Part shown: positions 1 to 64,000 of the stretch, piece after piece | Layout: the number at the start of each line of letters is the position of its first letter | How positions within the stretch are numbered: position 1 is the stretch's first letter | DNA from: Atopobium fossor DSM 15642 | GTDB lineage: Bacteria > Actinomycetota > Coriobacteriia > Coriobacteriales > Atopobiaceae | DNA: 64,000 nt | Direction of reading: 5' to 3' | NCBI RefSeq assembly: GCF_000483125.1 | Contig: NZ_KI519553.1 | Coordinates: 124,001-188,000, forward strand | Translations under genes and position numbers: made by a program | Notes under the pieces: generated by a model | Database searches by the model: none | What the model was told of the DNA's origin: nothing | What the model saw: only the letters and a program-made list of their open reading frames with translations

Positions 1-855
1 TAAGGTTAGCGTCCAGCTCAGAGATAGTGTCTTGTTAAGATAGAGTACACAAGCTGCAAAAAGTACTCCACAGCTTGCTAGATTAAACACGAGGACATAC
101 AGCTTAAGCAGTCCATGCGCAGATGCTTCTTGATGCTCATCGGCAGCACGCTTCATCTCGAAGGCATCCTTCGCTTTAGCAAGGGATTTATCGGGAGATG
201 TGTACATACGTAATACAGCCATACCCTGAGCATATTCAAAAATTGCATCGCTCATAACTTCCTGAGCTGCAAGGACCTCTTGGGTAGCTTTGCCAGAGCG
301 CTTGAGCAATACATTGAGTACTAATAAACCAGCAGCAATACCTAAAAAGGTAATACCGGCAATGGGTGGCGCTACAAATAAGAAAGACACGCCTAAGATG
401 ATTGCCATAGCTACGCCACCAGATAATCCAGTCATACAGATAGTCATAAACTCCTCAAGTTGGTGCACAGTAGTGGTAAGTGTGGTGGTAATGGCAGCTA
501 ACTTTTGTTCCGAGAAAAAACCCATAGGAGCGCTTTTTAGCTGGTCTCCAATACTGAGCCGTAGATCTCGAAAAATATGAAAGCCTTCAGCGTCCATTTT
601 AATGTCTACCATATATTGGCAGGCGTACTGTCCTGCAATACTAACCAGTAGCATACCAAGGCATTGTAGAGCTACCAGTCCGTTTAAGGCATGGAGGTGT
701 TCTGTGGCCCACCAGATGGACCCTAGCATACCGGCCATAAAGAAGCCCTTAAGAACATTGAAGACCATGCCTTGAAGCAGATTTGTATGGGATTGGGCGG
801 AAAAACGAGCAGCTAAATCCAAAATACGTTTAATAACTGCATACATACTGTTCAT
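1..855 (-). CDS. ABC exporter half-transporter, N-terminal membrane part (runs off window)
   Basis: The frame is open from an ATG at 855 to the window edge, so 285 residues are seen and the ATP-binding half lies outside. The visible part is hydrophobic with several membrane segments typical of the type I exporter fold, including an intracellular-loop stretch reading FFSEQKLAAITTTLT. A ribosome binding site AAAAGGAG sits just before the ATG, and the upstream half-transporter stops 10 bases earlier, so the two are surely co-transcribed and probably form a heterodimer. Tandem half-ABC exporters beside an AraC regulator resemble siderophore/iron (YbtP-YbtQ, IrtA-IrtB) or peptide exporter pairs. 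Substrate is unknown; direction of transport is not decided by sequence. Confidence 0.85.
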   Translation of the reverse strand, partial: MNSMYAVIKRILDLAARFSAQSHTNLLQGMVFNVLKGFFMAGMLGSIWWATEHLHALNGLVALQCLGMLLVSIAGQYACQYMVDIKMDAEGFHIFRDLRLSIGDQLKSAPMGFFSEQKLAAITTTLTTTVHQLEEFMTICMTGLSGGVAMAIILGVSFLFVAPPIAGITFLGIAAGLLVLNVLLKRSGKATQEVLAAQEVMSDAIFEYAQGMAVLRMYTSPDKSLAKAKDAFEMKRAADEHQEASAHGLLKLYVLVFNLASCGVLFAACVLYLNKTLSLSWTLTL

Positions 856-865
856 ACGCTCCTTT

Positions 866-2611
866 TCATAGTCCTAGTGCTTGCATATGACTTTCCCACA
901 TGCGGGCATAGGTAGGACAGCTTGCGAGCAATTTGGTGTGTACTCCACGACCCACAACACGTCCGTCTTTTACTACGACGATACAATCGGCGTTTTGAAT
1001 AGTGGATAGTCGATGGGCAATTACGATAAGAGTTTTATCGGCTACCAGCTTGCTTAAGGCCTCTTCAACGTAAGATTCATTCTCGGGGTCCGCATAGGCA
1101 GTGGCTTCATCCAGGATGATGACAGGAGCATTTTTGAGAATAGCACGGGCGATAGCAATGCGCTGGCGTTCTCCGCCCGAAAGACGCCCACCCGCTTCAC
1201 CTGCCAGCGTATGGTAACCCTGAGGAAGTGCACGGATAAACTCATCGCAACAAGCCATGGATGCCGCTTTGCGCACTTCATCATCAGTAGCATGTGGTCG
1301 TCCGAGTCTAATGTTATCGGCAATACTTGTGTCAAAGAGGAAGGTGTCTTGGGATACATAAGAGATGTGCTCTGCCAGCTGTGATGATGGTATGCTTTGC
1401 ACGTCTTGTCCGCCAAAACGTACGCATCCGCTTGTAGCGTCCCAAAAACCAGCCATGAGTTTTGCAATAGTTGATTTGCCAGATCCACTTGGTCCTACAA
1501 TGGCGGTTACCTGTCTAGGTTTAGTCTCTAAGCACACATCGTGCAGTACTTCTACACCGTTATGGTAGGCAAAGGACACATGGTCTAAGACAAAACTTTC
1601 TGCGTTAAGCTCCACTCGTTTGGCAGGGCGCATAAGTTCAGGAGTGTTTAAAAAGTCCCAGATAACGTTAAGGCATGTATCCATAACAGCAATTTGACTT
1701 GCAGCCTGAGCAAACTTCATGACAGGTCCTATACAACTCAAAGGAATGCTAATGCAAGCAAGAAATGCAGGTAGACTTAACGTTTCTTGGGACATAAACA
1801 GTACGCCTAGAGGTAAAGCTATCAGTAGTGTGCAAGGCATAACAGAGCGAATAGCTGCCATCCATACCCAGCTTTGCTTGAACCAGCTTATGGTACTGTC
1901 GTGATAGTCGTTTACTGCATCTGAAAATGCTGCATATGATGATGCAGTACGTCCAAATGCCTTAATAACCTGGATACCGTTTACATATTCCACGAGCGAA
2001 GCATTGAGATGCTGTTCGCTGGTCACATATTTTTTCATTTTTATCTGGTAGTCCCGCATCATACCTGCATAGAACAAGAAACCTAGTGGAATAGTGGCAA
2101 GACTCGCCAGCCCCATACGCCAATCAATAACAAACACGATAATAAAACCCAACAGTGGGCCAAATATGTTAGAGGGTAGCTCAGGCATAAAGTGCGCAAT
2201 AGAATCCTCAAGTACATTTACGTTATCAACAAAGCGATTCTTTACGGTTCCTATGGGTGTATCAATAATTTCGCCCATAGGCACACGGGCCATCTTCTCT
2301 GCCATGAGTTCTCGCATGGTACGCAGTGCTCTAAAGGCAATTCGATGGGATGTCATAGAAGAATGCCAGGTAAGAAAGAATTTTGCCACGTGAGCAAAAG
2401 CCGCACCTGCAGCAAGCAATGCTGCAGTTTGCAGCACAAGCGTGCCTTCGATAAGTTTTGCTGCTAATAGTGCAATAACAAGGTAGGGAATCATTCCTAG
2501 GGCTTCGCCCAGACATGCAAGGACTAGTGATAGTACCATGCGGGGTTTATCTTCTTCCATAAAATAAAACAGCTTTGTTAGCGCACTTGGATTTTTTTCA
2601 GAGGCTTCCAT
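866..2611 (-). CDS. ABC exporter half-transporter (membrane + ATPase)
   Basis: A 581-residue protein with an N-terminal six-helix transmembrane domain (roughly residues 20-320) and a C-terminal ATPase. Walker A GPSGSGKST lies near residue 372, signature LSGGERQR near 474 and Walker B VIILDEATA near 495, followed by the H-loop in IAHRLST. The open frame extends to a GTG at 2680, but the ATG at 2611 has AAAGGAGC at proper distance and starts a family-like N-terminus (MEASEKNP), so I use it. It precedes a second half-transporter by 10 bases; the two likely form one heterodimer. An AraC-type regulator is transcribed divergently. The family suggests export of a lipid, peptide or siderophore, or siderophore uptake as in YbtPQ; the ligand cannot be read from sequence. 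Confidence 0.9.
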   Translation of the reverse strand: MEASEKNPSALTKLFYFMEEDKPRMVLSLVLACLGEALGMIPYLVIALLAAKLIEGTLVLQTAALLAAGAAFAHVAKFFLTWHSSMTSHRIAFRALRTMRELMAEKMARVPMGEIIDTPIGTVKNRFVDNVNVLEDSIAHFMPELPSNIFGPLLGFIIVFVIDWRMGLASLATIPLGFLFYAGMMRDYQIKMKKYVTSEQHLNASLVEYVNGIQVIKAFGRTASSYAAFSDAVNDYHDSTISWFKQSWVWMAAIRSVMPCTLLIALPLGVLFMSQETLSLPAFLACISIPLSCIGPVMKFAQAASQIAVMDTCLNVIWDFLNTPELMRPAKRVELNAESFVLDHVSFAYHNGVEVLHDVCLETKPRQVTAIVGPSGSGKSTIAKLMAGFWDATSGCVRFGGQDVQSIPSSQLAEHISYVSQDTFLFDTSIADNIRLGRPHATDDEVRKAASMACCDEFIRALPQGYHTLAGEAGGRLSGGERQRIAIARAILKNAPVIILDEATAYADPENESYVEEALSKLVADKTLIVIAHRLSTIQNADCIVVVKDGRVVGRGVHTKLLASCPTYARMWESHMQALGL

Positions 2612-2774
2612 ACAAAAAGCTCCTTTCAAAAAAGAAAAAGCTGAGGTCACATGCTCAATGTGGAGGGCATAGCTCTGCACCGCTGCACAAAGGTTATATA
2701 ATAAAGTTAACTTTCACTTACAATTGGATTGTTACAGATTATGAGACATGTGAGGCATAAAAACTCAAAGCTAC

Positions 2775-2798
2775 GACGTTTTGCGGTATCAAAACGTC
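2775..2798. promoter_or_regulatory. Inverted repeat between ABC exporter and AraC gene (candidate operator)
   Basis: Perfect 9-bp arms GACGTTTTG (2775-2783) and CAAAACGTC (2790-2798) flank a 6-base spacer. The repeat lies in the divergent intergenic region and overlaps the upstream TTG candidate start of the AraC gene. That favours the downstream ATG at 2832 as the true start and a control site here. Binding by the neighbouring AraC protein is inference. Confidence 0.5.
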
Positions 2799-2831
2799 TA
2801 TTTGGGGACAGACAAGACAGGTAAGGTGCGT

Positions 2832-3824
2832 ATGAAAGGCCTCAAAGAGAATATTTACCAGGATGCATTTTGTCTGTGGGATTTTGAGCCGACAGTTCCT
2901 AGCAATAAATACGGTCCATCGGGAAGTCTGTATTTGTGTAGCAACAAGATGGGTCATGGTGAATACTGGGTGCATTTTCATGAAAACTTGTTTGCAATAA
3001 ATGTTTATGAAATGTTCTTTGAAGAGCCTGGTGTCATGCGCTATCAACATGCAGAACATCTATCAATCTGTTTGTATGAGGATGTAACCAATATATGGGC
3101 GAGCAATTACCATATAGAGCCAGGTGCTGTTTCGGTATATGTGGCGCAGGACAAGCAAGAATATCGGGTACAGTTTGGTGCAAAAAGTCATATTAAGGCC
3201 ACTTCTATTACCATCTCTCCTGATTATTATCGTGAATATCTACAGCGTCGTTTTGGAACTATTCCCGATGTGCGAGAGGCTTTCATAAAAATAGATGGTC
3301 GCAAAGATTTTCCTGAGCTAGTTTCTGTGTTCCGCCGTATGCGTGATTACCGCGGTGACGGTATGGCTGCAGATTTGTTTTATGAAGGCATCGTAGCCGA
3401 GGTTGTAGGACTGGTTGTTAAGCGGGCAGCAGATATTGAAGCTGCCGAGAAGTGCATGACGTTCACTCAAGAAGATGCGCTGGCTCTCGACGGGCTGGAA
3501 AGCTATGTGCAGCAGCATTTGGATCAACGCCTCACTGTTGAACAGATGGCACGGCAGTGCTGCATGGGCTTAACAAAGTTCAAGCGGTCATTCAAAAATT
3601 ATTACGGATGTACGCCGGCGGTGTTTGTGCGAAGAGTACGTATGACGCGGGCTCAGGAGCTTCTAGAGCAGACTGATGATTGTGTTGCCTTGGTAGCTTC
3701 TGCCGTGGGATACCGTAAAGTAGATGCTTTTAGTAGTGTGTTCAAACGTTTTATAGGTGTACTTCCCGGGGCTTATCGCGAGCGGTTGCGTTGCGAAGCA
3801 GGCGAGAAGGCGGATAAAGAATAA
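2832..3824 (+). CDS. AraC-family transcriptional regulator
   Basis: A 330-residue regulator from the ATG at 2832, preceded by GGTAAGG. The reading frame is open to a TTG at 2781 (347 residues), but that start sits inside an inverted repeat. The N-terminal 200 residues are an unassigned ligand-binding region. The last ~95 residues (about 220-315) are a double helix-turn-helix of AraC type: LTVEQMARQCCMGLTKFKRSFK followed by the conserved second-helix signature with GYRKVDAFSSVFKRFIGVLPGAYR. Divergent from the two ABC half-transporters, so it most likely activates them in response to the transported compound. This arrangement matches AraC regulators beside YbtPQ-like transporters, but the inducer is unknown. 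Confidence 0.9.
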   Translation: MKGLKENIYQDAFCLWDFEPTVPSNKYGPSGSLYLCSNKMGHGEYWVHFHENLFAINVYEMFFEEPGVMRYQHAEHLSICLYEDVTNIWASNYHIEPGAVSVYVAQDKQEYRVQFGAKSHIKATSITISPDYYREYLQRRFGTIPDVREAFIKIDGRKDFPELVSVFRRMRDYRGDGMAADLFYEGIVAEVVGLVVKRAADIEAAEKCMTFTQEDALALDGLESYVQQHLDQRLTVEQMARQCCMGLTKFKRSFKNYYGCTPAVFVRRVRMTRAQELLEQTDDCVALVASAVGYRKVDAFSSVFKRFIGVLPGAYRERLRCEAGEKADKE

Positions 3825-3831
3825 CCACTCG

Positions 3832-5220
3832 TTATTTTTGAGTAAACTCATCCTGCAATTTAATACTGATCTTCTCAAAAATAGTTTTGGTCTGTGCTGT
3901 ATCGTTTGCTCCTAGAAGGTAGCTTGTATTATCTTTTGTGTGGATGAGAAGCCACGGGCCAGCTTCGGGATTCAAACATACCTTAAGGGATTCGTGTTGA
4001 CTGGTCAAAAAGTTGCCTTCAAGGAAGGTGTCTGCTGCGCCACCAGAGGTGCGGGTCATCTGAGGAAGCTGATTTACTAATTCGATAGTTAGCACATCGT
4101 TCATATCAATCTCGTAGTTTATTAGGGAGTGATATGCCTTAATCGTTTGACCAGAAAGCTCAAGTGAGACAGGCGTACCAAATTCATCTGCCATAAATAC
4201 TCCTGCTACAGGTAGACATAACAGTATAAATGTGATTGCTATCGCGATTGCTTTGCCTGCTGGTCGAGCTAAGTTAAATGATGTGTTGATGCCAATGCGG
4301 TCATTCACAATAAGTTTGGTATCGTCAGGATTGTAGTAAAAGATGCCAAAAATCCAATGGTCGTCTTCGTCCACATAAAGATCCTTACCACTGGCTTTTG
4401 TAAGGCGTTCTTGTAGCCCTCGTACGCGCATTTCGGTTGCAAATGCAACAATGATAAGAAAAAGACCAAGCAATATCATACTAACAAGGTACAAATTTGA
4501 TGAAGCTTGAAAAATAAAATATGACCAGCTCATGAGTGCAAAAATTGTCGCAGCAGTAAGATTCACACATGCCCAAGCACGCCGTCTAATGCGTGTAAGT
4601 GTTTGCGTAAGATCGGTGTTGCCATCTACTATCTCGCTGCGGTTGCGGTAAAACCATTGGAAGGTTACCCACATCAAGAGTGTACATGCGGCAGATGGCA
4701 GATATATTACTAGGTTGTTATAGTCGAGCAAAATGGGGACTAGGCTTGCTATGCAGATGACGAAAAACCACATCTCCGAGATGCGTGGATATTGTTGAGC
4801 TGCCGCGCTGATGTCAGCAATTGTTACACGTTTATTCTCACCTGCTTTTCCGTAGTGCCATCCGCGCTCGGATTTTAGAATAGCAAGTTTGTGATTTGTG
4901 AGTGCGAAGATACTTTCTGGGATGATGCAGCTGGCAAGTATCCATAGGCTCCAGCACATCATAAGTGGTCCTGCCCATGTGCGAAGTGCACCTGCCACTG
5001 TTCCTATGAGCGCGATAATTGTAAGTATGATTGAACATACCATTTGCTGGCGTCGATACCTGGTAAGGATGGTTGTAACTTGAGTGTCATCACGTGCTGC
5101 TTGCGGAAGCGTTACTCCAACAACAATGTTCTTCTTGAACCGTGCATTGTTTCTAAGAATTAGCCACATAAGAAGAGGAAGCCAGCAGATAGATAGCCAC
5201 ATTATGGAAACGGTACTCAT
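3832..5220 (-). CDS. Multi-pass membrane protein with DUF5808-like motif
   Basis: A 462-residue protein with about ten hydrophobic segments. Near residue 290 is the motif HWIFGIFYYNPDDTKLIVND followed by RIGINTSFNLARP, which I recall as the DUF5808 signature found in DUF1648-type membrane proteins. The start at ATG 5220 overlaps the stop of the upstream GntR gene as ATGA and has GGGAG in front, so the two genes are translationally coupled; the longer frame to 5271 would lie inside the regulator gene. In Gram-positive bacteria YtrA-type GntR regulators often sit beside such proteins or ABC transporters and respond to cell-envelope stress. Biochemical role unknown. Confidence 0.75.
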   Translation of the reverse strand: MSTVSIMWLSICWLPLLMWLILRNNARFKKNIVVGVTLPQAARDDTQVTTILTRYRRQQMVCSIILTIIALIGTVAGALRTWAGPLMMCWSLWILASCIIPESIFALTNHKLAILKSERGWHYGKAGENKRVTIADISAAAQQYPRISEMWFFVICIASLVPILLDYNNLVIYLPSAACTLLMWVTFQWFYRNRSEIVDGNTDLTQTLTRIRRRAWACVNLTAATIFALMSWSYFIFQASSNLYLVSMILLGLFLIIVAFATEMRVRGLQERLTKASGKDLYVDEDDHWIFGIFYYNPDDTKLIVNDRIGINTSFNLARPAGKAIAIAITFILLCLPVAGVFMADEFGTPVSLELSGQTIKAYHSLINYEIDMNDVLTIELVNQLPQMTRTSGGAADTFLEGNFLTSQHESLKVCLNPEAGPWLLIHTKDNTSYLLGANDTAQTKTIFEKISIKLQDEFTQK

Positions 5221-5609
5221 AGTAAACTCCCATTTTTTTGAGATGAAACATCGTCCAGTAAATGTTTGCAAAGTGTGAGTACATCCTCGTTTGACATGCC
5301 ACCAACAATAAGTTCTGCCAGATGCAGGCGTAATGCTTCAATGATGCTGGAATCAGGACTCAAGTCACCTTCCGGTTTGCACACAAAGGTGCCACCTCTT
5401 CGATCGCCGCGCGTGTGTCCTTCTTGCTTGAGGAGCTGATAGGCCTTGCTTGCAGTCATAATATTGATGCCACACTCCGATGCAAGGGTACGGACAGTTG
5501 GTAGACGCTCTCCAGGTTTAAGCTCACCTTTGGCGATACCTTGTACAATCTGGTCACGAATCTGCTGATAGATGGGAGTTGTGGTTGAGAAGTCTAATTG
5601 CAAGAGCAT
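5217..5609 (-). CDS. GntR-family regulator, YtrA subfamily
   Basis: A 130-residue protein: an N-terminal winged helix-turn-helix of GntR type (TPIYQQIRDQIVQGIAKGEL, then RLPTVRTLASECGINIMTASKAYQLLKQEG) with only a short helical tail of about 45 residues. That is the layout of the YtrA subfamily, which lacks a large effector domain. The ATG at 5609 has GGAGG upstream; the open frame to 5738 would run across a perfect palindrome and is rejected. It overlaps the next gene by 4 bases. The upstream palindrome is probably its own operator, giving autorepression of the pair. Confidence 0.9.
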   Translation of the reverse strand: MLLQLDFSTTTPIYQQIRDQIVQGIAKGELKPGERLPTVRTLASECGINIMTASKAYQLLKQEGHTRGDRRGGTFVCKPEGDLSPDSSIIEALRLHLAELIVGGMSNEDVLTLCKHLLDDVSSQKNGSLL

Positions 5610-5632
5610 GTCGCAAGCCTCCGATAGCTCTC

Positions 5633-5673
5633 TTGTACTATTTGTATTAGTAATACTAATACAAATAGTACAA
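5633..5673. promoter_or_regulatory. Perfect 41-nt palindrome upstream of YtrA-type gntR
   Basis: Left arm TTGTACTATTTGTATTAGTA (5633-5652), single central A at 5653, and its exact reverse complement at 5654-5673. There are no mismatches in 20 bp. It sits 24 bases upstream of the GntR start and holds TTGTAC and TATTACT boxes that could be promoter elements. The position and dyad symmetry fit an operator for the adjacent GntR/YtrA protein, though 41 nt is long and could hold two overlapping half-site pairs. Regulation is inferred. Confidence 0.7.
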
Positions 5674-5826
5674 ACTTGCAATAAGTAATACGCTTTCAAG
5701 GGATTCTCGATATAAGACGTGTCAGTTGTGTGCAACATTTTCCGAAGAAGGCAATTTTTATGTCTTAAGATCTTTATAATATCCTGAGATTATCTAAGCT
5801 GTATGTAGTCTAGAGAGGATTCTTTT

Positions 5827-6672
5827 ATGGGATTTGATATTAGCTATCATCCGATTTCTAAAGACCAGATGAATCAGTGGTTTTTTGAGCCTCTGCAGGC
5901 GTTAAAAAATGGTGATGACTCTCTTGTGCAGAAGACGGCGGTTGAGTATAGCACCCAAAATGAGTCCTTTTTTGCAGAGAAATACATCGATGTCATGAAG
6001 GTTATTGCGTCGAAGGACTCAAAAATACCTAATGAAAAAACAATACTTTATGGGATGGCAGTCATTAGCGGTTTCTTTACCACGTATCAGTATGTTAGAG
6101 GGTCTGCCTATTCATTTCTTATAGAAGAACATCCGGAAATGAGAAGATACTGTAGTCCCTGGAAAACATTTTTACCGGATTGGGTTGCTGCTCCCGAGCA
6201 TGAACAAATTGCAGAAAACTACTCCTCTGGTATCTATATGAATCCCAGTCAAGTTAAAGATTTGCTGACTGATTATGAGACTAATACGGCTATTCATCAG
6301 ACGTTGGAGGACTTTTTTGGCTCTAACCTTGAAGTCTTTCTTGCGGCACTACGACAAGCTGCAGAATCGTCTTCTGGCATGATGGAAGCATCGGAAGTTA
6401 TTGAAGTTAATCCCTTTGATCTCAATAACTCAACTTGCTACTCAGATATTATGCTCTGTGACCCTCAAGGAGCCTTTATCTATCAAAAAGTGGCTGAGGA
6501 GCAGGTTAAGGCCGCAACGGGGATGGACGCGAGTGAGATTGTTCAAAAAGTAACATACAGTAAGAGTCATGTTGATATATCTGGAGTAAATGAGTCAGAA
6601 GCTTCTTCTGCTGATAACACCCAGGATGGCAAGAAAAAGGGACTTCTTGCAAGGCTCTTTGGAAAGAAGTAG
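5827..6672 (+). CDS. Hypothetical protein, unrecognised family
   Basis: A 281-residue soluble protein beginning MGFDISYHPI, a start I associate with a family of uncharacterised bacterial proteins, but I cannot name a domain. No signal peptide or membrane segment is visible. The middle is mixed helical; the C-terminus is a low-complexity linker ending in a basic amphipathic tail (GKKKGLLARLFGKK), of the sort that binds membranes or a partner. An AGAGAGGA ribosome binding site precedes the ATG. It converges with the small membrane protein at 6697. No function is proposed. Confidence 0.75.
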   Translation: MGFDISYHPISKDQMNQWFFEPLQALKNGDDSLVQKTAVEYSTQNESFFAEKYIDVMKVIASKDSKIPNEKTILYGMAVISGFFTTYQYVRGSAYSFLIEEHPEMRRYCSPWKTFLPDWVAAPEHEQIAENYSSGIYMNPSQVKDLLTDYETNTAIHQTLEDFFGSNLEVFLAALRQAAESSSGMMEASEVIEVNPFDLNNSTCYSDIMLCDPQGAFIYQKVAEEQVKAATGMDASEIVQKVTYSKSHVDISGVNESEASSADNTQDGKKKGLLARLFGKK

Positions 6673-6696
6673 TGAGCTTAAGGACTCCAGTGTAAT

Positions 6697-7035
6697 TCAG
6701 GACTTTCTATTCTCGTTGTTTGCTTTTCTCAGCATTATATACAGTACAATAGCGGCAATAACGTCGGCAATAAATAGAGCATGCAATATGAGTAGTATAG
6801 TCGCCGAGGTATTTGTGATGAGATTTTGCTTACGAGAGTGTACTGTAGCGACAAAACCGTACGAGGATGTGAATAGGAGCGGTACATAGTCAATTACGGC
6901 TAATAAGCCTATTACGATGGGTGCCGCAAGGAAAAATCCGGGTATTACTATCATTGCGGTGGATATGGCAAATCCACCGATAAATACCAGTAGGTAAAAA
7001 GGAACCATACAAAGCTTGAGCATTATGTATTCCAT
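6697..7035 (-). CDS. Small hypothetical membrane protein
   Basis: A 112-residue protein with three clear hydrophobic helices (about residues 8-30, 32-52 and 80-102) and a charged C-terminal tail. No domain is recognised. There is no convincing ribosome binding site at the first ATG; a second ATG four codons in (MLKLCMV) is equally possible. It ends 25 bases from the convergent upstream gene. Composition is coding-like on this strand, but expression is uncertain. Confidence 0.55.
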   Translation of the reverse strand: MEYIMLKLCMVPFYLLVFIGGFAISTAMIVIPGFFLAAPIVIGLLAVIDYVPLLFTSSYGFVATVHSRKQNLITNTSATILLILHALFIADVIAAIVLYIMLRKANNENRKS

Positions 7036-7270
7036 GTATTTAAAAAATGATTATTACTCTGTGACAATTATACAGAATATTTTAAATCACGTTTAAATAT
7101 AAATTGAGGCTTTACTCATCTGTCTAAGTTTTTTGTAAAAGAGTTGAGTTTGTTTCCTCTTTAAGGGGCAATAGTGGGTATCTAACAACCTAACAGTGTC
7201 CATAAACATCTAAATTAGGTTAATTAAAGCTGGATTATTTTAAACCACAGATAACAGAGGAGATCAGACG

Positions 7271-8662
7271 ATGGAGCAAGACGATAGAGCCGAGCAAAAC
7301 GTTGAGGTTTTTGACTTGCTGGTTATTGGATTTGGCAAGGCAGGAAAGACCATTGCTATGAAGCGAGCCAAAGCAGGAGATCGCGTAGCTTTGGTTGAGC
7401 GCGATGCAGCTATGTATGGTGGTACCTGTATTAATATTGGTTGTGTACCTACAAAGACTCTGTTAACAGATGCCGCTCGTTATGCATTTGTACAAGGCGA
7501 CGGAGCATCTGCATTTTCTCAAGCACAAGTTCGGCGTAACGAGCTTATCGCAAAGCTTAATGCAGCTAACCTTAACATGGTTAAAAATGCCGGAGTTGAG
7601 GTGGTGGACGGTATAGCTTCGTTTACGGGTCCACATACCGTACAGGTTAAGGGCGTTACAACTCGCATTCTTGAGGCAAAAAAGATCATTATTAACACTG
7701 GATCAACTACACGCATGCCAAGTATTCCTGGCATTGAGTCTGCACGTGTGTATACCTCCACAACTATTCAGCATATAGATACGTTGCCTGGTAGATTGGT
7801 GATTGTGGGCGGCGGCCCTATTGGTCTTGAGTTTGCTACGCTATTCTCTGGTTTTGGTAGTCAGGTTACCGTACTTGACATGCATCCATCTGCGCTTGGT
7901 ATCTTTGATGAGGATGTGGCTGCCTGTGCGCTTGAGGTATTTGCCCAGCGTGGTGTGACTTTTCGTACGAGCGCAGAGCCAACTTCATTTGAAGATGGTC
8001 CAGATACCATTACAATTAAGCTAAAAGATGGATCAAAGTTGCAAGCCGATGCAGTGCTTATAGCAGCAGGTCGTATTCCTGCGACGTCTGAGCTTAATCT
8101 TGCGCAAGCTGGTATCGAGATTACCCAGCGAGGAGCCATTAAAGTTGATGAGCACCTACGTACCAATGTTGATGGCATATGGGCTGCAGGAGATGTGAAT
8201 GGTGGTCCACAGTTCACCTATATTTCCTTTGATGATCACCGTATCATTATGGCAGATGCTTGGCTACAGGCAACACAATCATCTGTTACAGCGCGCACCG
8301 CAACAGGACGTCTTTTCCCAACAACAACCTTTATAGAGCCTCCACTTGCTACCGTAGGCATTTCCGAAAAACAGGCTCAAGCAAAGCAAATGGATTATGT
8401 GGTCAAAAAGGGTCTTGTTGCCAATATGCCTATTGTTCCTCGTCCAAAAATTTTGGGACAGGCAGATGGCATGGTTAAGTTTATTCTCGATCCAAAAACG
8501 GACCGTATCTTGGGAGCAACTCTGTTTTGTACCGATGCACAAGAGCTCATAAATACGGTTGCTGTTGCTATGCAATCTGGTATGACAGCAACTGAATTGG
8601 GAGCGGGTATCTATACGCATCCCAGCTCATCTGAGGTCTTTAATGCTGTTTTAGGATTGTAA
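7271..8662 (+). CDS. rclA: RclA-like FAD/NAD(P) disulfide-family oxidoreductase
   Basis: A 463-residue flavoprotein of the dihydrolipoamide dehydrogenase / mercuric reductase family. An N-terminal Rossmann motif (VIGFGKAGKT), the redox-active pair in GGTCINIGCVPTKT (about residues 50-62), a second NAD-binding glycine motif GGGPIGLEFA (about 178), the FAD motif AAGDVNGGPQFTYIS (about 305) and a dimerisation tail THPSSSE are all present. The phrases AMYGGTCINIGC, FTYISFDDHRI and GFGKAGKT match E. coli RclA closely. RclA is a copper(II)/flavin reductase that protects against reactive chlorine and oxygen. AGAGGAG precedes the ATG. No RclR-type regulator or RclB/RclC is nearby, so it is a stand-alone copy; the symbol is by resemblance. 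Confidence 0.85.
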   Translation: MEQDDRAEQNVEVFDLLVIGFGKAGKTIAMKRAKAGDRVALVERDAAMYGGTCINIGCVPTKTLLTDAARYAFVQGDGASAFSQAQVRRNELIAKLNAANLNMVKNAGVEVVDGIASFTGPHTVQVKGVTTRILEAKKIIINTGSTTRMPSIPGIESARVYTSTTIQHIDTLPGRLVIVGGGPIGLEFATLFSGFGSQVTVLDMHPSALGIFDEDVAACALEVFAQRGVTFRTSAEPTSFEDGPDTITIKLKDGSKLQADAVLIAAGRIPATSELNLAQAGIEITQRGAIKVDEHLRTNVDGIWAAGDVNGGPQFTYISFDDHRIIMADAWLQATQSSVTARTATGRLFPTTTFIEPPLATVGISEKQAQAKQMDYVVKKGLVANMPIVPRPKILGQADGMVKFILDPKTDRILGATLFCTDAQELINTVAVAMQSGMTATELGAGIYTHPSSSEVFNAVLGL

Positions 8663-8668
8663 TTGCAG

Positions 8669-8734
8669 GCGCGTTCTTTTGGTTGAGCCATAATACTTCT
8701 GAGCTAGGGGAGTGGTTTATCCAGACGAACGCGC
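8669..8734. terminator. Long-range inverted repeat after rclA, possible terminator
   Basis: GCGCGTTC at 8669-8676 pairs perfectly with GAACGCGC at 8727-8734, which is followed by TTTTAC. The 50-base loop holds shorter pairings such as TGG/CCA. It starts 7 bases after the rclA stop. The loop is long for a factor-independent terminator, so this could also be a structured 3' end or a small RNA. Confidence 0.35.
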
Positions 8735-8856
8735 TTTTACATTTTACGAGCTTATCTGAGTCCACAGGAAATACCTTCTCTTTCTCTATATAAGAGGTGA
8801 CGTATTCTATAATAGGTGGCATTTATTGTAGATAGATGCCTTGAGGGGAATGGCTG

Positions 8857-10233
8857 ATGACAAAAGAAGAGCGCGCTAATAAATGGTTTCATAACGTAGC
8901 TGAGGCAGAAGCTATTTCTCTACAGACAAAAATGGATATATGTAATCGTGCGGCAACACGTATAGTGATTATCTTTCTTGCACTATTTTTTGCGGAGTTT
9001 ATAGTGCTTTTTATGATGGATGACGGCGAGACTCTTAATCGCGTAGCAGATTTTATCAACAACATGGCAGAAGGTAGCCATACTAAGGCACGGTATAAGG
9101 GGATAGCTCTTGCAGGAGTACTCATGTGTGCACCGTTGCTTATAGTGCCAGCAGTCGCCGCTATTACATATAAGAATATGTATATTAAGGCAGAAGCTGC
9201 TAAGGTTCTTGCTGCAACAAATAACATCAGCCAGACAGCCCAACACAATTTAGTGGAGGCTAAACAGGGACAATCTGCACAAGCGCAGCTATCACAAGAG
9301 AAGCTATCATCTGACTTCCTAAAGAATGAATATTCAGATTGGACAATGGATATTGATGGGAAGGCGCAAAAGAGCCTCTCTATAGCAGAGCTAAAACACC
9401 AGCTTGCATCAATACTTAACGGCGCTACTGATTTTATGGTTCTCGATTCAACAGAGCCTATACAAATTAAGCAAAGTGGACGTGTTTGTAACTTTGCCCA
9501 AATTTGCCAAGATGAAGACCCAGATTATTATCACTTTGAGCTGGGTACGTCTTTTGCAGAACAAAAAAATCAGAACAACAAGAGCAATCAGGACAATGGA
9601 ATTGTGGTCTATGGAAGAAACGGTCTGAACAAAGTCGAGGTATATACTCTGCTTCAAAAGCTCTTAGACCATCGTATAGTTCCCAATCTTCAAGAATGGG
9701 AAATTGTAGTAGACATGCAAATCGAGCATTATACAGAGGTTGAAGCATATGCAGCTATTGTCCAGCTCATGACAAAGGACGCAACAGCAATCTCTAATCT
9801 GCAAGCATGTTTTGAGTCACCACAACAGTATTTTAATGCGCATGAAGAGCAGTTTGATGATCGAGGGATTTCCTCTTCGGATGAACCTAGCACAATCAAA
9901 TGGCTTGCGATTGTAGATGAACTCATGGCTCAAGATGAAGTTGTGGAACTGGACTGGAAAACAGAGCAAGAGGAGTTTTTTGAGCAAGTCAAACCGTTGG
10001 CAAGCAAGCAAGGTCTTGAGTTGCAGTTGGACTGGCTCAAAGAAGATGGAGATATTCCCATATGGTGTGCCGTTCTCGATAAAAAGTGGAGTGAGAAAAA
10101 GAGCTGTGTTGGAGCGATGGATATATATAGTGACAGCTATGTCTTGTTTATTTGCCAGCGAGAAGTTCTACAGCAGTTGGTTGCATTAGGCAACAAAGTT
10201 GGCCATCGTTTTGATCTTGCTACAAATATGTAG
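8857..10233 (+). CDS. Membrane-anchored hypothetical protein, DUF6630-like C-terminus
   Basis: A 458-residue protein. Two hydrophobic helices (about residues 32-52 and 88-110) anchor the N-terminus; a Gln/Ala-rich helical linker follows (about 120-155); the remainder is cytosolic. The C-terminal ~110 residues (ELDWKTEQEEFF, DIPIWCAVLDKKW, DIYSDSYVLFIC, HRFDLATNM) resemble what I recall as DUF6630, an uncharacterised domain; this is from memory and not verified. GAGGGG precedes the ATG. Its stop overlaps a GTG that opens the following broken frame, so the two were probably one operon. Function unknown. Confidence 0.75.
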   Translation: MTKEERANKWFHNVAEAEAISLQTKMDICNRAATRIVIIFLALFFAEFIVLFMMDDGETLNRVADFINNMAEGSHTKARYKGIALAGVLMCAPLLIVPAVAAITYKNMYIKAEAAKVLAATNNISQTAQHNLVEAKQGQSAQAQLSQEKLSSDFLKNEYSDWTMDIDGKAQKSLSIAELKHQLASILNGATDFMVLDSTEPIQIKQSGRVCNFAQICQDEDPDYYHFELGTSFAEQKNQNNKSNQDNGIVVYGRNGLNKVEVYTLLQKLLDHRIVPNLQEWEIVVDMQIEHYTEVEAYAAIVQLMTKDATAISNLQACFESPQQYFNAHEEQFDDRGISSSDEPSTIKWLAIVDELMAQDEVVELDWKTEQEEFFEQVKPLASKQGLELQLDWLKEDGDIPIWCAVLDKKWSEKKSCVGAMDIYSDSYVLFICQREVLQQLVALGNKVGHRFDLATNM

Positions 10234-10635
10234 TGAGTTGTTGGAAGAAAAATCACGTTAGGCAGGCATTACAGCAAATAGAAAACGCTGAAGTAAGGAA
10301 GCTGATGTTTGATAAGTTCAAGAAGGCTCTCTTTGGTAACCCTACAGAACAGCGTTGCGAGCATGCTCGATTTGTGCTGATAGCTGAGCAAATTGCTGCT
10401 ACAGATGGGAATGAATTTTACGTTGAAGGACGGCTTTTTGGGAAAGCAAAGAGTCCAGTCATACCTTGTTATTATCGATATTCCCGAAAAGGACTGTAAG
10501 GAGTATTTCCTTGCTGTATACAATGCTTGCCGTGATGTAATGCATAAGGTGCCTTATATGGATTTTGTAACTCTACAAAGGGCAGGCTTTGCTCAATCAG
10601 TAAGGGTCAATCCACCTCTTTATTGCAGGTTGTAA
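10233..10635 (+). pseudogene. Frameshifted small gene (two overlapping frames)
   Basis: The first frame runs 10233-10499 from a GTG overlapping the previous stop. The second runs to 10635 in the +1 frame. Both look coding and join into one sensible protein: FYVEGRLFGKAKSPV continues as LVIIDIPEKDCKEYFLAVYN only if one base is added or skipped between about 10445 and 10465. No run of identical bases or known slippery site marks the spot, so a decayed gene or a sequencing error is likelier than programmed frameshifting. The joined product would be about 130 residues, soluble and acidic, family not recognised. Confidence 0.6.
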
Positions 10636-10650
10636 AGGAGATATATTCCT

Positions 10651-10689
10651 ATGGAGTTTCCCTTCCAAGATCCACCGAATATCATCTAA
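10651..10689 (+). CDS. 12-codon ORF with strong ribosome binding site, likely truncated gene start
   Basis: AAAGGAGA sits at good distance before an ATG that encodes MEFPFQDPPNII and then stops. The opening resembles the N-terminus (M-x-FPF-x-DPPN) of small DUF2185/Imm33-like proteins, as I remember them, which run on for ~100 residues. The likely reading is a gene whose body has been lost, next to another broken gene. A genuine short peptide cannot be excluded. Confidence 0.35.
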   Translation: MEFPFQDPPNII

Positions 10690-10722
10690 GCACGAGCTGG
10701 GAATAGAATTGCGTGTGCAGCT

Positions 10723-11790
10723 TTACGTTAGAGTAACTGTTAGCTGCACGGGGTTGTGGTCGGTATACTCAAAGTCCGTATCGACAGTCTTTACAGTATC
10801 AACCTGGACATTGTCCGAGACAATGAAGCCGTCAATCATATAAAACTGGAAGTTTTTATCAACGGAATCATAAGCACGATCAAGAGAGCGACAGGTTGGC
10901 GTGGACGAATCCATGACAGCGTTAAAGCCTTCTCCGAACTGCTTGGTGTCCAATAGGCCCGCTTGCCAAAGCTTGCCACCTTGGGTGGGATACGCGCTGG
11001 TATCTACATTGCTAAAAGACTGGTTAAAGTCACCGCCTGCAATAACGTAGTTGCCTTTTGCGCGTTCCTGTTGCATAAGTTTTGCAAGTTGTATGGTTTG
11101 TGCAATCTTGCCTTCACCCTCGTCGTAGGCCTCAAGATGCAGGTTAATCATGACAAGCTCAGCAGTGCTGCCTTCAATAGGAAAACGCTCTACTAAGAGG
11201 CAACGCTTGATATTACTCATGCTTACAGGCCACTTAAAAGGAATGGGCAGCTGAATGCGCTCTGCCTTGCTGGGTTGGGCACTTGCGAGTGTTTGGATGC
11301 CGCTTTCTACATGGCCAATAGGGGGCAGAGGATAAGGCACAAAACCCACTTGGAAATTACGAGCAAATGCATAGGTCCAATTATTGGGGAATGCAGACTG
11401 AAGGTCTTTTTGCTCATTAATGCCATAGGAACGAGTGGAATTAGCATCTACTTCCTGGAGAAAAATAAAATCTGGATTGAGGGTTTGCAGGGTGCACTTA
11501 ATGTTGCTGATGTTGCTTTGTACACCATCGCGGGAGACAGAGGTTACGTTTTTACCGCCATCCATAAAGAAGTCAGCCTCTTTGGATAGCCCACCGTAAC
11601 CAATATTCCAAGTTACAATACTTAATTTTTTGTCCTTACTAATGGTTGTAGGAGCATTGCCTTCTACCGTAACTGCTTCGGTTGGTGCTGGCTTGAACTC
11701 GGTGAGTGATAACCAGCCGATAAAAGCAATGGCAGACAACACTATTATCAAAACAAAAATGCCCAGTGCTTTAAGAACTTTACGTACCAT
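10723..11790 (-). CDS. Membrane-anchored endonuclease/exonuclease/phosphatase-fold protein
   Basis: A 355-residue protein. One transmembrane helix at residues ~5-25 places the rest outside the cell. The body has the DNase-I-like metal-dependent phosphoesterase fold: LSIVTWNIGYG (Asn ligand), FIFLQEVDAN (Glu ligand), NLHLEAY, GGDFNQS and a final DHNPV motif. These are the conserved Mg-binding and catalytic blocks of the family, which covers nucleases, sphingomyelinases and inositol phosphatases. The ATG at 11790 has GAGGAG upstream; an extended frame to 11880 lacks one. Substrate cannot be told; surface DNA or a phospholipid headgroup are the usual options. Confidence 0.85.
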   Translation of the reverse strand: MVRKVLKALGIFVLIIVLSAIAFIGWLSLTEFKPAPTEAVTVEGNAPTTISKDKKLSIVTWNIGYGGLSKEADFFMDGGKNVTSVSRDGVQSNISNIKCTLQTLNPDFIFLQEVDANSTRSYGINEQKDLQSAFPNNWTYAFARNFQVGFVPYPLPPIGHVESGIQTLASAQPSKAERIQLPIPFKWPVSMSNIKRCLLVERFPIEGSTAELVMINLHLEAYDEGEGKIAQTIQLAKLMQQERAKGNYVIAGGDFNQSFSNVDTSAYPTQGGKLWQAGLLDTKQFGEGFNAVMDSSTPTCRSLDRAYDSVDKNFQFYMIDGFIVSDNVQVDTVKTVDTDFEYTDHNPVQLTVTLT

Positions 11791-11990
11791 ATGTAGAGGC
11801 TCCTCAAGAGTCAGATATTTTATGCAAAGCGTTTTGTAACACATTTTTGTATGCGTCTGCAAGATGCTTGTTGCACGCATTGGTATTGTGAAAAAACTTC
11901 TACAGACAATACCGTAAAGGCTGTGCTAGTCACATAATTAACGTGAGATATTTAACATAAAAGTGTTTAAGCAAGGAGGCTGGCAGTTTT

Positions 11991-13193
11991 ATGCAATCAA
12001 ATATAGGTCTACGAGCTCGTCAGCTGTTCTTTAGTGTGGTTATGGGACTGTTACCGAATACTCAGCAAAAGATTTTTGGATTTGGCAAATTACTTGCTGT
12101 TGGGAATCTATTTGAGCATCAAGATTTTAGTAAGGTACTGCTTGTTACTACGCCTGGTATGGTAAAACGTGGTGTGTTGGATAGACTTCTGAGCGACTTG
12201 ACACAAAGAAAGATAGAAGCTCATATCTTTGATGAAGTAATGCCCGACCCAACAGATGAGTGCGCTATGGCATGTGCTCAACGTTACAACAAGGGTGGAT
12301 GCCAAGCAATTGTAGCTATTGGTGGCGGCTCAGTTATTGACTGTGCAAAGATTGCTGGTGCGTTGGTGGTAAACCCTGGCAAATCTGTAACAGACATTTC
12401 TGGCTCTATGCGTGTAGCTAAGCACTTACCGTATTTTATTGCTGTTCCAACAACAGCAGGTACAGGATCTGAAGTGACGGCAGGTGCGGTCATTACAAAC
12501 GCACAGGAGCATTTTAAACATCCAGTAAATGATCCTCACCTTGTGCCTGACGTTGCAATTTTAGACCCCCAGCTTACTTTGGGCATGCCAGCAAAACTCA
12601 CGGCATATACAGGTATTGATGCGTTGTCGCATGCGGTGGAAGCATACACTAATCGGTTTTCTCAACAAAAGACTAGGCATGCCGCACGTCAAGCAATCCA
12701 GACTATTTTTGCAAACTTGCCACAAGCGTATGAGAATGGGTTGGATATACAGGCTCGAGCAGCGTTACTTGAGGCATCATATGACGCGGGTTATGCCATT
12801 ACGCACAACTATGTAGGCTATATTCATGCAATTTCTCATGCGATAGGAGCATTGTATGAGCTACCCCATGGATATATCAATGCAATCCTTATGCCTCATG
12901 TGCTACGTGCTTATGGATCTGCGGTAGACATATCTTTGGCAGAGTTGGCTCAGTGTGCTGGTGTGTCAAAGACTGGGGCAAGTGATAAGGACAATGCTAC
13001 GGCATTTATTACGGCGCTTGAAAAGCTTACTGTGCAGTTTGGAATCCCTCATGTTTTGGAAGAGCTTTCCAAGAAGGATTTTGAACTCATAGCTCAACGT
13101 GCACTTGCAGAAGGAAATCCCACGTATCCCGTACCAGTAATTTGGAACAAACAGGACGTTATTGGAGTGTTGGAGGCGGTTGCGTGTGGATAA
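11991..13193 (+). CDS. Iron-containing alcohol dehydrogenase
   Basis: A 400-residue group III alcohol dehydrogenase. The NAD-binding glycine motif GGGSVIDCAK lies near residue 110. Metal-site blocks are DALSHAVEAY (about 209, with Asp and His ligands) and HAISHAIGALYELPHG (about 280, with two further His), and PTTAGTGSEVT is conserved. AAGGAGG precedes the ATG. Members reduce aldehydes to alcohols or oxidise butanol, 1,3-propanediol or lactaldehyde-type substrates with NAD(P)H in anaerobic metabolism. Its end overlaps the start of the DNA glycosylase gene by 8 bases, so they share a transcript without an obvious functional link. Substrate unknown. Confidence 0.9.
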   Translation: MQSNIGLRARQLFFSVVMGLLPNTQQKIFGFGKLLAVGNLFEHQDFSKVLLVTTPGMVKRGVLDRLLSDLTQRKIEAHIFDEVMPDPTDECAMACAQRYNKGGCQAIVAIGGGSVIDCAKIAGALVVNPGKSVTDISGSMRVAKHLPYFIAVPTTAGTGSEVTAGAVITNAQEHFKHPVNDPHLVPDVAILDPQLTLGMPAKLTAYTGIDALSHAVEAYTNRFSQQKTRHAARQAIQTIFANLPQAYENGLDIQARAALLEASYDAGYAITHNYVGYIHAISHAIGALYELPHGYINAILMPHVLRAYGSAVDISLAELAQCAGVSKTGASDKDNATAFITALEKLTVQFGIPHVLEELSKKDFELIAQRALAEGNPTYPVPVIWNKQDVIGVLEAVACG

Positions 13194-13797
13194 GATAGAT
13201 GGCGTAGCCACAGGTAATACGGACGAGCTTGATACATGTGCCGAGAAAATACATCGTTGTTCTTGGGGTGATCATGACGAGTTTTCTCGTGCATATCACG
13301 ACGAGCGTTGGTGCAAGCCGGTACATGATGATGACGAGCTATTTGCCATGCTTGTGCTTGAGGGGATGCAGGCAGGATTGTCTTGGAGTCTGATTCTTAA
13401 GCGTGAAGCTGGTATTCGTGCGGCGTGTGATGGGCTACAGCCAGCAAAAGTAGCGTTATACGATGAAGGTAAGGTGCAGGAACTCCTTGAAAACCCTGCG
13501 ATGATTCGGAGCGTGCGTAAAATCCAGGCAATGGTAGAAAACGCTTGGGCATTTTTGAGGGTGCAAGAAGAGTTTGGCAGTTTTGATTCGTATATTTGGG
13601 GCTTTACGAACGGTAGACAGATTGACCATGCACTGGTTTTTGAGAATCAAATGCCAGCAAAAAGCCCGCTTTCGGAGGCGATTAGCAAGGACCTCAAAAA
13701 GCGTGGCTTTAAGTTTGCGGGGCCGGTGATTGTGTACTCGTACATTCAGGGCATAGGCCTGATTAATGATCACATCTTGGGATGCTCATTTCGTTGA
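13186..13797 (+). CDS. tag: DNA-3-methyladenine glycosylase I
   Basis: A 203-residue Tag/TagI base-excision enzyme that removes 3-methyladenine from alkylated DNA. HRCSWG, YHDERW and the helix LVLEGMQAGLSWSLILKRE are family hallmarks. All four ligands of the structural zinc site are present: Cys25, His38, His196 and Cys200, as in E. coli Tag. The GTG at 13186 has GGAGG upstream and lies inside the end of the alcohol dehydrogenase gene. The frame extends to a TTG at 13162, but family length and the binding site favour the GTG. Translational coupling to the upstream gene is likely. Confidence 0.92.
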   Translation: MDKIDGVATGNTDELDTCAEKIHRCSWGDHDEFSRAYHDERWCKPVHDDDELFAMLVLEGMQAGLSWSLILKREAGIRAACDGLQPAKVALYDEGKVQELLENPAMIRSVRKIQAMVENAWAFLRVQEEFGSFDSYIWGFTNGRQIDHALVFENQMPAKSPLSEAISKDLKKRGFKFAGPVIVYSYIQGIGLINDHILGCSFR

Positions 13798-14016
13798 TGC
13801 CTATTACATGGGTGTTAGTGGGCAGTGCGTATACCAAACTTTGTATGACTACATCCTAAAATTTTTTATAAGTCTAGGTGGAGTGTTTTTGGGACAGCTA
13901 TGACGAGTAGCAGACCAGATGCTACCGCTGACGGAATGGGTCTCTTGGCAGCTAAAAGTTACAAGCTGGCTGGGCTAGTATTGGGACAGCGAGACGCCCT
14001 GCGTAGGAGGCTTGTA

Positions 14017-15006
14017 ATGCCAGCAAAGAATCATCAGAAACTCAAGTTGCTGCATGTAATGGACATTTTAACAGCCGAGACAGATCCAGACCACGGCCTG
14101 ACTACTCCAGAGATTATTGAGCGTTTGCAGGAGCGTGGAATTTCTCCCGAGCGCAAGAGTATTTATGCAGACATTGATGCATTGATAGAGTTTGGACTGG
14201 ATATTCGCAAACTTCCAACACAGCCTGTTTCGTATGCATTGGCAGAGCGTAATTTTGAGATTAGTCAGCTTACATTACTTATTGATGCCGTGCAGTCTAG
14301 TAGGTTTTTGTCGGATGGAAGTTCTCGCGCGCTTGTTAAATCTATTAAGCAAATGGCGTCTAAATATGAACAAAAGCTTCTTAACAAACAGGTTCACGTG
14401 CATGGACGTCCCAAGACACAGACGCAGTCGGATTTTGTGACGGTCGATAAGCTCCAGGAGGCCATTGCTCGTAAGCGCAAGGTGTCGTTCCATTATTTTA
14501 AGTACAACGCATCTAAAAAGCGTGTTGCTCGTAAGGGTGGGGCAACGCATGTAGTAACGCCTATTAACCTTACGTATTCTGATGGCAATTATTATTTGGT
14601 TGCATACAGCGATGCGGATGAACAGATTCGCAATTATCGCGTTGATCGTATGGACCGCATTTCTCTATGTGAAGAAGCGGCAGAGCGCAACGAAGCTATT
14701 CACTCATATAACCCCGATGAAGTGGGAAAATGTGCTTTTAGTATGTATGATGGCAAGCGAGTAATAGCAACGTTGTGTGTAGAAGCGGATGTGATGAATG
14801 TAGTGGTTGACCGCTTTGGCGCAGATGTTTTGTCTGTTCCCATCAACAATGGTGCGGCGGCTCGCGTGACGGTAGCCGTTAAGGAAAGCCCTGTTTTTTA
14901 TGGCTGGCTGGCTACGCTGGGCACTAAGGTAACTATCGAGAATCCCGTGTCATTGCGTGCGTCATATGCTGAATGGCTCAAAGGGATTGTCGAGCTCTAT
15001 AGCTAG
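14017..15006 (+). CDS. WYL-domain transcriptional regulator
   Basis: A 329-residue protein with an N-terminal winged helix (residues ~8-70; LTTPEIIERLQERGISPERK then IYADIDALIEFGLDI) and a central WYL domain (about residues 145-225; RKRKVSFHYFKYN, YLVAYSDADEQIRNYRVDRM), followed by a C-terminal extension. WYL regulators sense ligands such as oligonucleotides or ADP-ribose-like molecules and control DNA repair, phage defence or metabolism. The ATG at 14017 has AGGAGG. The frame is open back to 13900, but those residues are not family-like. No defence genes lie alongside; the only DNA-repair neighbour is tag. Confidence 0.88.
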   Translation: MPAKNHQKLKLLHVMDILTAETDPDHGLTTPEIIERLQERGISPERKSIYADIDALIEFGLDIRKLPTQPVSYALAERNFEISQLTLLIDAVQSSRFLSDGSSRALVKSIKQMASKYEQKLLNKQVHVHGRPKTQTQSDFVTVDKLQEAIARKRKVSFHYFKYNASKKRVARKGGATHVVTPINLTYSDGNYYLVAYSDADEQIRNYRVDRMDRISLCEEAAERNEAIHSYNPDEVGKCAFSMYDGKRVIATLCVEADVMNVVVDRFGADVLSVPINNGAAARVTVAVKESPVFYGWLATLGTKVTIENPVSLRASYAEWLKGIVELYS

Positions 15007-15012
15007 GCATAG

Positions 15013-15060
15013 CTAAAAACACAGTTAAAAGCACAACTGAAGATTCAGCTAAAAATTCAT
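15013..15060 (+). repeat. Four degenerate 12-nt tandem repeats after the WYL gene
   Basis: Units CTAAAAACACAG, TTAAAAGCACAA, CTGAAGATTCAG and CTAAAAATTCAT follow each other without gaps. The phase equals the reading frame of the upstream WYL gene after its TAG and a second TAG. Translated, they would give an amphipathic Leu-Lys-x-Gln repeat. They could be a decayed C-terminal extension or a plain short tandem repeat. Confidence 0.6.
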
Positions 15061-15096
15061 CTAAAGCTAGGTTTTCTCAATAGATGTAAAGTCTGC

Positions 15097-15124
15097 TTGA
15101 CATTTAAGATGAGTAAGATAATAC
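15097..15124 (+). promoter_or_regulatory. Promoter of the Xre/membrane-protein pair
   Basis: TTGACA at 15097-15102 and TAATAC at 15119-15124 with a 16-base spacer match the vegetative sigma consensus. The predicted transcript start falls just before or in the inverted repeat at 15138-15159. Confidence 0.55.
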
Positions 15125-15137
15125 TATACCTAAGAAG

Positions 15138-15159
15138 AGTGTAAAGGACGCTTTACACT
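15138..15159. promoter_or_regulatory. Inverted-repeat operator before the Xre gene
   Basis: Perfect 9-bp arms AGTGTAAAG (15138-15146) and CTTTACACT (15151-15159) around a 4-base spacer, placed directly downstream of the -10 box. TGTAAAG/CTTTACA dyads are common operators of small Xre-family repressors, so autoregulation by the 66-residue Xre protein is likely. Confidence 0.6.
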
Positions 15160-15254
15160 TAGCGATATCGCATGGAAGAGACAAATAAGAAGTTGTAGTA
15201 AAGCCAAGACATGTTTGCGGTACTTCTTGGCAAGGTCAGTACAGAGGAGGCGTA

Positions 15255-15455
15255 GTGGAAAATAGAATCGTTTCTCTGAGACAAGAACATGGATTAACAC
15301 AGCAGGGTCTGGCACAAAAAGTTCAAGTAACCCGTCAGACAATTATCTCATTGGAAAAAGGTAAATATGATCCATCTATTGGGCTGGCACACAAGATTGC
15401 ACAAGTGTTTAACCTGCGCATAGAAGATGTTTTTATCTTTGAGGAGGACAACTAA
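15255..15455 (+). CDS. Small Xre-family helix-turn-helix regulator
   Basis: A 66-residue protein that is almost entirely one Xre/Cro helix-turn-helix: LRQEHGLTQQGLAQKVQV followed by the recognition helix in TRQTIISLEKGKYDPS. It starts at a GTG with GAGGAGG upstream. Its stop overlaps the start of the next gene (TAATG), a coupling typical of the Xre plus DUF2178-like membrane-protein pairs of Gram-positive bacteria. A clear promoter and a 9-bp inverted repeat upstream suggest autorepression. Confidence 0.9.
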   Translation: MENRIVSLRQEHGLTQQGLAQKVQVTRQTIISLEKGKYDPSIGLAHKIAQVFNLRIEDVFIFEEDN

Positions 15456-15856
15456 TGGATGCCAAAAAGAGGACTTTGAGTGCTGTCTTTTTAATAGTTA
15501 CAGGCGTGGCATTAGTGCTTATTGCTAATTTTTTGATTCAAAATAGCTCATTGTTTGGTGCAGGATGTGCATTCATTTGTATTGGTTGCATCCGAACATA
15601 TCAGTTGTTTCGCTATAAGACAGATGCCAATTATGCTGCTGAGCGTGACATCAATAATCATGACGAGCGTAATCTTGCCCTATATAGGCAAGCGCAAGCA
15701 ACAACGTTTGTCATTACGGCAGTTGGATTAGCCATTGCGGCTATTGTTACAAATTTGCTTGGTCAAGAGCTTATTGCGCAGGTAGTTTCTGTTGTTGTTT
15801 CGTTAATGCTTACTATCTTTATAGCGACCTACTGGGTTATTCGTACAAAGAGCTAA
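15455..15856 (+). CDS. Small membrane protein paired with Xre regulator (DUF2178-like)
   Basis: A 133-residue protein with four hydrophobic helices in two hairpins (about residues 8-28, 32-50, 84-104 and 107-127) separated by a charged loop containing AERDINNHDERNLALYRQAQA. Loops with an HDER-type motif between two hairpins are typical of the DUF2178-like partners of small Xre regulators. Start codon overlaps the regulator stop; GAGGAGG precedes. Function unknown; possibly a sensor or immunity-type membrane partner of the repressor. Confidence 0.8.
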   Translation: MDAKKRTLSAVFLIVTGVALVLIANFLIQNSSLFGAGCAFICIGCIRTYQLFRYKTDANYAAERDINNHDERNLALYRQAQATTFVITAVGLAIAAIVTNLLGQELIAQVVSVVVSLMLTIFIATYWVIRTKS

Positions 15857-15932
15857 AGCATAGTTGGTTAAAGGTTTTGGTGGCTTGGACATATTTGTGT
15901 ACTAAGCCACCAGAGGTATATTCGTACGTACT

Positions 15933-16316
15933 CTATAGACGCTCAAGAACTACTACGGTGTTTACGTATTTATCTTCAAAAGAAGCAGAAACATACAGGC
16001 TATAGCTATCATTTGTAATTGCCTGTGCAACTTCATGCATAGAACCCAATAAAGCAACAGAAGGACGGCCTAACTCATCGGTTGCATATTCAATTTCGTT
16101 GAATTTAGCATCATTGGGCGATATGCGCAGGGCTTTAAAGACAGACTCTTTCATGCTAAAACGTATAGCAAAACTAACCAAAGGGGAGTCACTTGTAAGA
16201 GAGTCTGTTATTTCTCGTTCAGTAAAGCTGCGTTTAAAAAAGGGATCAGACCATGCACCATTTAAATGTGCGAGCCGATTGAGAGCCAAAATATCTGTTC
16301 CTATACCAACAATCAC
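15933..16316 (-). CDS. acpS: Holo-[acyl-carrier-protein] synthase
   Basis: A 127-residue group I phosphopantetheinyl transferase, which moves 4'-phosphopantetheine from CoA to a serine of acyl carrier proteins. GIGTDILALNRL supplies the Mg-binding Asp8, and RFSMKESVFKAL (about residues 50-61) supplies the conserved Glu and Lys. GTG start with AAAGGAT upstream; the TetR gene stops 3 bases before, so both are one transcript. It sits opposite a locus with its own acyl carrier protein at 21592. Whether this is the housekeeping AcpS or a dedicated enzyme for that carrier is open, but co-location with a regulator and a carrier suggests a dedicated role. Confidence 0.92.
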   Translation of the reverse strand: MIVGIGTDILALNRLAHLNGAWSDPFFKRSFTEREITDSLTSDSPLVSFAIRFSMKESVFKALRISPNDAKFNEIEYATDELGRPSVALLGSMHEVAQAITNDSYSLYVSASFEDKYVNTVVVLERL

Positions 16317-16319
16317 AAG

Positions 16320-16976
16320 TTAATCCTTTTTTGAGTTTTGGCTTGAGTCTCGATTAGTTATGACGCCACTTACAAAATCAGCACCAAAATATCCGAGGGC
16401 ATTACCGCCTACTCGCATAGAATTTATGATGACACTTAAAGCATCTCTTGTAAGTGTAGTTTTCTTATTAAGAAGATAGTCCTTAATAAGCAGTAAATGT
16501 GTCATAGTCATGGCCTCATTAAACCCATCACGTAAGTCGTCGTTGGGCATATGATCCATATCCATAAGCATATTTACATGACGCTTAATAGATCTGTAAA
16601 ACTTTTCCTCAAAATAAGGATCTCCATGAGGTCCTAACATAGCCTGTAGAGAAGCGCGGTGAGCATCGCAACAATCAAACCACTCATTAAATCCTATTGG
16701 AGGCTGCAACTTAAATTTATCTGGATGGTAATCGTGCACCAATCCGGCATCAATTTTACTTATTGCAGTAATGTCTACCTGGCTAAATGAAGATAAAATT
16801 GCATCTTCAATAGCTTGGATAACTTCAAAAATGTCATCAAAGTAATTATAAAAGGAACTGCGAGAGATGCCGGCTGCTTGGCATAGCTGCATAACAGTAA
16901 TCTTGTCAAACCTATTCTCTTTTAGTAAATCAATAAAGGTAAACACTATAGTGTCACGTATTTTTTGCTTGGCCAT
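16320..16976 (-). CDS. TetR-family regulator
   Basis: A 218-residue protein with an N-terminal TetR helix-turn-helix (IVFTFIDLLKENRFDKITVMQ, then QAAGISRSSFYNYFDDIFEVI). The C-terminal ligand domain of ~150 residues is variable. GAAGGAAA precedes the ATG. It is co-transcribed with acpS and divergent from the MFS carrier/hydrolase/ACP/kinase genes, so it is the natural regulator of both arms. TTGGACA dyads in the shared intergenic region are the probable operator. The ligand is perhaps the compound carried by the neighbouring transporters. Confidence 0.88.
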   Translation of the reverse strand: MAKQKIRDTIVFTFIDLLKENRFDKITVMQLCQAAGISRSSFYNYFDDIFEVIQAIEDAILSSFSQVDITAISKIDAGLVHDYHPDKFKLQPPIGFNEWFDCCDAHRASLQAMLGPHGDPYFEEKFYRSIKRHVNMLMDMDHMPNDDLRDGFNEAMTMTHLLLIKDYLLNKKTTLTRDALSVIINSMRVGGNALGYFGADFVSGVITNRDSSQNSKKD

Positions 16977-17053
16977 AGGTTTCCTTCGTCATCTCTTATA
17001 CCAAGTCTATTATATGAATTTATAGTCATATTTTGGACACTCTTATTCAACTA

Positions 17054-17068
17054 TGTCCAATTTGGACA
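17054..17068. promoter_or_regulatory. TGTCCAA/TTGGACA dyad in divergent region (candidate TetR operator)
   Basis: Perfect 7-bp arms TGTCCAA (17054-17060) and TTGGACA (17062-17068) around one T. A further half-site, TTTTGGACAC, occurs at 17031-17040. The dyad lies between the TetR-acpS and MFS transcripts. Length and symmetry suit a TetR dimer; binding is inferred. Confidence 0.55.
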
Positions 17069-17154
17069 CTTTGTTGCCTTTGTGTGCAGGACTTACGCAT
17101 AAGCCGCTACTAGAGTTGATGTTGCAAAAGCTATTGGCTTGAAAGGCGGCAATA

Positions 17155-18441
17155 ATGAGTGATACTTTGCAAAGTTCTAAGCTGCATGTATTGCGCGCTT
17201 GGCCTTTATTGGCTTTCTCGGTGTTGTGTTACTTCATCACGTCTTCGGTGGCAAGTTCTATGAACATTGCTTCCACTATTATTGGCGACGCCCGTGGCTG
17301 GGATCCTGTAGTTCTTACTTCTATGATTTCTGTAGCCAGCATTGGAAATGTAATTTTAGGATTTGTTGCTGGCCGTATATGCGTTAAGCATTCTCCCAAA
17401 ACCCTTTGTTTCATTTGGGGAGCTTTGTATGTTTTAGGGCTTGCTGCTATGGGAACCAGCAAAGCATTTTCTCTCTTTTTGATTGCCATGATTGTGGCCA
17501 ATGCGACTGCTTCTGCATGGGGCTACAACACGGTGCCCGTATTGCTTACAAATTGGTTCCCCATGCGCAAGGGTACTGTGCAAGGCTTGGTTTCCATGGG
17601 TATTCCTTTGGGTGCTGGCTTTGCAGCAATGGTCTACAACTTTGGTTTTAAAACCTGGGGTGTAGACGGTGCATTTATTCCCTTTGTTATTATCGCTGCT
17701 GTAACATTAGTGCTTCTTGCTTTTGGTATCTCGGATACTCCAGAACAGCGTGGTCTTACGCCAGATACGATGGAGTATTGTAAGACCTCTAGCGCACACG
17801 AAGCACAAGCAGCGGGTCAGGGTTTTGAGCCTTCAAGTCAAAAGGCAATAGAGCTAATTAAGAATCCTCGTTTTATGGTTCTTTCTATTATCTTAGGCTT
17901 TCAACTTTTATATGCTGGTGGTCTTATGGTGCAGATTGTGCCGCGCCTATTTGAGCTGGGCTACTCCATGGATGAAGCTGTGGCAGATATGCTTATTTCT
18001 GCAGGATTTGCTTGTGTGGGTAGTGTAGTGTGCGGTGTGATTGGCGATAAGTTTGGTTCTCGTACAGGCGTTATTCTCACATTTATTCTGGGCATCGTTG
18101 GTGTTCTCTGTAACTTGTTGGGCAATCACGTGGCTGTAATTGCAAGCCTTGCAATTATTGGCATTGTTACTGGTAGTGCAGATAACTGGCCAGTAAATAT
18201 TTGTGCAGAGTATTACGGTCGCGATGGCTTTGCAAATACTTTTGGCATCATGCTCCCCGTTATTCAAATTGTTGGTGCATTTGGTCCTATGTTTTTTGCT
18301 CAAATTGCTGGGATTTCTGGCACCTATGCACTTTCTTACATAGGTGGTGCCGTGCTTATGGGCATTGGTCTTGCTGTTTTTATTCTTCTCACCAAAGATG
18401 GCATGTTGGACAAATCAAACAGCGCTTTAAAGGATGAATGA
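17155..18441 (+). CDS. MFS transporter (first of three in the acyl locus)
   Basis: A 428-residue, twelve-helix major facilitator. The loop between helices 2 and 3 carries GRICVKHSPKTLC; TNWFPMRKGTVQGLVSMGIPLGAG after helix 4 is characteristic of OFA-like carboxylate carriers seen in Coriobacteriia. First gene of the plus-strand acyl locus, 178 bases from the divergent TetR gene. Probably imports or exchanges a small organic anion or ester that the downstream hydrolase uses. Substrate is inferred from context only. Confidence 0.85.
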   Translation: MSDTLQSSKLHVLRAWPLLAFSVLCYFITSSVASSMNIASTIIGDARGWDPVVLTSMISVASIGNVILGFVAGRICVKHSPKTLCFIWGALYVLGLAAMGTSKAFSLFLIAMIVANATASAWGYNTVPVLLTNWFPMRKGTVQGLVSMGIPLGAGFAAMVYNFGFKTWGVDGAFIPFVIIAAVTLVLLAFGISDTPEQRGLTPDTMEYCKTSSAHEAQAAGQGFEPSSQKAIELIKNPRFMVLSIILGFQLLYAGGLMVQIVPRLFELGYSMDEAVADMLISAGFACVGSVVCGVIGDKFGSRTGVILTFILGIVGVLCNLLGNHVAVIASLAIIGIVTGSADNWPVNICAEYYGRDGFANTFGIMLPVIQIVGAFGPMFFAQIAGISGTYALSYIGGAVLMGIGLAVFILLTKDGMLDKSNSALKDE

Positions 18442-18567
18442 CTCAAAAGAATATGGCAGATAAATGCTTCAGACAAAACAGGTAAATGTCTGTAGTTTAC
18501 AGCAAGTATTACAAGGGGATTTGATCGCAAAAGCGGTCTGAATATCGTTAGAAAGAAGAGGCAAAAC

Positions 18568-19758
18568 ATGATTAAGAACAACCTCAAAACCTTGGTTGGC
18601 GTGTATAGTTGCGCGCTTTCCTTAATGGCTTTGATTGTCCCAGTTCCTGTTTTGGCAGGTATTGCCCAGGCGTTTCCTGGAACACCCATTACCTCCATTC
18701 AGTTAGTTGTTACCCTTCCAAGCTTGATTGCTATTCCAGTTGGTATTTTGGTTTCCAAACTGGCCTCAAGAGTATATAAAAAATATACTGCCTTGTTCTT
18801 TACTGCGTTCTATATTTTTGCAGGCACCATGCCTATTTATCTGCACGGTAGCATTACCGAACTGTTGGTATCTGCTGCTTTAGTAGGTGTTGCACTGGGT
18901 GGTCTACAAAATGCAATGACTACTATTATCCCTGATTATTTTGAAGGGGAGTCTCGTGGTGCAGTTTTGGGCTTGCTTTCCACGTTTGTTTGCTTAGGTG
19001 GCTTCATTTATACCGCCGCTGCAACTACCTTTGGTGCTCAGGATTGGACTCACGCTTTTTATGCATATTTCATCGTAGGTATTTTCTTTATTCTTGAGCT
19101 TATCTGTCTTCCTAAAGGTAAACTGGAGCCCAAGGCCACCAAGAATGAACATGTTACAGTTCCTTCTCAGGTAATTGTTCTATGCATCTTTATGTTTTTG
19201 CTGTACACCTTCTGCCAGCTCTTTAACTCTAATGAGGCATTGCTGGTAGCAGAGCGTGGCTTAGGTGCTACTGCGGAGGCAGGAATGGCGTCTTCTGCTT
19301 ACACCATTTCTGGTATTGTTGCTGGTCTTATTGTTGCTCCTCTCATTAAGGCATTTAAGAAGCATTCTCCAACAGCCACTTTTGTTTGTGCCTTTGCTGG
19401 TTTGGCCTGCTATGCACTTGCCCAGAATATTATGATGCTCTGTATTGCTGGCTTCTTTATTGGCCTTGCCTATCAGACCTTTACTCCCTTTGGTGGCATG
19501 GGTGCTGCAAACTTCTCTGGTGCTATGGGTATGGCATTTAATATGGCACTTTGCAACGCAGCAGGTTCTTTGGGACAGGCTCTTTCTCCTTTTACCACAT
19601 CTTTCTTGGGCGGACTTGTAGGCGGTTCTATTACCAACATGATTTGGATTGGTGTTGTTGCAATGGGAATTTTAAGCATTGCCGCCTATGTGTACTTTGG
19701 CAAAAACGATATTACCAAGTCTCCTACTGCAGAGTCCGCGTCTGTAGTCGAGGCATAA
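18568..19758 (+). CDS. MFS transporter (second of three)
   Basis: A 396-residue major facilitator with about twelve helices; the first half shows VTLPSLIAIPVGILVSKLASR at helix 2 and the loop that follows it. GAAGAGG precedes the ATG. The 126-base gap to the previous carrier contains no clear terminator, so the locus is probably one long transcript. It is only distantly similar to the carrier before it, so this is not a recent tandem duplication. Two different carriers in front of one hydrolase suggest separate import and product export, or two related substrates. Confidence 0.85.
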   Translation: MIKNNLKTLVGVYSCALSLMALIVPVPVLAGIAQAFPGTPITSIQLVVTLPSLIAIPVGILVSKLASRVYKKYTALFFTAFYIFAGTMPIYLHGSITELLVSAALVGVALGGLQNAMTTIIPDYFEGESRGAVLGLLSTFVCLGGFIYTAAATTFGAQDWTHAFYAYFIVGIFFILELICLPKGKLEPKATKNEHVTVPSQVIVLCIFMFLLYTFCQLFNSNEALLVAERGLGATAEAGMASSAYTISGIVAGLIVAPLIKAFKKHSPTATFVCAFAGLACYALAQNIMMLCIAGFFIGLAYQTFTPFGGMGAANFSGAMGMAFNMALCNAAGSLGQALSPFTTSFLGGLVGGSITNMIWIGVVAMGILSIAAYVYFGKNDITKSPTAESASVVEA

Positions 19759-19805
19759 GTTGACCAAATAGTTATTCAGGCATCGTTTAGATAAGAGGTT
19801 CTAAT

Positions 19806-21545
19806 ATGGCACGTGAACTTGTTACAAAGACTGTTGAATGCAATGGCCATCCTACGGATATTTTAATGCGCCAAATGCTCATTCCCTGTTCAAAAGAGGA
19901 GTTTGATGCAATGACGCCAGAAGAGCGCGAAGAGCACAAGGTTTTGACTCCTCTTAATAATCGTGTGTATGAGCCAGAACCAGGCATTATTTGCATGCAA
20001 GATGTGGCTGTAGAGATGCGCGACGGTGTAAAGATTTACGTTGACATTTATAAGCCTAAGGATATTCCTGTAGTACCTCTGATTGTCTCTTGGTCTTTCT
20101 ATGGTAAGCGTCCTTTTGATGGACAGTCTGACTGGCAGATTATGGGTGTTCCACCCCAAACTGTCTCTAATATGTCTAAGTTTGAAAGCCCTGATCCTGG
20201 TTACTGGTGCCGTCACGGCTATGCAGTAGCAAATGTTGATCCTCGTGGTGTAGGACACTCTGAGGGAGACTTTGTACAGTTTGGCACCCAGGAGGGTAAG
20301 GACGGCTACGACTTTATTGAGTGGGCAGCCCAGCAAGCATGGTGTAATGGTCATGTTGGTTTGTCTGGCAACTCTTGTGTGGCAATGACTCAGTGGCGTA
20401 TTGCTTCTCAGCAACCACCACATCTTTCTTGTATTGCCCCTTGGGAGGGAACAAGCGATATGTATCGTGAGTCTCTCTATGAAGGTGGTATTCCTGCTCA
20501 CACCTTTGTTGGTATGGTGGTAAAGGAGGCTGTTGGTCCCAACTATATTGATGATACGGCTGCAAATGCCGAGAAGTACCCCTTCATTGATTGTGATTAC
20601 TGGAAAGATAAAGATCCCATCTGGAAGAACATCACTTGTCCGGTATACACCACTGTGTGTTGGAATCACTTCCACTTACGCGGCTCCATGCAGGCATTTC
20701 GCAAGATTAAATCTCGCAAGAAGTGGATTCGCTGCCATCGTAACTTTGAATGGCCTGATGCTTACTCCAACAAAAACTTACAGGATCTTGAACTCTTCTT
20801 TGCTCGCTATCTGAAAGACGAGCGCAATGGTTGGGAGCTTACTCCTACAGTACGTCTTGAGGTACAAGATGCCTATGAATATAACTATCAGGAGGATCGA
20901 CCCGAGACGAGTTTTCCGCTCAAGCGTACACAGTATCAAAAGCTCTATTTGGATGCTTCTGATCTGTCTATGAAGAATGCGCCTGTAGATAATCAGGCTA
21001 TGGCTGCATATCAAAGTGAGGATGGTGAAGTATGTTTTGACTACACCTTCTCAGAGGATACTGAGCTTACAGGCTATATGAAGCTCCATTTGTGGGTAGC
21101 AGCAGAAGAATATAATGATGCAGACTTATTTGTAAACATTCAAAAACTCTCTACTACGGGTGAGTGGCTGCCCATTACGTTGTTTGGCGAGAATCATCCT
21201 GGAGCATGGGGCAAACTTCGTGTTTCTCGCCGTAAGCTTGACGAAAAACTCTCGACTGATTTTCAGCCTGTTCAGGCACATACAGTTTCTGAGAAGCTCG
21301 AGCCTGGTCAGATAGTTCCTGTGGATATTGAAATTTGGCCTACCAGTCGTTTTTGGCACAAGGGTCAGCAGATTCGTGTACAGATTTCTGGCCGCTATAT
21401 CCGTGAGGATTGGTTTGAGCCTCTAATGTGGGATACGGATAATAAGGGACGCCATCTTATTTATACCGGCGGCGAGCACGATTCCTTCCTGCAAATTCCT
21501 GTTATTCCTCCTCGCTATCAGGATGGCGACTACATCTATCGTTAG
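19806..21545 (+). CDS. CocE/NonD-family serine hydrolase
   Basis: A 579-residue enzyme, full length for the family. The N-terminal alpha/beta-hydrolase domain has the nucleophile block GLSGNSCVAMTQW, with Ser190 aligned to the active serine of cocaine esterase (SYLGVTQW). PRGVGHSEG and APWEGTSDMYRE are further family blocks. The C-terminal jelly-roll domain typical of X-Pro dipeptidyl peptidase/CocE proteins follows. No signal peptide, so it is cytosolic. Members hydrolyse esters, beta-lactam acyl side chains or peptides, or transfer acyl groups. Here it sits just before an acyl carrier protein, phosphotransacylase and kinase, which suggests it makes or consumes an acyl group for them. Substrate unknown. 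Confidence 0.9.
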   Translation: MARELVTKTVECNGHPTDILMRQMLIPCSKEEFDAMTPEEREEHKVLTPLNNRVYEPEPGIICMQDVAVEMRDGVKIYVDIYKPKDIPVVPLIVSWSFYGKRPFDGQSDWQIMGVPPQTVSNMSKFESPDPGYWCRHGYAVANVDPRGVGHSEGDFVQFGTQEGKDGYDFIEWAAQQAWCNGHVGLSGNSCVAMTQWRIASQQPPHLSCIAPWEGTSDMYRESLYEGGIPAHTFVGMVVKEAVGPNYIDDTAANAEKYPFIDCDYWKDKDPIWKNITCPVYTTVCWNHFHLRGSMQAFRKIKSRKKWIRCHRNFEWPDAYSNKNLQDLELFFARYLKDERNGWELTPTVRLEVQDAYEYNYQEDRPETSFPLKRTQYQKLYLDASDLSMKNAPVDNQAMAAYQSEDGEVCFDYTFSEDTELTGYMKLHLWVAAEEYNDADLFVNIQKLSTTGEWLPITLFGENHPGAWGKLRVSRRKLDEKLSTDFQPVQAHTVSEKLEPGQIVPVDIEIWPTSRFWHKGQQIRVQISGRYIREDWFEPLMWDTDNKGRHLIYTGGEHDSFLQIPVIPPRYQDGDYIYR

Positions 21546-21591
21546 GTTTATTTAATGCAGCAGTATGAGCTGCAATATTAAGGAGTTCATC

Positions 21592-21831
21592 ATGAATGAA
21601 GAGATTTTTACCAAGCTTGCTAACCGTTGTGCCTATATCTGGGGTGTAGATGTTTCCGAGATTACTCCCGATACTACATTTGCGGAGCACAATACCAAGA
21701 GTGCCCAGATTTCTCAGATGACTACCTATTTAGAGGATGAGTTTGACTGTGAGGTTCCTTACATGCAGTTTAAGCGTAACGTCACGGTGGGAGAGGCAGC
21801 AGACTTTGTTGCTGACCTTCTGGATGAGTAA
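21592..21831 (+). CDS. Stand-alone acyl carrier protein with KSA attachment site
   Basis: A 79-residue acyl carrier protein: TTFAEHNTKSAQISQMTTYL then EDEFDCEVP and TVGEAADFVADLL align over the whole fold. Ser37 is at the phosphopantetheine position, but the usual Asp-Ser-Leu is Lys-Ser-Ala, so this is not the fatty-acid carrier. The ATG at 21592 has AAGGAG; a longer frame to 21565 lacks one. It lies 46 bases after the hydrolase and 14 bases before the phosphotransacylase, so it is in the same transcript. It should be activated by the AcpS encoded divergently. Role as an acyl shuttle between hydrolase and phosphotransacylase is inference. Confidence 0.88.
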   Translation: MNEEIFTKLANRCAYIWGVDVSEITPDTTFAEHNTKSAQISQMTTYLEDEFDCEVPYMQFKRNVTVGEAADFVADLLDE

Positions 21832-21845
21832 ATACTGGGTGGAAT

Positions 21846-22844
21846 ATGAACGAGTTTTTGCAATCCATGGTGGAGCGCGCAGCACAAGCTCCTAAACGCG
21901 TATGCTTTCCCGAGTCTTATAACGTAGATATTATTACATGTGCTGCAGCGGTAGTTGAATGTGGTATGGGTACTCCTGTAATGATTGGCTCTAAAGAACA
22001 AATCGAGCAGCTTGCACAGGAGTCTGGCGTAAGTACAGTAGGCTTTGATTATTTTGACAACACAAGTGATGACCAGCGTGAATCTCTTGCTGTTATGTAT
22101 GAAGAGTCAGGAAAGACGGATTACAGCCATAAGGCAGTTGTGCGCAAATCCAAAGATCCCGTTAATTGCGGTATGTTCCTATTGTCTTTAGGTAAAGTAG
22201 ACTGTGTTGCTGCGGGTAAGGATTACTCTACAGGTGATGTGGTTTTCTCGGCTATGAGCTTTGTGGGTCTTGCAGATGGCATTGAGTCTCCTTCCAGCCT
22301 AGGAATCGCAGATATACCTGGTTTTGAGGGACCACAGAGCTCCATGTTGGCGCTTGCAGATTGTGCCATTACTGCACAACCTGATGCCAGTGATTTGGCT
22401 GGCATTGCCATTGCTTCTGCAGACACAGTTCGCAATCTTATGGGTTGGGAGCCTCGTGTAGCCTTACTGGCTTTTTCGACTAAAGGTTCTGCAGAGCATG
22501 AGACCATTGATGTGATTCGTCAGGCTAAAGAGCGAGTGCATGAACTACGTCCCGATATTGCCTGCGATGGTGAGCTACAGTTCGATGCTGCAATTATCCC
22601 CGCTGTTGCTGCTCATAAGGTTAAGCATGATAGTCCTGTTGCGGGCAAAGCTAACGTTTTGGTTTTTCCTAACCTGCATGCAGGTAATATTGGCGTAAAA
22701 ATGGTTCAGATTTTTGGTCACGCCAATGCATATGGCCCTGTATTGCAGGGTTTTAAATTGCCTGTTTGTGACTTCTCCCGAAGCGCTCCTGTGGAAGAGA
22801 TGCTGGGTAATGTTGCCATGCTTATTGTGCGAGCAGGGGAGTAA
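21846..22844 (+). CDS. Phosphate acyltransferase (Pta/Ptb family)
   Basis: A 332-residue phosphotransacylase. Family blocks AFSTKGSAEHE, GELQFDAAI and VFPNLHAGNIGVKMVQIFG are all present and the length suits Pta or Ptb without the extra N-terminal domain. These enzymes swap acyl groups between CoA (or, here perhaps, a phosphopantetheinyl carrier) and phosphate. Followed after 2 bases by a butyrate-kinase homologue, so it surely supplies or uses that kinase's acyl phosphate. The upstream gene encodes an acyl carrier protein, which raises the possibility that the acyl donor is acyl-ACP, not acyl-CoA. Chain-length preference cannot be read. Confidence 0.88.
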   Translation: MNEFLQSMVERAAQAPKRVCFPESYNVDIITCAAAVVECGMGTPVMIGSKEQIEQLAQESGVSTVGFDYFDNTSDDQRESLAVMYEESGKTDYSHKAVVRKSKDPVNCGMFLLSLGKVDCVAAGKDYSTGDVVFSAMSFVGLADGIESPSSLGIADIPGFEGPQSSMLALADCAITAQPDASDLAGIAIASADTVRNLMGWEPRVALLAFSTKGSAEHETIDVIRQAKERVHELRPDIACDGELQFDAAIIPAVAAHKVKHDSPVAGKANVLVFPNLHAGNIGVKMVQIFGHANAYGPVLQGFKLPVCDFSRSAPVEEMLGNVAMLIVRAGE

Positions 22845-22846
22845 TT

Positions 22847-23968
22847 ATGACAGATTCTAAGAAGTGGCGCGTGCTGGTAATTAATCCTGGATCGACATCA
22901 ACCAAGCTTGGTTTGTTTGAGGGTGGTGCAGCAATATTTACCAAGTCCATTGATCATAATGCTTCCAAGTTGGCTGAATTTGAGACCATTAGTGATCAAA
23001 TGCCCTATAGACGTGACATGATTTTGTCTGCACTTGTCGAGAATAACCAAAAGCTTGAAGACATTGATGCTTTTGTTGGGCGTGGAGGTGGCTTACTTCC
23101 TTTGGAAGGTGGCACCTATGTGGTTGATGACACTATTTTAGACCATGCGTATCGTGGGGCTAATGGTGTCCAGCATCCTGCTCAGCTAGGCAGTCAGCTT
23201 GCTCATGCTTTTGCACAACAGGCAGGTAATAAGCCTTGCTATGTAGTTAATCCTCCTGATACGGACGAGTTGTGTGATAGTGCGCGCATGACGGGTATTC
23301 GTGGTGTGTATCGCCATGTGCACTTACACGCACTTAATCTTAAAGAGACGGCTATTCGTCACGCAGTAAGTATGGATAAACAATATGAGGACTGTAATTT
23401 TATAGTGTGCCATATAGGCGGAGGCATTAGCATTTCTGCTCATCAGCATGGTCGCATGATTGACGGCAATGATATTGTGGGCGGCGAAGGTCCTATGACT
23501 CCAACTCGTTGTGGTTCGATGCCTGTGAGTGAGGTGTTGTCTCTTATTGATAGTGGATTGTCTACGGCAGACGTACGCAAGTTAACTCTTAAATCCGGTG
23601 GCTTTGTAAATCTGCTTGGCACAAGTGATGCGCGTGAGGTTACTGCACGTGCCGAGAAGGGCGATAAGGTCGCAGCTCGTGTATGGGCAGCTATGACATA
23701 CCAAATTTGTAAGTGGATTGGTGCTATGGCTGTTGTTTTAAACGGTCAGGTTGATGGTATTTTGCTGGGCGGCGGTATGGTTCATGATAAAGGACTGGTG
23801 CAGGACATTACTCAAACCTGCTCGTGGATTGCCCCAGTAACTGCCTATCCTGGTGAATTTGAGCTTGAGGCTATGGCCGCTGGTGCCAATCGTGTTCTTA
23901 ATAAAGAAGAAAAACCTAAGGTATATACCGGTGTCCCCGTATTTACGAGTTTTGCAGATGAGCAGTAA
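22847..23968 (+). CDS. Butyrate-kinase-family acyl kinase
   Basis: A 373-residue ASKHA-fold kinase. The phosphate-1 loop LVINPGSTSTKLGLF, FVGRGGGLLPLEGGTY, VVNPPDTDELCDSARMTG, HALNLKE and CHIGGGISISAH match butyrate/branched-chain acid kinases rather than acetate kinase (which lacks the GRGG block). It converts acyl phosphate plus ADP to acid plus ATP, or the reverse. Starts 2 bases after the phosphotransacylase stop. The usual ptb-buk pair makes butyrate from butyryl-CoA, but no butyryl-CoA-forming genes are in the window, and here an acyl carrier protein and hydrolase precede it. Confidence 0.9.
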   Translation: MTDSKKWRVLVINPGSTSTKLGLFEGGAAIFTKSIDHNASKLAEFETISDQMPYRRDMILSALVENNQKLEDIDAFVGRGGGLLPLEGGTYVVDDTILDHAYRGANGVQHPAQLGSQLAHAFAQQAGNKPCYVVNPPDTDELCDSARMTGIRGVYRHVHLHALNLKETAIRHAVSMDKQYEDCNFIVCHIGGGISISAHQHGRMIDGNDIVGGEGPMTPTRCGSMPVSEVLSLIDSGLSTADVRKLTLKSGGFVNLLGTSDAREVTARAEKGDKVAARVWAAMTYQICKWIGAMAVVLNGQVDGILLGGGMVHDKGLVQDITQTCSWIAPVTAYPGEFELEAMAAGANRVLNKEEKPKVYTGVPVFTSFADEQ

Positions 23969-24016
23969 TTTCCAAAATATCCGGTAGCACCATCAAAATC
24001 GTGGAGAGGGTTAGCA

Positions 24017-25285
24017 TTGCAAGTAAGTAGTAATCAGTACAACCGATGGTTTGTTTTAGCGGCATCGTGTGCTATAAACCTTTGTATTGGTTCGATTTAT
24101 GCATGGAGTGTGTTTGCTCTTCCTATGCAAGAACATCTATCTCATATTGCAGGAACTAACATTGGAAGTCTTGCAATTGTCTTTACGCTTGCAAATGCTG
24201 TTGGTCCTATCACAATGATTTCTGGTGGTGCTATAACCAAAAAAATTGGCGTACGTAATGTGGTGCGCATTGGTGGGTTGCTGTTTTGCGTGGGTATGAT
24301 TTTGTCGGGCTTTACTAAGAGTCTGCCTGAACTGCTACTAACATATGGCTTAGGTGTAGGTCTGGGCGTAGGTATGGTGTATGGCGCTACCGTAAGCAAC
24401 ACTGTAAAGTTTTTTCCAGATAAGCGTGGCTTAGCAGGTGGTATTACTACAGCATTTTATGGTTTGAGCTCGGTACTAATTCCTGTGATTGCTAATGCAC
24501 TTATTAATAACTTTAGTATTGTTGAGGCTTTTTGGATGCTGGGTATAGCTATGCTGCTGCTCATTATGGGCGCTTCATTTGCAGTAGCGAGCTGTCCAGA
24601 TGGGTATGCACCTACTGGGTGGACGAAAAAGGAGATCCAGGTACGGGACATTGCCACACAAAATGCTGTTCAGGTTAGTGTAGATAAAACTTGGCGAGAA
24701 ATGCTGTCTGATCCAATTTTTTATATCATGATTGCAATGCTTTTGTGCGGGGCATTTTCTGGATTGATGATTACTTCTCAGGCTTCAGCAATTGCACAGC
24801 GTATGGTGCAAATGGATACTGTGCTCGCAGCTTTGATTGTTTCTGTCTTAGCTTTGTTTAATACGGCTGGACGCATTGTTTCTGGTGTGCTTTCTGATCG
24901 CCTTGGCATTATCCGAACGTTGCGTTTGATGTTTGTGTTACTTATTGTGGGTATGGCGTTGCTACTGTTGTCTGCACGGATGGGTGCCATAGTATTTATC
25001 ATTGCCGTTTGTGTGGTTGGATTTGTGTTTGGCTCTGTTATGGGTATTTATCCGGGGTTTACTGCTGCACAATTTGGCAATACGAATAACTCTGTTAATT
25101 ACGGGATTATGTTTATTGGATTTGCGACCGCCGGATTTTTTGGTCCTACCGCTATGAATATCCTGTTCAATAATACAGGTTCGTATATTCCCGCCTTTGC
25201 GGTTGCTGCAACTTTAGGTGTGCTGGGTGTTGTACTTTCATTTTTGTATGAAAGGGCAACGAAAGTGCAACATGTGAGTGAATAG
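24017..25285 (+). CDS. OFA-family MFS transporter (third of three)
   Basis: A 422-residue twelve-helix carrier of the oxalate/formate antiporter family: NRWFVLAASCAINLCIGSIYAWSVF at helix 1 and FFPDKRGLAGGITTAFYGLSSV after helix 4 are the typical signatures. Translation likely begins at the TTG at 24017, with GAGAGGG upstream. Last gene of the acyl locus, with a strong terminator 45 bases after the stop. OFA carriers exchange small carboxylates, so it could export the acid released by the kinase in exchange for substrate. Specificity is not visible. Confidence 0.87.
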   Translation: MQVSSNQYNRWFVLAASCAINLCIGSIYAWSVFALPMQEHLSHIAGTNIGSLAIVFTLANAVGPITMISGGAITKKIGVRNVVRIGGLLFCVGMILSGFTKSLPELLLTYGLGVGLGVGMVYGATVSNTVKFFPDKRGLAGGITTAFYGLSSVLIPVIANALINNFSIVEAFWMLGIAMLLLIMGASFAVASCPDGYAPTGWTKKEIQVRDIATQNAVQVSVDKTWREMLSDPIFYIMIAMLLCGAFSGLMITSQASAIAQRMVQMDTVLAALIVSVLALFNTAGRIVSGVLSDRLGIIRTLRLMFVLLIVGMALLLLSARMGAIVFIIAVCVVGFVFGSVMGIYPGFTAAQFGNTNNSVNYGIMFIGFATAGFFGPTAMNILFNNTGSYIPAFAVAATLGVLGVVLSFLYERATKVQHVSE

Positions 25286-25329
25286 AAGTTCTGAAGTTTA
25301 TACCTTGTTGCATAGTTAACATTAAAATC

Positions 25330-25368
25330 AAGGATCCTATAACCATTTGGGTTGTAGGATCCTTTTTG
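25330..25368 (+). terminator. Strong factor-independent terminator closing the acyl locus
   Basis: A 15-bp stem (25330-25344 with 25350-25364, one G-T pair) around a 5-base loop, ending in a run of T. It follows the OFA carrier stop by 45 bases and separates it from the convergent flavoprotein gene. Confidence 0.9.
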
Positions 25369-25399
25369 TATATAGGCCTGCTTTAGATTAAGCAATTAT

Positions 25400-27082
25400 C
25401 TAAATGAGTGCGAGCATCTCATCTATAGTTTTACGACCAAACTCGACCTTCTCACCGTTGTTAATGATGATGCATGGCACACTCATAACGTTATAACGGT
25501 CCTTCAATTTGGGGAAGTGGCCTGCGTCGTATATATGTGCTGTGACGTTGGGATTGAGTGATGCAATGCGTTGAGCTGCACTAACTGTGTCTGGACACAT
25601 GGTACAGGTAAGCGAGGTAAGTACCTGAATGGTGGTGGGTACGGTGAGTGCCTTAATTGCCAAGCGTGTGGTATCGGGGAGAGGTTGACCGGGTCCGCTT
25701 ACGTTATAGATTCCCAGTATAAATGGGGTGAACTCATGCCCACCTGGCACACCATGGAATGCAAGACCAGATTCTGTGCCGTCAGCAGTGCAAATATGAA
25801 CACAAGGTGTGTTAGCGGTGGCGTCAGCCGTGCTTTGAGTGCCTGTACGCATAACGCTGATTTTATCGCTCAATGACGCTAGTTCGGAGCAGTAGGCATC
25901 CAACTCTGTGGAGATTGGTCGGTCATCCAAATCTAGCTTAAGCACTATGGGTTTTTCCATGCGGGCAAATACTGCATTGAGTTGGGCTACCATGTCTGCC
26001 GAGAAAAGCTCTGAGTTTGCGGTATTGGCCGTTGTGGTAAAAGATGCTGCCTCGCCGGGTTTCTCGATAGGTAAAGCTTGCGATTGACTTGGATTTTGTT
26101 CAGGACGTTGGGGGACAATGCCCGTCTTGTTTTGCATAGCGGCAAGATGGTGCTCCATTTGCGTGGCAGCACTCGCAGCTTCACCCACGGCAGTTGCTAC
26201 TTGGCGCAGATCCTTTACACATACATCGCCTGCGGCAAAAACACCTGGTGCAGAAGTCTGGCACTGCTTATTGGTAATAATGTTTCCGCGTGAATCAAGC
26301 TCCACAATGTCTTTGATAAGGCCAGTTGCAGGGGTGTATCCAGCCAAAACAAAGACACCAAAGGTATCGCCTTCGGGGGCTTGATAGCAAGTGAGCTCAT
26401 CGGTTTTCATGTTGCGATAGATGAGCGTGCGGGGCATGGAATCGCCAGTAAGTTCTACAACTTCGGTGTTGGTATGGATAGTGATTTTATCGTTGGTACG
26501 CGCTGCTTCTGTGGAGGCTTCTGCGCAGGTAAAGTCGTCGGTAATCATGAGGATATGGACATGTTTAGCGTATTTGGTTAAGAAAACACTTTCTTCGGCA
26601 GCCGCAAATCCACCGCCTATTACAAAGACATCTTTACCGGTGAAAAATTCGCCATCGCAGGTAGCGCAATAGGCAACGCCATGGCCCTTAAATTGTGATT
26701 CTCCGTTAAAGCCAAGTTCGCGTGGCTTGCTGCCAAGAGCAAGTAGAATGCCAAAGCAGGAAAAATCACCAGCGGTTGTATGGACGGTTTTAATATCGCC
26801 TTCTACGTTAAAGCTGGTTGCTTCTGCTAATTTGAGTTCTGCGCCAAAAGCCTCTGCTTGTTCGCGCATGGTTTTGGTGAGAGCACGTCCTGAGGTGCGG
26901 GCAATGCCCGGATAGTTTACGACCTCTTCTGTGATGTTAATCTGGCCGCCAAATTCGTCCTTCTCGATAACTAAAACACGGTAGCGAGCGCGGGCGAGGT
27001 AGATGGCAGCGGTAAGGCCTGCAACACCGCCTCCTACAATAACGGCGTCGTACATGGTGTTTGGATTAGGCTTCTGCGACAT
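25400..27082 (-). CDS. Thioredoxin reductase fused to C-terminal AhpF-like redox domain
   Basis: A 560-residue flavoenzyme. Residues ~1-320 are a thioredoxin reductase: FAD motif GGGVAGLTAAIYLARA, redox pair in YCATCDGE (about 135-138), NADPH motif GGGFAAAEES and FAD motif GVFAAGDVCVKDLRQVA. After a Gln/Pro-rich linker (~325-365), residues ~365-560 look like the double thioredoxin-fold module normally at the N-terminus of AhpF, with its redox pair in TSLTCTMCPDT (about 490) and VPCIIINNGE. The order is thus swapped relative to AhpF. The ahpC gene lies just upstream (169 bases), so it almost surely reduces that peroxiredoxin with NAD(P)H. AAAGGAGG precedes the ATG. Confidence 0.88.
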   Translation of the reverse strand: MSQKPNPNTMYDAVIVGGGVAGLTAAIYLARARYRVLVIEKDEFGGQINITEEVVNYPGIARTSGRALTKTMREQAEAFGAELKLAEATSFNVEGDIKTVHTTAGDFSCFGILLALGSKPRELGFNGESQFKGHGVAYCATCDGEFFTGKDVFVIGGGFAAAEESVFLTKYAKHVHILMITDDFTCAEASTEAARTNDKITIHTNTEVVELTGDSMPRTLIYRNMKTDELTCYQAPEGDTFGVFVLAGYTPATGLIKDIVELDSRGNIITNKQCQTSAPGVFAAGDVCVKDLRQVATAVGEAASAATQMEHHLAAMQNKTGIVPQRPEQNPSQSQALPIEKPGEAASFTTTANTANSELFSADMVAQLNAVFARMEKPIVLKLDLDDRPISTELDAYCSELASLSDKISVMRTGTQSTADATANTPCVHICTADGTESGLAFHGVPGGHEFTPFILGIYNVSGPGQPLPDTTRLAIKALTVPTTIQVLTSLTCTMCPDTVSAAQRIASLNPNVTAHIYDAGHFPKLKDRYNVMSVPCIIINNGEKVEFGRKTIDEMLALI

Positions 27083-27185
27083 GGAGCCTCCTTTTCAAAA
27101 TGTCAAAATATAGTTTTAAGTGGGGGGATGTAAGGGGTTTTAAATTGGGATTTCAAATTGAGGTACTGACGTGATGTTATAAAAA

Positions 27186-27212
27186 AGCCCGGCGCACAGA
27201 GCACCGGGCTTA
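27186..27212 (-). terminator. Terminator of ahpC
   Basis: On the minus strand AGCCCGG pairs with CCGGGCT around an 11-base loop and is followed by TTTTTT (27181-27186 read in reverse). It lies between ahpC and the downstream reductase gene, so reductase expression depends on read-through or its own promoter. Confidence 0.8.
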
Positions 27213-27251
27213 GTGAGCAATGTTCCCGGGAAGGGATGTGCAGTTGGTAAC

Positions 27252-27815
27252 TTACAGCATGCCTACCAGGTCAAGACTTGGTTTGAGGGTTTCGCCACCG
27301 GGCTGCCACTTAGCGGGGCATACCTGATCGCCGTGCTCGGCAACAAACTTTGCAGCCTGAACAAGGCGCAGCAGCTCCTTGGCGTTACGACCAATGCCAC
27401 CAGCGGTTACCTCGTATACCTGGATGTGGCCCTCGGGGTCAACAATAAAGGCGCCGCGCTCTGCTAGACCGTCATTCTCGATAAGAACCTCAAAGTCCTG
27501 GGCCAATATGTGAGCAGGGTCTGCCAGCATGGGGTAGTTGACCTTAGCAATACGCTCGGACTCCTCGTGCCATGCCTTATGTACAAAGTGAGTATCGCAG
27601 GATACGGAGTAGACCTCGCAGCCCTCGGCCTGGAAGTCTGCGTAAATCTCAGCCAACTCCTCAAGCTCGGTGGGGCATACAAAAGTGAAGTCAGCGGGAT
27701 AGAAGAAGAACAAAGACCACTTGCCCAGTACGTCTGCCTTAGTTACGGTTTTAAAATCATTGTTTACGAATGCCTGAACAGAAAAATCGCCAATTTCCTT
27801 ACCAATGAGAGACAT
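27252..27815 (-). CDS. ahpC: Alkyl hydroperoxide reductase peroxiredoxin
   Basis: A 187-residue typical two-Cys peroxiredoxin, full length. The peroxidatic cysteine is in YPADFTFVCPTEL (about Cys47), the resolving cysteine in DQVCPAKWQPG near residue 165. SVSCDTHFVHKAWH is another AhpC block. It reduces hydrogen peroxide and organic peroxides. AAGGAGGT precedes the ATG. A terminator follows, then the reductase that would recycle it. Divergent from the kinase gene at 28095 across a 279-base, AT-rich region; I saw no clear PerR box there. Confidence 0.95.
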   Translation of the reverse strand: MSLIGKEIGDFSVQAFVNNDFKTVTKADVLGKWSLFFFYPADFTFVCPTELEELAEIYADFQAEGCEVYSVSCDTHFVHKAWHEESERIAKVNYPMLADPAHILAQDFEVLIENDGLAERGAFIVDPEGHIQVYEVTAGGIGRNAKELLRLVQAAKFVAEHGDQVCPAKWQPGGETLKPSLDLVGML

Positions 27816-28094
27816 TCTTACCTCCTTGCGTGCGCTTGCAACGCGTTAGGGAATAGATGATATTTTAAAGTTACCCCATTCTTACTATTATTGATACTCA
27901 CAAAGTAACATTTTTGGTTAAATTACACTAACTTTTGAGAAATGCTAGAAAGTAACTTGTTTTTAAATCTATTGTTGGTTGTAAAAGAGAATTAATAATT
28001 GTCAAAAAAGTTATATAGTCATGTATATAAAGTTGCACGTCTATTCCCATTTTCTTTGTAACAGCTCTGAAGAGCGCTTTTTGTAAGGAGTGTC

Positions 28095-29594
28095 ATGTCC
28101 TTAGCACTTGGAATTGACGTCGGAACGTCATCTGTAAAAGTTTCTGCAGTAGATATATCGGGCGTAATCGCAGCAGAAGTTTCCGTTTCATATCACATTG
28201 AGGAACCTCGTTCGGGTTGGAAGCAAATCAACCCAGAAGTTTGGTGGGATGCAACATGCAGTGCTTTGAAACAGCTTTCTAAAAAATGCAACCTGTCCTT
28301 GGTTTCCTGTATAGGAGTAACGGGGCAAATGCACACACCTGTTTTACTGGATAAAACAGGGCATCCCTCATATGATTCAATTATGTGGAATGATTTGCGT
28401 ACTAAGGATTTGGTCTGTGATGCAAAACAAGCAATGCATGATGCTGGAGAATACAACATTGCTAAAATTCTTTCGACGGGATCACCTGCATTAGCTCTGT
28501 TTTGGTTAAAACAGCATAATCTTGAGATTTACAAAAACACTGCCCTAGTCTTTTCTGTTCCTGATTGGATTGTCTATAAATTAACCGGCGTAAAGGGAAC
28601 TGATATTAGTTTTGCATCGACATCTTCATTATATAGTATCGAGAAAAATAGCTGGTCACAGGCTGCATTAGATTATTTTGGTATATCGCAAAAGATGCTT
28701 CCAGTCGTTGAGGGATCTGCAAGCATTACGGGTACATTAAACAACGTGACTGTTGTCTCTTTAGGCTTAGCAAAAGGAATTCCTGTCATTCGTGGCACAG
28801 GAGATAATCCTGCATCTGCTATTTCTGCTGGATGCTTAGATAATTATAGCGGCATAAATAAAAGCAAGATTTCAATTCCCGTTATTTCATTGGGGACTTC
28901 GGGTGTGTTGATGTATTCGCATTCAGGAATATATGCACCTAAGGTTGGCAAAACGGTATTGTTTTCTGCAGATGGCATACAATTGGAAAGTCTTATTCAG
29001 CTCTCTATACAGTCATGTGGTAATGATATTGATTGGATTGTCACACAAATTCTTGAGCAAGATAGTTTTTCATTTGAAGATGCATCTGTTGAGGATATTA
29101 ACTATGACATGCGCGATTTGCTGTTTTTCCCGCATCTTAATGGTGAAAAAACCCTTTTTGTTGCACCTAATTTGCGTGGCAGTTTTTTGGGTCTTGATCT
29201 TTCAACAACACGCTCTGAACTTTACCGGGCTGTTATGGAAGGAATTTCCTTTGGATTTAGGCAGATGATGGATGCAGTTAATGGTTCAGATGAATGGCAT
29301 GAGTTGGCTGTTGTAGGAGGAGGTTCTAAAAGCAAACTTTGGCTAGAGATTTTATCAAATGTATTGGATAAGTCCATTTATTGTTTGAGCAACGTGAGTG
29401 CTGGGCAGGGAAGTGCTCTGTTAGCATTAGATTCTATACAAGAGACAAATCGCTTATCGTCAAGCAGTCAAAACGAATCATTCATCTTAAGAAGAATTGA
29501 TCCACAACGTCCTATATGTGACGCATATCATAAGAAATATTGTCAATATCTACGCATAAAGTCAGCAATAGATACCGTTTACAGCAATAATTAA
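28095..29594 (+). CDS. xylB: FGGY carbohydrate kinase, xylulokinase-like
   Basis: A 499-residue FGGY kinase. The N-terminal phosphate loop is LGIDVGTSSVK; GVTGQMHTPVLLD and MWNDLRT are xylulokinase blocks; RGTGDNPASAISAG and SLGTSGVL form the hinge/adenosine region; AVVGGGSKSKLWLEILSNVL closes the family pattern. It probably phosphorylates D-xylulose or a related ketose. TAAGGAG precedes the ATG. It stands 146 bases before a glucitol-type PTS operon on the same strand, so it may be its first gene. A kinase together with a phosphorylating PTS is unexpected unless they handle different intermediates. The symbol is by best resemblance. Confidence 0.85.
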   Translation: MSLALGIDVGTSSVKVSAVDISGVIAAEVSVSYHIEEPRSGWKQINPEVWWDATCSALKQLSKKCNLSLVSCIGVTGQMHTPVLLDKTGHPSYDSIMWNDLRTKDLVCDAKQAMHDAGEYNIAKILSTGSPALALFWLKQHNLEIYKNTALVFSVPDWIVYKLTGVKGTDISFASTSSLYSIEKNSWSQAALDYFGISQKMLPVVEGSASITGTLNNVTVVSLGLAKGIPVIRGTGDNPASAISAGCLDNYSGINKSKISIPVISLGTSGVLMYSHSGIYAPKVGKTVLFSADGIQLESLIQLSIQSCGNDIDWIVTQILEQDSFSFEDASVEDINYDMRDLLFFPHLNGEKTLFVAPNLRGSFLGLDLSTTRSELYRAVMEGISFGFRQMMDAVNGSDEWHELAVVGGGSKSKLWLEILSNVLDKSIYCLSNVSAGQGSALLALDSIQETNRLSSSSQNESFILRRIDPQRPICDAYHKKYCQYLRIKSAIDTVYSNN

Positions 29595-29740
29595 GCCGTT
29601 CACCCTGAGCTTTTTCTTGGATTGCATATAGGTGATACTCTATTCATAGGGATATAGACGACTATAGACAACTAAAGATGTTTAGGGGGAAGTTAAACTG
29701 TACTGAATGGTAAGTTACGTCTAGTTCATAGGAGAATGTA

Positions 29741-30289
29741 ATGGAAGCGGTAAACAACTTTTTAATCTTCCTTGCAGAAGGCTTTACAGGGCTTTTTAAT
29801 GCAGCGGGTGCTCAGTTTACATCCTTTGTAACAGGCATGATTCCCATGCTTATCTGCTTAATTCTTACGGTTAAGGCCATTATTCAGCTTATAGGTGAAG
29901 ATCGCGTATATGGCTTTATGAAGAAATGTACTAAATATGCAGTTCTTCGCTACACCATCATTCCTTTTTTGTGTTGTTTCTTTCTTACAAACCCAATGGC
30001 GTATACCTTCGGCGTATTTGTAGACGAGGAATATAAGCCAGCTTTTTATGATGCGGTTGTATCTATGATGCATCCTATTACGGGTCTTTTCCCTCATGCT
30101 AACTCCTCCGAGCTGTTTGTATGGCTGGGTATTACTGCTGGTTATGAGGCTCTAGGTAAGAGTTCTGCGCCCTTGGCACTCCGCTTTCTCTTTGTTGGTC
30201 TTGCTGTGTGTCTCTTCAAAGGTATTGTTACCGAGAAGCTCTACAAGTATATGGTTGCCCGCAAAGAAGCTAAGCTTCAGAACAACTAG
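29741..30289 (+). CDS. srlA: PTS glucitol/sorbitol-family IIC component
   Basis: A 182-residue membrane protein of the SrlA/GutA family, the EIIC part of the glucitol PTS. Several hydrophobic segments and AEGFTGLFNAAGAQFTSFV, ANSSELFVWLGITAGYEALG and ALRFLFVGLAVCLFKGIVTE match the family. GGAGAA precedes the ATG. With the next gene (IIBC) it forms the split membrane channel of this unusual PTS family. 18 bases separate it from srlE. Confidence 0.9.
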   Translation: MEAVNNFLIFLAEGFTGLFNAAGAQFTSFVTGMIPMLICLILTVKAIIQLIGEDRVYGFMKKCTKYAVLRYTIIPFLCCFFLTNPMAYTFGVFVDEEYKPAFYDAVVSMMHPITGLFPHANSSELFVWLGITAGYEALGKSSAPLALRFLFVGLAVCLFKGIVTEKLYKYMVARKEAKLQNN

Positions 30290-30307
30290 TGGGAAAGGAT
30301 ATTTATT

Positions 30308-31324
30308 ATGAGCGAGTTTAAAAGTGTTAAGGTTTCCCACGGCACCAATGGTTGGGGTGGACCTCTAATTATCACTCCCACAGACGAGAAACCCTACGTA
30401 ATGAGTGTTACCCTTGGCGGTATCCATCCCGTAGCACAAAAGATTGCTGAACTTTCTGGTGCTCAGGTCTGCGATCAGTTTAAAAATCCTATCGATACCA
30501 GCATGGCAGCCATTGCAGTTATTGATTGTGCTGGTGTGGCTCGGTGTGGTACCTATCCCAAAATGGGTATTCCAACTGCCAATGTAAAGCCTGGTTCTCC
30601 CTCTGGTCCTCTTGCAACGTTTATTACTGAGGATATTTTTACTTCCGATGTACATGTAGAAAACATTGCATTAGCCGATGGTTCAGAGGTTGTTGTTGAG
30701 ACTGTCCCTGTTCAGACAGAAGAGAGTGTCAACAAGGAAAATGTGCATGCAAAGATTGCAGATGCACGTGCGGAGAATGCTGCTAAGCGTGGTACGAGCT
30801 TCATGGACATTGTTTCTAAGATTGGTACCGGTGTTGGTCGCTTTATTAGCATTATTTATCAGGCTGCACGTGATACCGTAAATGACGTAATCAAAAACAT
30901 TCTTCCTTTTATGGCGTTCGTTTCTGTTTTGATTGGCATCATTAATTATACTGGTTTTGCAAATGTTCTTGCTAATGTACTCACTCCTCTTGCAGGTAGT
31001 TTGCCTGGCATGATTGCCATTGGTCTATTCTGTTCTGTTCCATTTCTTTCTCCACTTATTTGTCCTGGTGCCATTATTGCTTCTGTGCTTTCCGTACTTA
31101 TTGGAAATCAGATTGCTGCTGGTACCATTCCTGCAAACTTCGCGCTCCCTGGTTTTTTTGCAGTAAACTGCCAAGTGGGTTCTGACTTTGCTCCTGTAGG
31201 TATGACTCTTATGGAAGCAAAGCCCGAGACAATTGAGATTGGTTACCCAGCATTTCTCTTTGGTAAGCTTATTACGAGTCCAGTTCAGATTGTCTTTGCA
31301 TATCTCATGTCATTCGGTCTCTAA
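30308..31324 (+). CDS. srlE: PTS glucitol/sorbitol-family IIBC component
   Basis: A 338-residue SrlE homologue. The N-terminal IIB domain begins with the family block GTNGWGGPLIITP and holds the phosphate-carrying cysteine in DCAGVARCGTYP (Cys80 is the likely site; Cys74 is also in the block). A linker follows (~120-165), then the membrane domain with IGLFCSVPFLSPLICPGAIIA and FFAVNCQVGSDFAPVG. GAAAGGA precedes the ATG. It takes phosphate from the IIA encoded at 31736 and phosphorylates an incoming polyol or sugar. Substrate need not be sorbitol: no sorbitol-6-phosphate dehydrogenase is present. Confidence 0.92.
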   Translation: MSEFKSVKVSHGTNGWGGPLIITPTDEKPYVMSVTLGGIHPVAQKIAELSGAQVCDQFKNPIDTSMAAIAVIDCAGVARCGTYPKMGIPTANVKPGSPSGPLATFITEDIFTSDVHVENIALADGSEVVVETVPVQTEESVNKENVHAKIADARAENAAKRGTSFMDIVSKIGTGVGRFISIIYQAARDTVNDVIKNILPFMAFVSVLIGIINYTGFANVLANVLTPLAGSLPGMIAIGLFCSVPFLSPLICPGAIIASVLSVLIGNQIAAGTIPANFALPGFFAVNCQVGSDFAPVGMTLMEAKPETIEIGYPAFLFGKLITSPVQIVFAYLMSFGL

Positions 31325-31327
31325 AAA

Positions 31328-31720
31328 ATGTGGTTCGCTATGGATTTTGGTAAGGGTATTGCAACGTTAATCTTTATTCTTCTCGTATGGTTAGCAGGAA
31401 CTATAAGCCAATACCTGTACTGGAAGAAAGTACGTGTTCTCATTCATGAATATGCTAAAAATCATGAAGGCTATCTGGGAACAGGCATGTGTAAGATTAG
31501 CTTTAGTAGAAAAGTGTTTGTGCTTGTCCTTACCGATTTTGATTTTAAGATTACCGGTTGTTATGAGCTTGCAAGTTTGTCTCTCAATCCGTCCTTTTCA
31601 CCCATTAGAGAGGTGATAGGGTTTACTGTAGACAGCGCAATAGAAAAACTTCCGAACCCTAAGTATGCAGATGCATTCAAGCAGGCATTTCATGCAATCA
31701 AGTCATCTAAGAAAAGTTAA
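31328..31720 (+). CDS. gutM: GutM-like glucitol operon protein
   Basis: A 130-residue protein with one N-terminal transmembrane helix (about residues 10-28) and a soluble tail containing HEGYLGTGMCKISFSRKVFVLVLTD. It matches the GutM/SrlM family, described in E. coli as an activator of the glucitol operon although it is membrane-anchored. It lies 3 bases after srlE and 15 before the IIA gene, the usual gene order. ATG start with the srlE stop directly in front; no separate strong ribosome binding site, so coupling is likely. Confidence 0.8.
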   Translation: MWFAMDFGKGIATLIFILLVWLAGTISQYLYWKKVRVLIHEYAKNHEGYLGTGMCKISFSRKVFVLVLTDFDFKITGCYELASLSLNPSFSPIREVIGFTVDSAIEKLPNPKYADAFKQAFHAIKSSKKS

Positions 31721-31735
31721 TTTTTGGAGTTTAAG

Positions 31736-32086
31736 GTGTATTTAGTCACAATTACTGAGCTCGGTGAGACCGTGGAGCCTTTGCTAGACGAGAAAATGCT
31801 TGTTTTATTTGGACCAACCGTCCCCGAGGAACTTAAGGAAATTTGTGCAGTTCATAATGGAGAACCAACCGAACAGACCCTTTTAGCCATTGGAGGAACT
31901 ATTGCTATTGGTGACGCTTCGTACAAAATTTCTGAAGTTGGCGATGCCGCTAATATTAATTTTACGGGGCTTGGGCACCTGACCATTCTATTTGGTAGTA
32001 CTGCCGAGCTGCTTCCTGGTTCTGTACGTGTAACTTCAGACAGTACACCAGCTCTTTCTGTAGGAACTACGATTGTGTTTTCATAA
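31736..32086 (+). CDS. srlB: PTS glucitol/sorbitol-family IIA component
   Basis: A 116-residue EIIA of the glucitol family. The phospho-accepting histidine is His81 in GLGHLTILF. The GTG at 31736 has TGGAG at good distance; a TTG at 31724 would overlap the binding site. It relays phosphate from HPr to Cys80 of SrlE. Its presence completes the IIA-IIB-IIC set of this locus. Confidence 0.88.
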   Translation: MYLVTITELGETVEPLLDEKMLVLFGPTVPEELKEICAVHNGEPTEQTLLAIGGTIAIGDASYKISEVGDAANINFTGLGHLTILFGSTAELLPGSVRVTSDSTPALSVGTTIVFS

Positions 32087-32107
32087 TTTATAAAGGGAGG
32101 TGTATTG

Positions 32108-32782
32108 GTGAAACGCAAGGATTTAAAACTCCCTCTTTTTACCGTTAGTCCAAAGACCTATCTTTTGGGAGACGACTCTATATCCGCCGCACTGCTTACC
32201 GATGAAGTGGCTGCCAATCGGGAACATTCGATTTTTTGGACTGCTCCTGTACCAGAGCTTTGTGCAGTTGCCCAACAATTAAAGCATGTGATTCCAACCG
32301 CTCAACATGCAGATCTTGTTGGTGATGGAAAAGGAATGGGGTTAATCCCCCTTGAGTCTCTCAAGTTTGCTGGGGTTCAGGCGGTTTTTTTGAACCACAC
32401 AGCTCATCCCATGAATGTTGATCAACTTTCTGTAACTATCGATAAGGCTCGTGAGCTTGAAATCCTTACCATTGTTGCAGCAGATAGCGTAACTGAATCA
32501 CTTGCAATTGCTGCTATGAACCCAGATGTTATTTTATGCGAACCAAGTTTTTTAGTTGGTACGGGTCAAACAAGTGATGATAGCTATATTGAGCAGACTA
32601 TTACTGCGGTGCGTAAGGTCAATTCTGATATTGTCATTATGGAGGGTGCAGGCATTAGATGTGGAGATGATGTACGTCGTCTGATTGGTAAAGGCGCACA
32701 AGGAACTGGTATTTCAAGTGCATTAGCCATTACTCATGATCGTCGTGCTCTTTTAACTGAGCTATTTGACGCTCTTGATTAA
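32108..32782 (+). CDS. Archaeal-type triosephosphate isomerase homologue
   Basis: A 224-residue short TIM-barrel protein, like the archaeal enzyme (~225) and unlike the ~250-residue bacterial one. Catalytic residues are conserved: Lys in SPKTYLLG, His in LNHTAH (bacterial GHSER position), Glu in LCEPSFLVGTGQ, and a phosphate-binding tail GAGIRCGDDVRRLIGKGA. GTG start at 32108 with GGGAGG upstream (TTG at 32105 is possible). Last gene of the glucitol-type PTS operon. Such short homologues are known from tetritol pathways (for example L-erythrulose-1-phosphate isomerase in Mycobacterium), so it may isomerise a four-carbon or other phosphoketose instead of triose phosphate. Substrate is inference. 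Confidence 0.82.
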   Translation: MKRKDLKLPLFTVSPKTYLLGDDSISAALLTDEVAANREHSIFWTAPVPELCAVAQQLKHVIPTAQHADLVGDGKGMGLIPLESLKFAGVQAVFLNHTAHPMNVDQLSVTIDKARELEILTIVAADSVTESLAIAAMNPDVILCEPSFLVGTGQTSDDSYIEQTITAVRKVNSDIVIMEGAGIRCGDDVRRLIGKGAQGTGISSALAITHDRRALLTELFDALD

Positions 32783-32790
32783 GTCCCCCT

Positions 32791-32850
32791 TTTTTGTCAA
32801 CCACTGTTGACAAAAAGAGACCGAGCATACTTCATGTGCCCGGTCTCTTT
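32791..32850. terminator. Double hairpin between the converging sugar operons
   Basis: First an 11-bp perfect stem, TTTTTGTCAAC (32791-32801) with GTTGACAAAAA (32806-32816). Then AGAGACCG (32816-32823) with CGGTCTCT (32841-32848) followed by TT. The second is a plausible terminator for the plus-strand operon; the first may serve the minus strand or an alternative fold. Confidence 0.7.
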
Positions 32851-32916
32851 CTATTTAAGAAAGCTTCTTCTGCATTAAGCTAAGTACACTTACTTATAAA
32901 CTAATGCTTGAGTTGG

Positions 32917-33678
32917 TTAGTGTCTACGTTGAAACACTGTGCCTAGTGTAAAGCGATTAGAGCGTAGCCAAACCCTCGCATATTCAATAATGGTGTCATT
33001 ATCCAAAAATACAGTTTGAACTTGCTGTAAAACAGGAGATCCTGTCTCCATTTCTAAATATCTTGCATGGTGTTGATCCATGGATTTTGCCAAAAAACTT
33101 GTATTTGAGTATTTAACCTCATGTCCAGAATATTTTTTGATAATAGAAAAGAAGCTCTCATTAACATAGTCTGCATCTGCAATGCCCGGAGCAATTGCAC
33201 AGTTAATATTATTTTCGATGTACATAATGGGCTCGCCTTTAACTTTGCGTACACGTTCGAGCCTAAAATATGGATCGTTAGAGTCAATATTAAGATGTTT
33301 TGCAATACTTTCATTTGCAACAAGCTGCTCAGCGGAGACAATTTCCGTGGTGAATTCGATATGCTGTTCTTTAAGTGTTTCAGAAAATGAAATAAGACCT
33401 TCGGTGAGAGGGAATGAAATGTCATGTGCCTTTACATAGGTACCTTTTCCTTGTATCTGTTCGAGCAAGCCTTCCTTTACAAGGTAAGAGATGGCCTTTT
33501 TGATACTGCCGCGGCTGACTTGAAGTGTTTCGGTAAGTTCAATCTCTGAGGGGATACGCTCGGATTCTTTCCATAGCCCAGAATTAATGCTGTCTTTAAG
33601 ATAGTCGATAACCTGGCTGTAAATAGGTTTTGGACAATCCTTTTGAATAATGCTATCAACCTTGTTTTTTACCGACAT
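32917..33678 (-). CDS. GntR/HutC-family sugar regulator (UTRA domain), copy 1
   Basis: A 253-residue repressor. The N-terminal winged helix (about residues 17-80; KPIYSQVIDYLKDSINSGLW, RIPSEIELTETLQVSRGSIK) is followed by a UTRA ligand domain (~95-250; RLERVRKVKGEPIMYIENNI, YARVWLRSNRFTLGTVF). UTRA domains bind sugar phosphates or similar. TGAGGAT precedes the ATG. It is the last gene of the minus-strand galactitol-type cluster and has a 33-nt palindrome in front, likely autoregulatory. It and the GntR at 38053 resemble each other throughout (for example EPIMYIEN), so they are paralogues bracketing the cluster. Confidence 0.9.
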   Translation of the reverse strand: MSVKNKVDSIIQKDCPKPIYSQVIDYLKDSINSGLWKESERIPSEIELTETLQVSRGSIKKAISYLVKEGLLEQIQGKGTYVKAHDISFPLTEGLISFSETLKEQHIEFTTEIVSAEQLVANESIAKHLNIDSNDPYFRLERVRKVKGEPIMYIENNINCAIAPGIADADYVNESFFSIIKKYSGHEVKYSNTSFLAKSMDQHHARYLEMETGSPVLQQVQTVFLDNDTIIEYARVWLRSNRFTLGTVFQRRH

Positions 33679-33714
33679 GCAATCCTCATCAAAGTAAATG
33701 AGCGTACATTTACA

Positions 33715-33747
33715 AAAATATAGGTAACAACTTGTTACCTATATTTT
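33715..33747. promoter_or_regulatory. Perfect 33-nt palindrome upstream of gntR copy 1
   Basis: Left arm AAAATAGG-type sequence at 33715-33730 ending in GGTAACAA, central C at 33731, right arm at 33732-33747 beginning TTGTTACC; 16 bp pair without mismatch. It lies between the FGGY kinase stop and the GntR start, 36 bases upstream of the latter. Best explained as a GntR operator; regulation is inferred. Confidence 0.65.
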
Positions 33748-33789
33748 ATTACACAGTATGGTATTTATAACGTGTTTTAGCAATGCGCT

Positions 33790-35292
33790 TTAGGCTTGTG
33801 CACCAAACAAGCTGTTTTCAAAGCTATGAATGGCCTCGGCAAGAGGTTTATAGGTAGTCATATAGAACATCTTAAGCTTTTTAGACCTCTCCTTATTGGG
33901 TATATATTCAACGGTTTGAAGATTGTTGTAGACTTCAATGCCATTACGTTGTGCAGTGGTCATAATAGATCCACATGCTACCGCTTCGCTAAGACTGCAG
34001 CCTACAATTTTCTTATCTAGAAGATCAGCTTTTAGTTGCATCCATAAAGGATTTTGAAGAGCAGGTCCAATAACTTTAATAACTTCATAGTTGGAAAGTG
34101 CCATATGTGAATACAAGCCATAAAGCTCACATGCAACGCCAAGATGTACGGCAAAAAGCATATTGATACTCTGAGTGTTCTCGGTAAGGCCATAAAATAC
34201 ACCTCTTGCTTCACGTGAGCGCTGGGGAGGACCGCTACCACGTAGGTGTGGGATAAAAATTTCATTAGGGAGTATGAAGTTTTTATCTATGTATGTGTCA
34301 AAAAGCTGGGATAGTATGTTCTGGTTAAATGTCTCTAAAGAGATATTAAGCACTTCAAGAGCCCATTCAAATGAAAAGCCAGCAGTAGGCAATGATGCAT
34401 ACAGGGAGTAGGTGTTATCTTGAACGTACATCCCATTAGTAATTTGGCACTCATATTGATGCATGCCAATTTTTGGGTTATTTACTACGGCCAAAATGCC
34501 TTCTGAAGTGCCTGTGGAATTGAGTAACTCTTTGTTTGTTTGAAGCTGACAAGCAACCGAACCAGACATGTGATCATGTCCTGTTACTGCGACTTGACAC
34601 TTTTCAGAGATGCCTGTGGTTTGCGCTACTGAACTCTTAATAAAGCCTCTAAAAGTTCCACTTTTAACAAGAGGAGGAAAAAGTGTATGAGGTAGCTCAA
34701 AATAATCTAGAATTTCGCTGGATATCTTAAGGGTATTGATATCAAGAACGGCAGTACGCGACGCTAAAGTAACATCCTGACCGACAGTATCGCATAGAAC
34801 CCAGGCGATAAAATCAGCCATAGGAAGCCAGGTTTTATTGGTAAGTGAAATGCCGTATTTACGAAGCCAAAGAATTTTAAAAAGTGCTGAGTTTGCGTGT
34901 ACAGGAATTCCTGTAATGCGATAGAGCCATTGCTCTTTGTTGGATTGTATAAGCTCGTTTACAAACTCACTGCCACGCTTATCAAACCAGCAAATTGAGG
35001 TATCTGAATAGGTGTTATTACCATCAATAAGAACACCAGACTCACCAATACTTGCAACCGAGATAAAAGCAATGGTTTCTTGGTTTTGAAGGGCATACTT
35101 TGCGCAATTAGCAAGCTGTATAAACAGCAGATTGAGCAGTTGAGGGATGTCGTAATCAACATTGGTGCCAGCAACAAGTTTAGGGCTTGCAAATTTGCCA
35201 ATATATACAGGCTCACAATTGGGCAAGCTGCAAAGCACAACCTTGCTGTTGGTTGTACCAATATCTATACCAATGGCATACGACACAACCAA
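33790..35292 (-). CDS. FGGY-family carbohydrate kinase
   Basis: A 500-residue FGGY kinase with phosphate loop GIDIGTTNSKVVL, SICWFDKRG, the hinge block VTGHDHMSG and STGTSEG. It differs from xylulokinase (no QMHG/LWND block) and is nearer to the fuculokinase-like uncharacterised branch. Start is a TTG at 35292 with AAAGGGA upstream; a GTG two codons in is an alternative. It follows the galactitol-type IIC gene by 86 bases. In classical galactitol catabolism the kinase step is PfkA/LacC-like, so an FGGY kinase here points to a different ketose or polyol. Substrate unknown. Confidence 0.85.
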   Translation of the reverse strand: MVVSYAIGIDIGTTNSKVVLCSLPNCEPVYIGKFASPKLVAGTNVDYDIPQLLNLLFIQLANCAKYALQNQETIAFISVASIGESGVLIDGNNTYSDTSICWFDKRGSEFVNELIQSNKEQWLYRITGIPVHANSALFKILWLRKYGISLTNKTWLPMADFIAWVLCDTVGQDVTLASRTAVLDINTLKISSEILDYFELPHTLFPPLVKSGTFRGFIKSSVAQTTGISEKCQVAVTGHDHMSGSVACQLQTNKELLNSTGTSEGILAVVNNPKIGMHQYECQITNGMYVQDNTYSLYASLPTAGFSFEWALEVLNISLETFNQNILSQLFDTYIDKNFILPNEIFIPHLRGSGPPQRSREARGVFYGLTENTQSINMLFAVHLGVACELYGLYSHMALSNYEVIKVIGPALQNPLWMQLKADLLDKKIVGCSLSEAVACGSIMTTAQRNGIEVYNNLQTVEYIPNKERSKKLKMFYMTTYKPLAEAIHSFENSLFGAQA

Positions 35293-35378
35293 ATCATCCC
35301 TTTCTTTTTCTAAAAGGGGGCGCTGGGTTTTTGTTATACACCAGCGCCCGAATCATTACCTACCTAGTGTAGTGCACA

Positions 35379-36758
35379 TTAGTTTGCTGCTACTGTCTCG
35401 TCCTCGAGGTACGCATGTTTGTGGGTTACCTTCCAGGTAAAAGCAACAAGAACAATGGTTACAATAGCAAGAATGATGGCGATAAAGTTACCAGAGAACA
35501 CCTGGTAAATGAGGTAACGGAATGGGTTACCACCATCAAGAAATGCAGTTACCAAACTGCCGCTAGTAGCGGTATCGTACCCAACATTGTTAGCAAGTTG
35601 TGTGATAAGGGGGGCAGCTGCAGAGCAGATGAGTAAATCACCAATGAGGCAGGGGATAGCAATAATAACAGCACGAATAATGTTTTGATCGCAAGCAACA
35701 ACAATCATAGAACAGAATACAGCCATGTTAGACAGGTCTGCTACTGGTAAGGTTTGGTTGCCTGGGATGATGAATGCCAACATAATAGCAATGGGGGTCA
35801 ATAGCAGGCCAGTGGAGATAATAGCAGGATTACCAATTGCAACTGCAATATCAAGACCGATATAAAAATCTGCGCGGTCTGGGAAGCGCTTTGCCATAAA
35901 CTCCTTAACACCATCTGAGATAGGAATGAGACCATCCATAAGAATACGAACCATTCTGGGTAGGATGTACATAACTGCGCCAAGGTTAATAGCAAGACCA
36001 AGGAGATTTTTTACATCGTAGCCAGCAAGAAGGCCAAGCAAAATACCAAGCATAAAACCAATCATCATGGGCTCACCAAAGATACCAAGACGTTTTTGAA
36101 TGGTTTCAGGGTCAGCATGAAGCCTATTAATACCAGGAATTTTATCCAATACCCAGTTGCCCAAAAGGCCAATGGGGAAGAAAACGGCACTAGAAAGTGT
36201 TGGTAGAGAAATGCCAGGAAGGTTGCAATACTTTTGAGCAAGAGGTGCACACCAATCACCAATTTTAAGGATAACTACTGCAGCAATAGCAGCACCAACA
36301 AGACCGAGAAAGAAGTTACCCGTTGCAACATATACTAACGATCCAGCAAATGCAAAGTGCCAGTAGTTCCAGATATCAACATCAATAGTTTTAGTCCATT
36401 TAAAGGCAAGCATAACAAGATTGATAATTAGCGTAAGCACAATTGCAAATGGTGCGATAGGGGAGCCCCATGTGATGGCTGATAAAGGAGCCCATCCAAG
36501 ATCTACGGCTGGAAGATTGAGACCAGTACGAACAACGATTGCTTGTGCAGCAGGACCTACCTGAGCGCCCATAAGACTAAAGATGGTAAAAACACCAACA
36601 AAACCAACGCCCACTACCAAAGCAGATCTGAAAGCTTTAGCAGGCTTAATACGAAAAACTAACGCTAGAACAAAAATAACAATTGGCAGCATTACGGTTG
36701 CACCAAAACCAAGAACGTACTGCACTGCATTAAGCAGTGGAGTAACCATGCCTTCCAT
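35379..36758 (-). CDS. gatC: PTS galactitol-family IIC component
   Basis: A 459-residue membrane protein of the GatC family with about ten to twelve hydrophobic segments. Blocks such as LDLGWAPLSAITWGSPIAPF, IPGINRLHADPETIQKRLGI and GEPMMIGFMLGILLGLLAGYD are typical. GGGAGG precedes the ATG. It works with the IIB at 36841. The family also carries arabitol, ribitol or xylitol in some Gram-positives, so galactitol is only one option. No IIA gene of this family is in the window. Confidence 0.9.
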   Translation of the reverse strand: MEGMVTPLLNAVQYVLGFGATVMLPIVIFVLALVFRIKPAKAFRSALVVGVGFVGVFTIFSLMGAQVGPAAQAIVVRTGLNLPAVDLGWAPLSAITWGSPIAPFAIVLTLIINLVMLAFKWTKTIDVDIWNYWHFAFAGSLVYVATGNFFLGLVGAAIAAVVILKIGDWCAPLAQKYCNLPGISLPTLSSAVFFPIGLLGNWVLDKIPGINRLHADPETIQKRLGIFGEPMMIGFMLGILLGLLAGYDVKNLLGLAINLGAVMYILPRMVRILMDGLIPISDGVKEFMAKRFPDRADFYIGLDIAVAIGNPAIISTGLLLTPIAIMLAFIIPGNQTLPVADLSNMAVFCSMIVVACDQNIIRAVIIAIPCLIGDLLICSAAAPLITQLANNVGYDTATSGSLVTAFLDGGNPFRYLIYQVFSGNFIAIILAIVTIVLVAFTWKVTHKHAYLEDETVAAN

Positions 36759-36840
36759 TTTTCCTCCCTTAATATGAGCTATTTTCAGCGCATGTCAGGC
36801 TTATGTTCATGTGGCCTGCGATGCGATTTACTTCTGGTGT

Positions 36841-37122
36841 TTATCGCAGATAGTCTGCAATCTTTTTGAGAGTCTCATCCATGCCAAAACCAGTGAGTAA
36901 GTTAATTGCGTTTACGACGGGGATTTGCACGTCATATGGAATATTAGTTGTAGCAACAATAAGGTCAAAATCCTCTGCAATCTGAGGCACGCTTGCAACA
37001 TTACGCTGATCAAAGTCAAAATCAATACCTTGTTCCTTGCAATACTCAATGACTTTCTCTTCGGCGATAGTTGAGGTCGCAATACCAGTTGCACAAACAA
37101 ATAGAACTTTTTTCTTAGCCAT
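36841..37122 (-). CDS. gatB: PTS galactitol-family IIB component
   Basis: A 93-residue IIB protein, full length. The phosphocysteine is Cys10 in the loop VLFVCATGIATSTIAEEK, exactly at the end of the first strand as in GatB. GAGGAG precedes the ATG. It accepts phosphate from a IIA protein and passes it to the substrate through GatC. The partner IIA must be encoded elsewhere. Confidence 0.92.
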   Translation of the reverse strand: MAKKKVLFVCATGIATSTIAEEKVIEYCKEQGIDFDFDQRNVASVPQIAEDFDLIVATTNIPYDVQIPVVNAINLLTGFGMDETLKKIADYLR

Positions 37123-37198
37123 TGTGACTCCTCTTTCTATGAGCTTTGCTTGATTCTTGTTAGTGCTGATCGTCTACTAGCTTCTTTGTGAAGCATAT

Positions 37199-38032
37199 TT
37201 ATGCATTAATTGCCATTGTTTTGTTATAAGCAACTTCGGTAACTGCCGCACGTGCATCAAGAAGCACAGAAGCAAGATTTGCTTCGTTGGGGTTTTCTTG
37301 GTGTCGCTTTGCAACAGCACGAATAAATGCTTGACGTAAGTCACTTGCAATATTGATCTTAATCATGTTGTAATCGCGCATGGCACGCAGAGTCTCATCG
37401 GGAATGCCAGAACCGCCATGTAGTACGAGAGGCACTGGACTTACTGCCACAATCTCTTTAAGGCAATCAAGGTCAATCTTTGGTTTTTCTTCGAGACCGT
37501 GTACATTACCAATAGAGACAGCCAAAAGGTCACAACCAGTACGCTCACAAAACTCAGCTACTTGATTGGGGTTGGTATGGCTATCGGCTTCAGACACATG
37601 ATCATCTTCCTTGCCTTTAATAGCACCAAGTTCGGCTTCTACTGGTACACCATAGCAATGAGCAAAGTCGACTGCCTGACGAGAAAAGCGGATATTTTCT
37701 TCAAAGGGAAGCGCAGCACCATCAATCATGACAGATGTAAAGCCTGCCATGACGGCCTGACGAACGTCTTCCAGAGTTTTGCCATGGTCGAGATGAAGTG
37801 CAAAGGGGGTGATGTACTTCTCTGCGGCCATGGCAGTAGTCTGCGCAATGTAGTCATAGCCGGTAAGCTTAACGTTAGTTGGAGCAATCTGTACAATGCC
37901 AGGCATGCCCGCTTTCTCAAATGCATCCATGATTGCAAGTGTCATTTCCACATTTGTCGTATTATATGCAGGAAGTATGACATTGTTTTTCTTGGCGATT
38001 GTCACCAATTCATTCATATTTACTAGTGGCAT
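37199..38032 (-). CDS. gatY: Class II fructose/tagatose-bisphosphate aldolase (GatY/KbaY type)
   Basis: A 277-residue zinc aldolase of the GatY/KbaY/FbaA family: ILPAYNTTNVEMTLAIMDA, LHLDHGKT (catalytic Asp, zinc His), EAELGAIKG, IGNVHG (zinc His), VLHGGSGIPDE (zinc His) and KINIASDLR (phosphate site) are in the right order. The ATG at 38032 follows GAGAGGA and lies 20 bases after the GntR stop; the frame to 38119 overlaps that gene and is rejected. It cleaves a ketose (bis)phosphate into dihydroxyacetone phosphate and an aldehyde. Co-location with an FGGY kinase suggests the kinase makes its substrate. No GatZ-like partner is present, and the symbol reflects resemblance only. Confidence 0.88.
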   Translation of the reverse strand: MPLVNMNELVTIAKKNNVILPAYNTTNVEMTLAIMDAFEKAGMPGIVQIAPTNVKLTGYDYIAQTTAMAAEKYITPFALHLDHGKTLEDVRQAVMAGFTSVMIDGAALPFEENIRFSRQAVDFAHCYGVPVEAELGAIKGKEDDHVSEADSHTNPNQVAEFCERTGCDLLAVSIGNVHGLEEKPKIDLDCLKEIVAVSPVPLVLHGGSGIPDETLRAMRDYNMIKINIASDLRQAFIRAVAKRHQENPNEANLASVLLDARAAVTEVAYNKTMAINA

Positions 38033-38052
38033 AGTGTAGTGTCCTCTCCGTA

Positions 38053-38790
38053 TTACTGCGCCCTTAATAAAACAGTTCCAACGACATATCTGTTGGCGCG
38101 TAGCCAAACATTTCCCCACTCAGTAGGAGTGTTGTCGCTATAAAAGATGTGCTGCTCGAGATGAAGAACGGGGGCAGATTCATCAATTTGAAGTATGTTG
38201 CCGCGTTGCTCGCCAGCTACTTTTGCAGCATATTTAGCACGAGAAAAACCAATCTTTTTTCCGGAGCATTTCTCGATACTTTGAAAGAGAGCTTCGTCTT
38301 CAAAGTTGACCTTATCTAGACCAGGGCAGTGGGCAAGGCTTACTCGATTTTCTATATACATAATGGGCTCATCTTCAACACAGCGAACGCGCTTAAGTAG
38401 CAATACTGGGTCTCCGACTGAGATGAAGAGTTTTTCACTGATAAAAAAATCTGCTGAGATGATTTCTTTACTTAGTACACGAGTTTTAAAATCAATATTT
38501 TGAGCTTTTAGAGATTCTGCAAAAGACAAAAGCGTATTACCTGATGGGTGAGAGATGGTATTGCGATTTACTACAAATGTGCCACGACCACGGTGTTGAA
38601 TAAGAATGCCTTCTTTAACGAGGATGGAAATACCTCTTTTGATAGATCCACGACTCATACCAAGTGCTTCACATAGCTCAAACTCGGTTGGGATTTTTTC
38701 TCCAACTTCCCACTCGCGATTGTATATTTTTTCGCGAATATAATTTGCAACTTGCGTATGTAATGGAATGGAGCTAACGGGTTTTAACAT
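38053..38790 (-). CDS. GntR/HutC-family sugar regulator (UTRA domain), copy 2
   Basis: A 245-residue repressor, paralogous to the GntR at 32917. Winged helix at residues ~8-70 (IPLHTQVANYIREKIYNREW, KIPTEFELCEALGMSRGSIK), UTRA domain ~85-245 (LLKRVRCVEDEPIMYIENRV, WGNVWLRANRYVVGTVLLR). AGAGAGGAT precedes the ATG at 38790. First gene of the minus-strand cluster, directly upstream of the aldolase. Palindromes at 38870-38891 and 38941-38973 lie in front of it and could be its operators. Two related repressors on one cluster may read two different sugar phosphates. Confidence 0.9.
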   Translation of the reverse strand: MLKPVSSIPLHTQVANYIREKIYNREWEVGEKIPTEFELCEALGMSRGSIKRGISILVKEGILIQHRGRGTFVVNRNTISHPSGNTLLSFAESLKAQNIDFKTRVLSKEIISADFFISEKLFISVGDPVLLLKRVRCVEDEPIMYIENRVSLAHCPGLDKVNFEDEALFQSIEKCSGKKIGFSRAKYAAKVAGEQRGNILQIDESAPVLHLEQHIFYSDNTPTEWGNVWLRANRYVVGTVLLRAQ

Positions 38791-38869
38791 GTTAATCCTC
38801 TCTCTACAATGAGAATAAATATTTATATACAAATGAGACAAGTTCAAAATTATTGTACATTTATTGAAG

Positions 38870-38891
38870 TGCTTAAAAATATATTTAAGCA
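38870..38891. promoter_or_regulatory. Inverted repeat TGCTTAAA/TTTAAGCA
   Basis: Perfect 8-bp arms at 38870-38877 and 38884-38891 with a 6-base AT spacer, 80 bases upstream of the second GntR gene. It is a candidate operator or part of the promoter region of the galactitol-type cluster. Confidence 0.45.
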
Positions 38892-38940
38892 GGTATATAG
38901 CTAAATATTTTAGTTATAAACTATGTAATATACGAAATAG

Positions 38941-38973
38941 ACATTACTATACAAATAGTTTGTATAGTAATGT
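38941..38973. promoter_or_regulatory. Perfect 33-nt palindrome in gene-poor region
   Basis: Arms ACATTACTATACAAA (38941-38955) and TTTGTATAGTAATGT (38959-38973) around TAG, 15 bp without mismatch. It lies 150 bases upstream of the second GntR gene. No T-run follows on either strand, so it is not a terminator. The same overall length as the palindrome at 33715 but a different sequence, consistent with two GntR paralogues using distinct sites. Confidence 0.55.
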
Positions 38974-39668
38974 TGTACAAATTGTCTGTTCTGCCGGAAA
39001 AATTTTTTAAAGTTATGTCTCCTATAACTATTTAGGGTTCCACAAACGGTAGAAAAATAGACATAAACGGTATAGTAGTTAAAAATTATGCAGCTAATGT
39101 AAGCTTCTAGGTTAGTTGTCCTGATGTAGGGACATCCATTACAGATGCGTGTTATATCCTTTTCTTGCAAGATGAAAGAAAGTATTTGAAAAATCTCACT
39201 CTTATCGTAGGAGGTTGTCAGTTTAATGGTGCAAGAGAGTTTCTTGTTGCTGAAAAAGATTTACTTGATAATAATGCTTTGATCCTTGATGTTTTACAAC
39301 AACTAAGTTGGGTTTCTAGGTCAAAGTAATACACTCAATCAATAAGACCAACCGTTGGTCGATTTGAAAAATAGCTTAAATAGGGTGATTACTTCTGAAA
39401 CTTACGCTCATGACTTTCTCCCTTCTGCGTTTTCTGGGAAAAGCGTTTATTGCCTTTCGTCTTGTTTCCCGTACATAGGGATGATCCCGATGCCCGTAAA
39501 TAACGTTAATTTAAGCAAAATACCTAGATACTCTGGATATAATACAAACAATGAAGTCCGTTAGTTTTTGAGCTTGGTATGGGCAACGTGTGTAGAGTAA
39601 AAAGAATTAGCTCGAACTAGTCCTTTTTGTTTAACTCTTTACCAACCATCCTATTGGTAGACGGTTAT
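38974..39668. other. Gene-poor AT-rich stretch with debris
   Basis: Between the second GntR promoter region and the Fic gene I find no intact gene. It contains a 73-codon coding-like remnant (39111-39329, listed separately), a GACCAAC/GTTGGTC dyad at 39346-39360 and short AT-rich frames that do not look coding (for example the minus-strand 38910-39170 frame, rich in Tyr, Asn and Phe). Likely a decayed accessory region. Confidence 0.6.
39111..39329 (+). pseudogene. Start-less coding-like remnant (73 codons)
   Basis: After an in-frame TAG at 39108 the frame stays open to a TAA at 39327. It reads like a real protein end: QDERKYLKNLTLIVGG, then CQFNGAREFLVAEKDLLDNN and ALILDVLQQLSWVSRSK, with balanced composition unlike the surrounding AT-rich sequence. 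There is no in-frame start codon of ATG or GTG type with a binding site. I do not recognise the family. Most likely the 3' end of a deleted gene. Confidence 0.4.
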
Positions 39669-40421
39669 ATGGACATATTTTCTTATATGCGCAGTAATTC
39701 TCAGTGGTTTGAGGATTTTATTACACGCTCTACCTATCACTCAAATGCCATTGAGGGTTCAACGCTTTCCTTTGCAGATACCTATGCGATTTTATGGAAT
39801 GACAGTTCCATGAAAGTAAGCGCTACTGCCCGAGAGCTTTATGATGTCATTAACCATAAATATGCTCTTCAAATAGCACTTCAAACGCCTCATGAGCAGC
39901 TTACTGAGCGACTTATTAAAGATATTGCTATCCAAATTAATAAGAATATCAATGATATTGATGGTTATAGAAAAACCCAAGTTTATATCCGCTCAAGTGA
40001 GTATATCCCACCTAAGGCATCTGAGATAAACCAGCTTATGCAACAGTTGCTCTATAACCATACCCATACGATGTATGACAGTGTGTTTGAAAAAGAAGCT
40101 GCATTTCATATTACCTTTGAGCATATACATCCCTTTGTTGATGGGAATGGTCGTACAGGGCGTATTTTACTCAACCGAGCTCTTATTGCTGCAGGAGTTG
40201 CCCCTATTGTTATCCCTGTTGAATCAAAACGCATCTATCTTGAGTCCATAGAATCTTATGATACAAAAGGACTTGCAAAACTTATAGAAAGCCTATCTGC
40301 ACAGGAAATGCTGCGAATGAAAGAGCAAGCACAAAGCCAAGAAGAATTTGAAGCTGGTATTCCAAGCGCTTCTAAAATTAACAAGAAAGTATCAGATATT
40401 TTTAATAATAAGCAAAACTGA
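39669..40421 (+). CDS. Fic-domain protein with N-terminal inhibitory helix
   Basis: A 250-residue Fic protein. The catalytic motif is HPFVDGNGRTGR (residues 154-165), intact with the catalytic His154. The N-terminal inhibitory motif SNAIEG (residues 25-30, Glu29) marks a class II, self-inhibited Fic that needs no separate antitoxin. Such enzymes move AMP from ATP onto a target protein hydroxyl. The ATG at 39669 fits the family N-terminus; its ribosome binding site is weak, and a TTG at 39627 gives a longer frame. It sits in a debris-filled stretch with no partner gene, so it may be a horizontally gained orphan. Target unknown. Confidence 0.88.
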   Translation: MDIFSYMRSNSQWFEDFITRSTYHSNAIEGSTLSFADTYAILWNDSSMKVSATARELYDVINHKYALQIALQTPHEQLTERLIKDIAIQINKNINDIDGYRKTQVYIRSSEYIPPKASEINQLMQQLLYNHTHTMYDSVFEKEAAFHITFEHIHPFVDGNGRTGRILLNRALIAAGVAPIVIPVESKRIYLESIESYDTKGLAKLIESLSAQEMLRMKEQAQSQEEFEAGIPSASKINKKVSDIFNNKQN

Positions 40422-40432
40422 AAAAAGAATAC

Positions 40433-40558
40433 TCAAAGTTCATAACGTTTTCCAGCAATGAAGGTATATGTGTGTCTATAGTCAGAAATTTCTCTTTTCA
40501 AAGCTTCTACGTTACTAGAGGTTTGTTTGGCTCGGTTTTGTAAGAACTCTAAAATATG
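40433..40558 (-). pseudogene. Start-less coding-like remnant (42 codons)
   Basis: On the minus strand, after a TAG, the frame is open to TGA at 40433 and reads HILEFLQNRAKQTSSNVEAL then KREISDYRHTYTFIAGKRYEL. The composition and helical pattern look like the C-terminus of a real protein. No start codon is present. It lies between the Fic gene and the DUF3021-like gene and converges with Fic. Family not recognised; a gene remnant is the simplest reading. Confidence 0.35.
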
Positions 40559-40642
40559 CTATGAGCTTAATCAGTGTGCTTCATGACAATCAGTTTTGGA
40601 GCGGCTCTGTTTTGATTAATAATTTAGCAAAGGTGAGTTTTA

Positions 40643-41104
40643 ATGAACTTAAAAACGAAGGTTATAAAAAACGGATTTTTCCGAGGATTGATTACGTTAG
40701 GCATCATGGGATGTATAACTTATTTTTCAGAAGCTACACAACAACAATCTTTAATGAGTGCAACCATTATTTCAACTGCTATTGCTGCAGCAAGCATAAT
40801 TTATGATTACGATGTTTGGTCAGTGAAAAAGAAAATTATAGTTCACACGATTATGATGCTGTTTACCGTATATCCGGCATTAGTAATCAGTGGGTGGTTC
40901 GATACCTCACACTGGACTGGCTACTTAATTATATTAGGCTCATTCGCTGCCTGTGGTTGCACGTTTGCTAGCATTGGCTATGTAATAAGTCGTTATATTT
41001 TGAAGAATGTCCCTGTAAAAATCAGGATGACTAGTTTTAATTTATTACTAATGCCTTTTCAAACTCCTGTTTTTATCAGCCATAAAACTCAATTACAGTC
41101 ATAA
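40643..41104 (+). CDS. DUF3021-like membrane protein
   Basis: A 153-residue protein with four hydrophobic helices (about residues 12-30, 38-55, 68-88 and 95-118), the layout of DUF3021. Those proteins are normally encoded right after a LytTR-type DNA-binding regulator and repress it. No LytTR gene is present here; only short coding-like debris precedes it. AAGGTGAG lies before the ATG. The last ~30 residues look irregular, so the C-terminus may be altered. Possibly an orphaned partner left after the regulator was lost. Confidence 0.6.
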   Translation: MNLKTKVIKNGFFRGLITLGIMGCITYFSEATQQQSLMSATIISTAIAAASIIYDYDVWSVKKKIIVHTIMMLFTVYPALVISGWFDTSHWTGYLIILGSFAACGCTFASIGYVISRYILKNVPVKIRMTSFNLLLMPFQTPVFISHKTQLQS

Positions 41105-41170
41105 AAGCGGCAATGCCTATCCAATAAGGACTAATATAGAGATGTCCGCCAACGTGGAAAGAGGAATGCT

Positions 41171-41698
41171 ATGAATGACGTTATCAAGGCCTTAAAAGAG
41201 CGCAGGAGCATTCGTTCGTTTAAGTCGGAGATGCCTTCCAAAGAAGATATTAAGCAGATTATCGAAGCTGGCCTGTATGCGGCCAGTGGTAAGGGCCAGC
41301 AAGCAGCTATTATTCTGGCGGTCACCAATAAAGAGTTGCGCACTAAACTTTCCCAAATCAATTGCACAATTGGTGGCTTTAAGGAAGGTATGGATCCCTT
41401 TTATGGTGCACCCGTTATTTTGATTGTGCTTGCCAATAAAAACTGGCCCACGCATGTATATGACGGCAGTCTGGTTATGGACAACATGATGTTGGCAGCT
41501 CACTCACTTGGCTTGGGAAGCATCTGGATTCATCGTGCTAAAGAAACTTTCGAGAAGTCCGAGTATCAGCAACTCCTTAAGGACTTGGGTGTCGAGGGAG
41601 AATGGGAAGGCATTGGTAACTGCGCTATTGGCTATATCGATGGTGGAATTCCTAGGGCAGTTGCCCGTAAAGACAATCGAGTCTTTTGGGTTGAGTAG
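41171..41698 (+). CDS. Nitroreductase-family flavoprotein
   Basis: A 175-residue single-domain FMN nitroreductase. The N-terminal FMN block is KALKERRSIRSFKSEMPSKED; AGLYAASGKGQQAA and NMMLAAHSLGLGSIWIHRAKE are family blocks; the C-terminal GYIDGG closes the pattern. It reduces nitro compounds or quinones with NAD(P)H, or acts in flavin metabolism. AGAGGA precedes the ATG. Stand-alone except for the small unknown gene 57 bases downstream, with which it may be co-transcribed. Confidence 0.9.
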   Translation: MNDVIKALKERRSIRSFKSEMPSKEDIKQIIEAGLYAASGKGQQAAIILAVTNKELRTKLSQINCTIGGFKEGMDPFYGAPVILIVLANKNWPTHVYDGSLVMDNMMLAAHSLGLGSIWIHRAKETFEKSEYQQLLKDLGVEGEWEGIGNCAIGYIDGGIPRAVARKDNRVFWVE

Positions 41699-41755
41699 CT
41701 CATACGTCACAGATTTTATCAGCCTCTTCTAAAAAAAGATCCAAAAGGAGATCCA

Positions 41756-42121
41756 ATGAGCGTGGATTTGAATTTTTGGAAGTACAAGGCAAACGTTGCA
41801 CATGATCATGCAGCGGTGTATCGGGCGGCATGTTGCGATGGAGAGCTGTTGGTAGAATTGGAATTTCTTCCCGTCGATCAGATTTTGAAAAAAGTGAATA
41901 AGTGTTTTTCCAGTTGGATCACCCATGATGGGGACAAAGATTTTGAGAAAGACGGTCGGGGAGCTTTTCAAATTTTTACCACCCCTCAGATTGTTCGATT
42001 TGATTGCTATGGCATGCAAGGGGATGACATGAACGCGCTCATAGATATCTTGGCTGGTTTTGGGTGTCCTTTATATGATCCTCAAGTTTCAACAAGGTTT
42101 GATGCTTGGACGGACAGATAA
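41756..42121 (+). CDS. Hypothetical small soluble protein
   Basis: A 121-residue soluble protein starting MSVDLNFWKYK with AAAGGAGAT before the ATG. No signal, membrane segment or known motif. Trp/Phe-rich N-terminus and a mixed alpha/beta pattern suggest a compact domain, perhaps like small barrel proteins found near immunity or stress genes, but I do not recognise it. It follows the nitroreductase by 57 bases. Function not proposed. Confidence 0.7.
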   Translation: MSVDLNFWKYKANVAHDHAAVYRAACCDGELLVELEFLPVDQILKKVNKCFSSWITHDGDKDFEKDGRGAFQIFTTPQIVRFDCYGMQGDDMNALIDILAGFGCPLYDPQVSTRFDAWTDR

Positions 42122-42285
42122 GTTCTGAGCCAGCGCCAGGACAAGCATCAATTTGCCAGCCTATACAATAATTTTCTTATTGTATGCATAAATAGTGTAT
42201 AAAAATACAAATTTAGGCAGTATTACCTTACAAAGGCTCTATTATAAAGTCGTTTTGTCAGCACTCAATTTTGGAGGAGAAGAGC

Positions 42286-43041
42286 ATGGCATTCGATTTT
42301 ACTGGCAAGTTGGCACTTGTTACTGGTGGTAATTCTGGCATTGGTGCAGAGATTTCTAAGGGTATTGTTGCAGGCGGAGGGCATGTTGTTGTGTGCTCAT
42401 TTGACAAGGAAGAAGTCGGCCAACAGTTTGTTAAGAATCTTGGCGAGGGTAACTACTTCTACTTCATGGACATTTCTGACGCCGATGCTGTTAAGAAAAC
42501 CGTTGTTCGCATTTTGGAAGAGTGCGGGGATGTTAATGTTCTTATCAACTGCGCTGGTCGTGTAAGCACCGTTCCCTTTTCCCAGGTAGATGATGAGGAA
42601 TGGGCTAAAACGATTAACACTAACCTTACGGGTACCTACAATCTGACTCACGCTTTGTGGCAACATTTCATCGATCGTGGTGGCGCGCGCATTGTTAACG
42701 TTTCTTCTGTTGCAGGCAAAATTGGTGGCGGCCTGCTGGGCACAGTTGCCTATGCTTCCTCCAAGGCTGGTGTTAACGGTTTTACCAAGGCTATTGCTAA
42801 GGAGGGTGGCAAGTATGGTATTTCCTGCAACGCGGTTTGTCCCTCTTTTACCATTACGGGTATGACCACCGCTCTTTCCAATGATCCCGAGAAGTACCAG
42901 AAGGTTGTGAGCATTATCCCGTTGGGCCGTCCTGCTCAGCCTTCCGAGCCTGCTCAAATGATTTTGTTCTTTGCATCCGATGCTGCGAGCTTCGTCAATG
43001 GTGAAATTGGCGACTGCGATGGCGGCATTGTAATGGACTAG
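42286..43041 (+). CDS. Short-chain dehydrogenase/reductase
   Basis: A 251-residue classical SDR. Cofactor motif TGGNSGIG at residues 13-20, NCAGRV, catalytic serine in NVSSVAG (Ser140/141), and Tyr156-x3-Lys160 in YASSKAG. The ATG at 42286 follows GGAGGAGA; a start five codons earlier lacks one. It stops 12 bases before the KdgT-like permease start, so the two are an operon. Oxidation of a sugar acid or keto-deoxy acid (as KduD does) is a reasonable guess from that neighbour, but sequence alone does not fix the substrate. Confidence 0.9.
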   Translation: MAFDFTGKLALVTGGNSGIGAEISKGIVAGGGHVVVCSFDKEEVGQQFVKNLGEGNYFYFMDISDADAVKKTVVRILEECGDVNVLINCAGRVSTVPFSQVDDEEWAKTINTNLTGTYNLTHALWQHFIDRGGARIVNVSSVAGKIGGGLLGTVAYASSKAGVNGFTKAIAKEGGKYGISCNAVCPSFTITGMTTALSNDPEKYQKVVSIIPLGRPAQPSEPAQMILFFASDAASFVNGEIGDCDGGIVMD

Positions 43042-43053
43042 GTGGACCTCTTT

Positions 43054-44040
43054 ATGACAGAAAAAGAACCACTTTCCATGCAGCATCCTTTTAAGGCTTT
43101 AGGTCTCATTCCAGATGCAAACATTTTGGTACCTTTACTCCTTGGTGTAACCATGAATACCTTTTTCCCAACGGTATTTCCTACATTGGGTAGCTTTACC
43201 TTAGCTATGACCAATAAGGGTACGGCTGCACTTGTTGGTGCTTTCATGCTCTGCGTTGGAGCTACTATTTCGTTTAAGAGTGCTCCTAAGGCTGCTCTTC
43301 GTGGTGCCATCATTATTATCTCTAAGGTAATCTTCTGCGTTGCCTTGGGTTTGACTGTGTTGTTTTTGCTTAACGATAACTTCCTTGGTTTATCCGCGAT
43401 GGTTATTCTGGCGGCATGCTCTGGTGCCAACAATGCTATGTATTCTGGACTTATGGCAGATTACGGCAATGAATACGAGCAGGGTGCTGTTGCTATTACT
43501 ACTTTGGTAGTTGGTCCTCCCGTAACTATGATTACTCTTGGGGCGGCTGGTCAAGCTCCTATCGGATGGTCTTTGCTTGGAGCTGTACTTCCAATTCTTA
43601 TTGGTATTGTGCTTGGTAATTTTTTCCCAAGTATGAAAAAGATGCTTACTAGTGCTCTTCCCGCAATTATTGTTATGACCTTCTTCGCAATGGGATGTGG
43701 TATGAAGTTTGATGCCCTTATTGCTGCTGGTCCTTCTGGTATTTTGCTAGGTATCATCTGCTCTTGTCTTGGCGGCTTTATTAACTTCTTTATTGACCGC
43801 ACCACAGGTGGTACAGGTGTTGCAGGTGTAGGTATTTCTAGCTGCGCTGGTGCAAATGCGCTTACTCCTGCCGCTATGGCCGAGGTAAGTCCTGCGGTAT
43901 ATGGCGGAGCAGTTCTTGCAACGGCAAATGCACAAGTTGCTGCTTGTGTTATCGTAACAGCAATTCTTACACCACTTATTACGGGCTTTGTTGCAGAACA
44001 CTTTGCAACAAAGAAAGAAATTGCTCCAGAAGTTGCATAA
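43054..44040 (+). CDS. kdgT: 2-keto-3-deoxygluconate permease family transporter
   Basis: A 328-residue membrane protein with about ten helices of the KdgT family: LGLIPDANILVPLLLGVTMN, LAACSGANNAMYSGLMADYG and GAGANALTPAAMAEVSP-type blocks are present (here SSCAGANALTPAAMAEV). The ATG at 43054 has TAGGTGGA upstream; a GTG at 43042 directly after the SDR stop is an alternative. KdgT imports 2-keto-3-deoxygluconate or related acids by cation symport. No KDG kinase or aldolase is present, so this operon covers only uptake and one redox step. A terminator follows. Confidence 0.88.
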   Translation: MTEKEPLSMQHPFKALGLIPDANILVPLLLGVTMNTFFPTVFPTLGSFTLAMTNKGTAALVGAFMLCVGATISFKSAPKAALRGAIIIISKVIFCVALGLTVLFLLNDNFLGLSAMVILAACSGANNAMYSGLMADYGNEYEQGAVAITTLVVGPPVTMITLGAAGQAPIGWSLLGAVLPILIGIVLGNFFPSMKKMLTSALPAIIVMTFFAMGCGMKFDALIAAGPSGILLGIICSCLGGFINFFIDRTTGGTGVAGVGISSCAGANALTPAAMAEVSPAVYGGAVLATANAQVAACVIVTAILTPLITGFVAEHFATKKEIAPEVA

Positions 44041-44104
44041 GAGCGGGTAATCGAGAAGGTCGGGAACCTCTTTGTCCCATGTTTTATCCTATTACCGGAA
44101 TCGT

Positions 44105-44140
44105 AAAAAGAGATGCCTACTTAGTAGGCGTCTCTTTTTT
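44105..44140 (+). terminator. Terminator after kdgT
   Basis: A ~15-bp stem with one G-T pair (AGATGCCTAC paired to GTAGGCGTCT, flanked by A and T runs) around TTA, ending in TTTTTT. It lies 65 bases after the permease stop and could act on both strands. Confidence 0.85.
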
Positions 44141-44248
44141 AACGCGCCGTCTTAGCGTCTTAGCTAAAGCGTAATTCTCAAATTGGCGTCCTCAATTTGA
44201 TTGGTGCTACATGACCTTTAATTAATAGGGTTATCCTAGTTGGTAGGA

Positions 44249-46921
44249 TTACTCTGATTGGTGGGGGATGAGCTTCTTTGTTGCATAGTTGTACAGAAGG
44301 CTGATGGTAAAGCACAAGATGCCGCCAATGATAAATGCAACAACACGTGAAAGCGTAGAGCTGTCGCCAAAATCAAAAAGAACCATCTTGAGTACGCAAA
44401 GCATGGATACAACCAAGCCATACAGACGCATGGGGCGAATATTAAACCTAAAGCCCACCACTATGCAGATAAGAGCACAGACCATATAAACTAAGCTGGC
44501 TGCATAGCCAAGCTCACCAAGAATGCCCAGACGATTTAAAATAGCCGGACACAAAAGCGTAAATATAATTGCCCAGACAACTTGGAGGACTGCCGATGTA
44601 GGTATGCCTTGTTGTGCATATTGAGCGTGTTCCCATACTCGAGCTACAATAATGGCAAGTATGAGCGCAGCACCCAGTAGATATATTGCAGACGCAAATA
44701 CGTTTCTTTCTGGAGCGTCCAAACCTTGATTTCCTGATATGTAACTTACAAAATTGAGCAGAATTATTACTTCGTTAACTTGTGCAGCTCTAATCCAACC
44801 GCGAGAGCAAATGGATTTATCCTGTAGCTGTAAGAGAGAAAATCCCGTAAATGCTGTTTGTGGAAGACCTGGGAAAAATACAAATAGTCCCATGAGTTGA
44901 GCAAGCTTGAAGAGTGGCACGTGCTCAATAAAAAGACCTTCAATATGAGGGATTGTTGACATAGATAGCTCGAAGAAAAACAACGATGCAAGCAAAACGG
45001 GAACTCGTTTTGCTTCAAAATCAACGTTGTAGCCATGACGGCTCCACCATATAAGTGGAGTCAGAGTAGCCACTAAAGCAACAAGAGGCCCAAGCACGCC
45101 ATATTGTAAAACCAGATGTGCGTAGCCACTGCCAAGAAGATACAGCGCTTCGATGGCCAAGATAACATGTCCTGTAACGGCGTAGACATTATCACGTTGT
45201 GTGCATGAGAGGGCATATAGCGCAAGAGCAACAAAGAGCAAACCAGATATTGCAGGAACAAATGGCACCCACCTAAAATGTGGAGCACCAAATAGCAAGA
45301 AGGCAGCAATAACACATGTCGTAGCAATAACCGATACTTTGCCCAAACTTGTACTGAAGTCTTTTTTCTTAACAGCCCGCAAGACAATTCCTGCATGAAG
45401 CACCAGTAAAAGAATGCATATACAAAGTGAGACATCAATCTCCCAGTTAGCAATTTCTTGCATAAAGGGATCAGCTAGGAACTTAGATGAGTTTTGTAAA
45501 TCTGCATAGCTCCAAGACATAAAAAGATGTACAAGGACCTTGTATACATCCATGCAGAGTGCGCAGAACCAGAGGAATTCTCCTATTACATAAGATGTGG
45601 ATGCCGCTGTATGCATAGAACGTTCTTGATCTTGCATCAAAGTGTTTCTGAGCAAATGGAGCATAAAAGATGCGCTTATAAACTGAATGAAAAATGCCGA
45701 TGCAACAACAGCATTAGGAAGATCTGATTGGAATCCTGCAGTGTAAGCAGGAAAAATAATGCTTAAAAGACCGGGGAAGAAAACGTTTCTCGCATCAAAA
45801 TGCTGCCACATATAAGAGCTTGCTACAAGGACAAGGAATAATGACGCAAGTAATCCAAGGCTATATATGCGTCGCATACTTAGTAAGCTTCCGCCTACAA
45901 CAATGAGGCAAGCAAGGAGCTGATAGGCGATAACAATAAAAATACCGGTATCGCTAAAGCCAAAGCTGTAGGAAAAACATACCGAAATAATCATGCCCAC
46001 ATGAGCTACAACTGCAAGAACTATGGAATCAAAATACTTTACAAGATACATGCATGAGGCAGTCCATACCAAAAGTAATGCTAGAACACCTAGATCATCA
46101 AGGTATCCAAAGTAAAGACGCGTTATGAGAATTGAAATGAAGAATCCTCCTGCGCCTGTTCCTAACAGGATTGATGAGAGCAGTGGTATGTGCTCTGTTA
46201 CATCAATTTTTCCTGCAGCAAAAGGACTTTTATCAGCAGTAATTTGATGTTTTGTGGCTACAAAACCAACAGCCAAGAACGCTGCGCTTAGAAGATACAT
46301 GAGCGCACAACGGATAATGTCTCCCAAATAGGGAACAACAAGCATACCCAAAAGTATAAGGCCGATAAAAACGAGTCCGGCAGCTGCAAAACCAAAGATA
46401 TTTTGTCCTACTAAGCTCTCGAAAGATGAGAAGTTCTCTTTTAAAGAAGAGCTTGAGTCAGAAGGTGATTTTGTTGTACCTGTTGATGCAGATGGACCAG
46501 TTGCCGTTGCCGTTGTTAAAACGGCTTTTTCATTGAATATTCCGGCTGGCATAGGCGGTGCTCCCACTGGGCGGGTTGCAGAAGTAGAAAGACACGGCTC
46601 AGTAGAGCGATACGATGCAGCAGGAATCGAAGTGGGTATGGTATTTGGTGTGGATGTAGTACTAGTTGCAGGACTAGCAGGTGTGACGGGCGTATATTTT
46701 GACGCTTGAGTCTGAGGTGTAACTGTGTGTGCAGTATTAGTTGCAGGCGCCGTATTAACGGCAGATTCAGGTTGTTTTTCTGACAAGTATGTTTGTAATG
46801 CGTTTTCTAAGCGAGTTACTCTGCTTTTGAGTTTGAAGATGGAAAAAGCAGCGTAAATTACAAGTCCTATCAACAGAAGGTCATAGGATGGAAAAAGCAA
46901 GTCAGACAGGTCAAACAGCAT
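44249..46921 (-). CDS. Large DUF2339-type membrane protein
   Basis: An 890-residue protein with more than twenty hydrophobic segments. A first helix (about residues 8-28) is followed by a short coiled stretch and a Thr/Ser/Pro/Ala-rich linker to about residue 160, then FESLVGQNIFGFAAAGLVFIG, the start of the DUF2339 region. Members are very hydrophobic proteins of unknown role. The ATG at 46921 has AAAGGTGG upstream; a GTG at 46927 overlaps that site. Downstream is the kdgT terminator from the other side. Function unknown; size makes it one of the largest genes here. Confidence 0.82.
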   Translation of the reverse strand: MLFDLSDLLFPSYDLLLIGLVIYAAFSIFKLKSRVTRLENALQTYLSEKQPESAVNTAPATNTAHTVTPQTQASKYTPVTPASPATSTTSTPNTIPTSIPAASYRSTEPCLSTSATRPVGAPPMPAGIFNEKAVLTTATATGPSASTGTTKSPSDSSSSLKENFSSFESLVGQNIFGFAAAGLVFIGLILLGMLVVPYLGDIIRCALMYLLSAAFLAVGFVATKHQITADKSPFAAGKIDVTEHIPLLSSILLGTGAGGFFISILITRLYFGYLDDLGVLALLLVWTASCMYLVKYFDSIVLAVVAHVGMIISVCFSYSFGFSDTGIFIVIAYQLLACLIVVGGSLLSMRRIYSLGLLASLFLVLVASSYMWQHFDARNVFFPGLLSIIFPAYTAGFQSDLPNAVVASAFFIQFISASFMLHLLRNTLMQDQERSMHTAASTSYVIGEFLWFCALCMDVYKVLVHLFMSWSYADLQNSSKFLADPFMQEIANWEIDVSLCICILLLVLHAGIVLRAVKKKDFSTSLGKVSVIATTCVIAAFLLFGAPHFRWVPFVPAISGLLFVALALYALSCTQRDNVYAVTGHVILAIEALYLLGSGYAHLVLQYGVLGPLVALVATLTPLIWWSRHGYNVDFEAKRVPVLLASLFFFELSMSTIPHIEGLFIEHVPLFKLAQLMGLFVFFPGLPQTAFTGFSLLQLQDKSICSRGWIRAAQVNEVIILLNFVSYISGNQGLDAPERNVFASAIYLLGAALILAIIVARVWEHAQYAQQGIPTSAVLQVVWAIIFTLLCPAILNRLGILGELGYAASLVYMVCALICIVVGFRFNIRPMRLYGLVVSMLCVLKMVLFDFGDSSTLSRVVAFIIGGILCFTISLLYNYATKKLIPHQSE

Positions 46922-47134
46922 TGCCACACCACCTTTGTAAGCAAGCCTTAAGATGGCTACTCATACAGTAGAAGCGTCATACCCTTTTATTATTACGACA
47001 CTATATTTTACTGCATTTTTGCCAAAGCAGATAATATTAGAGTAATAACTGCGGCATAGATATCCTTGAACCGCAGGCTAAGTAGGGTTGGTGGGCTACT
47101 GCTTCAATTTTTTGTAGCCTTAATAGATATGGCT

Positions 47135-47317
47135 TTAGTTTGAGGGGCTGTTTGTATCAGTTTGAGTAACAGGGGCAACTGTATCAAGTTGTTTAGCAGG
47201 TTTGTTGGCAATATACAGTGCAACAATAATGCCAAAAATAATAAGCGCAATAAGGCTTGCAGTTCCAGTCTTTTTATAGGTGCTAACCGGTACTGGCCTT
47301 TCTGAGCAACGAGACAT
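47135..47317 (-). CDS. Small single-pass membrane protein
   Basis: A 60-residue protein: a basic, Cys-containing N-terminus (MSRCSERPVPVSTYKKTG), one transmembrane helix (about residues 20-40) and a Thr-rich polar tail. AAAGGGTG precedes the ATG at 47317. No family recognised. It lies between the DUF2339 gene and two plus-strand membrane proteins, apparently as its own transcript. Confidence 0.55.
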   Translation of the reverse strand: MSRCSERPVPVSTYKKTGTASLIALIIFGIIVALYIANKPAKQLDTVAPVTQTDTNSPSN

Positions 47318-47526
47318 GGTATACACCCTTTCTTTGTAAAAACGAGGTGCTGTAATCTACTAAAACTTTTACGATTCTCTTTTATATTCATACTGAGCTA
47401 CTGGGGTATTAATACCCAAGCTACAGCGACCTATTCAAAAAAGTGATTGTTGTAGATACATATGATAACAAGTAGTATCTACTAACGTAGTACAGTACCT
47501 TACGGTGTGGTGTTAAAGGCTGGCTT

Positions 47527-47967
47527 ATGAAGTCTGTAGATCTAAAAAGGGGTTTTGTTTATCGTTATGCGGTATACCGTATGAGCTGGTATGAAAAACG
47601 CAGTACCTTTTTACGAGACATGCCCAGCCAAGAAAAAGAAGAACTATATGAATGTGTGGGCAGGCAGACAGTAAAAGCCGTATTGCTATTTGCTCCACTA
47701 TACCTTATGGGGAACTTTCTCCTTTTTCACTATTTGTGGCGTATTTCAGATAGCAATGCATTTGCAGCATGGGTATGTGAAACCCTTTTTGCAGCTATTG
47801 ATATTATTCAAGGAGATTGGGGTTACGGCTGGCCAGGAAAGCGTCGCGTTGTTCTGTTGGTAGTTTGGCAGTTGTTACCAGTCGTTCCCATAATAGTTTT
47901 ACCTCTAGCAGTATTTACTGCTCTTATGGTTGAGGTGCTTGTTAGACATGCCATAAAGAGGCGATAA
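47527..47967 (+). CDS. Hypothetical membrane protein
   Basis: A 146-residue protein with two or three hydrophobic helices (about residues 50-72 and 112-138) and a basic N-terminus rich in Arg and Tyr. No domain is recognised. The ATG lacks a clear ribosome binding site; ATG at 47581 is an alternative start. The next gene begins 2 bases after its stop, so the two form an operon. Confidence 0.6.
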   Translation: MKSVDLKRGFVYRYAVYRMSWYEKRSTFLRDMPSQEKEELYECVGRQTVKAVLLFAPLYLMGNFLLFHYLWRISDSNAFAAWVCETLFAAIDIIQGDWGYGWPGKRRVVLLVVWQLLPVVPIIVLPLAVFTALMVEVLVRHAIKRR

Positions 47968-47969
47968 AT

Positions 47970-48518
47970 ATGAAGTATTTATTTTGCTTGCTGACCCCAG
48001 CTGGGATGGTTGTTCTAGTTGCAAGCATCAAATACATCATCCGTTTTGCTAAGACAAAAAAGATTTACGAAATGCCCTATACAAAGGGTCAAGGCGTTTT
48101 TACGCTTGCCGAGAAAGGACGCTATGGCTTATGGTTTAGCGGAAAATTGTTTACAAGGACTCCTATTGGAAAATTTAGCCTCAATCTTATTAATCAACAA
48201 ACAGGACAATCAATTCCTTTATCTACCAGCATTCTACGCACTACTATTAAAAGATTTAGTGCAGCAAGGATGGAACTGTATTCATTTACGGCTGAGGCAG
48301 GAACCTATGTTGTATCAGTTGTTAATAAGAAGAACTCTCAGGGTAGGCCAGACAAACTTATTACAGCTATCCCAAGTGATCAAATAGCTGATTACAGCTT
48401 GTTCTCCATTCAGGTTCGTTCTTATATTTCAGTATTGGTTTTATTTGTATGCGTCTTAGGATGTATCTTGGGCTGCTTTGGAATACTTTTTGGAATCGTT
48501 CTTCCTATTGTCTTGTAA
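47970..48518 (+). CDS. Hypothetical membrane protein with extracytoplasmic domain
   Basis: A 182-residue protein with an N-terminal helix (about residues 5-25), a soluble beta-rich middle of ~110 residues (GVFTLAEKGRYGLWFSGK, FTAEAGTYVVSVVNKK) that resembles an immunoglobulin-like fold, and a C-terminal helix pair (about 152-182). AAAGAGG precedes the ATG. Operon with the preceding membrane protein. The layout suggests a sensor or envelope protein. Function unknown. Confidence 0.65.
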   Translation: MKYLFCLLTPAGMVVLVASIKYIIRFAKTKKIYEMPYTKGQGVFTLAEKGRYGLWFSGKLFTRTPIGKFSLNLINQQTGQSIPLSTSILRTTIKRFSAARMELYSFTAEAGTYVVSVVNKKNSQGRPDKLITAIPSDQIADYSLFSIQVRSYISVLVLFVCVLGCILGCFGILFGIVLPIVL

Positions 48519-48532
48519 TGTTTCGCCTGCTG

Positions 48533-48739
48533 TTAGTTTGGTAATTCATTCATCCATTCAAGGCACTCTTTATAGATTTTCATGCCTATTGGGTTGGTAA
48601 TATCTCGATCAAAATCATGTTCAAGACCATATCTACGTGAAGATATTGCTGACTTGGTATTGACCCTAGGAATACTGCTTAATTCAAATGGTGTTTCAAT
48701 ACATTTGGCAGTTACCGCACTAGTTAGACGGCCAGCTTC
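48533..48739 (-). pseudogene. Start-less coding-like remnant (69 codons)
   Basis: Minus-strand frame open from after a TAA at 48740-48742 to TAA at 48533. It reads EAGRLTSAVTAKCIETPFEL, SSIPRVNTKSAISSRRYGLE and HDFDRDITNPIGMKIYKECL then EWMNELPN. The regular composition and codon pattern look like the end of a real protein. There is no start codon. It fills the 305-base gap between the membrane protein and the flotillin terminator; apart from it and the terminator I see nothing in that gap. Family not recognised. Confidence 0.45.
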
Positions 48740-48751
48740 TTAAACTGCTCA

Positions 48752-48787
48752 AAAAAGAACCCACCAGCGTTGGCGGGTTCTTTTGTG
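48752..48787 (-). terminator. Terminator of the flotillin gene
   Basis: AAAAGAACCC pairs with GGGTTCTTTT around a loop containing CCAGCGTTGG. On the minus strand the stem is followed by TTTTTT. It lies 37 bases beyond the flotillin stop. Confidence 0.85.
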
Positions 48788-48823
48788 TTTTAAGCAACAT
48801 CCAAGCAGTTGCTTAACAAGCAA

Positions 48824-50419
48824 TTACTTGATGTCTGCAGAGCCATCCGTTGCCCCATTGGACGTATCGCCAGACATTTCGGCGGTATCAGCATCGGTGG
48901 CTACAGTTTTGGCGGTTGAAGTACTACCTTCACCAACGACCTTCTCGATAGTTTGAGCAAGAGTTTCCTTGCTGGTGGCATCAGCGCCAATTGTAAAGTG
49001 CTTATTGACCTTAGCATCATAGGTTTCGGCGCGCATAACATCACTTAAATCCACGCCAGTCACGCTCTTAACCATGTCAAATGCAGCCTTAATAGACTGA
49101 GGTGCAATGGCCGAGACACTCGATGTAGGAGCACCAGTACCATCAGATCCGTCGCCACCTGCGCCACCAGTAGTGGAGTAGATGTTAATGGAATCAATGC
49201 CCTCAATAGGCTTGGCTGCAGCGGCAATAATTTCGGGCAGCACATTAATAATCTGTTGTGCAAGAGCAGCCTGGCCATACTTCTTAAGGGCCTCAGCTTT
49301 CTTGTCCATGGCTTCCGCCTCAGCAATGCCTTTGGCGCGTGCGGCTTCTGCCTCTGCTTCACCACGGGCCTTAATGCCCTCGGCTTGCTTACGAGCAGCA
49401 TACAGTTCTGCCTCGGACTGCTTTTGCTTGGTTACCAAGTCTGCCTGAGCCTTTTGCTCTGCAGCATAACGCTCGGCGTCTGCCTGTTTACGAATGGATG
49501 CGGCAAGCTCTTGCTCCTTAACCGCAACTTCTTTCATCTTGAGCTCGGCTTCGCGGTCTGCCTTGGCAATCTCAGCGTTTACCTGTTCGGTATTAATGGC
49601 TTTTTGCTGACGCTGAGCCTCAATGGACATGGCAGCGTCTGCCTTAGCGGTTTCTGTATCTGCCTCTGCCTTGAGTGCAGCCTGCTTAAGTGCAAGTGCA
49701 TTGTTTTGCTCGGCAATTGCGGTTTCGGACACAATGCGTGCATCGTTAGCAATCTTGTTAGCGTTTGCCTGCGCAACTGCAATTTCCTTTTCGGCATTGG
49801 CACGAGAAATCTCTGCTTCCTTGCGGATGCTTACCGTGTTGGCAATACCAAGATTTTCGATAACGCCCAGGCCATCATCATCGATGTTCTGGATATTAAA
49901 CGAGACAATCTCTAAGCCCATGTTGCTCATGTCGGTGGAGGCATTGTCCTGCACCAGTGCTGCAAAGGCCTTGCGGTCGTTCATAATCTCGGTGAGCTTC
50001 ATGCCGCCAATAATTTCGCGCAGATTACCTTCCAGTACACTGCCTACCATGGCATTAATGTACTCAGAATCGCGGTTCAGGAAGTTCTCGGCAGCTTTTG
50101 ATAGGCCATCCTCTGTGTTAGACACCTTAATGACTGCCACGGAGTCAACCATGATGTTGATGTAATCCTTGGTGGGGATGGTCTTGGTGGTATTGACGTC
50201 TACGGATAGCATTTTAAGAGATAGCTTATCCAAGCGCTCAAAAAATGGAATGCGGATGCCAGCTTTACCAATTAGGTAGCGAGGTTTCTTGCCACTACCA
50301 GAAATAATGTATGCCTGATCAGGTGGTGCCTTAATATATCCCTGAGAGAGAATTACAATTATCAGAATAATTGCCGCAACAACTGGGAAAACAGGTCCCC
50401 AAACAATAAGGTCTGCCAT
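48824..50419 (-). CDS. Flotillin-like membrane scaffold protein
   Basis: A 531-residue flotillin/SPFH protein. An N-terminal helix (about residues 8-28) anchors it; the SPFH domain spans ~30-200 (GYIKAPPDQAYIISG, TKDYINIMVDSVAVIKVSN); then a long Glu/Ala-rich coiled coil to ~420 with repeats such as EAEAARAKGIAEAEAMDKKAEA; and a Gly/Ser/Thr-rich tail. The ATG at 50419 has AAAAGGTGA upstream; a longer frame to 50509 is possible. Flotillins organise membrane microdomains and support secretion and signalling. It is a single gene with its own terminator; no NfeD partner is adjacent. Confidence 0.88.
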   Translation of the reverse strand: MADLIVWGPVFPVVAAIILIIVILSQGYIKAPPDQAYIISGSGKKPRYLIGKAGIRIPFFERLDKLSLKMLSVDVNTTKTIPTKDYINIMVDSVAVIKVSNTEDGLSKAAENFLNRDSEYINAMVGSVLEGNLREIIGGMKLTEIMNDRKAFAALVQDNASTDMSNMGLEIVSFNIQNIDDDGLGVIENLGIANTVSIRKEAEISRANAEKEIAVAQANANKIANDARIVSETAIAEQNNALALKQAALKAEADTETAKADAAMSIEAQRQQKAINTEQVNAEIAKADREAELKMKEVAVKEQELAASIRKQADAERYAAEQKAQADLVTKQKQSEAELYAARKQAEGIKARGEAEAEAARAKGIAEAEAMDKKAEALKKYGQAALAQQIINVLPEIIAAAAKPIEGIDSINIYSTTGGAGGDGSDGTGAPTSSVSAIAPQSIKAAFDMVKSVTGVDLSDVMRAETYDAKVNKHFTIGADATSKETLAQTIEKVVGEGSTSTAKTVATDADTAEMSGDTSNGATDGSADIK

Positions 50420-50705
50420 TACTTCACCTTTTTCTATTAGCAAACCAATAACGACAATAGGAATTATATACAAGTTATATTGCTTCTTATGCGAGTGGGT
50501 TTCCATCATGATTCTGTCATAGATGGCTACCGAGAAAAGCTGTAAGAATGTCTCCGATAATACTTACAAACTGTATTTTGCGCCATCAACTTACTCCTAT
50601 GGAGAATCGCTTATCAGCTGTGCATAGTGGTGGTTACTCTTGTTAGCTGCTATAGCTTTTTGGGCACAATACATAACAATATTGCAACGTTAGAGATGAG
50701 ACGTT

Positions 50706-51437
50706 ATGCCCTTAGAACCCACAACCGATGTAATGGTGCTTATTCGCAATCGTCATGCAGTACGAACTTTTATCGAGAAGCCCATTCCGCAAAAAGTAGC
50801 CCAAGTTTTGCAGGCTGAAGTGGACCAAGCAAACGCGCAATCTGGCTTAAGTCTTAGGCTTATGCTCAATGAGCCTACTGCATTTACAGGCTTTTTGGCA
50901 CACTATGGAAAGTTTTCTGGTGTGGCTAACTATTTAGTAGTTGCTGGTCCTAATAATAAAAATTTGGATGAAGTTTGTGGCTACTATGGCGAGAAAATCG
51001 AGCTTAAGGCAGCAGAACTCGGCCTTAATTCCTGTTGGGTAGCACTTACATTTTCCAAAGCGAAGGTCAAGCAATTGGTGGCTCCAGGACACAAGCTCCT
51101 TTGCGTTATAGCTTTGGGTTATGGATCTACGCAGGGCGTGCAGCATGCGTTCAAGCCAGAGGCTACGCGCTTTAAGCAATTACCGTCTACAGATAACAAG
51201 GCAGATGCCTGGTTTGTTGCTGGTTGTGAGGCGGCAAAATATGCTCCAACTGCCCTCAATAGGCAATCGTATTGCATTGTTCAAACGTCACCTCACACAG
51301 CCCGCATAGAGAATAAGGGTGGATCTTATTCAGCCATCGATTTAGGGATTGTGCGGTATCATTTTGAATTGGGTGCGCAGGCAGTTGCGGGAATTGATGC
51401 CTTTAACTGGGATAATCCTTTACCGCTTATGTCCTAG
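50706..51437 (+). CDS. Nitroreductase-family protein (long form)
   Basis: A 243-residue protein of the longer nitroreductase subgroup: IRNRHAVRTFIEKPIPQK at the start, then ELKAAELGLNSCWVALTF and CVIALGYG, and a second half-repeat including AKYAPTALNRQSYCIVQ and VRYHFELGA. Ribosome binding site is weak (GATGAG). The family reduces nitro or quinone compounds with FMN; this branch is poorly characterised. It converges with the methyltransferase gene, ending 5 bases from it. Confidence 0.88.
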   Translation: MPLEPTTDVMVLIRNRHAVRTFIEKPIPQKVAQVLQAEVDQANAQSGLSLRLMLNEPTAFTGFLAHYGKFSGVANYLVVAGPNNKNLDEVCGYYGEKIELKAAELGLNSCWVALTFSKAKVKQLVAPGHKLLCVIALGYGSTQGVQHAFKPEATRFKQLPSTDNKADAWFVAGCEAAKYAPTALNRQSYCIVQTSPHTARIENKGGSYSAIDLGIVRYHFELGAQAVAGIDAFNWDNPLPLMS

Positions 51438-51442
51438 TAATA

Positions 51443-52222
51443 CTACCATTCAAATACGGCAAGGCGGTTGTTGATATTTTTTCCGATGATAGCAAACAGC
51501 TTGCCACGCAGTGTATATTTACGCATTTCCTCGTTGTAGCTATGTTCTGAAACTACACGCAAACGCGGCTCTAACGGTAGATATTCTTCTGCTGATTTAG
51601 TTCCCCAGCCAAACTGTGCTTTGGTGTTTTTTACCGCATCATGATGCTGCGAGTTTCTTTCAAGTATGGGATGATGCAACTCAGCAAGCAAATAACCATG
51701 CTCAAAAGAGTCACAGAGCATATGCAAACAAGTTTGTACTTGTTGCTTTGAGAAATACTCCAACACGCCTTCCATAATTACGATGGTTGGGTTGGATTGG
51801 GGAATATTGCAGGTCCAATAGCCATTCAGAGCATCGCCATCAAGCATGTGGCAACGCTCGCTATTTTTGTATACCTTTTTGCGAACGGCAATTTGATCGG
51901 GAAGATCTACGTCAAACCAAGTGATTTTGCCATTATCTACCTGCGAAAATTTATCATCAAAACCACAGCCAAGGTTAACGCATACTGCCTGAGGATACAG
52001 TGCAATAAGGCGCTTAAGCTCGTTTGCAAACATAATAGTGCGTGCTACAACGCCCTCATGTGACAAGAATGGATCAAATTTACTTACATCCACACCAAGC
52101 GTTTTGATAATCTCTTGAGCTTTGGGATCGCGGATGCGCGGATTTGGGCGAGAGGTCTCACTTGCGCGTATAGCAAGGGTAATGAGCGCTGTTTCTTGAA
52201 CGTCACCAAACTGTAAATCCAT
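51443..52222 (-). CDS. Class I SAM-dependent methyltransferase (Tcmp/LCMT type)
   Basis: A 259-residue methyltransferase of the leucine carboxyl methyltransferase / polyketide O-methyltransferase family. The SAM motif is VCVNLGCGFDDKF, then WFDVDLPDQIAVRKKVY, and MEGVLEYF as the motif after strand 4. It most likely methylates a carboxyl or hydroxyl of a small molecule. AAGGAGG precedes the ATG. It is downstream of the ABC permease on the same strand but behind a strong terminator, so probably separately transcribed. Substrate unknown. Confidence 0.88.
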   Translation of the reverse strand: MDLQFGDVQETALITLAIRASETSRPNPRIRDPKAQEIIKTLGVDVSKFDPFLSHEGVVARTIMFANELKRLIALYPQAVCVNLGCGFDDKFSQVDNGKITWFDVDLPDQIAVRKKVYKNSERCHMLDGDALNGYWTCNIPQSNPTIVIMEGVLEYFSKQQVQTCLHMLCDSFEHGYLLAELHHPILERNSQHHDAVKNTKAQFGWGTKSAEEYLPLEPRLRVVSEHSYNEEMRKYTLRGKLFAIIGKNINNRLAVFEW

Positions 52223-52312
52223 ACGCTACCTCCTTGTGTGTCGTAGAGCAATGGGATCGCGAGCATACGAGGCGACACGCAGAAAGCTGCGACCTAGGCA
52301 TGACGTCGCAAA

Positions 52313-52343
52313 AAATACTTGCGTATAGTATACGCAAGTATTT
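52313..52343. terminator. Terminator after the ABC permease
   Basis: 15-bp perfect arms 52313-52327 and 52329-52343 around G (AAATACTTGCGTATA and its complement). On the minus strand it is followed by TTTTTT. It separates the ABC permease from the methyltransferase. Confidence 0.85.
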
Positions 52344-52373
52344 GTTAAAAAGTTAGATTAAGATTACTAATCG

Positions 52374-55286
52374 TTAGATGACTTCATTGCGAAGCACTTC
52401 AACCACGTTGGTGGCATGTGTTTTACGGAGCGCATACACGACACTTACAATCAAAACTACAACCACACAAATAGATGCATCAAGTAGAGAAGGCAATGGC
52501 AGTTTAAATGTTAAAAGACTGTTATTTATAGATGACGTATCAGCGCTGTCAATAACCAACTTCCAGAAAATCCAGCATGCGCCTATGGAAAGTACAGCTC
52601 CTATCACCAAACCACGCAGAGCATAGCTCAAACATTCGCAAAATATCATGAGGTTAAACTGTTTTTCGTCCATACCAACAGAGCGCAAAACAGCAAATTC
52701 GCGTGTACGAAGCATCATAGAGTTACATAGGGTGTTGAATACGTTTGCAATAGCAATAAGAACCATGATGCCAGTAAAGAGCAAGAGGAACAGTAGCATA
52801 GTTTGGGTAACAAGTTGTTGGTTCTGACGATCTGTGCTGAGGTCAGATATGTGATAGCTCTCGTTTGCCAAATCTGCTGCTTCCAAAGCATCGCTCAGCT
52901 GTTCCGTTGCCTTTGCAGAATTTTGAGCGGTGTAGTACACGTTTACCATTGTGTCATTAGCAGGAGTTATGATCTGATTGGCAAGCTCGGGGGCCATGAG
53001 TATGTTCAGGCTTCCGTTGTTGTCTTGAGGCAAATAAGGGGCATCTGTCTTGGTGTTTTGGACAAGTGCAATGCTTGTGACGGTATGGGTAGCTATTTTA
53101 TCGCCCAAAGCATCTAATGGTGTATAGATGGGTTCAGCTGTGGTGTCAGAGGTGTTAGAACTGCTAGAGGTATCTGTTTGATTAGAGTCACTATTGAGTT
53201 CACTGGGGTAGATGGGAACTACAAGTGTGCCCATAGAATCAAACCATAGGTATAGACCACGCTTGTGAGACCAGGTGTACAAGTCCATACTATTTAAGTT
53301 GGTAAAGGGCTCAATTATCTGTTGCTTCTCATTAAAAACAGCAGCCATATTGTTTAGAACAAGAATTCCATTGTCTTTGTCTACGTGATATTTCTTAACA
53401 AGCTTATCCCATGTTTCCTGGCTGGGAACACGTACAGAAAAAGTATCTACATAGGTATTAGAGTGCTTGCTGTAATTACTATAGTTACTGGATGGGCTAT
53501 GGCTGCTAAAAGAACTGGATACATATTCTTTCATAGAGCTGGTAAGTGCATCACCACTTGTTGTTGCAGATACTTGAAAATCGATTACACGTTCTTGACA
53601 GGTTAAACCTGGAATATTGTTCTCAATGTCTTCTAGAATTTTGCTGGAATCTACTGCGGTTTTGTTGTTGGTAGAGTAGAGAGTGATTGCAATGTCTGCA
53701 TCGGAATAGTTATTTTGAGCATCAATGATGGGCAGTAAGATACGCACAAAATTACCGGTAATAACGATAAGCGTTACGCTCACAGCAAGAGAAACCACAA
53801 TGGTTGTTCCGCGCGAGCTACTGCGGGATAGATTACGTGAGCTTAATGTGCCTGCAATACCTGCAAGGCGCGCATAGATTCCATGTGTTGTGGAAGTAAT
53901 CTTGCATGTAAGGCGTTTGCTCATTTTAATATCAGCTGTCTGGCGAATGGCGCTCATGGGAGAAAGCCTACTTGCGCGTAGGGCAGGAACAGCGGCGCCA
54001 ATGAGTAACACAACAAGTTCAAACGCGGCAGAAAGTGCTAAGGCAAAACTACTTACACTGAGTGATACCGTTTGTCCATCGTTGGAATTAAGCAGTACAG
54101 TAAAACCTTGTTTGGCTATTTGTAATGCTGCAGCAACACCGCCAATACCTGCGATAATTCCTAGCGGAATGCCAATAACACCAATGAGTATAGATTCCAA
54201 ATATACTGTGCGTCGCATCTGTTTTTTGGAAGCTCCAAGGCTGGATAACAGACCAAACTGTCGTGTACGTTCGGCAACGGAAATAGCAAACGAGTTGTAA
54301 ATCAACACAATGGAAGCCACACTAATAATTACTGCCAAGAACACGCCAAAATTCCATAGTGCATCCCATGTCGCCGACTGTCCACGCAAGCCTTGATACC
54401 TCAAAAGATTTGAGTGAAAAATCGTGCGTGTAATGGTGTTGGGATTTTGCTGGTCGGCGGAGTTTGTGTTGTTGGATAATATTTTGTCAGCAACATCAGG
54501 GTTTGTGGAAAGTATGCTGTCTACAAAGTTGGTTAATTCATCTTGTGTTGAGAAACCCGTCAGCTCAAACCACACCATGCCTTGACCTTTGGTGGAGTAA
54601 TTGGCAGAGTTGGGGGATGCCAAAGCTACCAAGAGGTTGTCTCCTGCTACCAAAGAGTTACCAAAGAAGGGACTTGTAGCTTCATAAAAGCCGCTTACGG
54701 TATAGCTGCGTAGTTCAGCTGTTTCACTGTTGGCTGTTGTGGTGTTTGCGTCGGATATGTTTACATGAATAGTGCTGCCTACATTGATTTTCTCGTCAGA
54801 CCAAAGATTGGCGTCTGTAAATTGAGTTTCGCGAAAGCGTTCGGGAAGTGCCAGCTGGTTGGTCTGAGTGGGGTAGGTACCCTCGGTAATGGTGGGCGTT
54901 ATGGTTAACCCGCGTGTGGTATCTGCTGAACCCTTGATTTGTTGTGGAAGCGTACGAATTTGGAACACGCCATCTACATCGTGGGTGTATATCTTACCAG
55001 AAAGCTGTGCGGTGCCCAATACGGTAGAAGAAGCTGCTGCACGTGTATGCTCGCTTGCTACCAGCTTATCTACATGTTTAGGGTCCACATTTTGGGACAT
55101 AGCACTCCATGAACCCTCAGTGGAAATAGTGCGCTTGAGCATGGCTGCATGGATACTAGTTACTGTGGTAAACACACCACAAATCAGCGCAGTAGACAAC
55201 ATTACACCAATGATAGATACCACCGTACGTGTTTTATTGGCACCTAATGAGCGCTTAGTAAAGTTAAACATAATAGAGTTTTTCAT
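52374..55286 (-). CDS. ABC transporter permease, MacB/FtsX family
   Basis: A 970-residue two-repeat permease with an N-terminal helix, a large extracytoplasmic domain (~50-330), three helices, a second extracytoplasmic domain rich in Ser/Asn/Asp, and three C-terminal helices including LLFTGIMVLIAIANVFNTLC and REFAVLRSVGMDEKQFNLMI, the FtsX signature. The ATG at 55286 follows GGCGGTGGA; a GTG at 55295 is possible. The ATPase gene ends 12 bases upstream. Such Gram-positive transporters beside two-component systems remove or sense antimicrobial peptides, or handle cell-wall hydrolases. Ligand unknown. Confidence 0.88.
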   Translation of the reverse strand: MKNSIMFNFTKRSLGANKTRTVVSIIGVMLSTALICGVFTTVTSIHAAMLKRTISTEGSWSAMSQNVDPKHVDKLVASEHTRAAASSTVLGTAQLSGKIYTHDVDGVFQIRTLPQQIKGSADTTRGLTITPTITEGTYPTQTNQLALPERFRETQFTDANLWSDEKINVGSTIHVNISDANTTTANSETAELRSYTVSGFYEATSPFFGNSLVAGDNLLVALASPNSANYSTKGQGMVWFELTGFSTQDELTNFVDSILSTNPDVADKILSNNTNSADQQNPNTITRTIFHSNLLRYQGLRGQSATWDALWNFGVFLAVIISVASIVLIYNSFAISVAERTRQFGLLSSLGASKKQMRRTVYLESILIGVIGIPLGIIAGIGGVAAALQIAKQGFTVLLNSNDGQTVSLSVSSFALALSAAFELVVLLIGAAVPALRASRLSPMSAIRQTADIKMSKRLTCKITSTTHGIYARLAGIAGTLSSRNLSRSSSRGTTIVVSLAVSVTLIVITGNFVRILLPIIDAQNNYSDADIAITLYSTNNKTAVDSSKILEDIENNIPGLTCQERVIDFQVSATTSGDALTSSMKEYVSSSFSSHSPSSNYSNYSKHSNTYVDTFSVRVPSQETWDKLVKKYHVDKDNGILVLNNMAAVFNEKQQIIEPFTNLNSMDLYTWSHKRGLYLWFDSMGTLVVPIYPSELNSDSNQTDTSSSSNTSDTTAEPIYTPLDALGDKIATHTVTSIALVQNTKTDAPYLPQDNNGSLNILMAPELANQIITPANDTMVNVYYTAQNSAKATEQLSDALEAADLANESYHISDLSTDRQNQQLVTQTMLLFLLLFTGIMVLIAIANVFNTLCNSMMLRTREFAVLRSVGMDEKQFNLMIFCECLSYALRGLVIGAVLSIGACWIFWKLVIDSADTSSINNSLLTFKLPLPSLLDASICVVVVLIVSVVYALRKTHATNVVEVLRNEVI

Positions 55287-55298
55287 GGTTTCCACCGC

Positions 55299-55994
55299 CT
55301 ACAAAGAGCGTGGGGCATTGCGGCGCTCGTCAGACACAATGCGACCGTCTTCTATAGCAATCACGCGTGAGGCCATAAGTGCTACATCTTCATCATGCGT
55401 AATGACAATCAACGTCTGTTTAAGGTCCTTGTTGCTTGCTCGAAGCAACTGCATGATTTCTGCAGAGTTTTTGCTATCCAAATTGCCAGTGGGCTCATCT
55501 GCCAAAACAATAGCTGGCTCATTCATAAGGGCACGCCCAATAGCTACACGTTGCTGCTGACCACCAGAAAGCTGGTTGGGAAGATGATTTTCATAACCAT
55601 TGAGGTTAAGTGCATATAGCAAGGTCTTAAGTCGCTCGTCGTTAACCTTACGACCATCGAGGCGCACAGGTAGCGTCATATTTTCTACGGCTGTTAACAC
55701 AGGTATGAGATTATAAAATTGGTACACCAAACCGACTTCACGACGGCGAAAAATTGCCAACTGTTCATCGCTGCGAGCATAGATATCCTCGTTGTTAAGA
55801 CGCACGGTGCCCGATGTAGGGCGATCAACACCGCCTAACAAATGCATTAATGTAGATTTTCCTGAGCCCGAGCTACCGATAATGGCAACAAATTCACCGC
55901 GCTCAACCTCAAAACTAACATCGCTCAGTGCTGTAGTCTGTGCTTGGCCACGACCATATACCTTGCTTAAATGTTCAACTGACAGAAAGCTCAT
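55299..55994 (-). CDS. ABC transporter ATP-binding protein, MacB/LolD family
   Basis: A 231-residue ATPase with Walker A GSSGSGKST (about residue 38), the MacB/LolD-typical VYQFYNLIPVLTAVENMTLP, signature LSGGQQQR and Walker B VLADEPTGNLD. It partners the large permease downstream. The upstream intergenic region holds TGACAG boxes, likely bound by the response regulator at 57218. The intergenic 55995-56102 has no gene. The start at 55994 fits family length. Confidence 0.93.
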   Translation of the reverse strand: MSFLSVEHLSKVYGRGQAQTTALSDVSFEVERGEFVAIIGSSGSGKSTLMHLLGGVDRPTSGTVRLNNEDIYARSDEQLAIFRRREVGLVYQFYNLIPVLTAVENMTLPVRLDGRKVNDERLKTLLYALNLNGYENHLPNQLSGGQQQRVAIGRALMNEPAIVLADEPTGNLDSKNSAEIMQLLRASNKDLKQTLIVITHDEDVALMASRVIAIEDGRIVSDERRNAPRSL

Positions 55995-56045
55995 TATGCC
56001 TCCCTTAACAGGTGGATTGTCACTTTCTATCCTGCCAAATTATCC

Positions 56046-56081
56046 TGTCAATTCCGTGACAGTTAGATGACAGTTCTGTCA
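56046..56081. promoter_or_regulatory. TGACAG/TGTCA array before the ABC transporter
   Basis: TGTCA at 56046, TGACAG at 56057-56062 and 56068-56073 (11 bases apart, one helical turn) and TGTCA at 56077. Directly repeated hexamers at ~10-11 bases are typical of OmpR-family sites. Position upstream of the ABC genes, which face a two-component system, suggests this is where the response regulator binds. Inference only. Confidence 0.55.
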
Positions 56082-56102
56082 TTGTTGGACAACCTCTTTG
56101 TG

Positions 56103-57227
56103 TTAGACAACAGTTTTGTAAAATGCAATCTCAAAGCACGCGCCTATAGTCTGGCCATTGACGTCTTTTTTATTGAGTGCGCGAATACGCCCACCCTGAG
56201 CAAAAATAAGAGCTTGTGCCAAAGATAAACCAATGCCTACGCCGCTAGGATTAACAGGCGATGCGTTGCTTGCAGTATGAGACAAAATACCGTCCGCAGA
56301 TACATCGGTCGCATTGTGAGTGGCTGGTATGTCCCTGTCTTGCACCGTTGATGTTGTACGCCCGCGATAAAAGCGTTCAAAAATGTGGGGGAGTTCCTGC
56401 TCATCAAAGCCGGTTCCACTGTCTGTAATAACAATGCGACATGCTAGACTGTCTTCACTGACTTGTATGGTAATAGTGCCGCCAACAGGGGTGTGTTCCA
56501 AGCAGTTTTTAAGTACATTTTGTAGTGCCTCACAAGACCAGGCAGGGTCACCTATAAAGCTGGCATCTGCATCAATGTGCTGCTCAATAGTAATATCTGC
56601 CAGGTCAAGCGCTACTTCGAGTGGTCGTAGTGCATCACGTACCAGTCCCACTACCTGTACCTGTTTTTGTTCTAGATGAATAGCTCCCGCGTCAATACGC
56701 GCTAAGCGCAGAAGGGTTTCTATGAGCCAGCGCATACGATCAATAAGTTGCTCACCATGACGCAAGCGACGCGACACTTCAGGGTCTGCTGTGTGTTTAC
56801 GAATGAGTTCCAGCTCTAAGCCCAAACTGGTCATGGGGGTACGCAGCTGATGGCTAATGTCTGCTAGCGAATCTCCCAAAGACTGACGCTCTACTTCAAG
56901 CTGGGTGTTTATGCTTACTAGCTTGCCAAAGGTTTTATCAATTTGATTGCCTAACAGCGCCAACTCGCCCTCACGCATATCTGCAAAGGAAAGAGGATTG
57001 TCTGCGTGTAGTGCATCATCCACGCGTTGGGTAAGCTTGGCAATTTGCTTGGTATGCCACATGGTAAAACCAATGTGTGCGCAGGTAAGTGCTAGGGCCA
57101 TGACGCCTACAACCACAGCGTTTTTATTGCCAGCAAAAATCCAAGTAACAGCCGTGCATGCCAATCCAATAAGCAGCAAGCATATTAATTCTGCTTTTAT
57201 ATGCCTGTTGTGCAGTACTAGTTCCAT
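56103..57227 (-). CDS. Sensor histidine kinase
   Basis: A 374-residue HK of the HisKA/HATPase type. Two hydrophobic helices (about residues 10-30 and 35-55) with very little between them suggest membrane-sensing, as in BceS-type kinases. A HAMP-like stretch leads to the H-box SLADISHQLRTPMTSL, then N-box (QNVLKNCLEHTP), G1 (ITDSGTGF) and G2 (GVGIGLSLAQALI) boxes. It starts inside the response regulator's last codons (10-base overlap). It probably senses a membrane or antimicrobial stress and drives the adjacent ABC transporter. Confidence 0.92.
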   Translation of the reverse strand: MELVLHNRHIKAELICLLLIGLACTAVTWIFAGNKNAVVVGVMALALTCAHIGFTMWHTKQIAKLTQRVDDALHADNPLSFADMREGELALLGNQIDKTFGKLVSINTQLEVERQSLGDSLADISHQLRTPMTSLGLELELIRKHTADPEVSRRLRHGEQLIDRMRWLIETLLRLARIDAGAIHLEQKQVQVVGLVRDALRPLEVALDLADITIEQHIDADASFIGDPAWSCEALQNVLKNCLEHTPVGGTITIQVSEDSLACRIVITDSGTGFDEQELPHIFERFYRGRTTSTVQDRDIPATHNATDVSADGILSHTASNASPVNPSGVGIGLSLAQALIFAQGGRIRALNKKDVNGQTIGACFEIAFYKTVV

Positions 57228-57931
57228 GCTGGGGCCGCCTTATAGCCGCGTCCGCGCACTGTCAAAATTATGCGAGGCTCTACGGGGTCATCTTCTAGTT
57301 TTTGACGTAGTCGCTTTATGTATACGGAGATAGTGTTGTCGCCAACATATGCGCATGCATCATCCCACAAAGCTTCTCGTAAGGCATCGCGTGTTACCAA
57401 AGAGTCAGGGTGTGTTGCCAATACCAACAACAGCCTGTATTCAATGGCAGATAAATCAATTTCCATACCAGTCTTGGTTACTCGAGCGCGCGTTACGTCA
57501 ATCACCACATCGCCCGTTTTGAGCAACGATTCTGTTACAGGACGTTGTCTGCGTAAAATGGCAGTAATACGGGCCATGAGCTCGCGTGGCCTAAAAGGCT
57601 TGGCAATGTAATCATCGGCTCCCATCGAGAATCCCGTAACGGTGTTAAATTCATCTCCCGAAGCCGTTAAAAAGACTACTGGCAGGTTGGGCTGAACCGC
57701 TTTAATTGCGGAACATGCAGCAAATCCGTTGCCCTGTGTCAGGCTAATATCCATGAGTACAATATCAAATGGTGTGGCCTCACCGAGTTTCTTGGTAGTA
57801 CCTGTGGCATATGCAATGGCTGCATCCTGTGTATCACAACAAATAACCGTTGCGCCCTCGCTTGTTAACAACTCAGAAAGCGAATGCACTATTTCCCTAT
57901 CGTCTTCCACTAACAAAATTCGAGCCTTCAT
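57218..57931 (-). CDS. OmpR-family response regulator
   Basis: A 237-residue response regulator. Receiver domain: acidic pocket in ILLVEDDREI, phosphoacceptor Asp in DIVLMDISL, and the Lys in DDYIAKPFRPREL. C-terminal winged helix with LSAIEYRLLLVLATHPDSLV and VYIKRLRQKLEDDP ending RGRGYKAAP, the OmpR/PhoB pattern. It precedes and overlaps the kinase gene. TGACAG repeats near the ABC genes are its likely target. Confidence 0.94.
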   Translation of the reverse strand: MKARILLVEDDREIVHSLSELLTSEGATVICCDTQDAAIAYATGTTKKLGEATPFDIVLMDISLTQGNGFAACSAIKAVQPNLPVVFLTASGDEFNTVTGFSMGADDYIAKPFRPRELMARITAILRRQRPVTESLLKTGDVVIDVTRARVTKTGMEIDLSAIEYRLLLVLATHPDSLVTRDALREALWDDACAYVGDNTISVYIKRLRQKLEDDPVEPRIILTVRGRGYKAAPAWN

Positions 57932-58244
57932 AGCATGCCCTTCTCGATATCTTTATGCATACTTTATCCGAACTTGTGAATATGCTTGTGCATGAGTTGT
58001 TGTACATGCGGGTATAGGAGTAGTTATATCCAAAGTATTAAGTAAATCCCACTTAACTTTGGGAAATTATAGAAAAAAATACTCAGTCTATGCAAAAGTT
58101 TCTTTTTTAGAACACGTATGCATGGAGTATTATGAGAAGGGCATGACTGTGTCTCCTTTAGGGAGGAGGTTGGTCAGCAGCCATTTAAGCGCTTTATTAA
58201 TACTGCTTGTACGAAAGCAGTTCGCTATGTTCGAAGGAGAGGAA
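57932..58244. other. Leader region of the PFOR gene
   Basis: A 313-base region without a supported gene. It contains an imperfect inverted repeat at 58030-58062 (listed) and a half-site TTGTGAA at about 57974, reminiscent of one half of a Rex site but without its mirror. The PFOR frame is open through much of this region, but no ribosome binding site and no family match occur there. Confidence 0.5.
58030..58062. promoter_or_regulatory. Imperfect inverted repeat in PFOR leader
   Basis: CCAAAGT-AT-TAAGT pairs with ACTTA-ACTTTGG around a 7-base loop, with a two-base bulge. Located about 180 bases before the PFOR start. It could be an operator or leader hairpin; no T-run follows. Confidence 0.35.
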
Positions 58245-61200
58245 ATGGCGAGAAAATTTAAATCCATGGACGGCAACGAGGCCGCCGCATGGGTGTCGTA
58301 CGCCTTCACGGAAGTTGCTGGTATTTACCCCATTACGCCTTCCAGTCCTATGGCAGACCATGTAGATCAGTGGGCAGCTCGCGGACTCAAGAACGTTTTT
58401 GGCACGCCTGTTAAGGTTGTAGAGATGGAGTCTGAGGGTGGCGCTTCCGGAACCGTTCACGGTTCTTTGGGCGCAGGTGCTCTTACCACTACCTACACCG
58501 CTTCTCAGGGTTTGCTCTTGATGATTCCCAACATGTATAAGATTGCCGCAGAGGGTTTGCCTGCGGTATTTCATGTGAGTGCTCGTACCGTAGCTACCCA
58601 TGCACTTAACATCTTTGGTGATCATTCTGATGTTATGGCTGCTCGCCAGACTGGTTTTGCCATGCTCGCAGAGGGCAATGTACAAGAAGTAATGGACCTT
58701 TCTCCTGTTGCTCATCTTTCCGCAATTTCTGGCAAGGTTCCTTTTGTAAACTTCTTTGACGGCTTCCGTACTTCTCATGAGATTCAGAAGGTTGCTACTT
58801 GGGACTTTGATGACTTGGCAACTATGCTTGATCATGATGCTGTACAGGCTTTCCGCGATCATGCTCTTAACCCAGAGCATCCTGCAGCTCGTGGTTCCCA
58901 CGAAAACGGTGACATTTTCTTCCAGCATCGTGAGGCTTGCAACACCATCTATGATGAGCTTCCTGCCATTGTTCAGGGTTATATGGACAAGGTTAATAAG
59001 AAGCTTGGTACTAACTATCACCTGTTTGATTACTATGGCGCTCCAGATGCAGACCGTGTAGTAGTTTGCATGGGCTCTTTCTGCGATACCTTAGAAGAGG
59101 TTATCGATTACCTTACCGCTCAGGGCGAGAAGGTAGGTCTCGTAAAGGTGCGTTTGTATCGCCCTTGGTCTGTAGATGACTTTATTGCAGCACTTCCTGC
59201 AACGGTTAAGAAGATCGCTGTCTTAGATCGTACCAAAGAGCCTGGCTCCATTGGTGAGCCTTTATATCAGGATGTTGTTTCTGCTCTGTATGAGGCTGGC
59301 AAGTCCGAGCTTACCGTTGTAGGTGGCCGCTATGGCTTGGGCTCCAAGGACGAGCCACCAGCAGCAGCATTCTCTGTATACGATGAGCTTAAGAAGGATG
59401 CACCTCAGCGTGAGTTTACTCTGGGTATTGTTGACGACGTTACCAATCTATCCCTGCCTATGGATCCCGATGCTCCCAACACTGCAGCTGAGGGTACCAT
59501 TGAGTGCAAGTTCTGGGGTCTTGGTGGCGATGGTACGGTTGGCGCAAACAAGAACTCTATTAAGATTATTGGTGATCATACCAATAAGTATGTACAGGCC
59601 TACTTCCAGTACGATTCAAAGAAGACTGGTGGCGTAACCATTTCCCACCTGCGCTTTGGTGATTCTCCCATTCGCTCTCCTTACTATGTAACTAAGGCAG
59701 ACTTTGTTGCATGCCACAATCCCAGCTACGTTATCAAGGGCTTCAAGATGGTCCGCGATGTTAAGCCTGGTGGCAGCTTCCTGCTTAACTGTCAGTGGAG
59801 TGATGAGGAGTTTAACAAGCATTTCCCTGCAAATGCTAAGCGCTATGTTGCCAAGAACAACATTTCTATCTACCTCATTGATGCAATTGACCTTGCACAA
59901 AAGGTAGGTATGGGTAAGCGTACCAACACGGTATTGCAGTCTGCATTCTTTGCGCTAGCAAATGTATTACCTGCGTCTGAGGCTTTGCAGTACATGAAGG
60001 ATGCTGCCGAGAAGAGCTATTCCAAGAAGGGCCAGGCTATTGTCGAGGCCAACTGGAAGGCTATTGATGCTGGTGCAACGGCATTCCGCAAGTTTGAGAT
60101 TCCTGCAGATTGGGTAGATGCTGCAGACGAGCCTAGTCACCTTACCCTTGAGGGCCGCGAGGCTATTGTTAAGCAGGTCAAGGAGCTTCTGACTCCTATT
60201 AACCTTATGGATGGCGACTCTTTGCCCGTATCTGCATTTGCTCACAATGCAGATGGTCAGTGGGAGCTTGGTGCTTCTCAGTACGAGAAGCGTGGCACTG
60301 CAGTATCCGTTCCTCATTGGGATGAGACCAAGTGCATTCAGTGCAACCAGTGCGCATATGTATGCCCTCATGCAACCATTCGTCCTTTTGCTATGACCGC
60401 CGAAGAGGCAGCTGCTGCTCCTGAGGCTACGCGCATGCTTGACCTTAAGATGCCTAAGGATACCGGTTACAAGTTTGGTATTACGGTTAGCCCTCTGGAC
60501 TGCATGGGTTGCCACAACTGCGCAAACATTTGTCCTGCAAGCGCTTTGACCATGGTTCCTCAAGAGGACGAGCTTGATCAGCAGCCTGTCTGGGACTACA
60601 TCTACAGTGAGGTTAAGCAGAAGGATGAACTGTTCTCTTCTAAGAATGTTAAGTCTTCTCAGTTCCACAAGCCTTTGCTTGAGTTCTCTGGATCATGTGC
60701 TGGTTGCGCCGAGACCAGCTATGCTCGTTTGGTAACACAACTATTTGGCGATCGTATGTATATCTCCAATGCTACCGGTTGTTCTTCCATTTGGGGTAAC
60801 CCTGCAGCTACATCGCCCTTTACCGTTACTGCTTGTGGTCATGGTCCTGCATGGAATAACTCTTTGTTTGAGGACAATGCAGAGCATGGCTTGGGCTTTG
60901 AGATTGGCTACGAGTCTCAGCAAAATCGCCTCGTTGCTGCAACGCAGGCATTGCTTGAGTCCGGTACTGTATCCAATGAGTTTGCAGAGGCTGCAAAGGC
61001 TTGGATGGATAACCGCAACGATAACGGTCGTTCACAGGACGTATCCGCAGCTTATATTGCTGCTCTTGAGGCTAATGGCTCTGATGCTGCTAAGGCAATC
61101 TTGGCAGACAAGTCCTTCCTCTCCAAGAAGTCCTTCTGGATCTTTGGTGGCGATGGTTGGGCATACGATATTGGCTTTGGTGGCTTGGATCATGTTTTGG

Positions 61201-61784
61201 CATCTGGTCGCAACGTCAATGTCTTTGTCTTTGATACTGAGGTTTACTCCAACACTGGTGGACAGGCTTCTAAGGCATCTAACTTCGGTCAGGTTGCACA
61301 GTTTGCAGCCGCTGGTAAGGATGTAAAGAAGAAGTCCCTGGCAGAAATTGCCATGAGCTACGGTTATGTGTATGTTGCTCAAGTTGCAATGGGCGCTAAC
61401 CAGTCTCAGACGCTCAAAGCAATTGCCGAGGCAGAGGCTTACGATGGTCCTTCTCTGATTATTGGTTACAGCCCCTGCGAGATGCACTCCATCAAGAAGG
61501 GTGGCATGCAGCATGCGCAGGAAGAGATGAAGAAGGCAGTTGAATGTGGTTACTGGAACCTCTTCCGCTTTAACCCGGAGGCCGAGAAGGGTAAGAAGTT
61601 TAGCCTAGACTCCAAGGCTCCGAAGGAAGGTTACCGTGAGTTCCTTATGAATGAGGCACGTTATGCTCGCCTTACCACGGAGTTCCCCGAGCGTGCAGAA
61701 GAGCTTTTTGCCCGCAATGAGCAGGCAGCAATGGATCGCTATGAGCACTTACTCAAGCTCAAGGAGCTTTACGCTGAGCTATAA
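58245..61784 (+). CDS. nifJ: Pyruvate:ferredoxin (flavodoxin) oxidoreductase, one-piece
   Basis: A 1179-residue PFOR, full length, oxidising pyruvate to acetyl-CoA and CO2 with reduced ferredoxin. Domain order is standard: pyrimidine-binding domain (GNEAAAWVSYAFTEVAGIYPITPSSPMADH), middle domains, ferredoxin domain with two 4Fe-4S motifs (CIQCNQCAYVCPHATIRPF near residue 696 and CMGCHNCANICPASA near 752), another Cys in SCAGCAETSYARLV, and the thiamine pyrophosphate domain (FGGDGWAYDIGFGGLDH). The ATG at 58245 has AGGAGAGG; the upstream extension of the frame is not family-like. The key enzyme of anaerobic fermentative metabolism, linking sugar breakdown to acyl phosphate production. Confidence 0.96.
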   Translation: MARKFKSMDGNEAAAWVSYAFTEVAGIYPITPSSPMADHVDQWAARGLKNVFGTPVKVVEMESEGGASGTVHGSLGAGALTTTYTASQGLLLMIPNMYKIAAEGLPAVFHVSARTVATHALNIFGDHSDVMAARQTGFAMLAEGNVQEVMDLSPVAHLSAISGKVPFVNFFDGFRTSHEIQKVATWDFDDLATMLDHDAVQAFRDHALNPEHPAARGSHENGDIFFQHREACNTIYDELPAIVQGYMDKVNKKLGTNYHLFDYYGAPDADRVVVCMGSFCDTLEEVIDYLTAQGEKVGLVKVRLYRPWSVDDFIAALPATVKKIAVLDRTKEPGSIGEPLYQDVVSALYEAGKSELTVVGGRYGLGSKDEPPAAAFSVYDELKKDAPQREFTLGIVDDVTNLSLPMDPDAPNTAAEGTIECKFWGLGGDGTVGANKNSIKIIGDHTNKYVQAYFQYDSKKTGGVTISHLRFGDSPIRSPYYVTKADFVACHNPSYVIKGFKMVRDVKPGGSFLLNCQWSDEEFNKHFPANAKRYVAKNNISIYLIDAIDLAQKVGMGKRTNTVLQSAFFALANVLPASEALQYMKDAAEKSYSKKGQAIVEANWKAIDAGATAFRKFEIPADWVDAADEPSHLTLEGREAIVKQVKELLTPINLMDGDSLPVSAFAHNADGQWELGASQYEKRGTAVSVPHWDETKCIQCNQCAYVCPHATIRPFAMTAEEAAAAPEATRMLDLKMPKDTGYKFGITVSPLDCMGCHNCANICPASALTMVPQEDELDQQPVWDYIYSEVKQKDELFSSKNVKSSQFHKPLLEFSGSCAGCAETSYARLVTQLFGDRMYISNATGCSSIWGNPAATSPFTVTACGHGPAWNNSLFEDNAEHGLGFEIGYESQQNRLVAATQALLESGTVSNEFAEAAKAWMDNRNDNGRSQDVSAAYIAALEANGSDAAKAILADKSFLSKKSFWIFGGDGWAYDIGFGGLDHVLASGRNVNVFVFDTEVYSNTGGQASKASNFGQVAQFAAAGKDVKKKSLAEIAMSYGYVYVAQVAMGANQSQTLKAIAEAEAYDGPSLIIGYSPCEMHSIKKGGMQHAQEEMKKAVECGYWNLFRFNPEAEKGKKFSLDSKAPKEGYREFLMNEARYARLTTEFPERAEELFARNEQAAMDRYEHLLKLKELYAEL

Positions 61785-61813
61785 GTTCTAGCCTGCAACA
61801 TAGGGTTTGTTAC

Positions 61814-61846
61814 GAACCGGAAGACTTGGTCTTCCGGTTCTTTTTT
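61814..61846 (+). terminator. Terminator of PFOR
   Basis: Perfect 12-bp stem GAACCGGAAGAC / GTCTTCCGGTTC around TTG, followed by TTTTTT, 29 bases after the stop codon. Confidence 0.95.
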
Positions 61847-61983
61847 GTAAATGAGCATATTTAAATAGGTTATTATGTATCTAAAATAAAACATCGATTT
61901 ATTTTTGATAATCTTTATTGTGAGCTTGCTGTTTCTAAAGAAAAGGTAATAGCTTTTATCGGATTCGGTGGGTTGGAGTAGGG

Positions 61984-62436
61984 ATGAAGACACGTGTTCT
62001 GAGAATATCTGTCGCTTTATTTGGTTTGCTTGCTATAGCGGGGATTATCTTTTTGCTTGGAGCGTTACGGGAAGCAAATCATTTTAAAAAAGGAATTATC
62101 GACGGGTTTAATATTGATGGTGTATATAGAGAGCATCAGAAAATTGGTGGTAACTTTTCCTTTCATACAGAAGGTAATAACCGCTGGCAGATGGTTGATT
62201 TTGAAGGAAACATTACTAATGGGACTTTTAAAATAGCAGAGGATCCAAACATATTTTTCCTAACTGATGCAGAGGAAAACGAGTATGGTGTTGTTCATTT
62301 AGCATATGTATCTCCTGAGGGAGATCAAGGATACCTATATCTCAAAAATAAGTCTGGCACAGTAATAGTATTTGATAAAGTAAGTAAGCATCCAGGTTTC
62401 ATGTATGATAACGGCTCTATAGAATACTTTAACTAA
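61984..62436 (+). CDS. Hypothetical membrane-anchored protein
   Basis: A 150-residue protein with one N-terminal hydrophobic helix (about residues 8-28), acting as signal anchor, and a beta-rich external part of ~115 residues (IDGVYREHQKIGGNFSFHTE, GTFKIAEDPNIFFL). No cysteine lipobox, so not a lipoprotein. The fold may be a small lipocalin- or barrel-like domain, but I do not recognise the family. It stands alone between PFOR and the ABC importer genes. Confidence 0.65.
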   Translation: MKTRVLRISVALFGLLAIAGIIFLLGALREANHFKKGIIDGFNIDGVYREHQKIGGNFSFHTEGNNRWQMVDFEGNITNGTFKIAEDPNIFFLTDAEENEYGVVHLAYVSPEGDQGYLYLKNKSGTVIVFDKVSKHPGFMYDNGSIEYFN

Positions 62437-62580
62437 AAATGTGCCTTGTCACAGAGGTTCATCCTGTGAGCAATTCAAGCCATAACCACCTTTTACCGGA
62501 TTTGTTGATGTGTTTAGCGCGCGACTAATAAAATGAGAGAGTAAAACAGTGCTCATACATGCTTATTAAAGGAGATTTGT

Positions 62581-63633
62581 ATGAAACAGTTGGTTTCTCG
62601 TCGTGAAGCGCTTGGTATATTGGGGGCTAGCTGCTTTTTGACATTGTCAGCTTGCTCTTCTTCTAAAGATGAACGCTCTACTTCCAAAACCAATCAGACT
62701 TCCAGTACAGTAACGGTGCGCGTAGCCTCTCTTAAGGGGCCAACTGCTATTGGATTGCTTCCCATGATGAAGGATGCCTCTGGTATTCCAACCACAGATA
62801 TGGCTACTACTCCTCAAAAGGCTGATGGTATTACCTACTCCTATACCATTTCTGGCGCACCCGATCAGGTACTGCCTCTAATTATCAAGGGCGATGCAGA
62901 TATTGCTTTGGTTCCTTCTAATGCCGCATCAGTGCTCTACAACAAAACTAAGGGTGGTGTGCAGGTTATTGATATTAATACCTTGGGTGTATTGTCTGTG
63001 GTTACGGGCGATACTTCTGTAAACACCTTTGCTAATCTTGAGGGTCGTACAGTATACATGGCGGGTCAAGGCGCGAGTCCCGAGTACACCTTCCGCTACC
63101 TGCTTAAGCAGGCTGGCCTTACAGATAAAGTTACTTTGGAGTTTAAGAGTGAACATACCGAATGTGTGGCTCTTCTTGCGTCCGATCCTAAAGCTGTAGC
63201 AATTCTTCCGCAACCTTTTACTACCGCTGCTTTGGCCAAGGATACCAATCTTAAAGCTCCTATTGCTTTGGTTGATGTATGGAATGAGTATGCTAAAGAT
63301 TCTGGCAGTCAATTTGTTACGGGCGTAACGGTAGTGCGCAAAGAATTTGCTCAGCAGTATCCCGATGCCATCGTAGATTTTCTCGACCGACATAGTCGTT
63401 CGGTTCATGCTGTTAATGAGGACCCTGTATCTGCGGCTCAACTTGTTGTTGAAGCAGATATTGTTCCTAACGAGAAAATAGCCCAAGCTGCAATTCCTGG
63501 ATGCAATATTGTGTGCGTGACGGGCGGCGAGATGAAAAAGGCCTTGTCTGGTTACCTCAGTGTGCTTCACGACTTTGATTCTGCTTCTGTAGGTGGTAGT
63601 CTGCCTCAGGACAATTTTTATTACAGTATCTAA
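62581..63633 (+). CDS. ABC transporter substrate-binding lipoprotein (SsuA/TauA/NMT1-like)
   Basis: A 350-residue binding protein. The signal region MKQLVSRREALGILGA has a twin-arginine-like SRREAL motif, and LTLSAC gives the lipidated Cys25, so it may be a Tat-exported lipoprotein. The mature part has the two-lobe NMT1/SsuA pattern (VASLKGPTAIGLLPMMKDA, GDADIALVPSNAASVLYNKT, VYMAGQGASPEYTFRYLLKQ). Such proteins bind sulfonates, nitrate, thiamine precursors or aromatic acids. AAAGGAG precedes the ATG. A permease gene follows, 41 bases later, and an ATPase gene is expected beyond the window. Confidence 0.9.
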   Translation: MKQLVSRREALGILGASCFLTLSACSSSKDERSTSKTNQTSSTVTVRVASLKGPTAIGLLPMMKDASGIPTTDMATTPQKADGITYSYTISGAPDQVLPLIIKGDADIALVPSNAASVLYNKTKGGVQVIDINTLGVLSVVTGDTSVNTFANLEGRTVYMAGQGASPEYTFRYLLKQAGLTDKVTLEFKSEHTECVALLASDPKAVAILPQPFTTAALAKDTNLKAPIALVDVWNEYAKDSGSQFVTGVTVVRKEFAQQYPDAIVDFLDRHSRSVHAVNEDPVSAAQLVVEADIVPNEKIAQAAIPGCNIVCVTGGEMKKALSGYLSVLHDFDSASVGGSLPQDNFYYSI

Positions 63634-63674
63634 ATGCAAGCACGTGATACATGTCTTTGAGCTCAAGGAGAGCC

Positions 63675-64000
63675 GTGCAAAGTTCTGAGAAGCACAATGT
63701 AATTGGTGTACTTTCTGGCGGGATACTGGTGCGCATTGGTGCGGTTGCACTTTGGCTGGTGGTTTGGCAGTTTGTGGCCAGCGTTATTGGAAATGACCTC
63801 ATTTTGGTAGGTCCGCTTGTTGCTGTCGAGCGCTTAGTGCACATTATGGTTTCTGAAACCTTTATACCTGTGGTGAGTTTCTCATTTGTACGTATTGCTC
63901 TTGGCTTTTGTATAGCGTTTGTAGTTGCCTGTGCTTTAGGTGTGGGGGCATCTTACTCAAAGTTGCTCAAAATGGTGCTTCAACCAGTGGTTTCCATGCT
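63675..64000 (+). CDS. ABC transporter permease, SsuC/TauC family (runs off window)
   Basis: A partial frame of 108 codons from a GTG at 63675 with AAGGAG upstream. Hydrophobic helices IGAVALWLVVWQFVASVIGN and FVRIALGFCIAFVVACALGVG match the first membrane segments of SsuC/TauC-type permeases. It continues past the window end. It pairs with the binding protein at 62581. Confidence 0.88.
   Translation, partial: MQSSEKHNVIGVLSGGILVRIGAVALWLVVWQFVASVIGNDLILVGPLVAVERLVHIMVSETFIPVVSFSFVRIALGFCIAFVVACALGVGASYSKLLKMVLQPVVSM

Follow-up and report, generated by a model that had tools for sequence, protein, structure and literature searches.

Introduction

Textbook accounts of how anaerobes conserve energy have a CoA ester as the thioester from which acyl phosphate, and with it ATP, is formed. 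Described systems of this kind, Ptb-Buk and Pta-AckA, consist of a phosphotransacylase and an acyl kinase that interconvert thioester, acyl phosphate, acid and ATP, and ordinary Ptb-Buk pairs on plasmids come without an acyl carrier protein (ACP). A second type of system, FakAB-PlsX-AcpB of Enterococcus and other Firmicutes, joins a kinase, a phosphate transacylase and a dedicated ACP by way of acyl phosphate (PMC10146087, PMC6509188).

The locus described here, in Atopobium fossor, shares features with both. Like Ptb-Buk and Pta-AckA, it has a kinase of the AckA/Buk family and the catalytic Asp, Ser and Arg of Pta; unlike them, its Buk has a Pta-family partner, Arg133 of Pta is lost, and the locus further includes an ACP, an AcpS and a front end that handles acyl groups. 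As in FakAB-PlsX-AcpB, there is a second, dedicated ACP (the module operon encodes one of the genome's two PP-binding proteins), but the transacylase matches PTA_PTB only and not PlsX, the kinase belongs to the Acetate_kinase/butyrate kinase family (short-chain) and not to FakA/FakB, and the locus has an AcpS to itself, along with MFS carriers and a hydrolase, and lacks phospholipid genes. A search of a limited literature collection for this gene combination found no description of it.

Gene set of the locus

The window, i.e. the whole stretch of DNA analysed, comprises 64,000 nt of Atopobium fossor DSM 15642 (contig NZ_KI519553.1, 124,001-188,000), and all coordinates below are window positions. 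Gene identities were assigned from ORF calls and from Pfam and NCBIfam profile searches at curated cut-offs, giving the following features:

15933-16316, minus strand: AcpS-type phosphopantetheinyl transferase, second AcpS of the genome (PF01648 (ACPS), 39 bits)
16320-16976, minus strand: TetR-type regulator, divergent (TetR_N 21 bits and TetR_C_8 22.6 bits, slightly under curated cut-offs)
17054-17068, no strand: palindrome TGTCCAAtTTGGACA within the divergent promoter region, a possible operator for TetR; its half-site recurs at 17032
17155-18441, plus strand: MFS carrier 1 (MFS_1, 117 bits)
18568-19758, plus strand: MFS carrier 2 (MFS_1, 87 bits)
19806-21545, plus strand: CocE/NonD-type alpha/beta hydrolase (TIGR00976, 217 bits)
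21565-21831, plus strand: dedicated ACP with Lys-Ser attachment site (PP-binding, 29 bits; cut-off 21)
21846-22844, plus strand: phosphotransacylase (Pta) of the ACP-linked clade (PTA_PTB, 277 bits)
22847-23968, plus strand: acyl kinase of the butyrate-kinase family, Buk (TIGR02707, 378 bits; cut-off 289)
24017-25285, plus strand: OFA/lactate-type monocarboxylate MFS carrier, MFS3 (NF049980, 391 bits; cut-off 320)
25330-25364, plus strand: intrinsic-terminator-like hairpin (15 pairs, T-rich tail)

The coordinates and families called in an earlier note on this DNA were borne out by these searches, except for the label 'Pta/Ptb', since the enzyme is of the Pta family and not Ptb. The tight spacing that it had described was confirmed (14 bases from ACP to Pta, 2 bases from Pta to Buk), and a terminator-like hairpin lies where it placed a strong terminator, after the last gene, with a stem far longer than those of the other terminator-like sites; the overall frequency of such sites was not above that in shuffles. 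Horizontal import was considered on the basis of GC content and dropped, the values for module (43.8%) and window (43.6%) being alike.

Conservation and evolutionary pairing

Conservation of the gene order was followed in a set of 38 CocE loci, made up of 20-kb loci and the window, with genes in GC-rich relatives called by a codon-usage caller. The ACP adjoins CocE in 29 of these 38 loci, from at least three families of Coriobacteriia, and Pta and a butyrate-type kinase usually lie in the same stretch. Gene-order conservation, a check proposed earlier, thus survives, and because the set recurs across families of Coriobacteriia it goes beyond chance. A contig search for close relatives of the ACP gave one Olsenella MAG, which has the same cassette (L001).

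Relatives moreover contain two other acyl-handling front ends, each with its own ACP-Pta-Buk set: one consists of a thiolase and an OB-fold protein, the other of an Abhydrolase_3-type hydrolase. In these sister cassettes, the carrier proteins (ACP2 and ACP3) stand directly before Pta. Described thiolase and OB-fold (DUF35) pairs, such as PhlC/PhlB and Ltp2/ChsH2, resemble the first of these front ends, but in the sister cassettes the pair is followed by ACP2 and often by Pta and Buk; the window itself lacks the pair.

Across 29 loci, distance correlations were 0.93 for CocE-ACP, 0.70 for Pta-Buk and 0.47 for CocE-Pta, values of r that still include shared ancestry. By this measure CocE-ACP and Pta-Buk are two tight evolutionary pairs, which some loci (L041, L043 and L044) carry at separate positions.

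The hydrolase

The CocE-type hydrolase scores 217 bits against TIGR00976, for which the cut-off is 66. Its predicted structure (pLDDT 89) is nearest in fold to SACOL2612 (3ib3/3iii; TMq 0.82), and with CocE/NonD hydrolases such as this protein and cocaine esterase it shares the fold, the PepX_C domain and a Ser at the place of the nucleophile. Ser190, in an alignment of 28 sequences, and His311 are invariant, and we propose that Ser190 is the nucleophile and that the enzyme forms acyl-ACP. Cocaine esterase has the canonical triad Asp following strand 7; no such Asp is evident in this subfamily (W286-N-H288 in the window protein). The module clade also differs in regularly adjoining an ACP. The ACP-linked CocEs group in a single clade (SH-aLRT 95), the sister of which is an ACP-free CocE-TetR clade, and flanks of ~1.5 kb around CocE relatives from other Actinomycetota lack such an ACP. 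The enzyme may simply use water, because relatives outside the ACP clade function with no ACP nearby.

The carrier protein and its AcpS

Across Coriobacteriia, the attachment site of the module ACP is Lys-Ser or Arg-Ser (Lys-Ser in the window), whereas that of classical ACPs is Asp-Ser. The attachment Ser is invariant in 21 aligned sequences. It had previously been numbered Ser37, which holds when counting from the ATG at 21592; a start at the upstream ATG, 21565, makes it Ser46. Translation perhaps starts at 21592. The protein was not identified as AcpP, the ACP of fatty acid synthesis: it falls under the NCBIfam ACP cut-offs (best 37.6 bits versus 66) and lacks Asp-Ser. A plasmid search with the module ACP gave no match. 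The contig search gave one further ACP match, from Mycoplasmatota, with the other module genes absent from its surroundings.

The AcpS next to the regulator is above cut-off in both PF01648 (39 bits; cut-off 25) and TIGR00556 (64 bits; cut-off 45), and the other AcpS of this genome is located at G000:C1:56930. The genome has two ACPs, two AcpS and two Ptas, together with AckA and Buk; the second carrier set is the module, so that the whole set is duplicated beside the housekeeping one. Among 22 other genomes, 14 have a second AcpS/PPTase, some of them Sfp-sized, within ~7 kb of the ACP.

The phosphotransacylase and position 133

The module phosphotransacylase is closer to Pta (NF007233, 262 bits) than to phosphate butyryltransferase (75 bits). 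Thus Buk, which belongs fully to the butyrate kinase family (TIGR02707) and has 1saz as PDB relative, is partnered here by a Pta-family enzyme and not by Ptb. With residues numbered as in Mt-Pta, Arg28, Arg87 and Arg133 are replaced by Asp, Gly and Phe in the window Pta, and Asp307, Ser309 and Arg310 are kept. Ser309 and Arg310 are present in 45/45 module Ptas and Asp307 in 44/45. Arg133 is found in none of these 45, versus 26 of 28 ordinary CoA-type Ptas (the other two have His and Lys).

The P. gingivalis enzyme binds acetyl-CoA at its 3'- and beta-phosphates through the residues that correspond to Arg87 and Arg133, and the counterparts of 307, 309 and 310 are essential to it (PMC6461089). 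Loss of Arg28 and Arg87 was dropped as a diagnostic mark, since a control comparison with true Ptbs, the usual partners of Buk, showed that these, although they use CoA, lack both; the basic residue at 133 is hence the sole mark proposed. The CoA-type Ptbs that accompany Buk on plasmids, which have no adjoining ACP, keep Arg or Lys at this position.

Comparison of linkage, the second AcpS, the invariant Ser and the lost CoA-phosphate residues of Pta therefore gives good support to the proposal of the earlier note that the acyl group would be handled on a dedicated ACP rather than on CoA.

Proposed route and alternatives

We consider it somewhat probable that the locus is a catabolic module for CoA-independent energy conservation from an acyl group, by way of acyl-ACP, acyl phosphate and ATP. 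The reactions, their direction and the substrate are inferred as follows. A substrate would be moved by MFS1/MFS2, and AcpS, judging from its family, would place phosphopantetheine on Ser37 of the ACP. CocE would move the acyl group of an activated substrate to Ser190 and pass it on to the ACP thiol instead of water; candidates for the bond cleaved are an ester of a phenol or enol, or a C-C bond with carbonyls on either side. An activated substrate must be assumed because the energy of an ordinary ester barely suffices for ATP formation. The module Pta would then convert acyl-S-ACP and phosphate to acyl phosphate, from which Buk would form ATP and a short carboxylate, exported via MFS3. Genomic context favours this direction, and the score of MFS3 as a monocarboxylate carrier is counted in favour of energy conservation. 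The wider statement, that several acyl-cleaving enzymes in Coriobacteriia load dedicated ACPs and that an ACP-specific Pta branch with Buk yields ATP by CoA-free substrate-level phosphorylation, has in our estimate an even chance of being right.

A less likely but serious alternative is the reverse direction, the other of the two that the earlier note left open. Here Buk and Pta would spend ATP on loading a short acid onto the ACP, and the acyl group would go on to an acceptor through the CocE-type enzyme or, in sister cassettes, the thiolase pair. A compound modified or detoxified in this way would then be exported by the MFS carriers. The thiolase and OB-fold protein, which we take to be similar to acyltransferase pairs such as PhlC/PhlB, would suit such a role, and detoxification loci often contain TetR and MFS genes. 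FakAB and PlsX in Gram-positives charge ACP from acid via acyl phosphate (PMC10146087), with an auxiliary ACP for this charging in E. faecalis (PMC6509188); that this sister pathway runs towards acyl-ACP counts against the energy-conserving direction. However, two hydrolase subfamilies occur among the front ends, the clusters contain reductases and PucR-type regulators, typical of catabolism, and a monocarboxylate carrier with Pta-Buk would be the usual energy-yielding end in anaerobes.

It is improbable that Pta and Buk form an ordinary CoA-dependent acyl pathway, with the ACP serving the hydrolase alone or regulation alone. The separate pairing of Pta-Buk and CocE-ACP fits this arrangement, and P. 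gingivalis Pta mutated at Arg89 and Arg135, the counterparts of Arg87 and Arg133, loses only 58% and 21% of its activity (PMC6461089). The sequence of the module Pta, given these partly active mutants and the Ptbs described above, leaves room for CoA use. Against it stand the position of ACP2 and ACP3 immediately before Pta and the fact that the module Ptas, having lost the basic residue at 133, all fall in one clade. A small polyketide-like or lipid-like biosynthetic cluster, with a growing chain on the ACP, is very improbable, for despite the ACP, the AcpS and the ketosynthase/thiolase-like protein of relatives, condensing and reducing enzymes are absent from the window cassette and an acyl kinase and Pta would have no role there except charging.

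If the energy-conserving reading is true, ACP replacing CoA would be a new branch point in a textbook energy pathway, the acyl group would stay channelled outside the CoA pool, and loss of the basic residue at 133 would be a sequence mark by which phosphotransacylases that use ACP could be distinguished from those that use CoA. Coriobacteriia, in which the module is widespread, include many bacteria of gut and rumen, and the module may point to a substrate from diet or host that has gone unrecognised.

Regulation and transport

The palindrome at 17054-17068, a candidate operator for TetR, has perfect 7-nt arms and a 1-nt centre, and a direct repeat, TTTGGACACT, accompanies it. The TetR protein falls in one protein cluster with the TetR of the relatives' thiolase-ACP2 cassettes. 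Relatives of MFS carrier 2 stand at the end of thiolase-ACP2-Pta-Buk cassettes (cluster 16, 7 loci), and MFS3 passes the curated threshold for the L-lactate transporter SfMCT (391 versus 320).

Composition and control of the module

ORFs and family-model matches placed every feature of the module named in the earlier note where that note had put it, including the short spacers of 14 bases between ACP and Pta and 2 bases between Pta and Buk. Its label 'Pta/Ptb' stands as far as a phosphotransacylase is concerned, but family models make the enzyme Pta-like and not Ptb-like. The attachment residue Ser37 holds with one of two candidate ACP starts, the one giving a length closer to that of the relatives.

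17054-17068, divergent promoter region: perfect palindrome TGTCCAAtTTGGACA, half-site repeated
21592: ATG, ACP start giving Ser37
21565: ATG, other candidate ACP start
25330-25364: terminator-like hairpin of 15 pairs, in line with the strong terminator claimed earlier

The palindrome with its repeated half-site is a candidate TetR operator. Among 21 aligned ACPs the attachment Ser is invariant and a LEDE stretch is strongly conserved; the residue preceding the Ser is Lys or Arg, whereas classical ACPs have Asp there. The genome (1.65-Mb assembly) encodes two PP-binding proteins, two AcpS, two Pta and, besides the module Buk, AckA, and for every duplicated function (ACP, AcpS, Pta, kinase) one copy lies in the module and the other elsewhere.

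Residues of the module Ptas

Residues of Pta (TRANSACYLASE) are given in M. thermophila numbering, and some rows of the alignment are near-duplicates. Module Ptas keep the catalytic residues Asp307 (44/45), Ser309 (45/45) and Arg310 (45/45). In P. gingivalis Pta the three corresponding residues are essential, and the 3'- and beta-phosphates of acetyl-CoA are bound by the residues that match Arg87 and Arg133 (PMC6461089). Arg133 is kept in none of the 45, being replaced by Met, Leu, Ile, Phe, Val or Thr; in 28 CoA-type Ptas, housekeeping copies of the same genomes included, this position is Arg in 26, His in one and Lys in one. Arg28 and Arg87 are likewise lost in nearly all module Ptas. Three plasmid Ptbs adjoining Buk, with no ACP there, served as control; they too lack counterparts of Arg28 and Arg87, yet retain a basic residue, Arg or Lys, at site 133 or beside it, which makes position 133 the informative one. 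In the Pta tree one branch (support 98) splits module from CoA-type Ptas.

Conservation and co-evolution

The check suggested earlier, a search for conserved co-occurrence in Coriobacteriia, came out positive: in 20-kb neighbourhoods, ACP adjoins CocE or lies 1-2 genes off in 29 of 38 CocE loci, window included, and Pta and Buk usually share that stretch in varying gene order. A closely matching Olsenella MAG (L001) has the same order, TetR / MFS1-MFS2-CocE-ACP-Pta-Buk-MFS3. ACP relatives, a count that takes in the more distant ACP2, occur in 54/140 genomes and 17/35 genera of the family, and CocE relatives (E<1e-60) in 52/398 sampled genomes of the class, from four families. The module is accessory, since two further genomes from the same genus gave no match to ACP or CocE. 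By comparison of positions, 14 of 22 genomes checked have a second PPTase no more than about 7 kb from ACP; it is AcpS-like (124-135 aa) in some and of 215-225 aa in others. Sampling covered Actinomycetota, and this ACP was not found in the flanks read around CocE relatives outside the class. A literature search, with most subscription journals beyond its reach, found no description of the gene set.

ACP-linked CocE proteins form one clade (SH-aLRT 95), whose sister consists of CocE-TetR loci without ACP. In these sister loci (L090-L096, L102) the hydrolase is mostly beside a TetR gene, with no ACP nearby. For CocE no clear candidate emerged for the acid residue of the catalytic triad. Pairwise distances correlate at 0.93 for CocE-ACP (29 loci) and 0.70 for Pta-Buk, as against 0.47 for CocE-Pta and 0.42 for ACP-Pta; thus CocE-ACP and Pta-Buk behave as two tight pairs, and although shared ancestry is still included in these values, the other pairs, with much the same ancestry, score lower.

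Direction of the pathway

As the gene content is best read, the module would turn acyl-ACP into acyl phosphate and then into ATP and a short acid. CocE would transfer the acyl group of an activated substrate to ACP, Pta would convert acyl-ACP to acyl phosphate, Buk would yield ATP and the acid, and MFS3, a lactate-type carrier by its family-model score, would export the acid. The energy released by simple esters is too small for the route to proceed readily in the ATP direction; CocE therefore more probably acts on an activated ester or cleaves a C-C bond. The main rival is the reverse direction, with ACP charged for acyl transfer, which has a real precedent in FakAB-PlsX-AcpB, a system running in the ACP-charging direction (PMC10146087, PMC6509188).

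Related gene sets

Judged from such neighbourhoods, one ACP-Pta-Buk end is the point on which different acyl-handling enzymes converge. In 17 loci a thiolase-like and an OB-fold (DUF35-type) protein occur, nearly always with ACP2 (L036, L040, L050, L184-L188, L193-L195, L197 and others). In many of these loci Pta and Buk come next, in some cases with an MFS2-type carrier. In another family, four genomes (L198-L202) combine an Abhydrolase_3 enzyme with Pta, Buk and a third ACP, which likewise has the Lys-Ser site; AcpS adjoins in two of the four. FMN reductases, PucR-type regulators, an MBL-fold protein and FAD-dependent reductases are also found in the neighbourhoods, an FMN reductase and a PucR regulator accompanying the thiolase-like cassettes.

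Other genes of the window

28095-32086: FGGY-type sugar kinase, then glucitol/sorbitol-type PTS (EIIC, EIIBC, EIIA)
33790-38790: galactitol-type PTS genes (EIIC-GAT, PTS_IIB); beside them, by eye, sugar kinase, aldolase-like protein and GntR-like regulators
52374-57931: 970-aa FtsX-type permease; beside it, by eye, ATPase and two-component pair, a set similar to peptide-resistance ABC systems
58266-61784: pyruvate:ferredoxin oxidoreductase, 1172 aa
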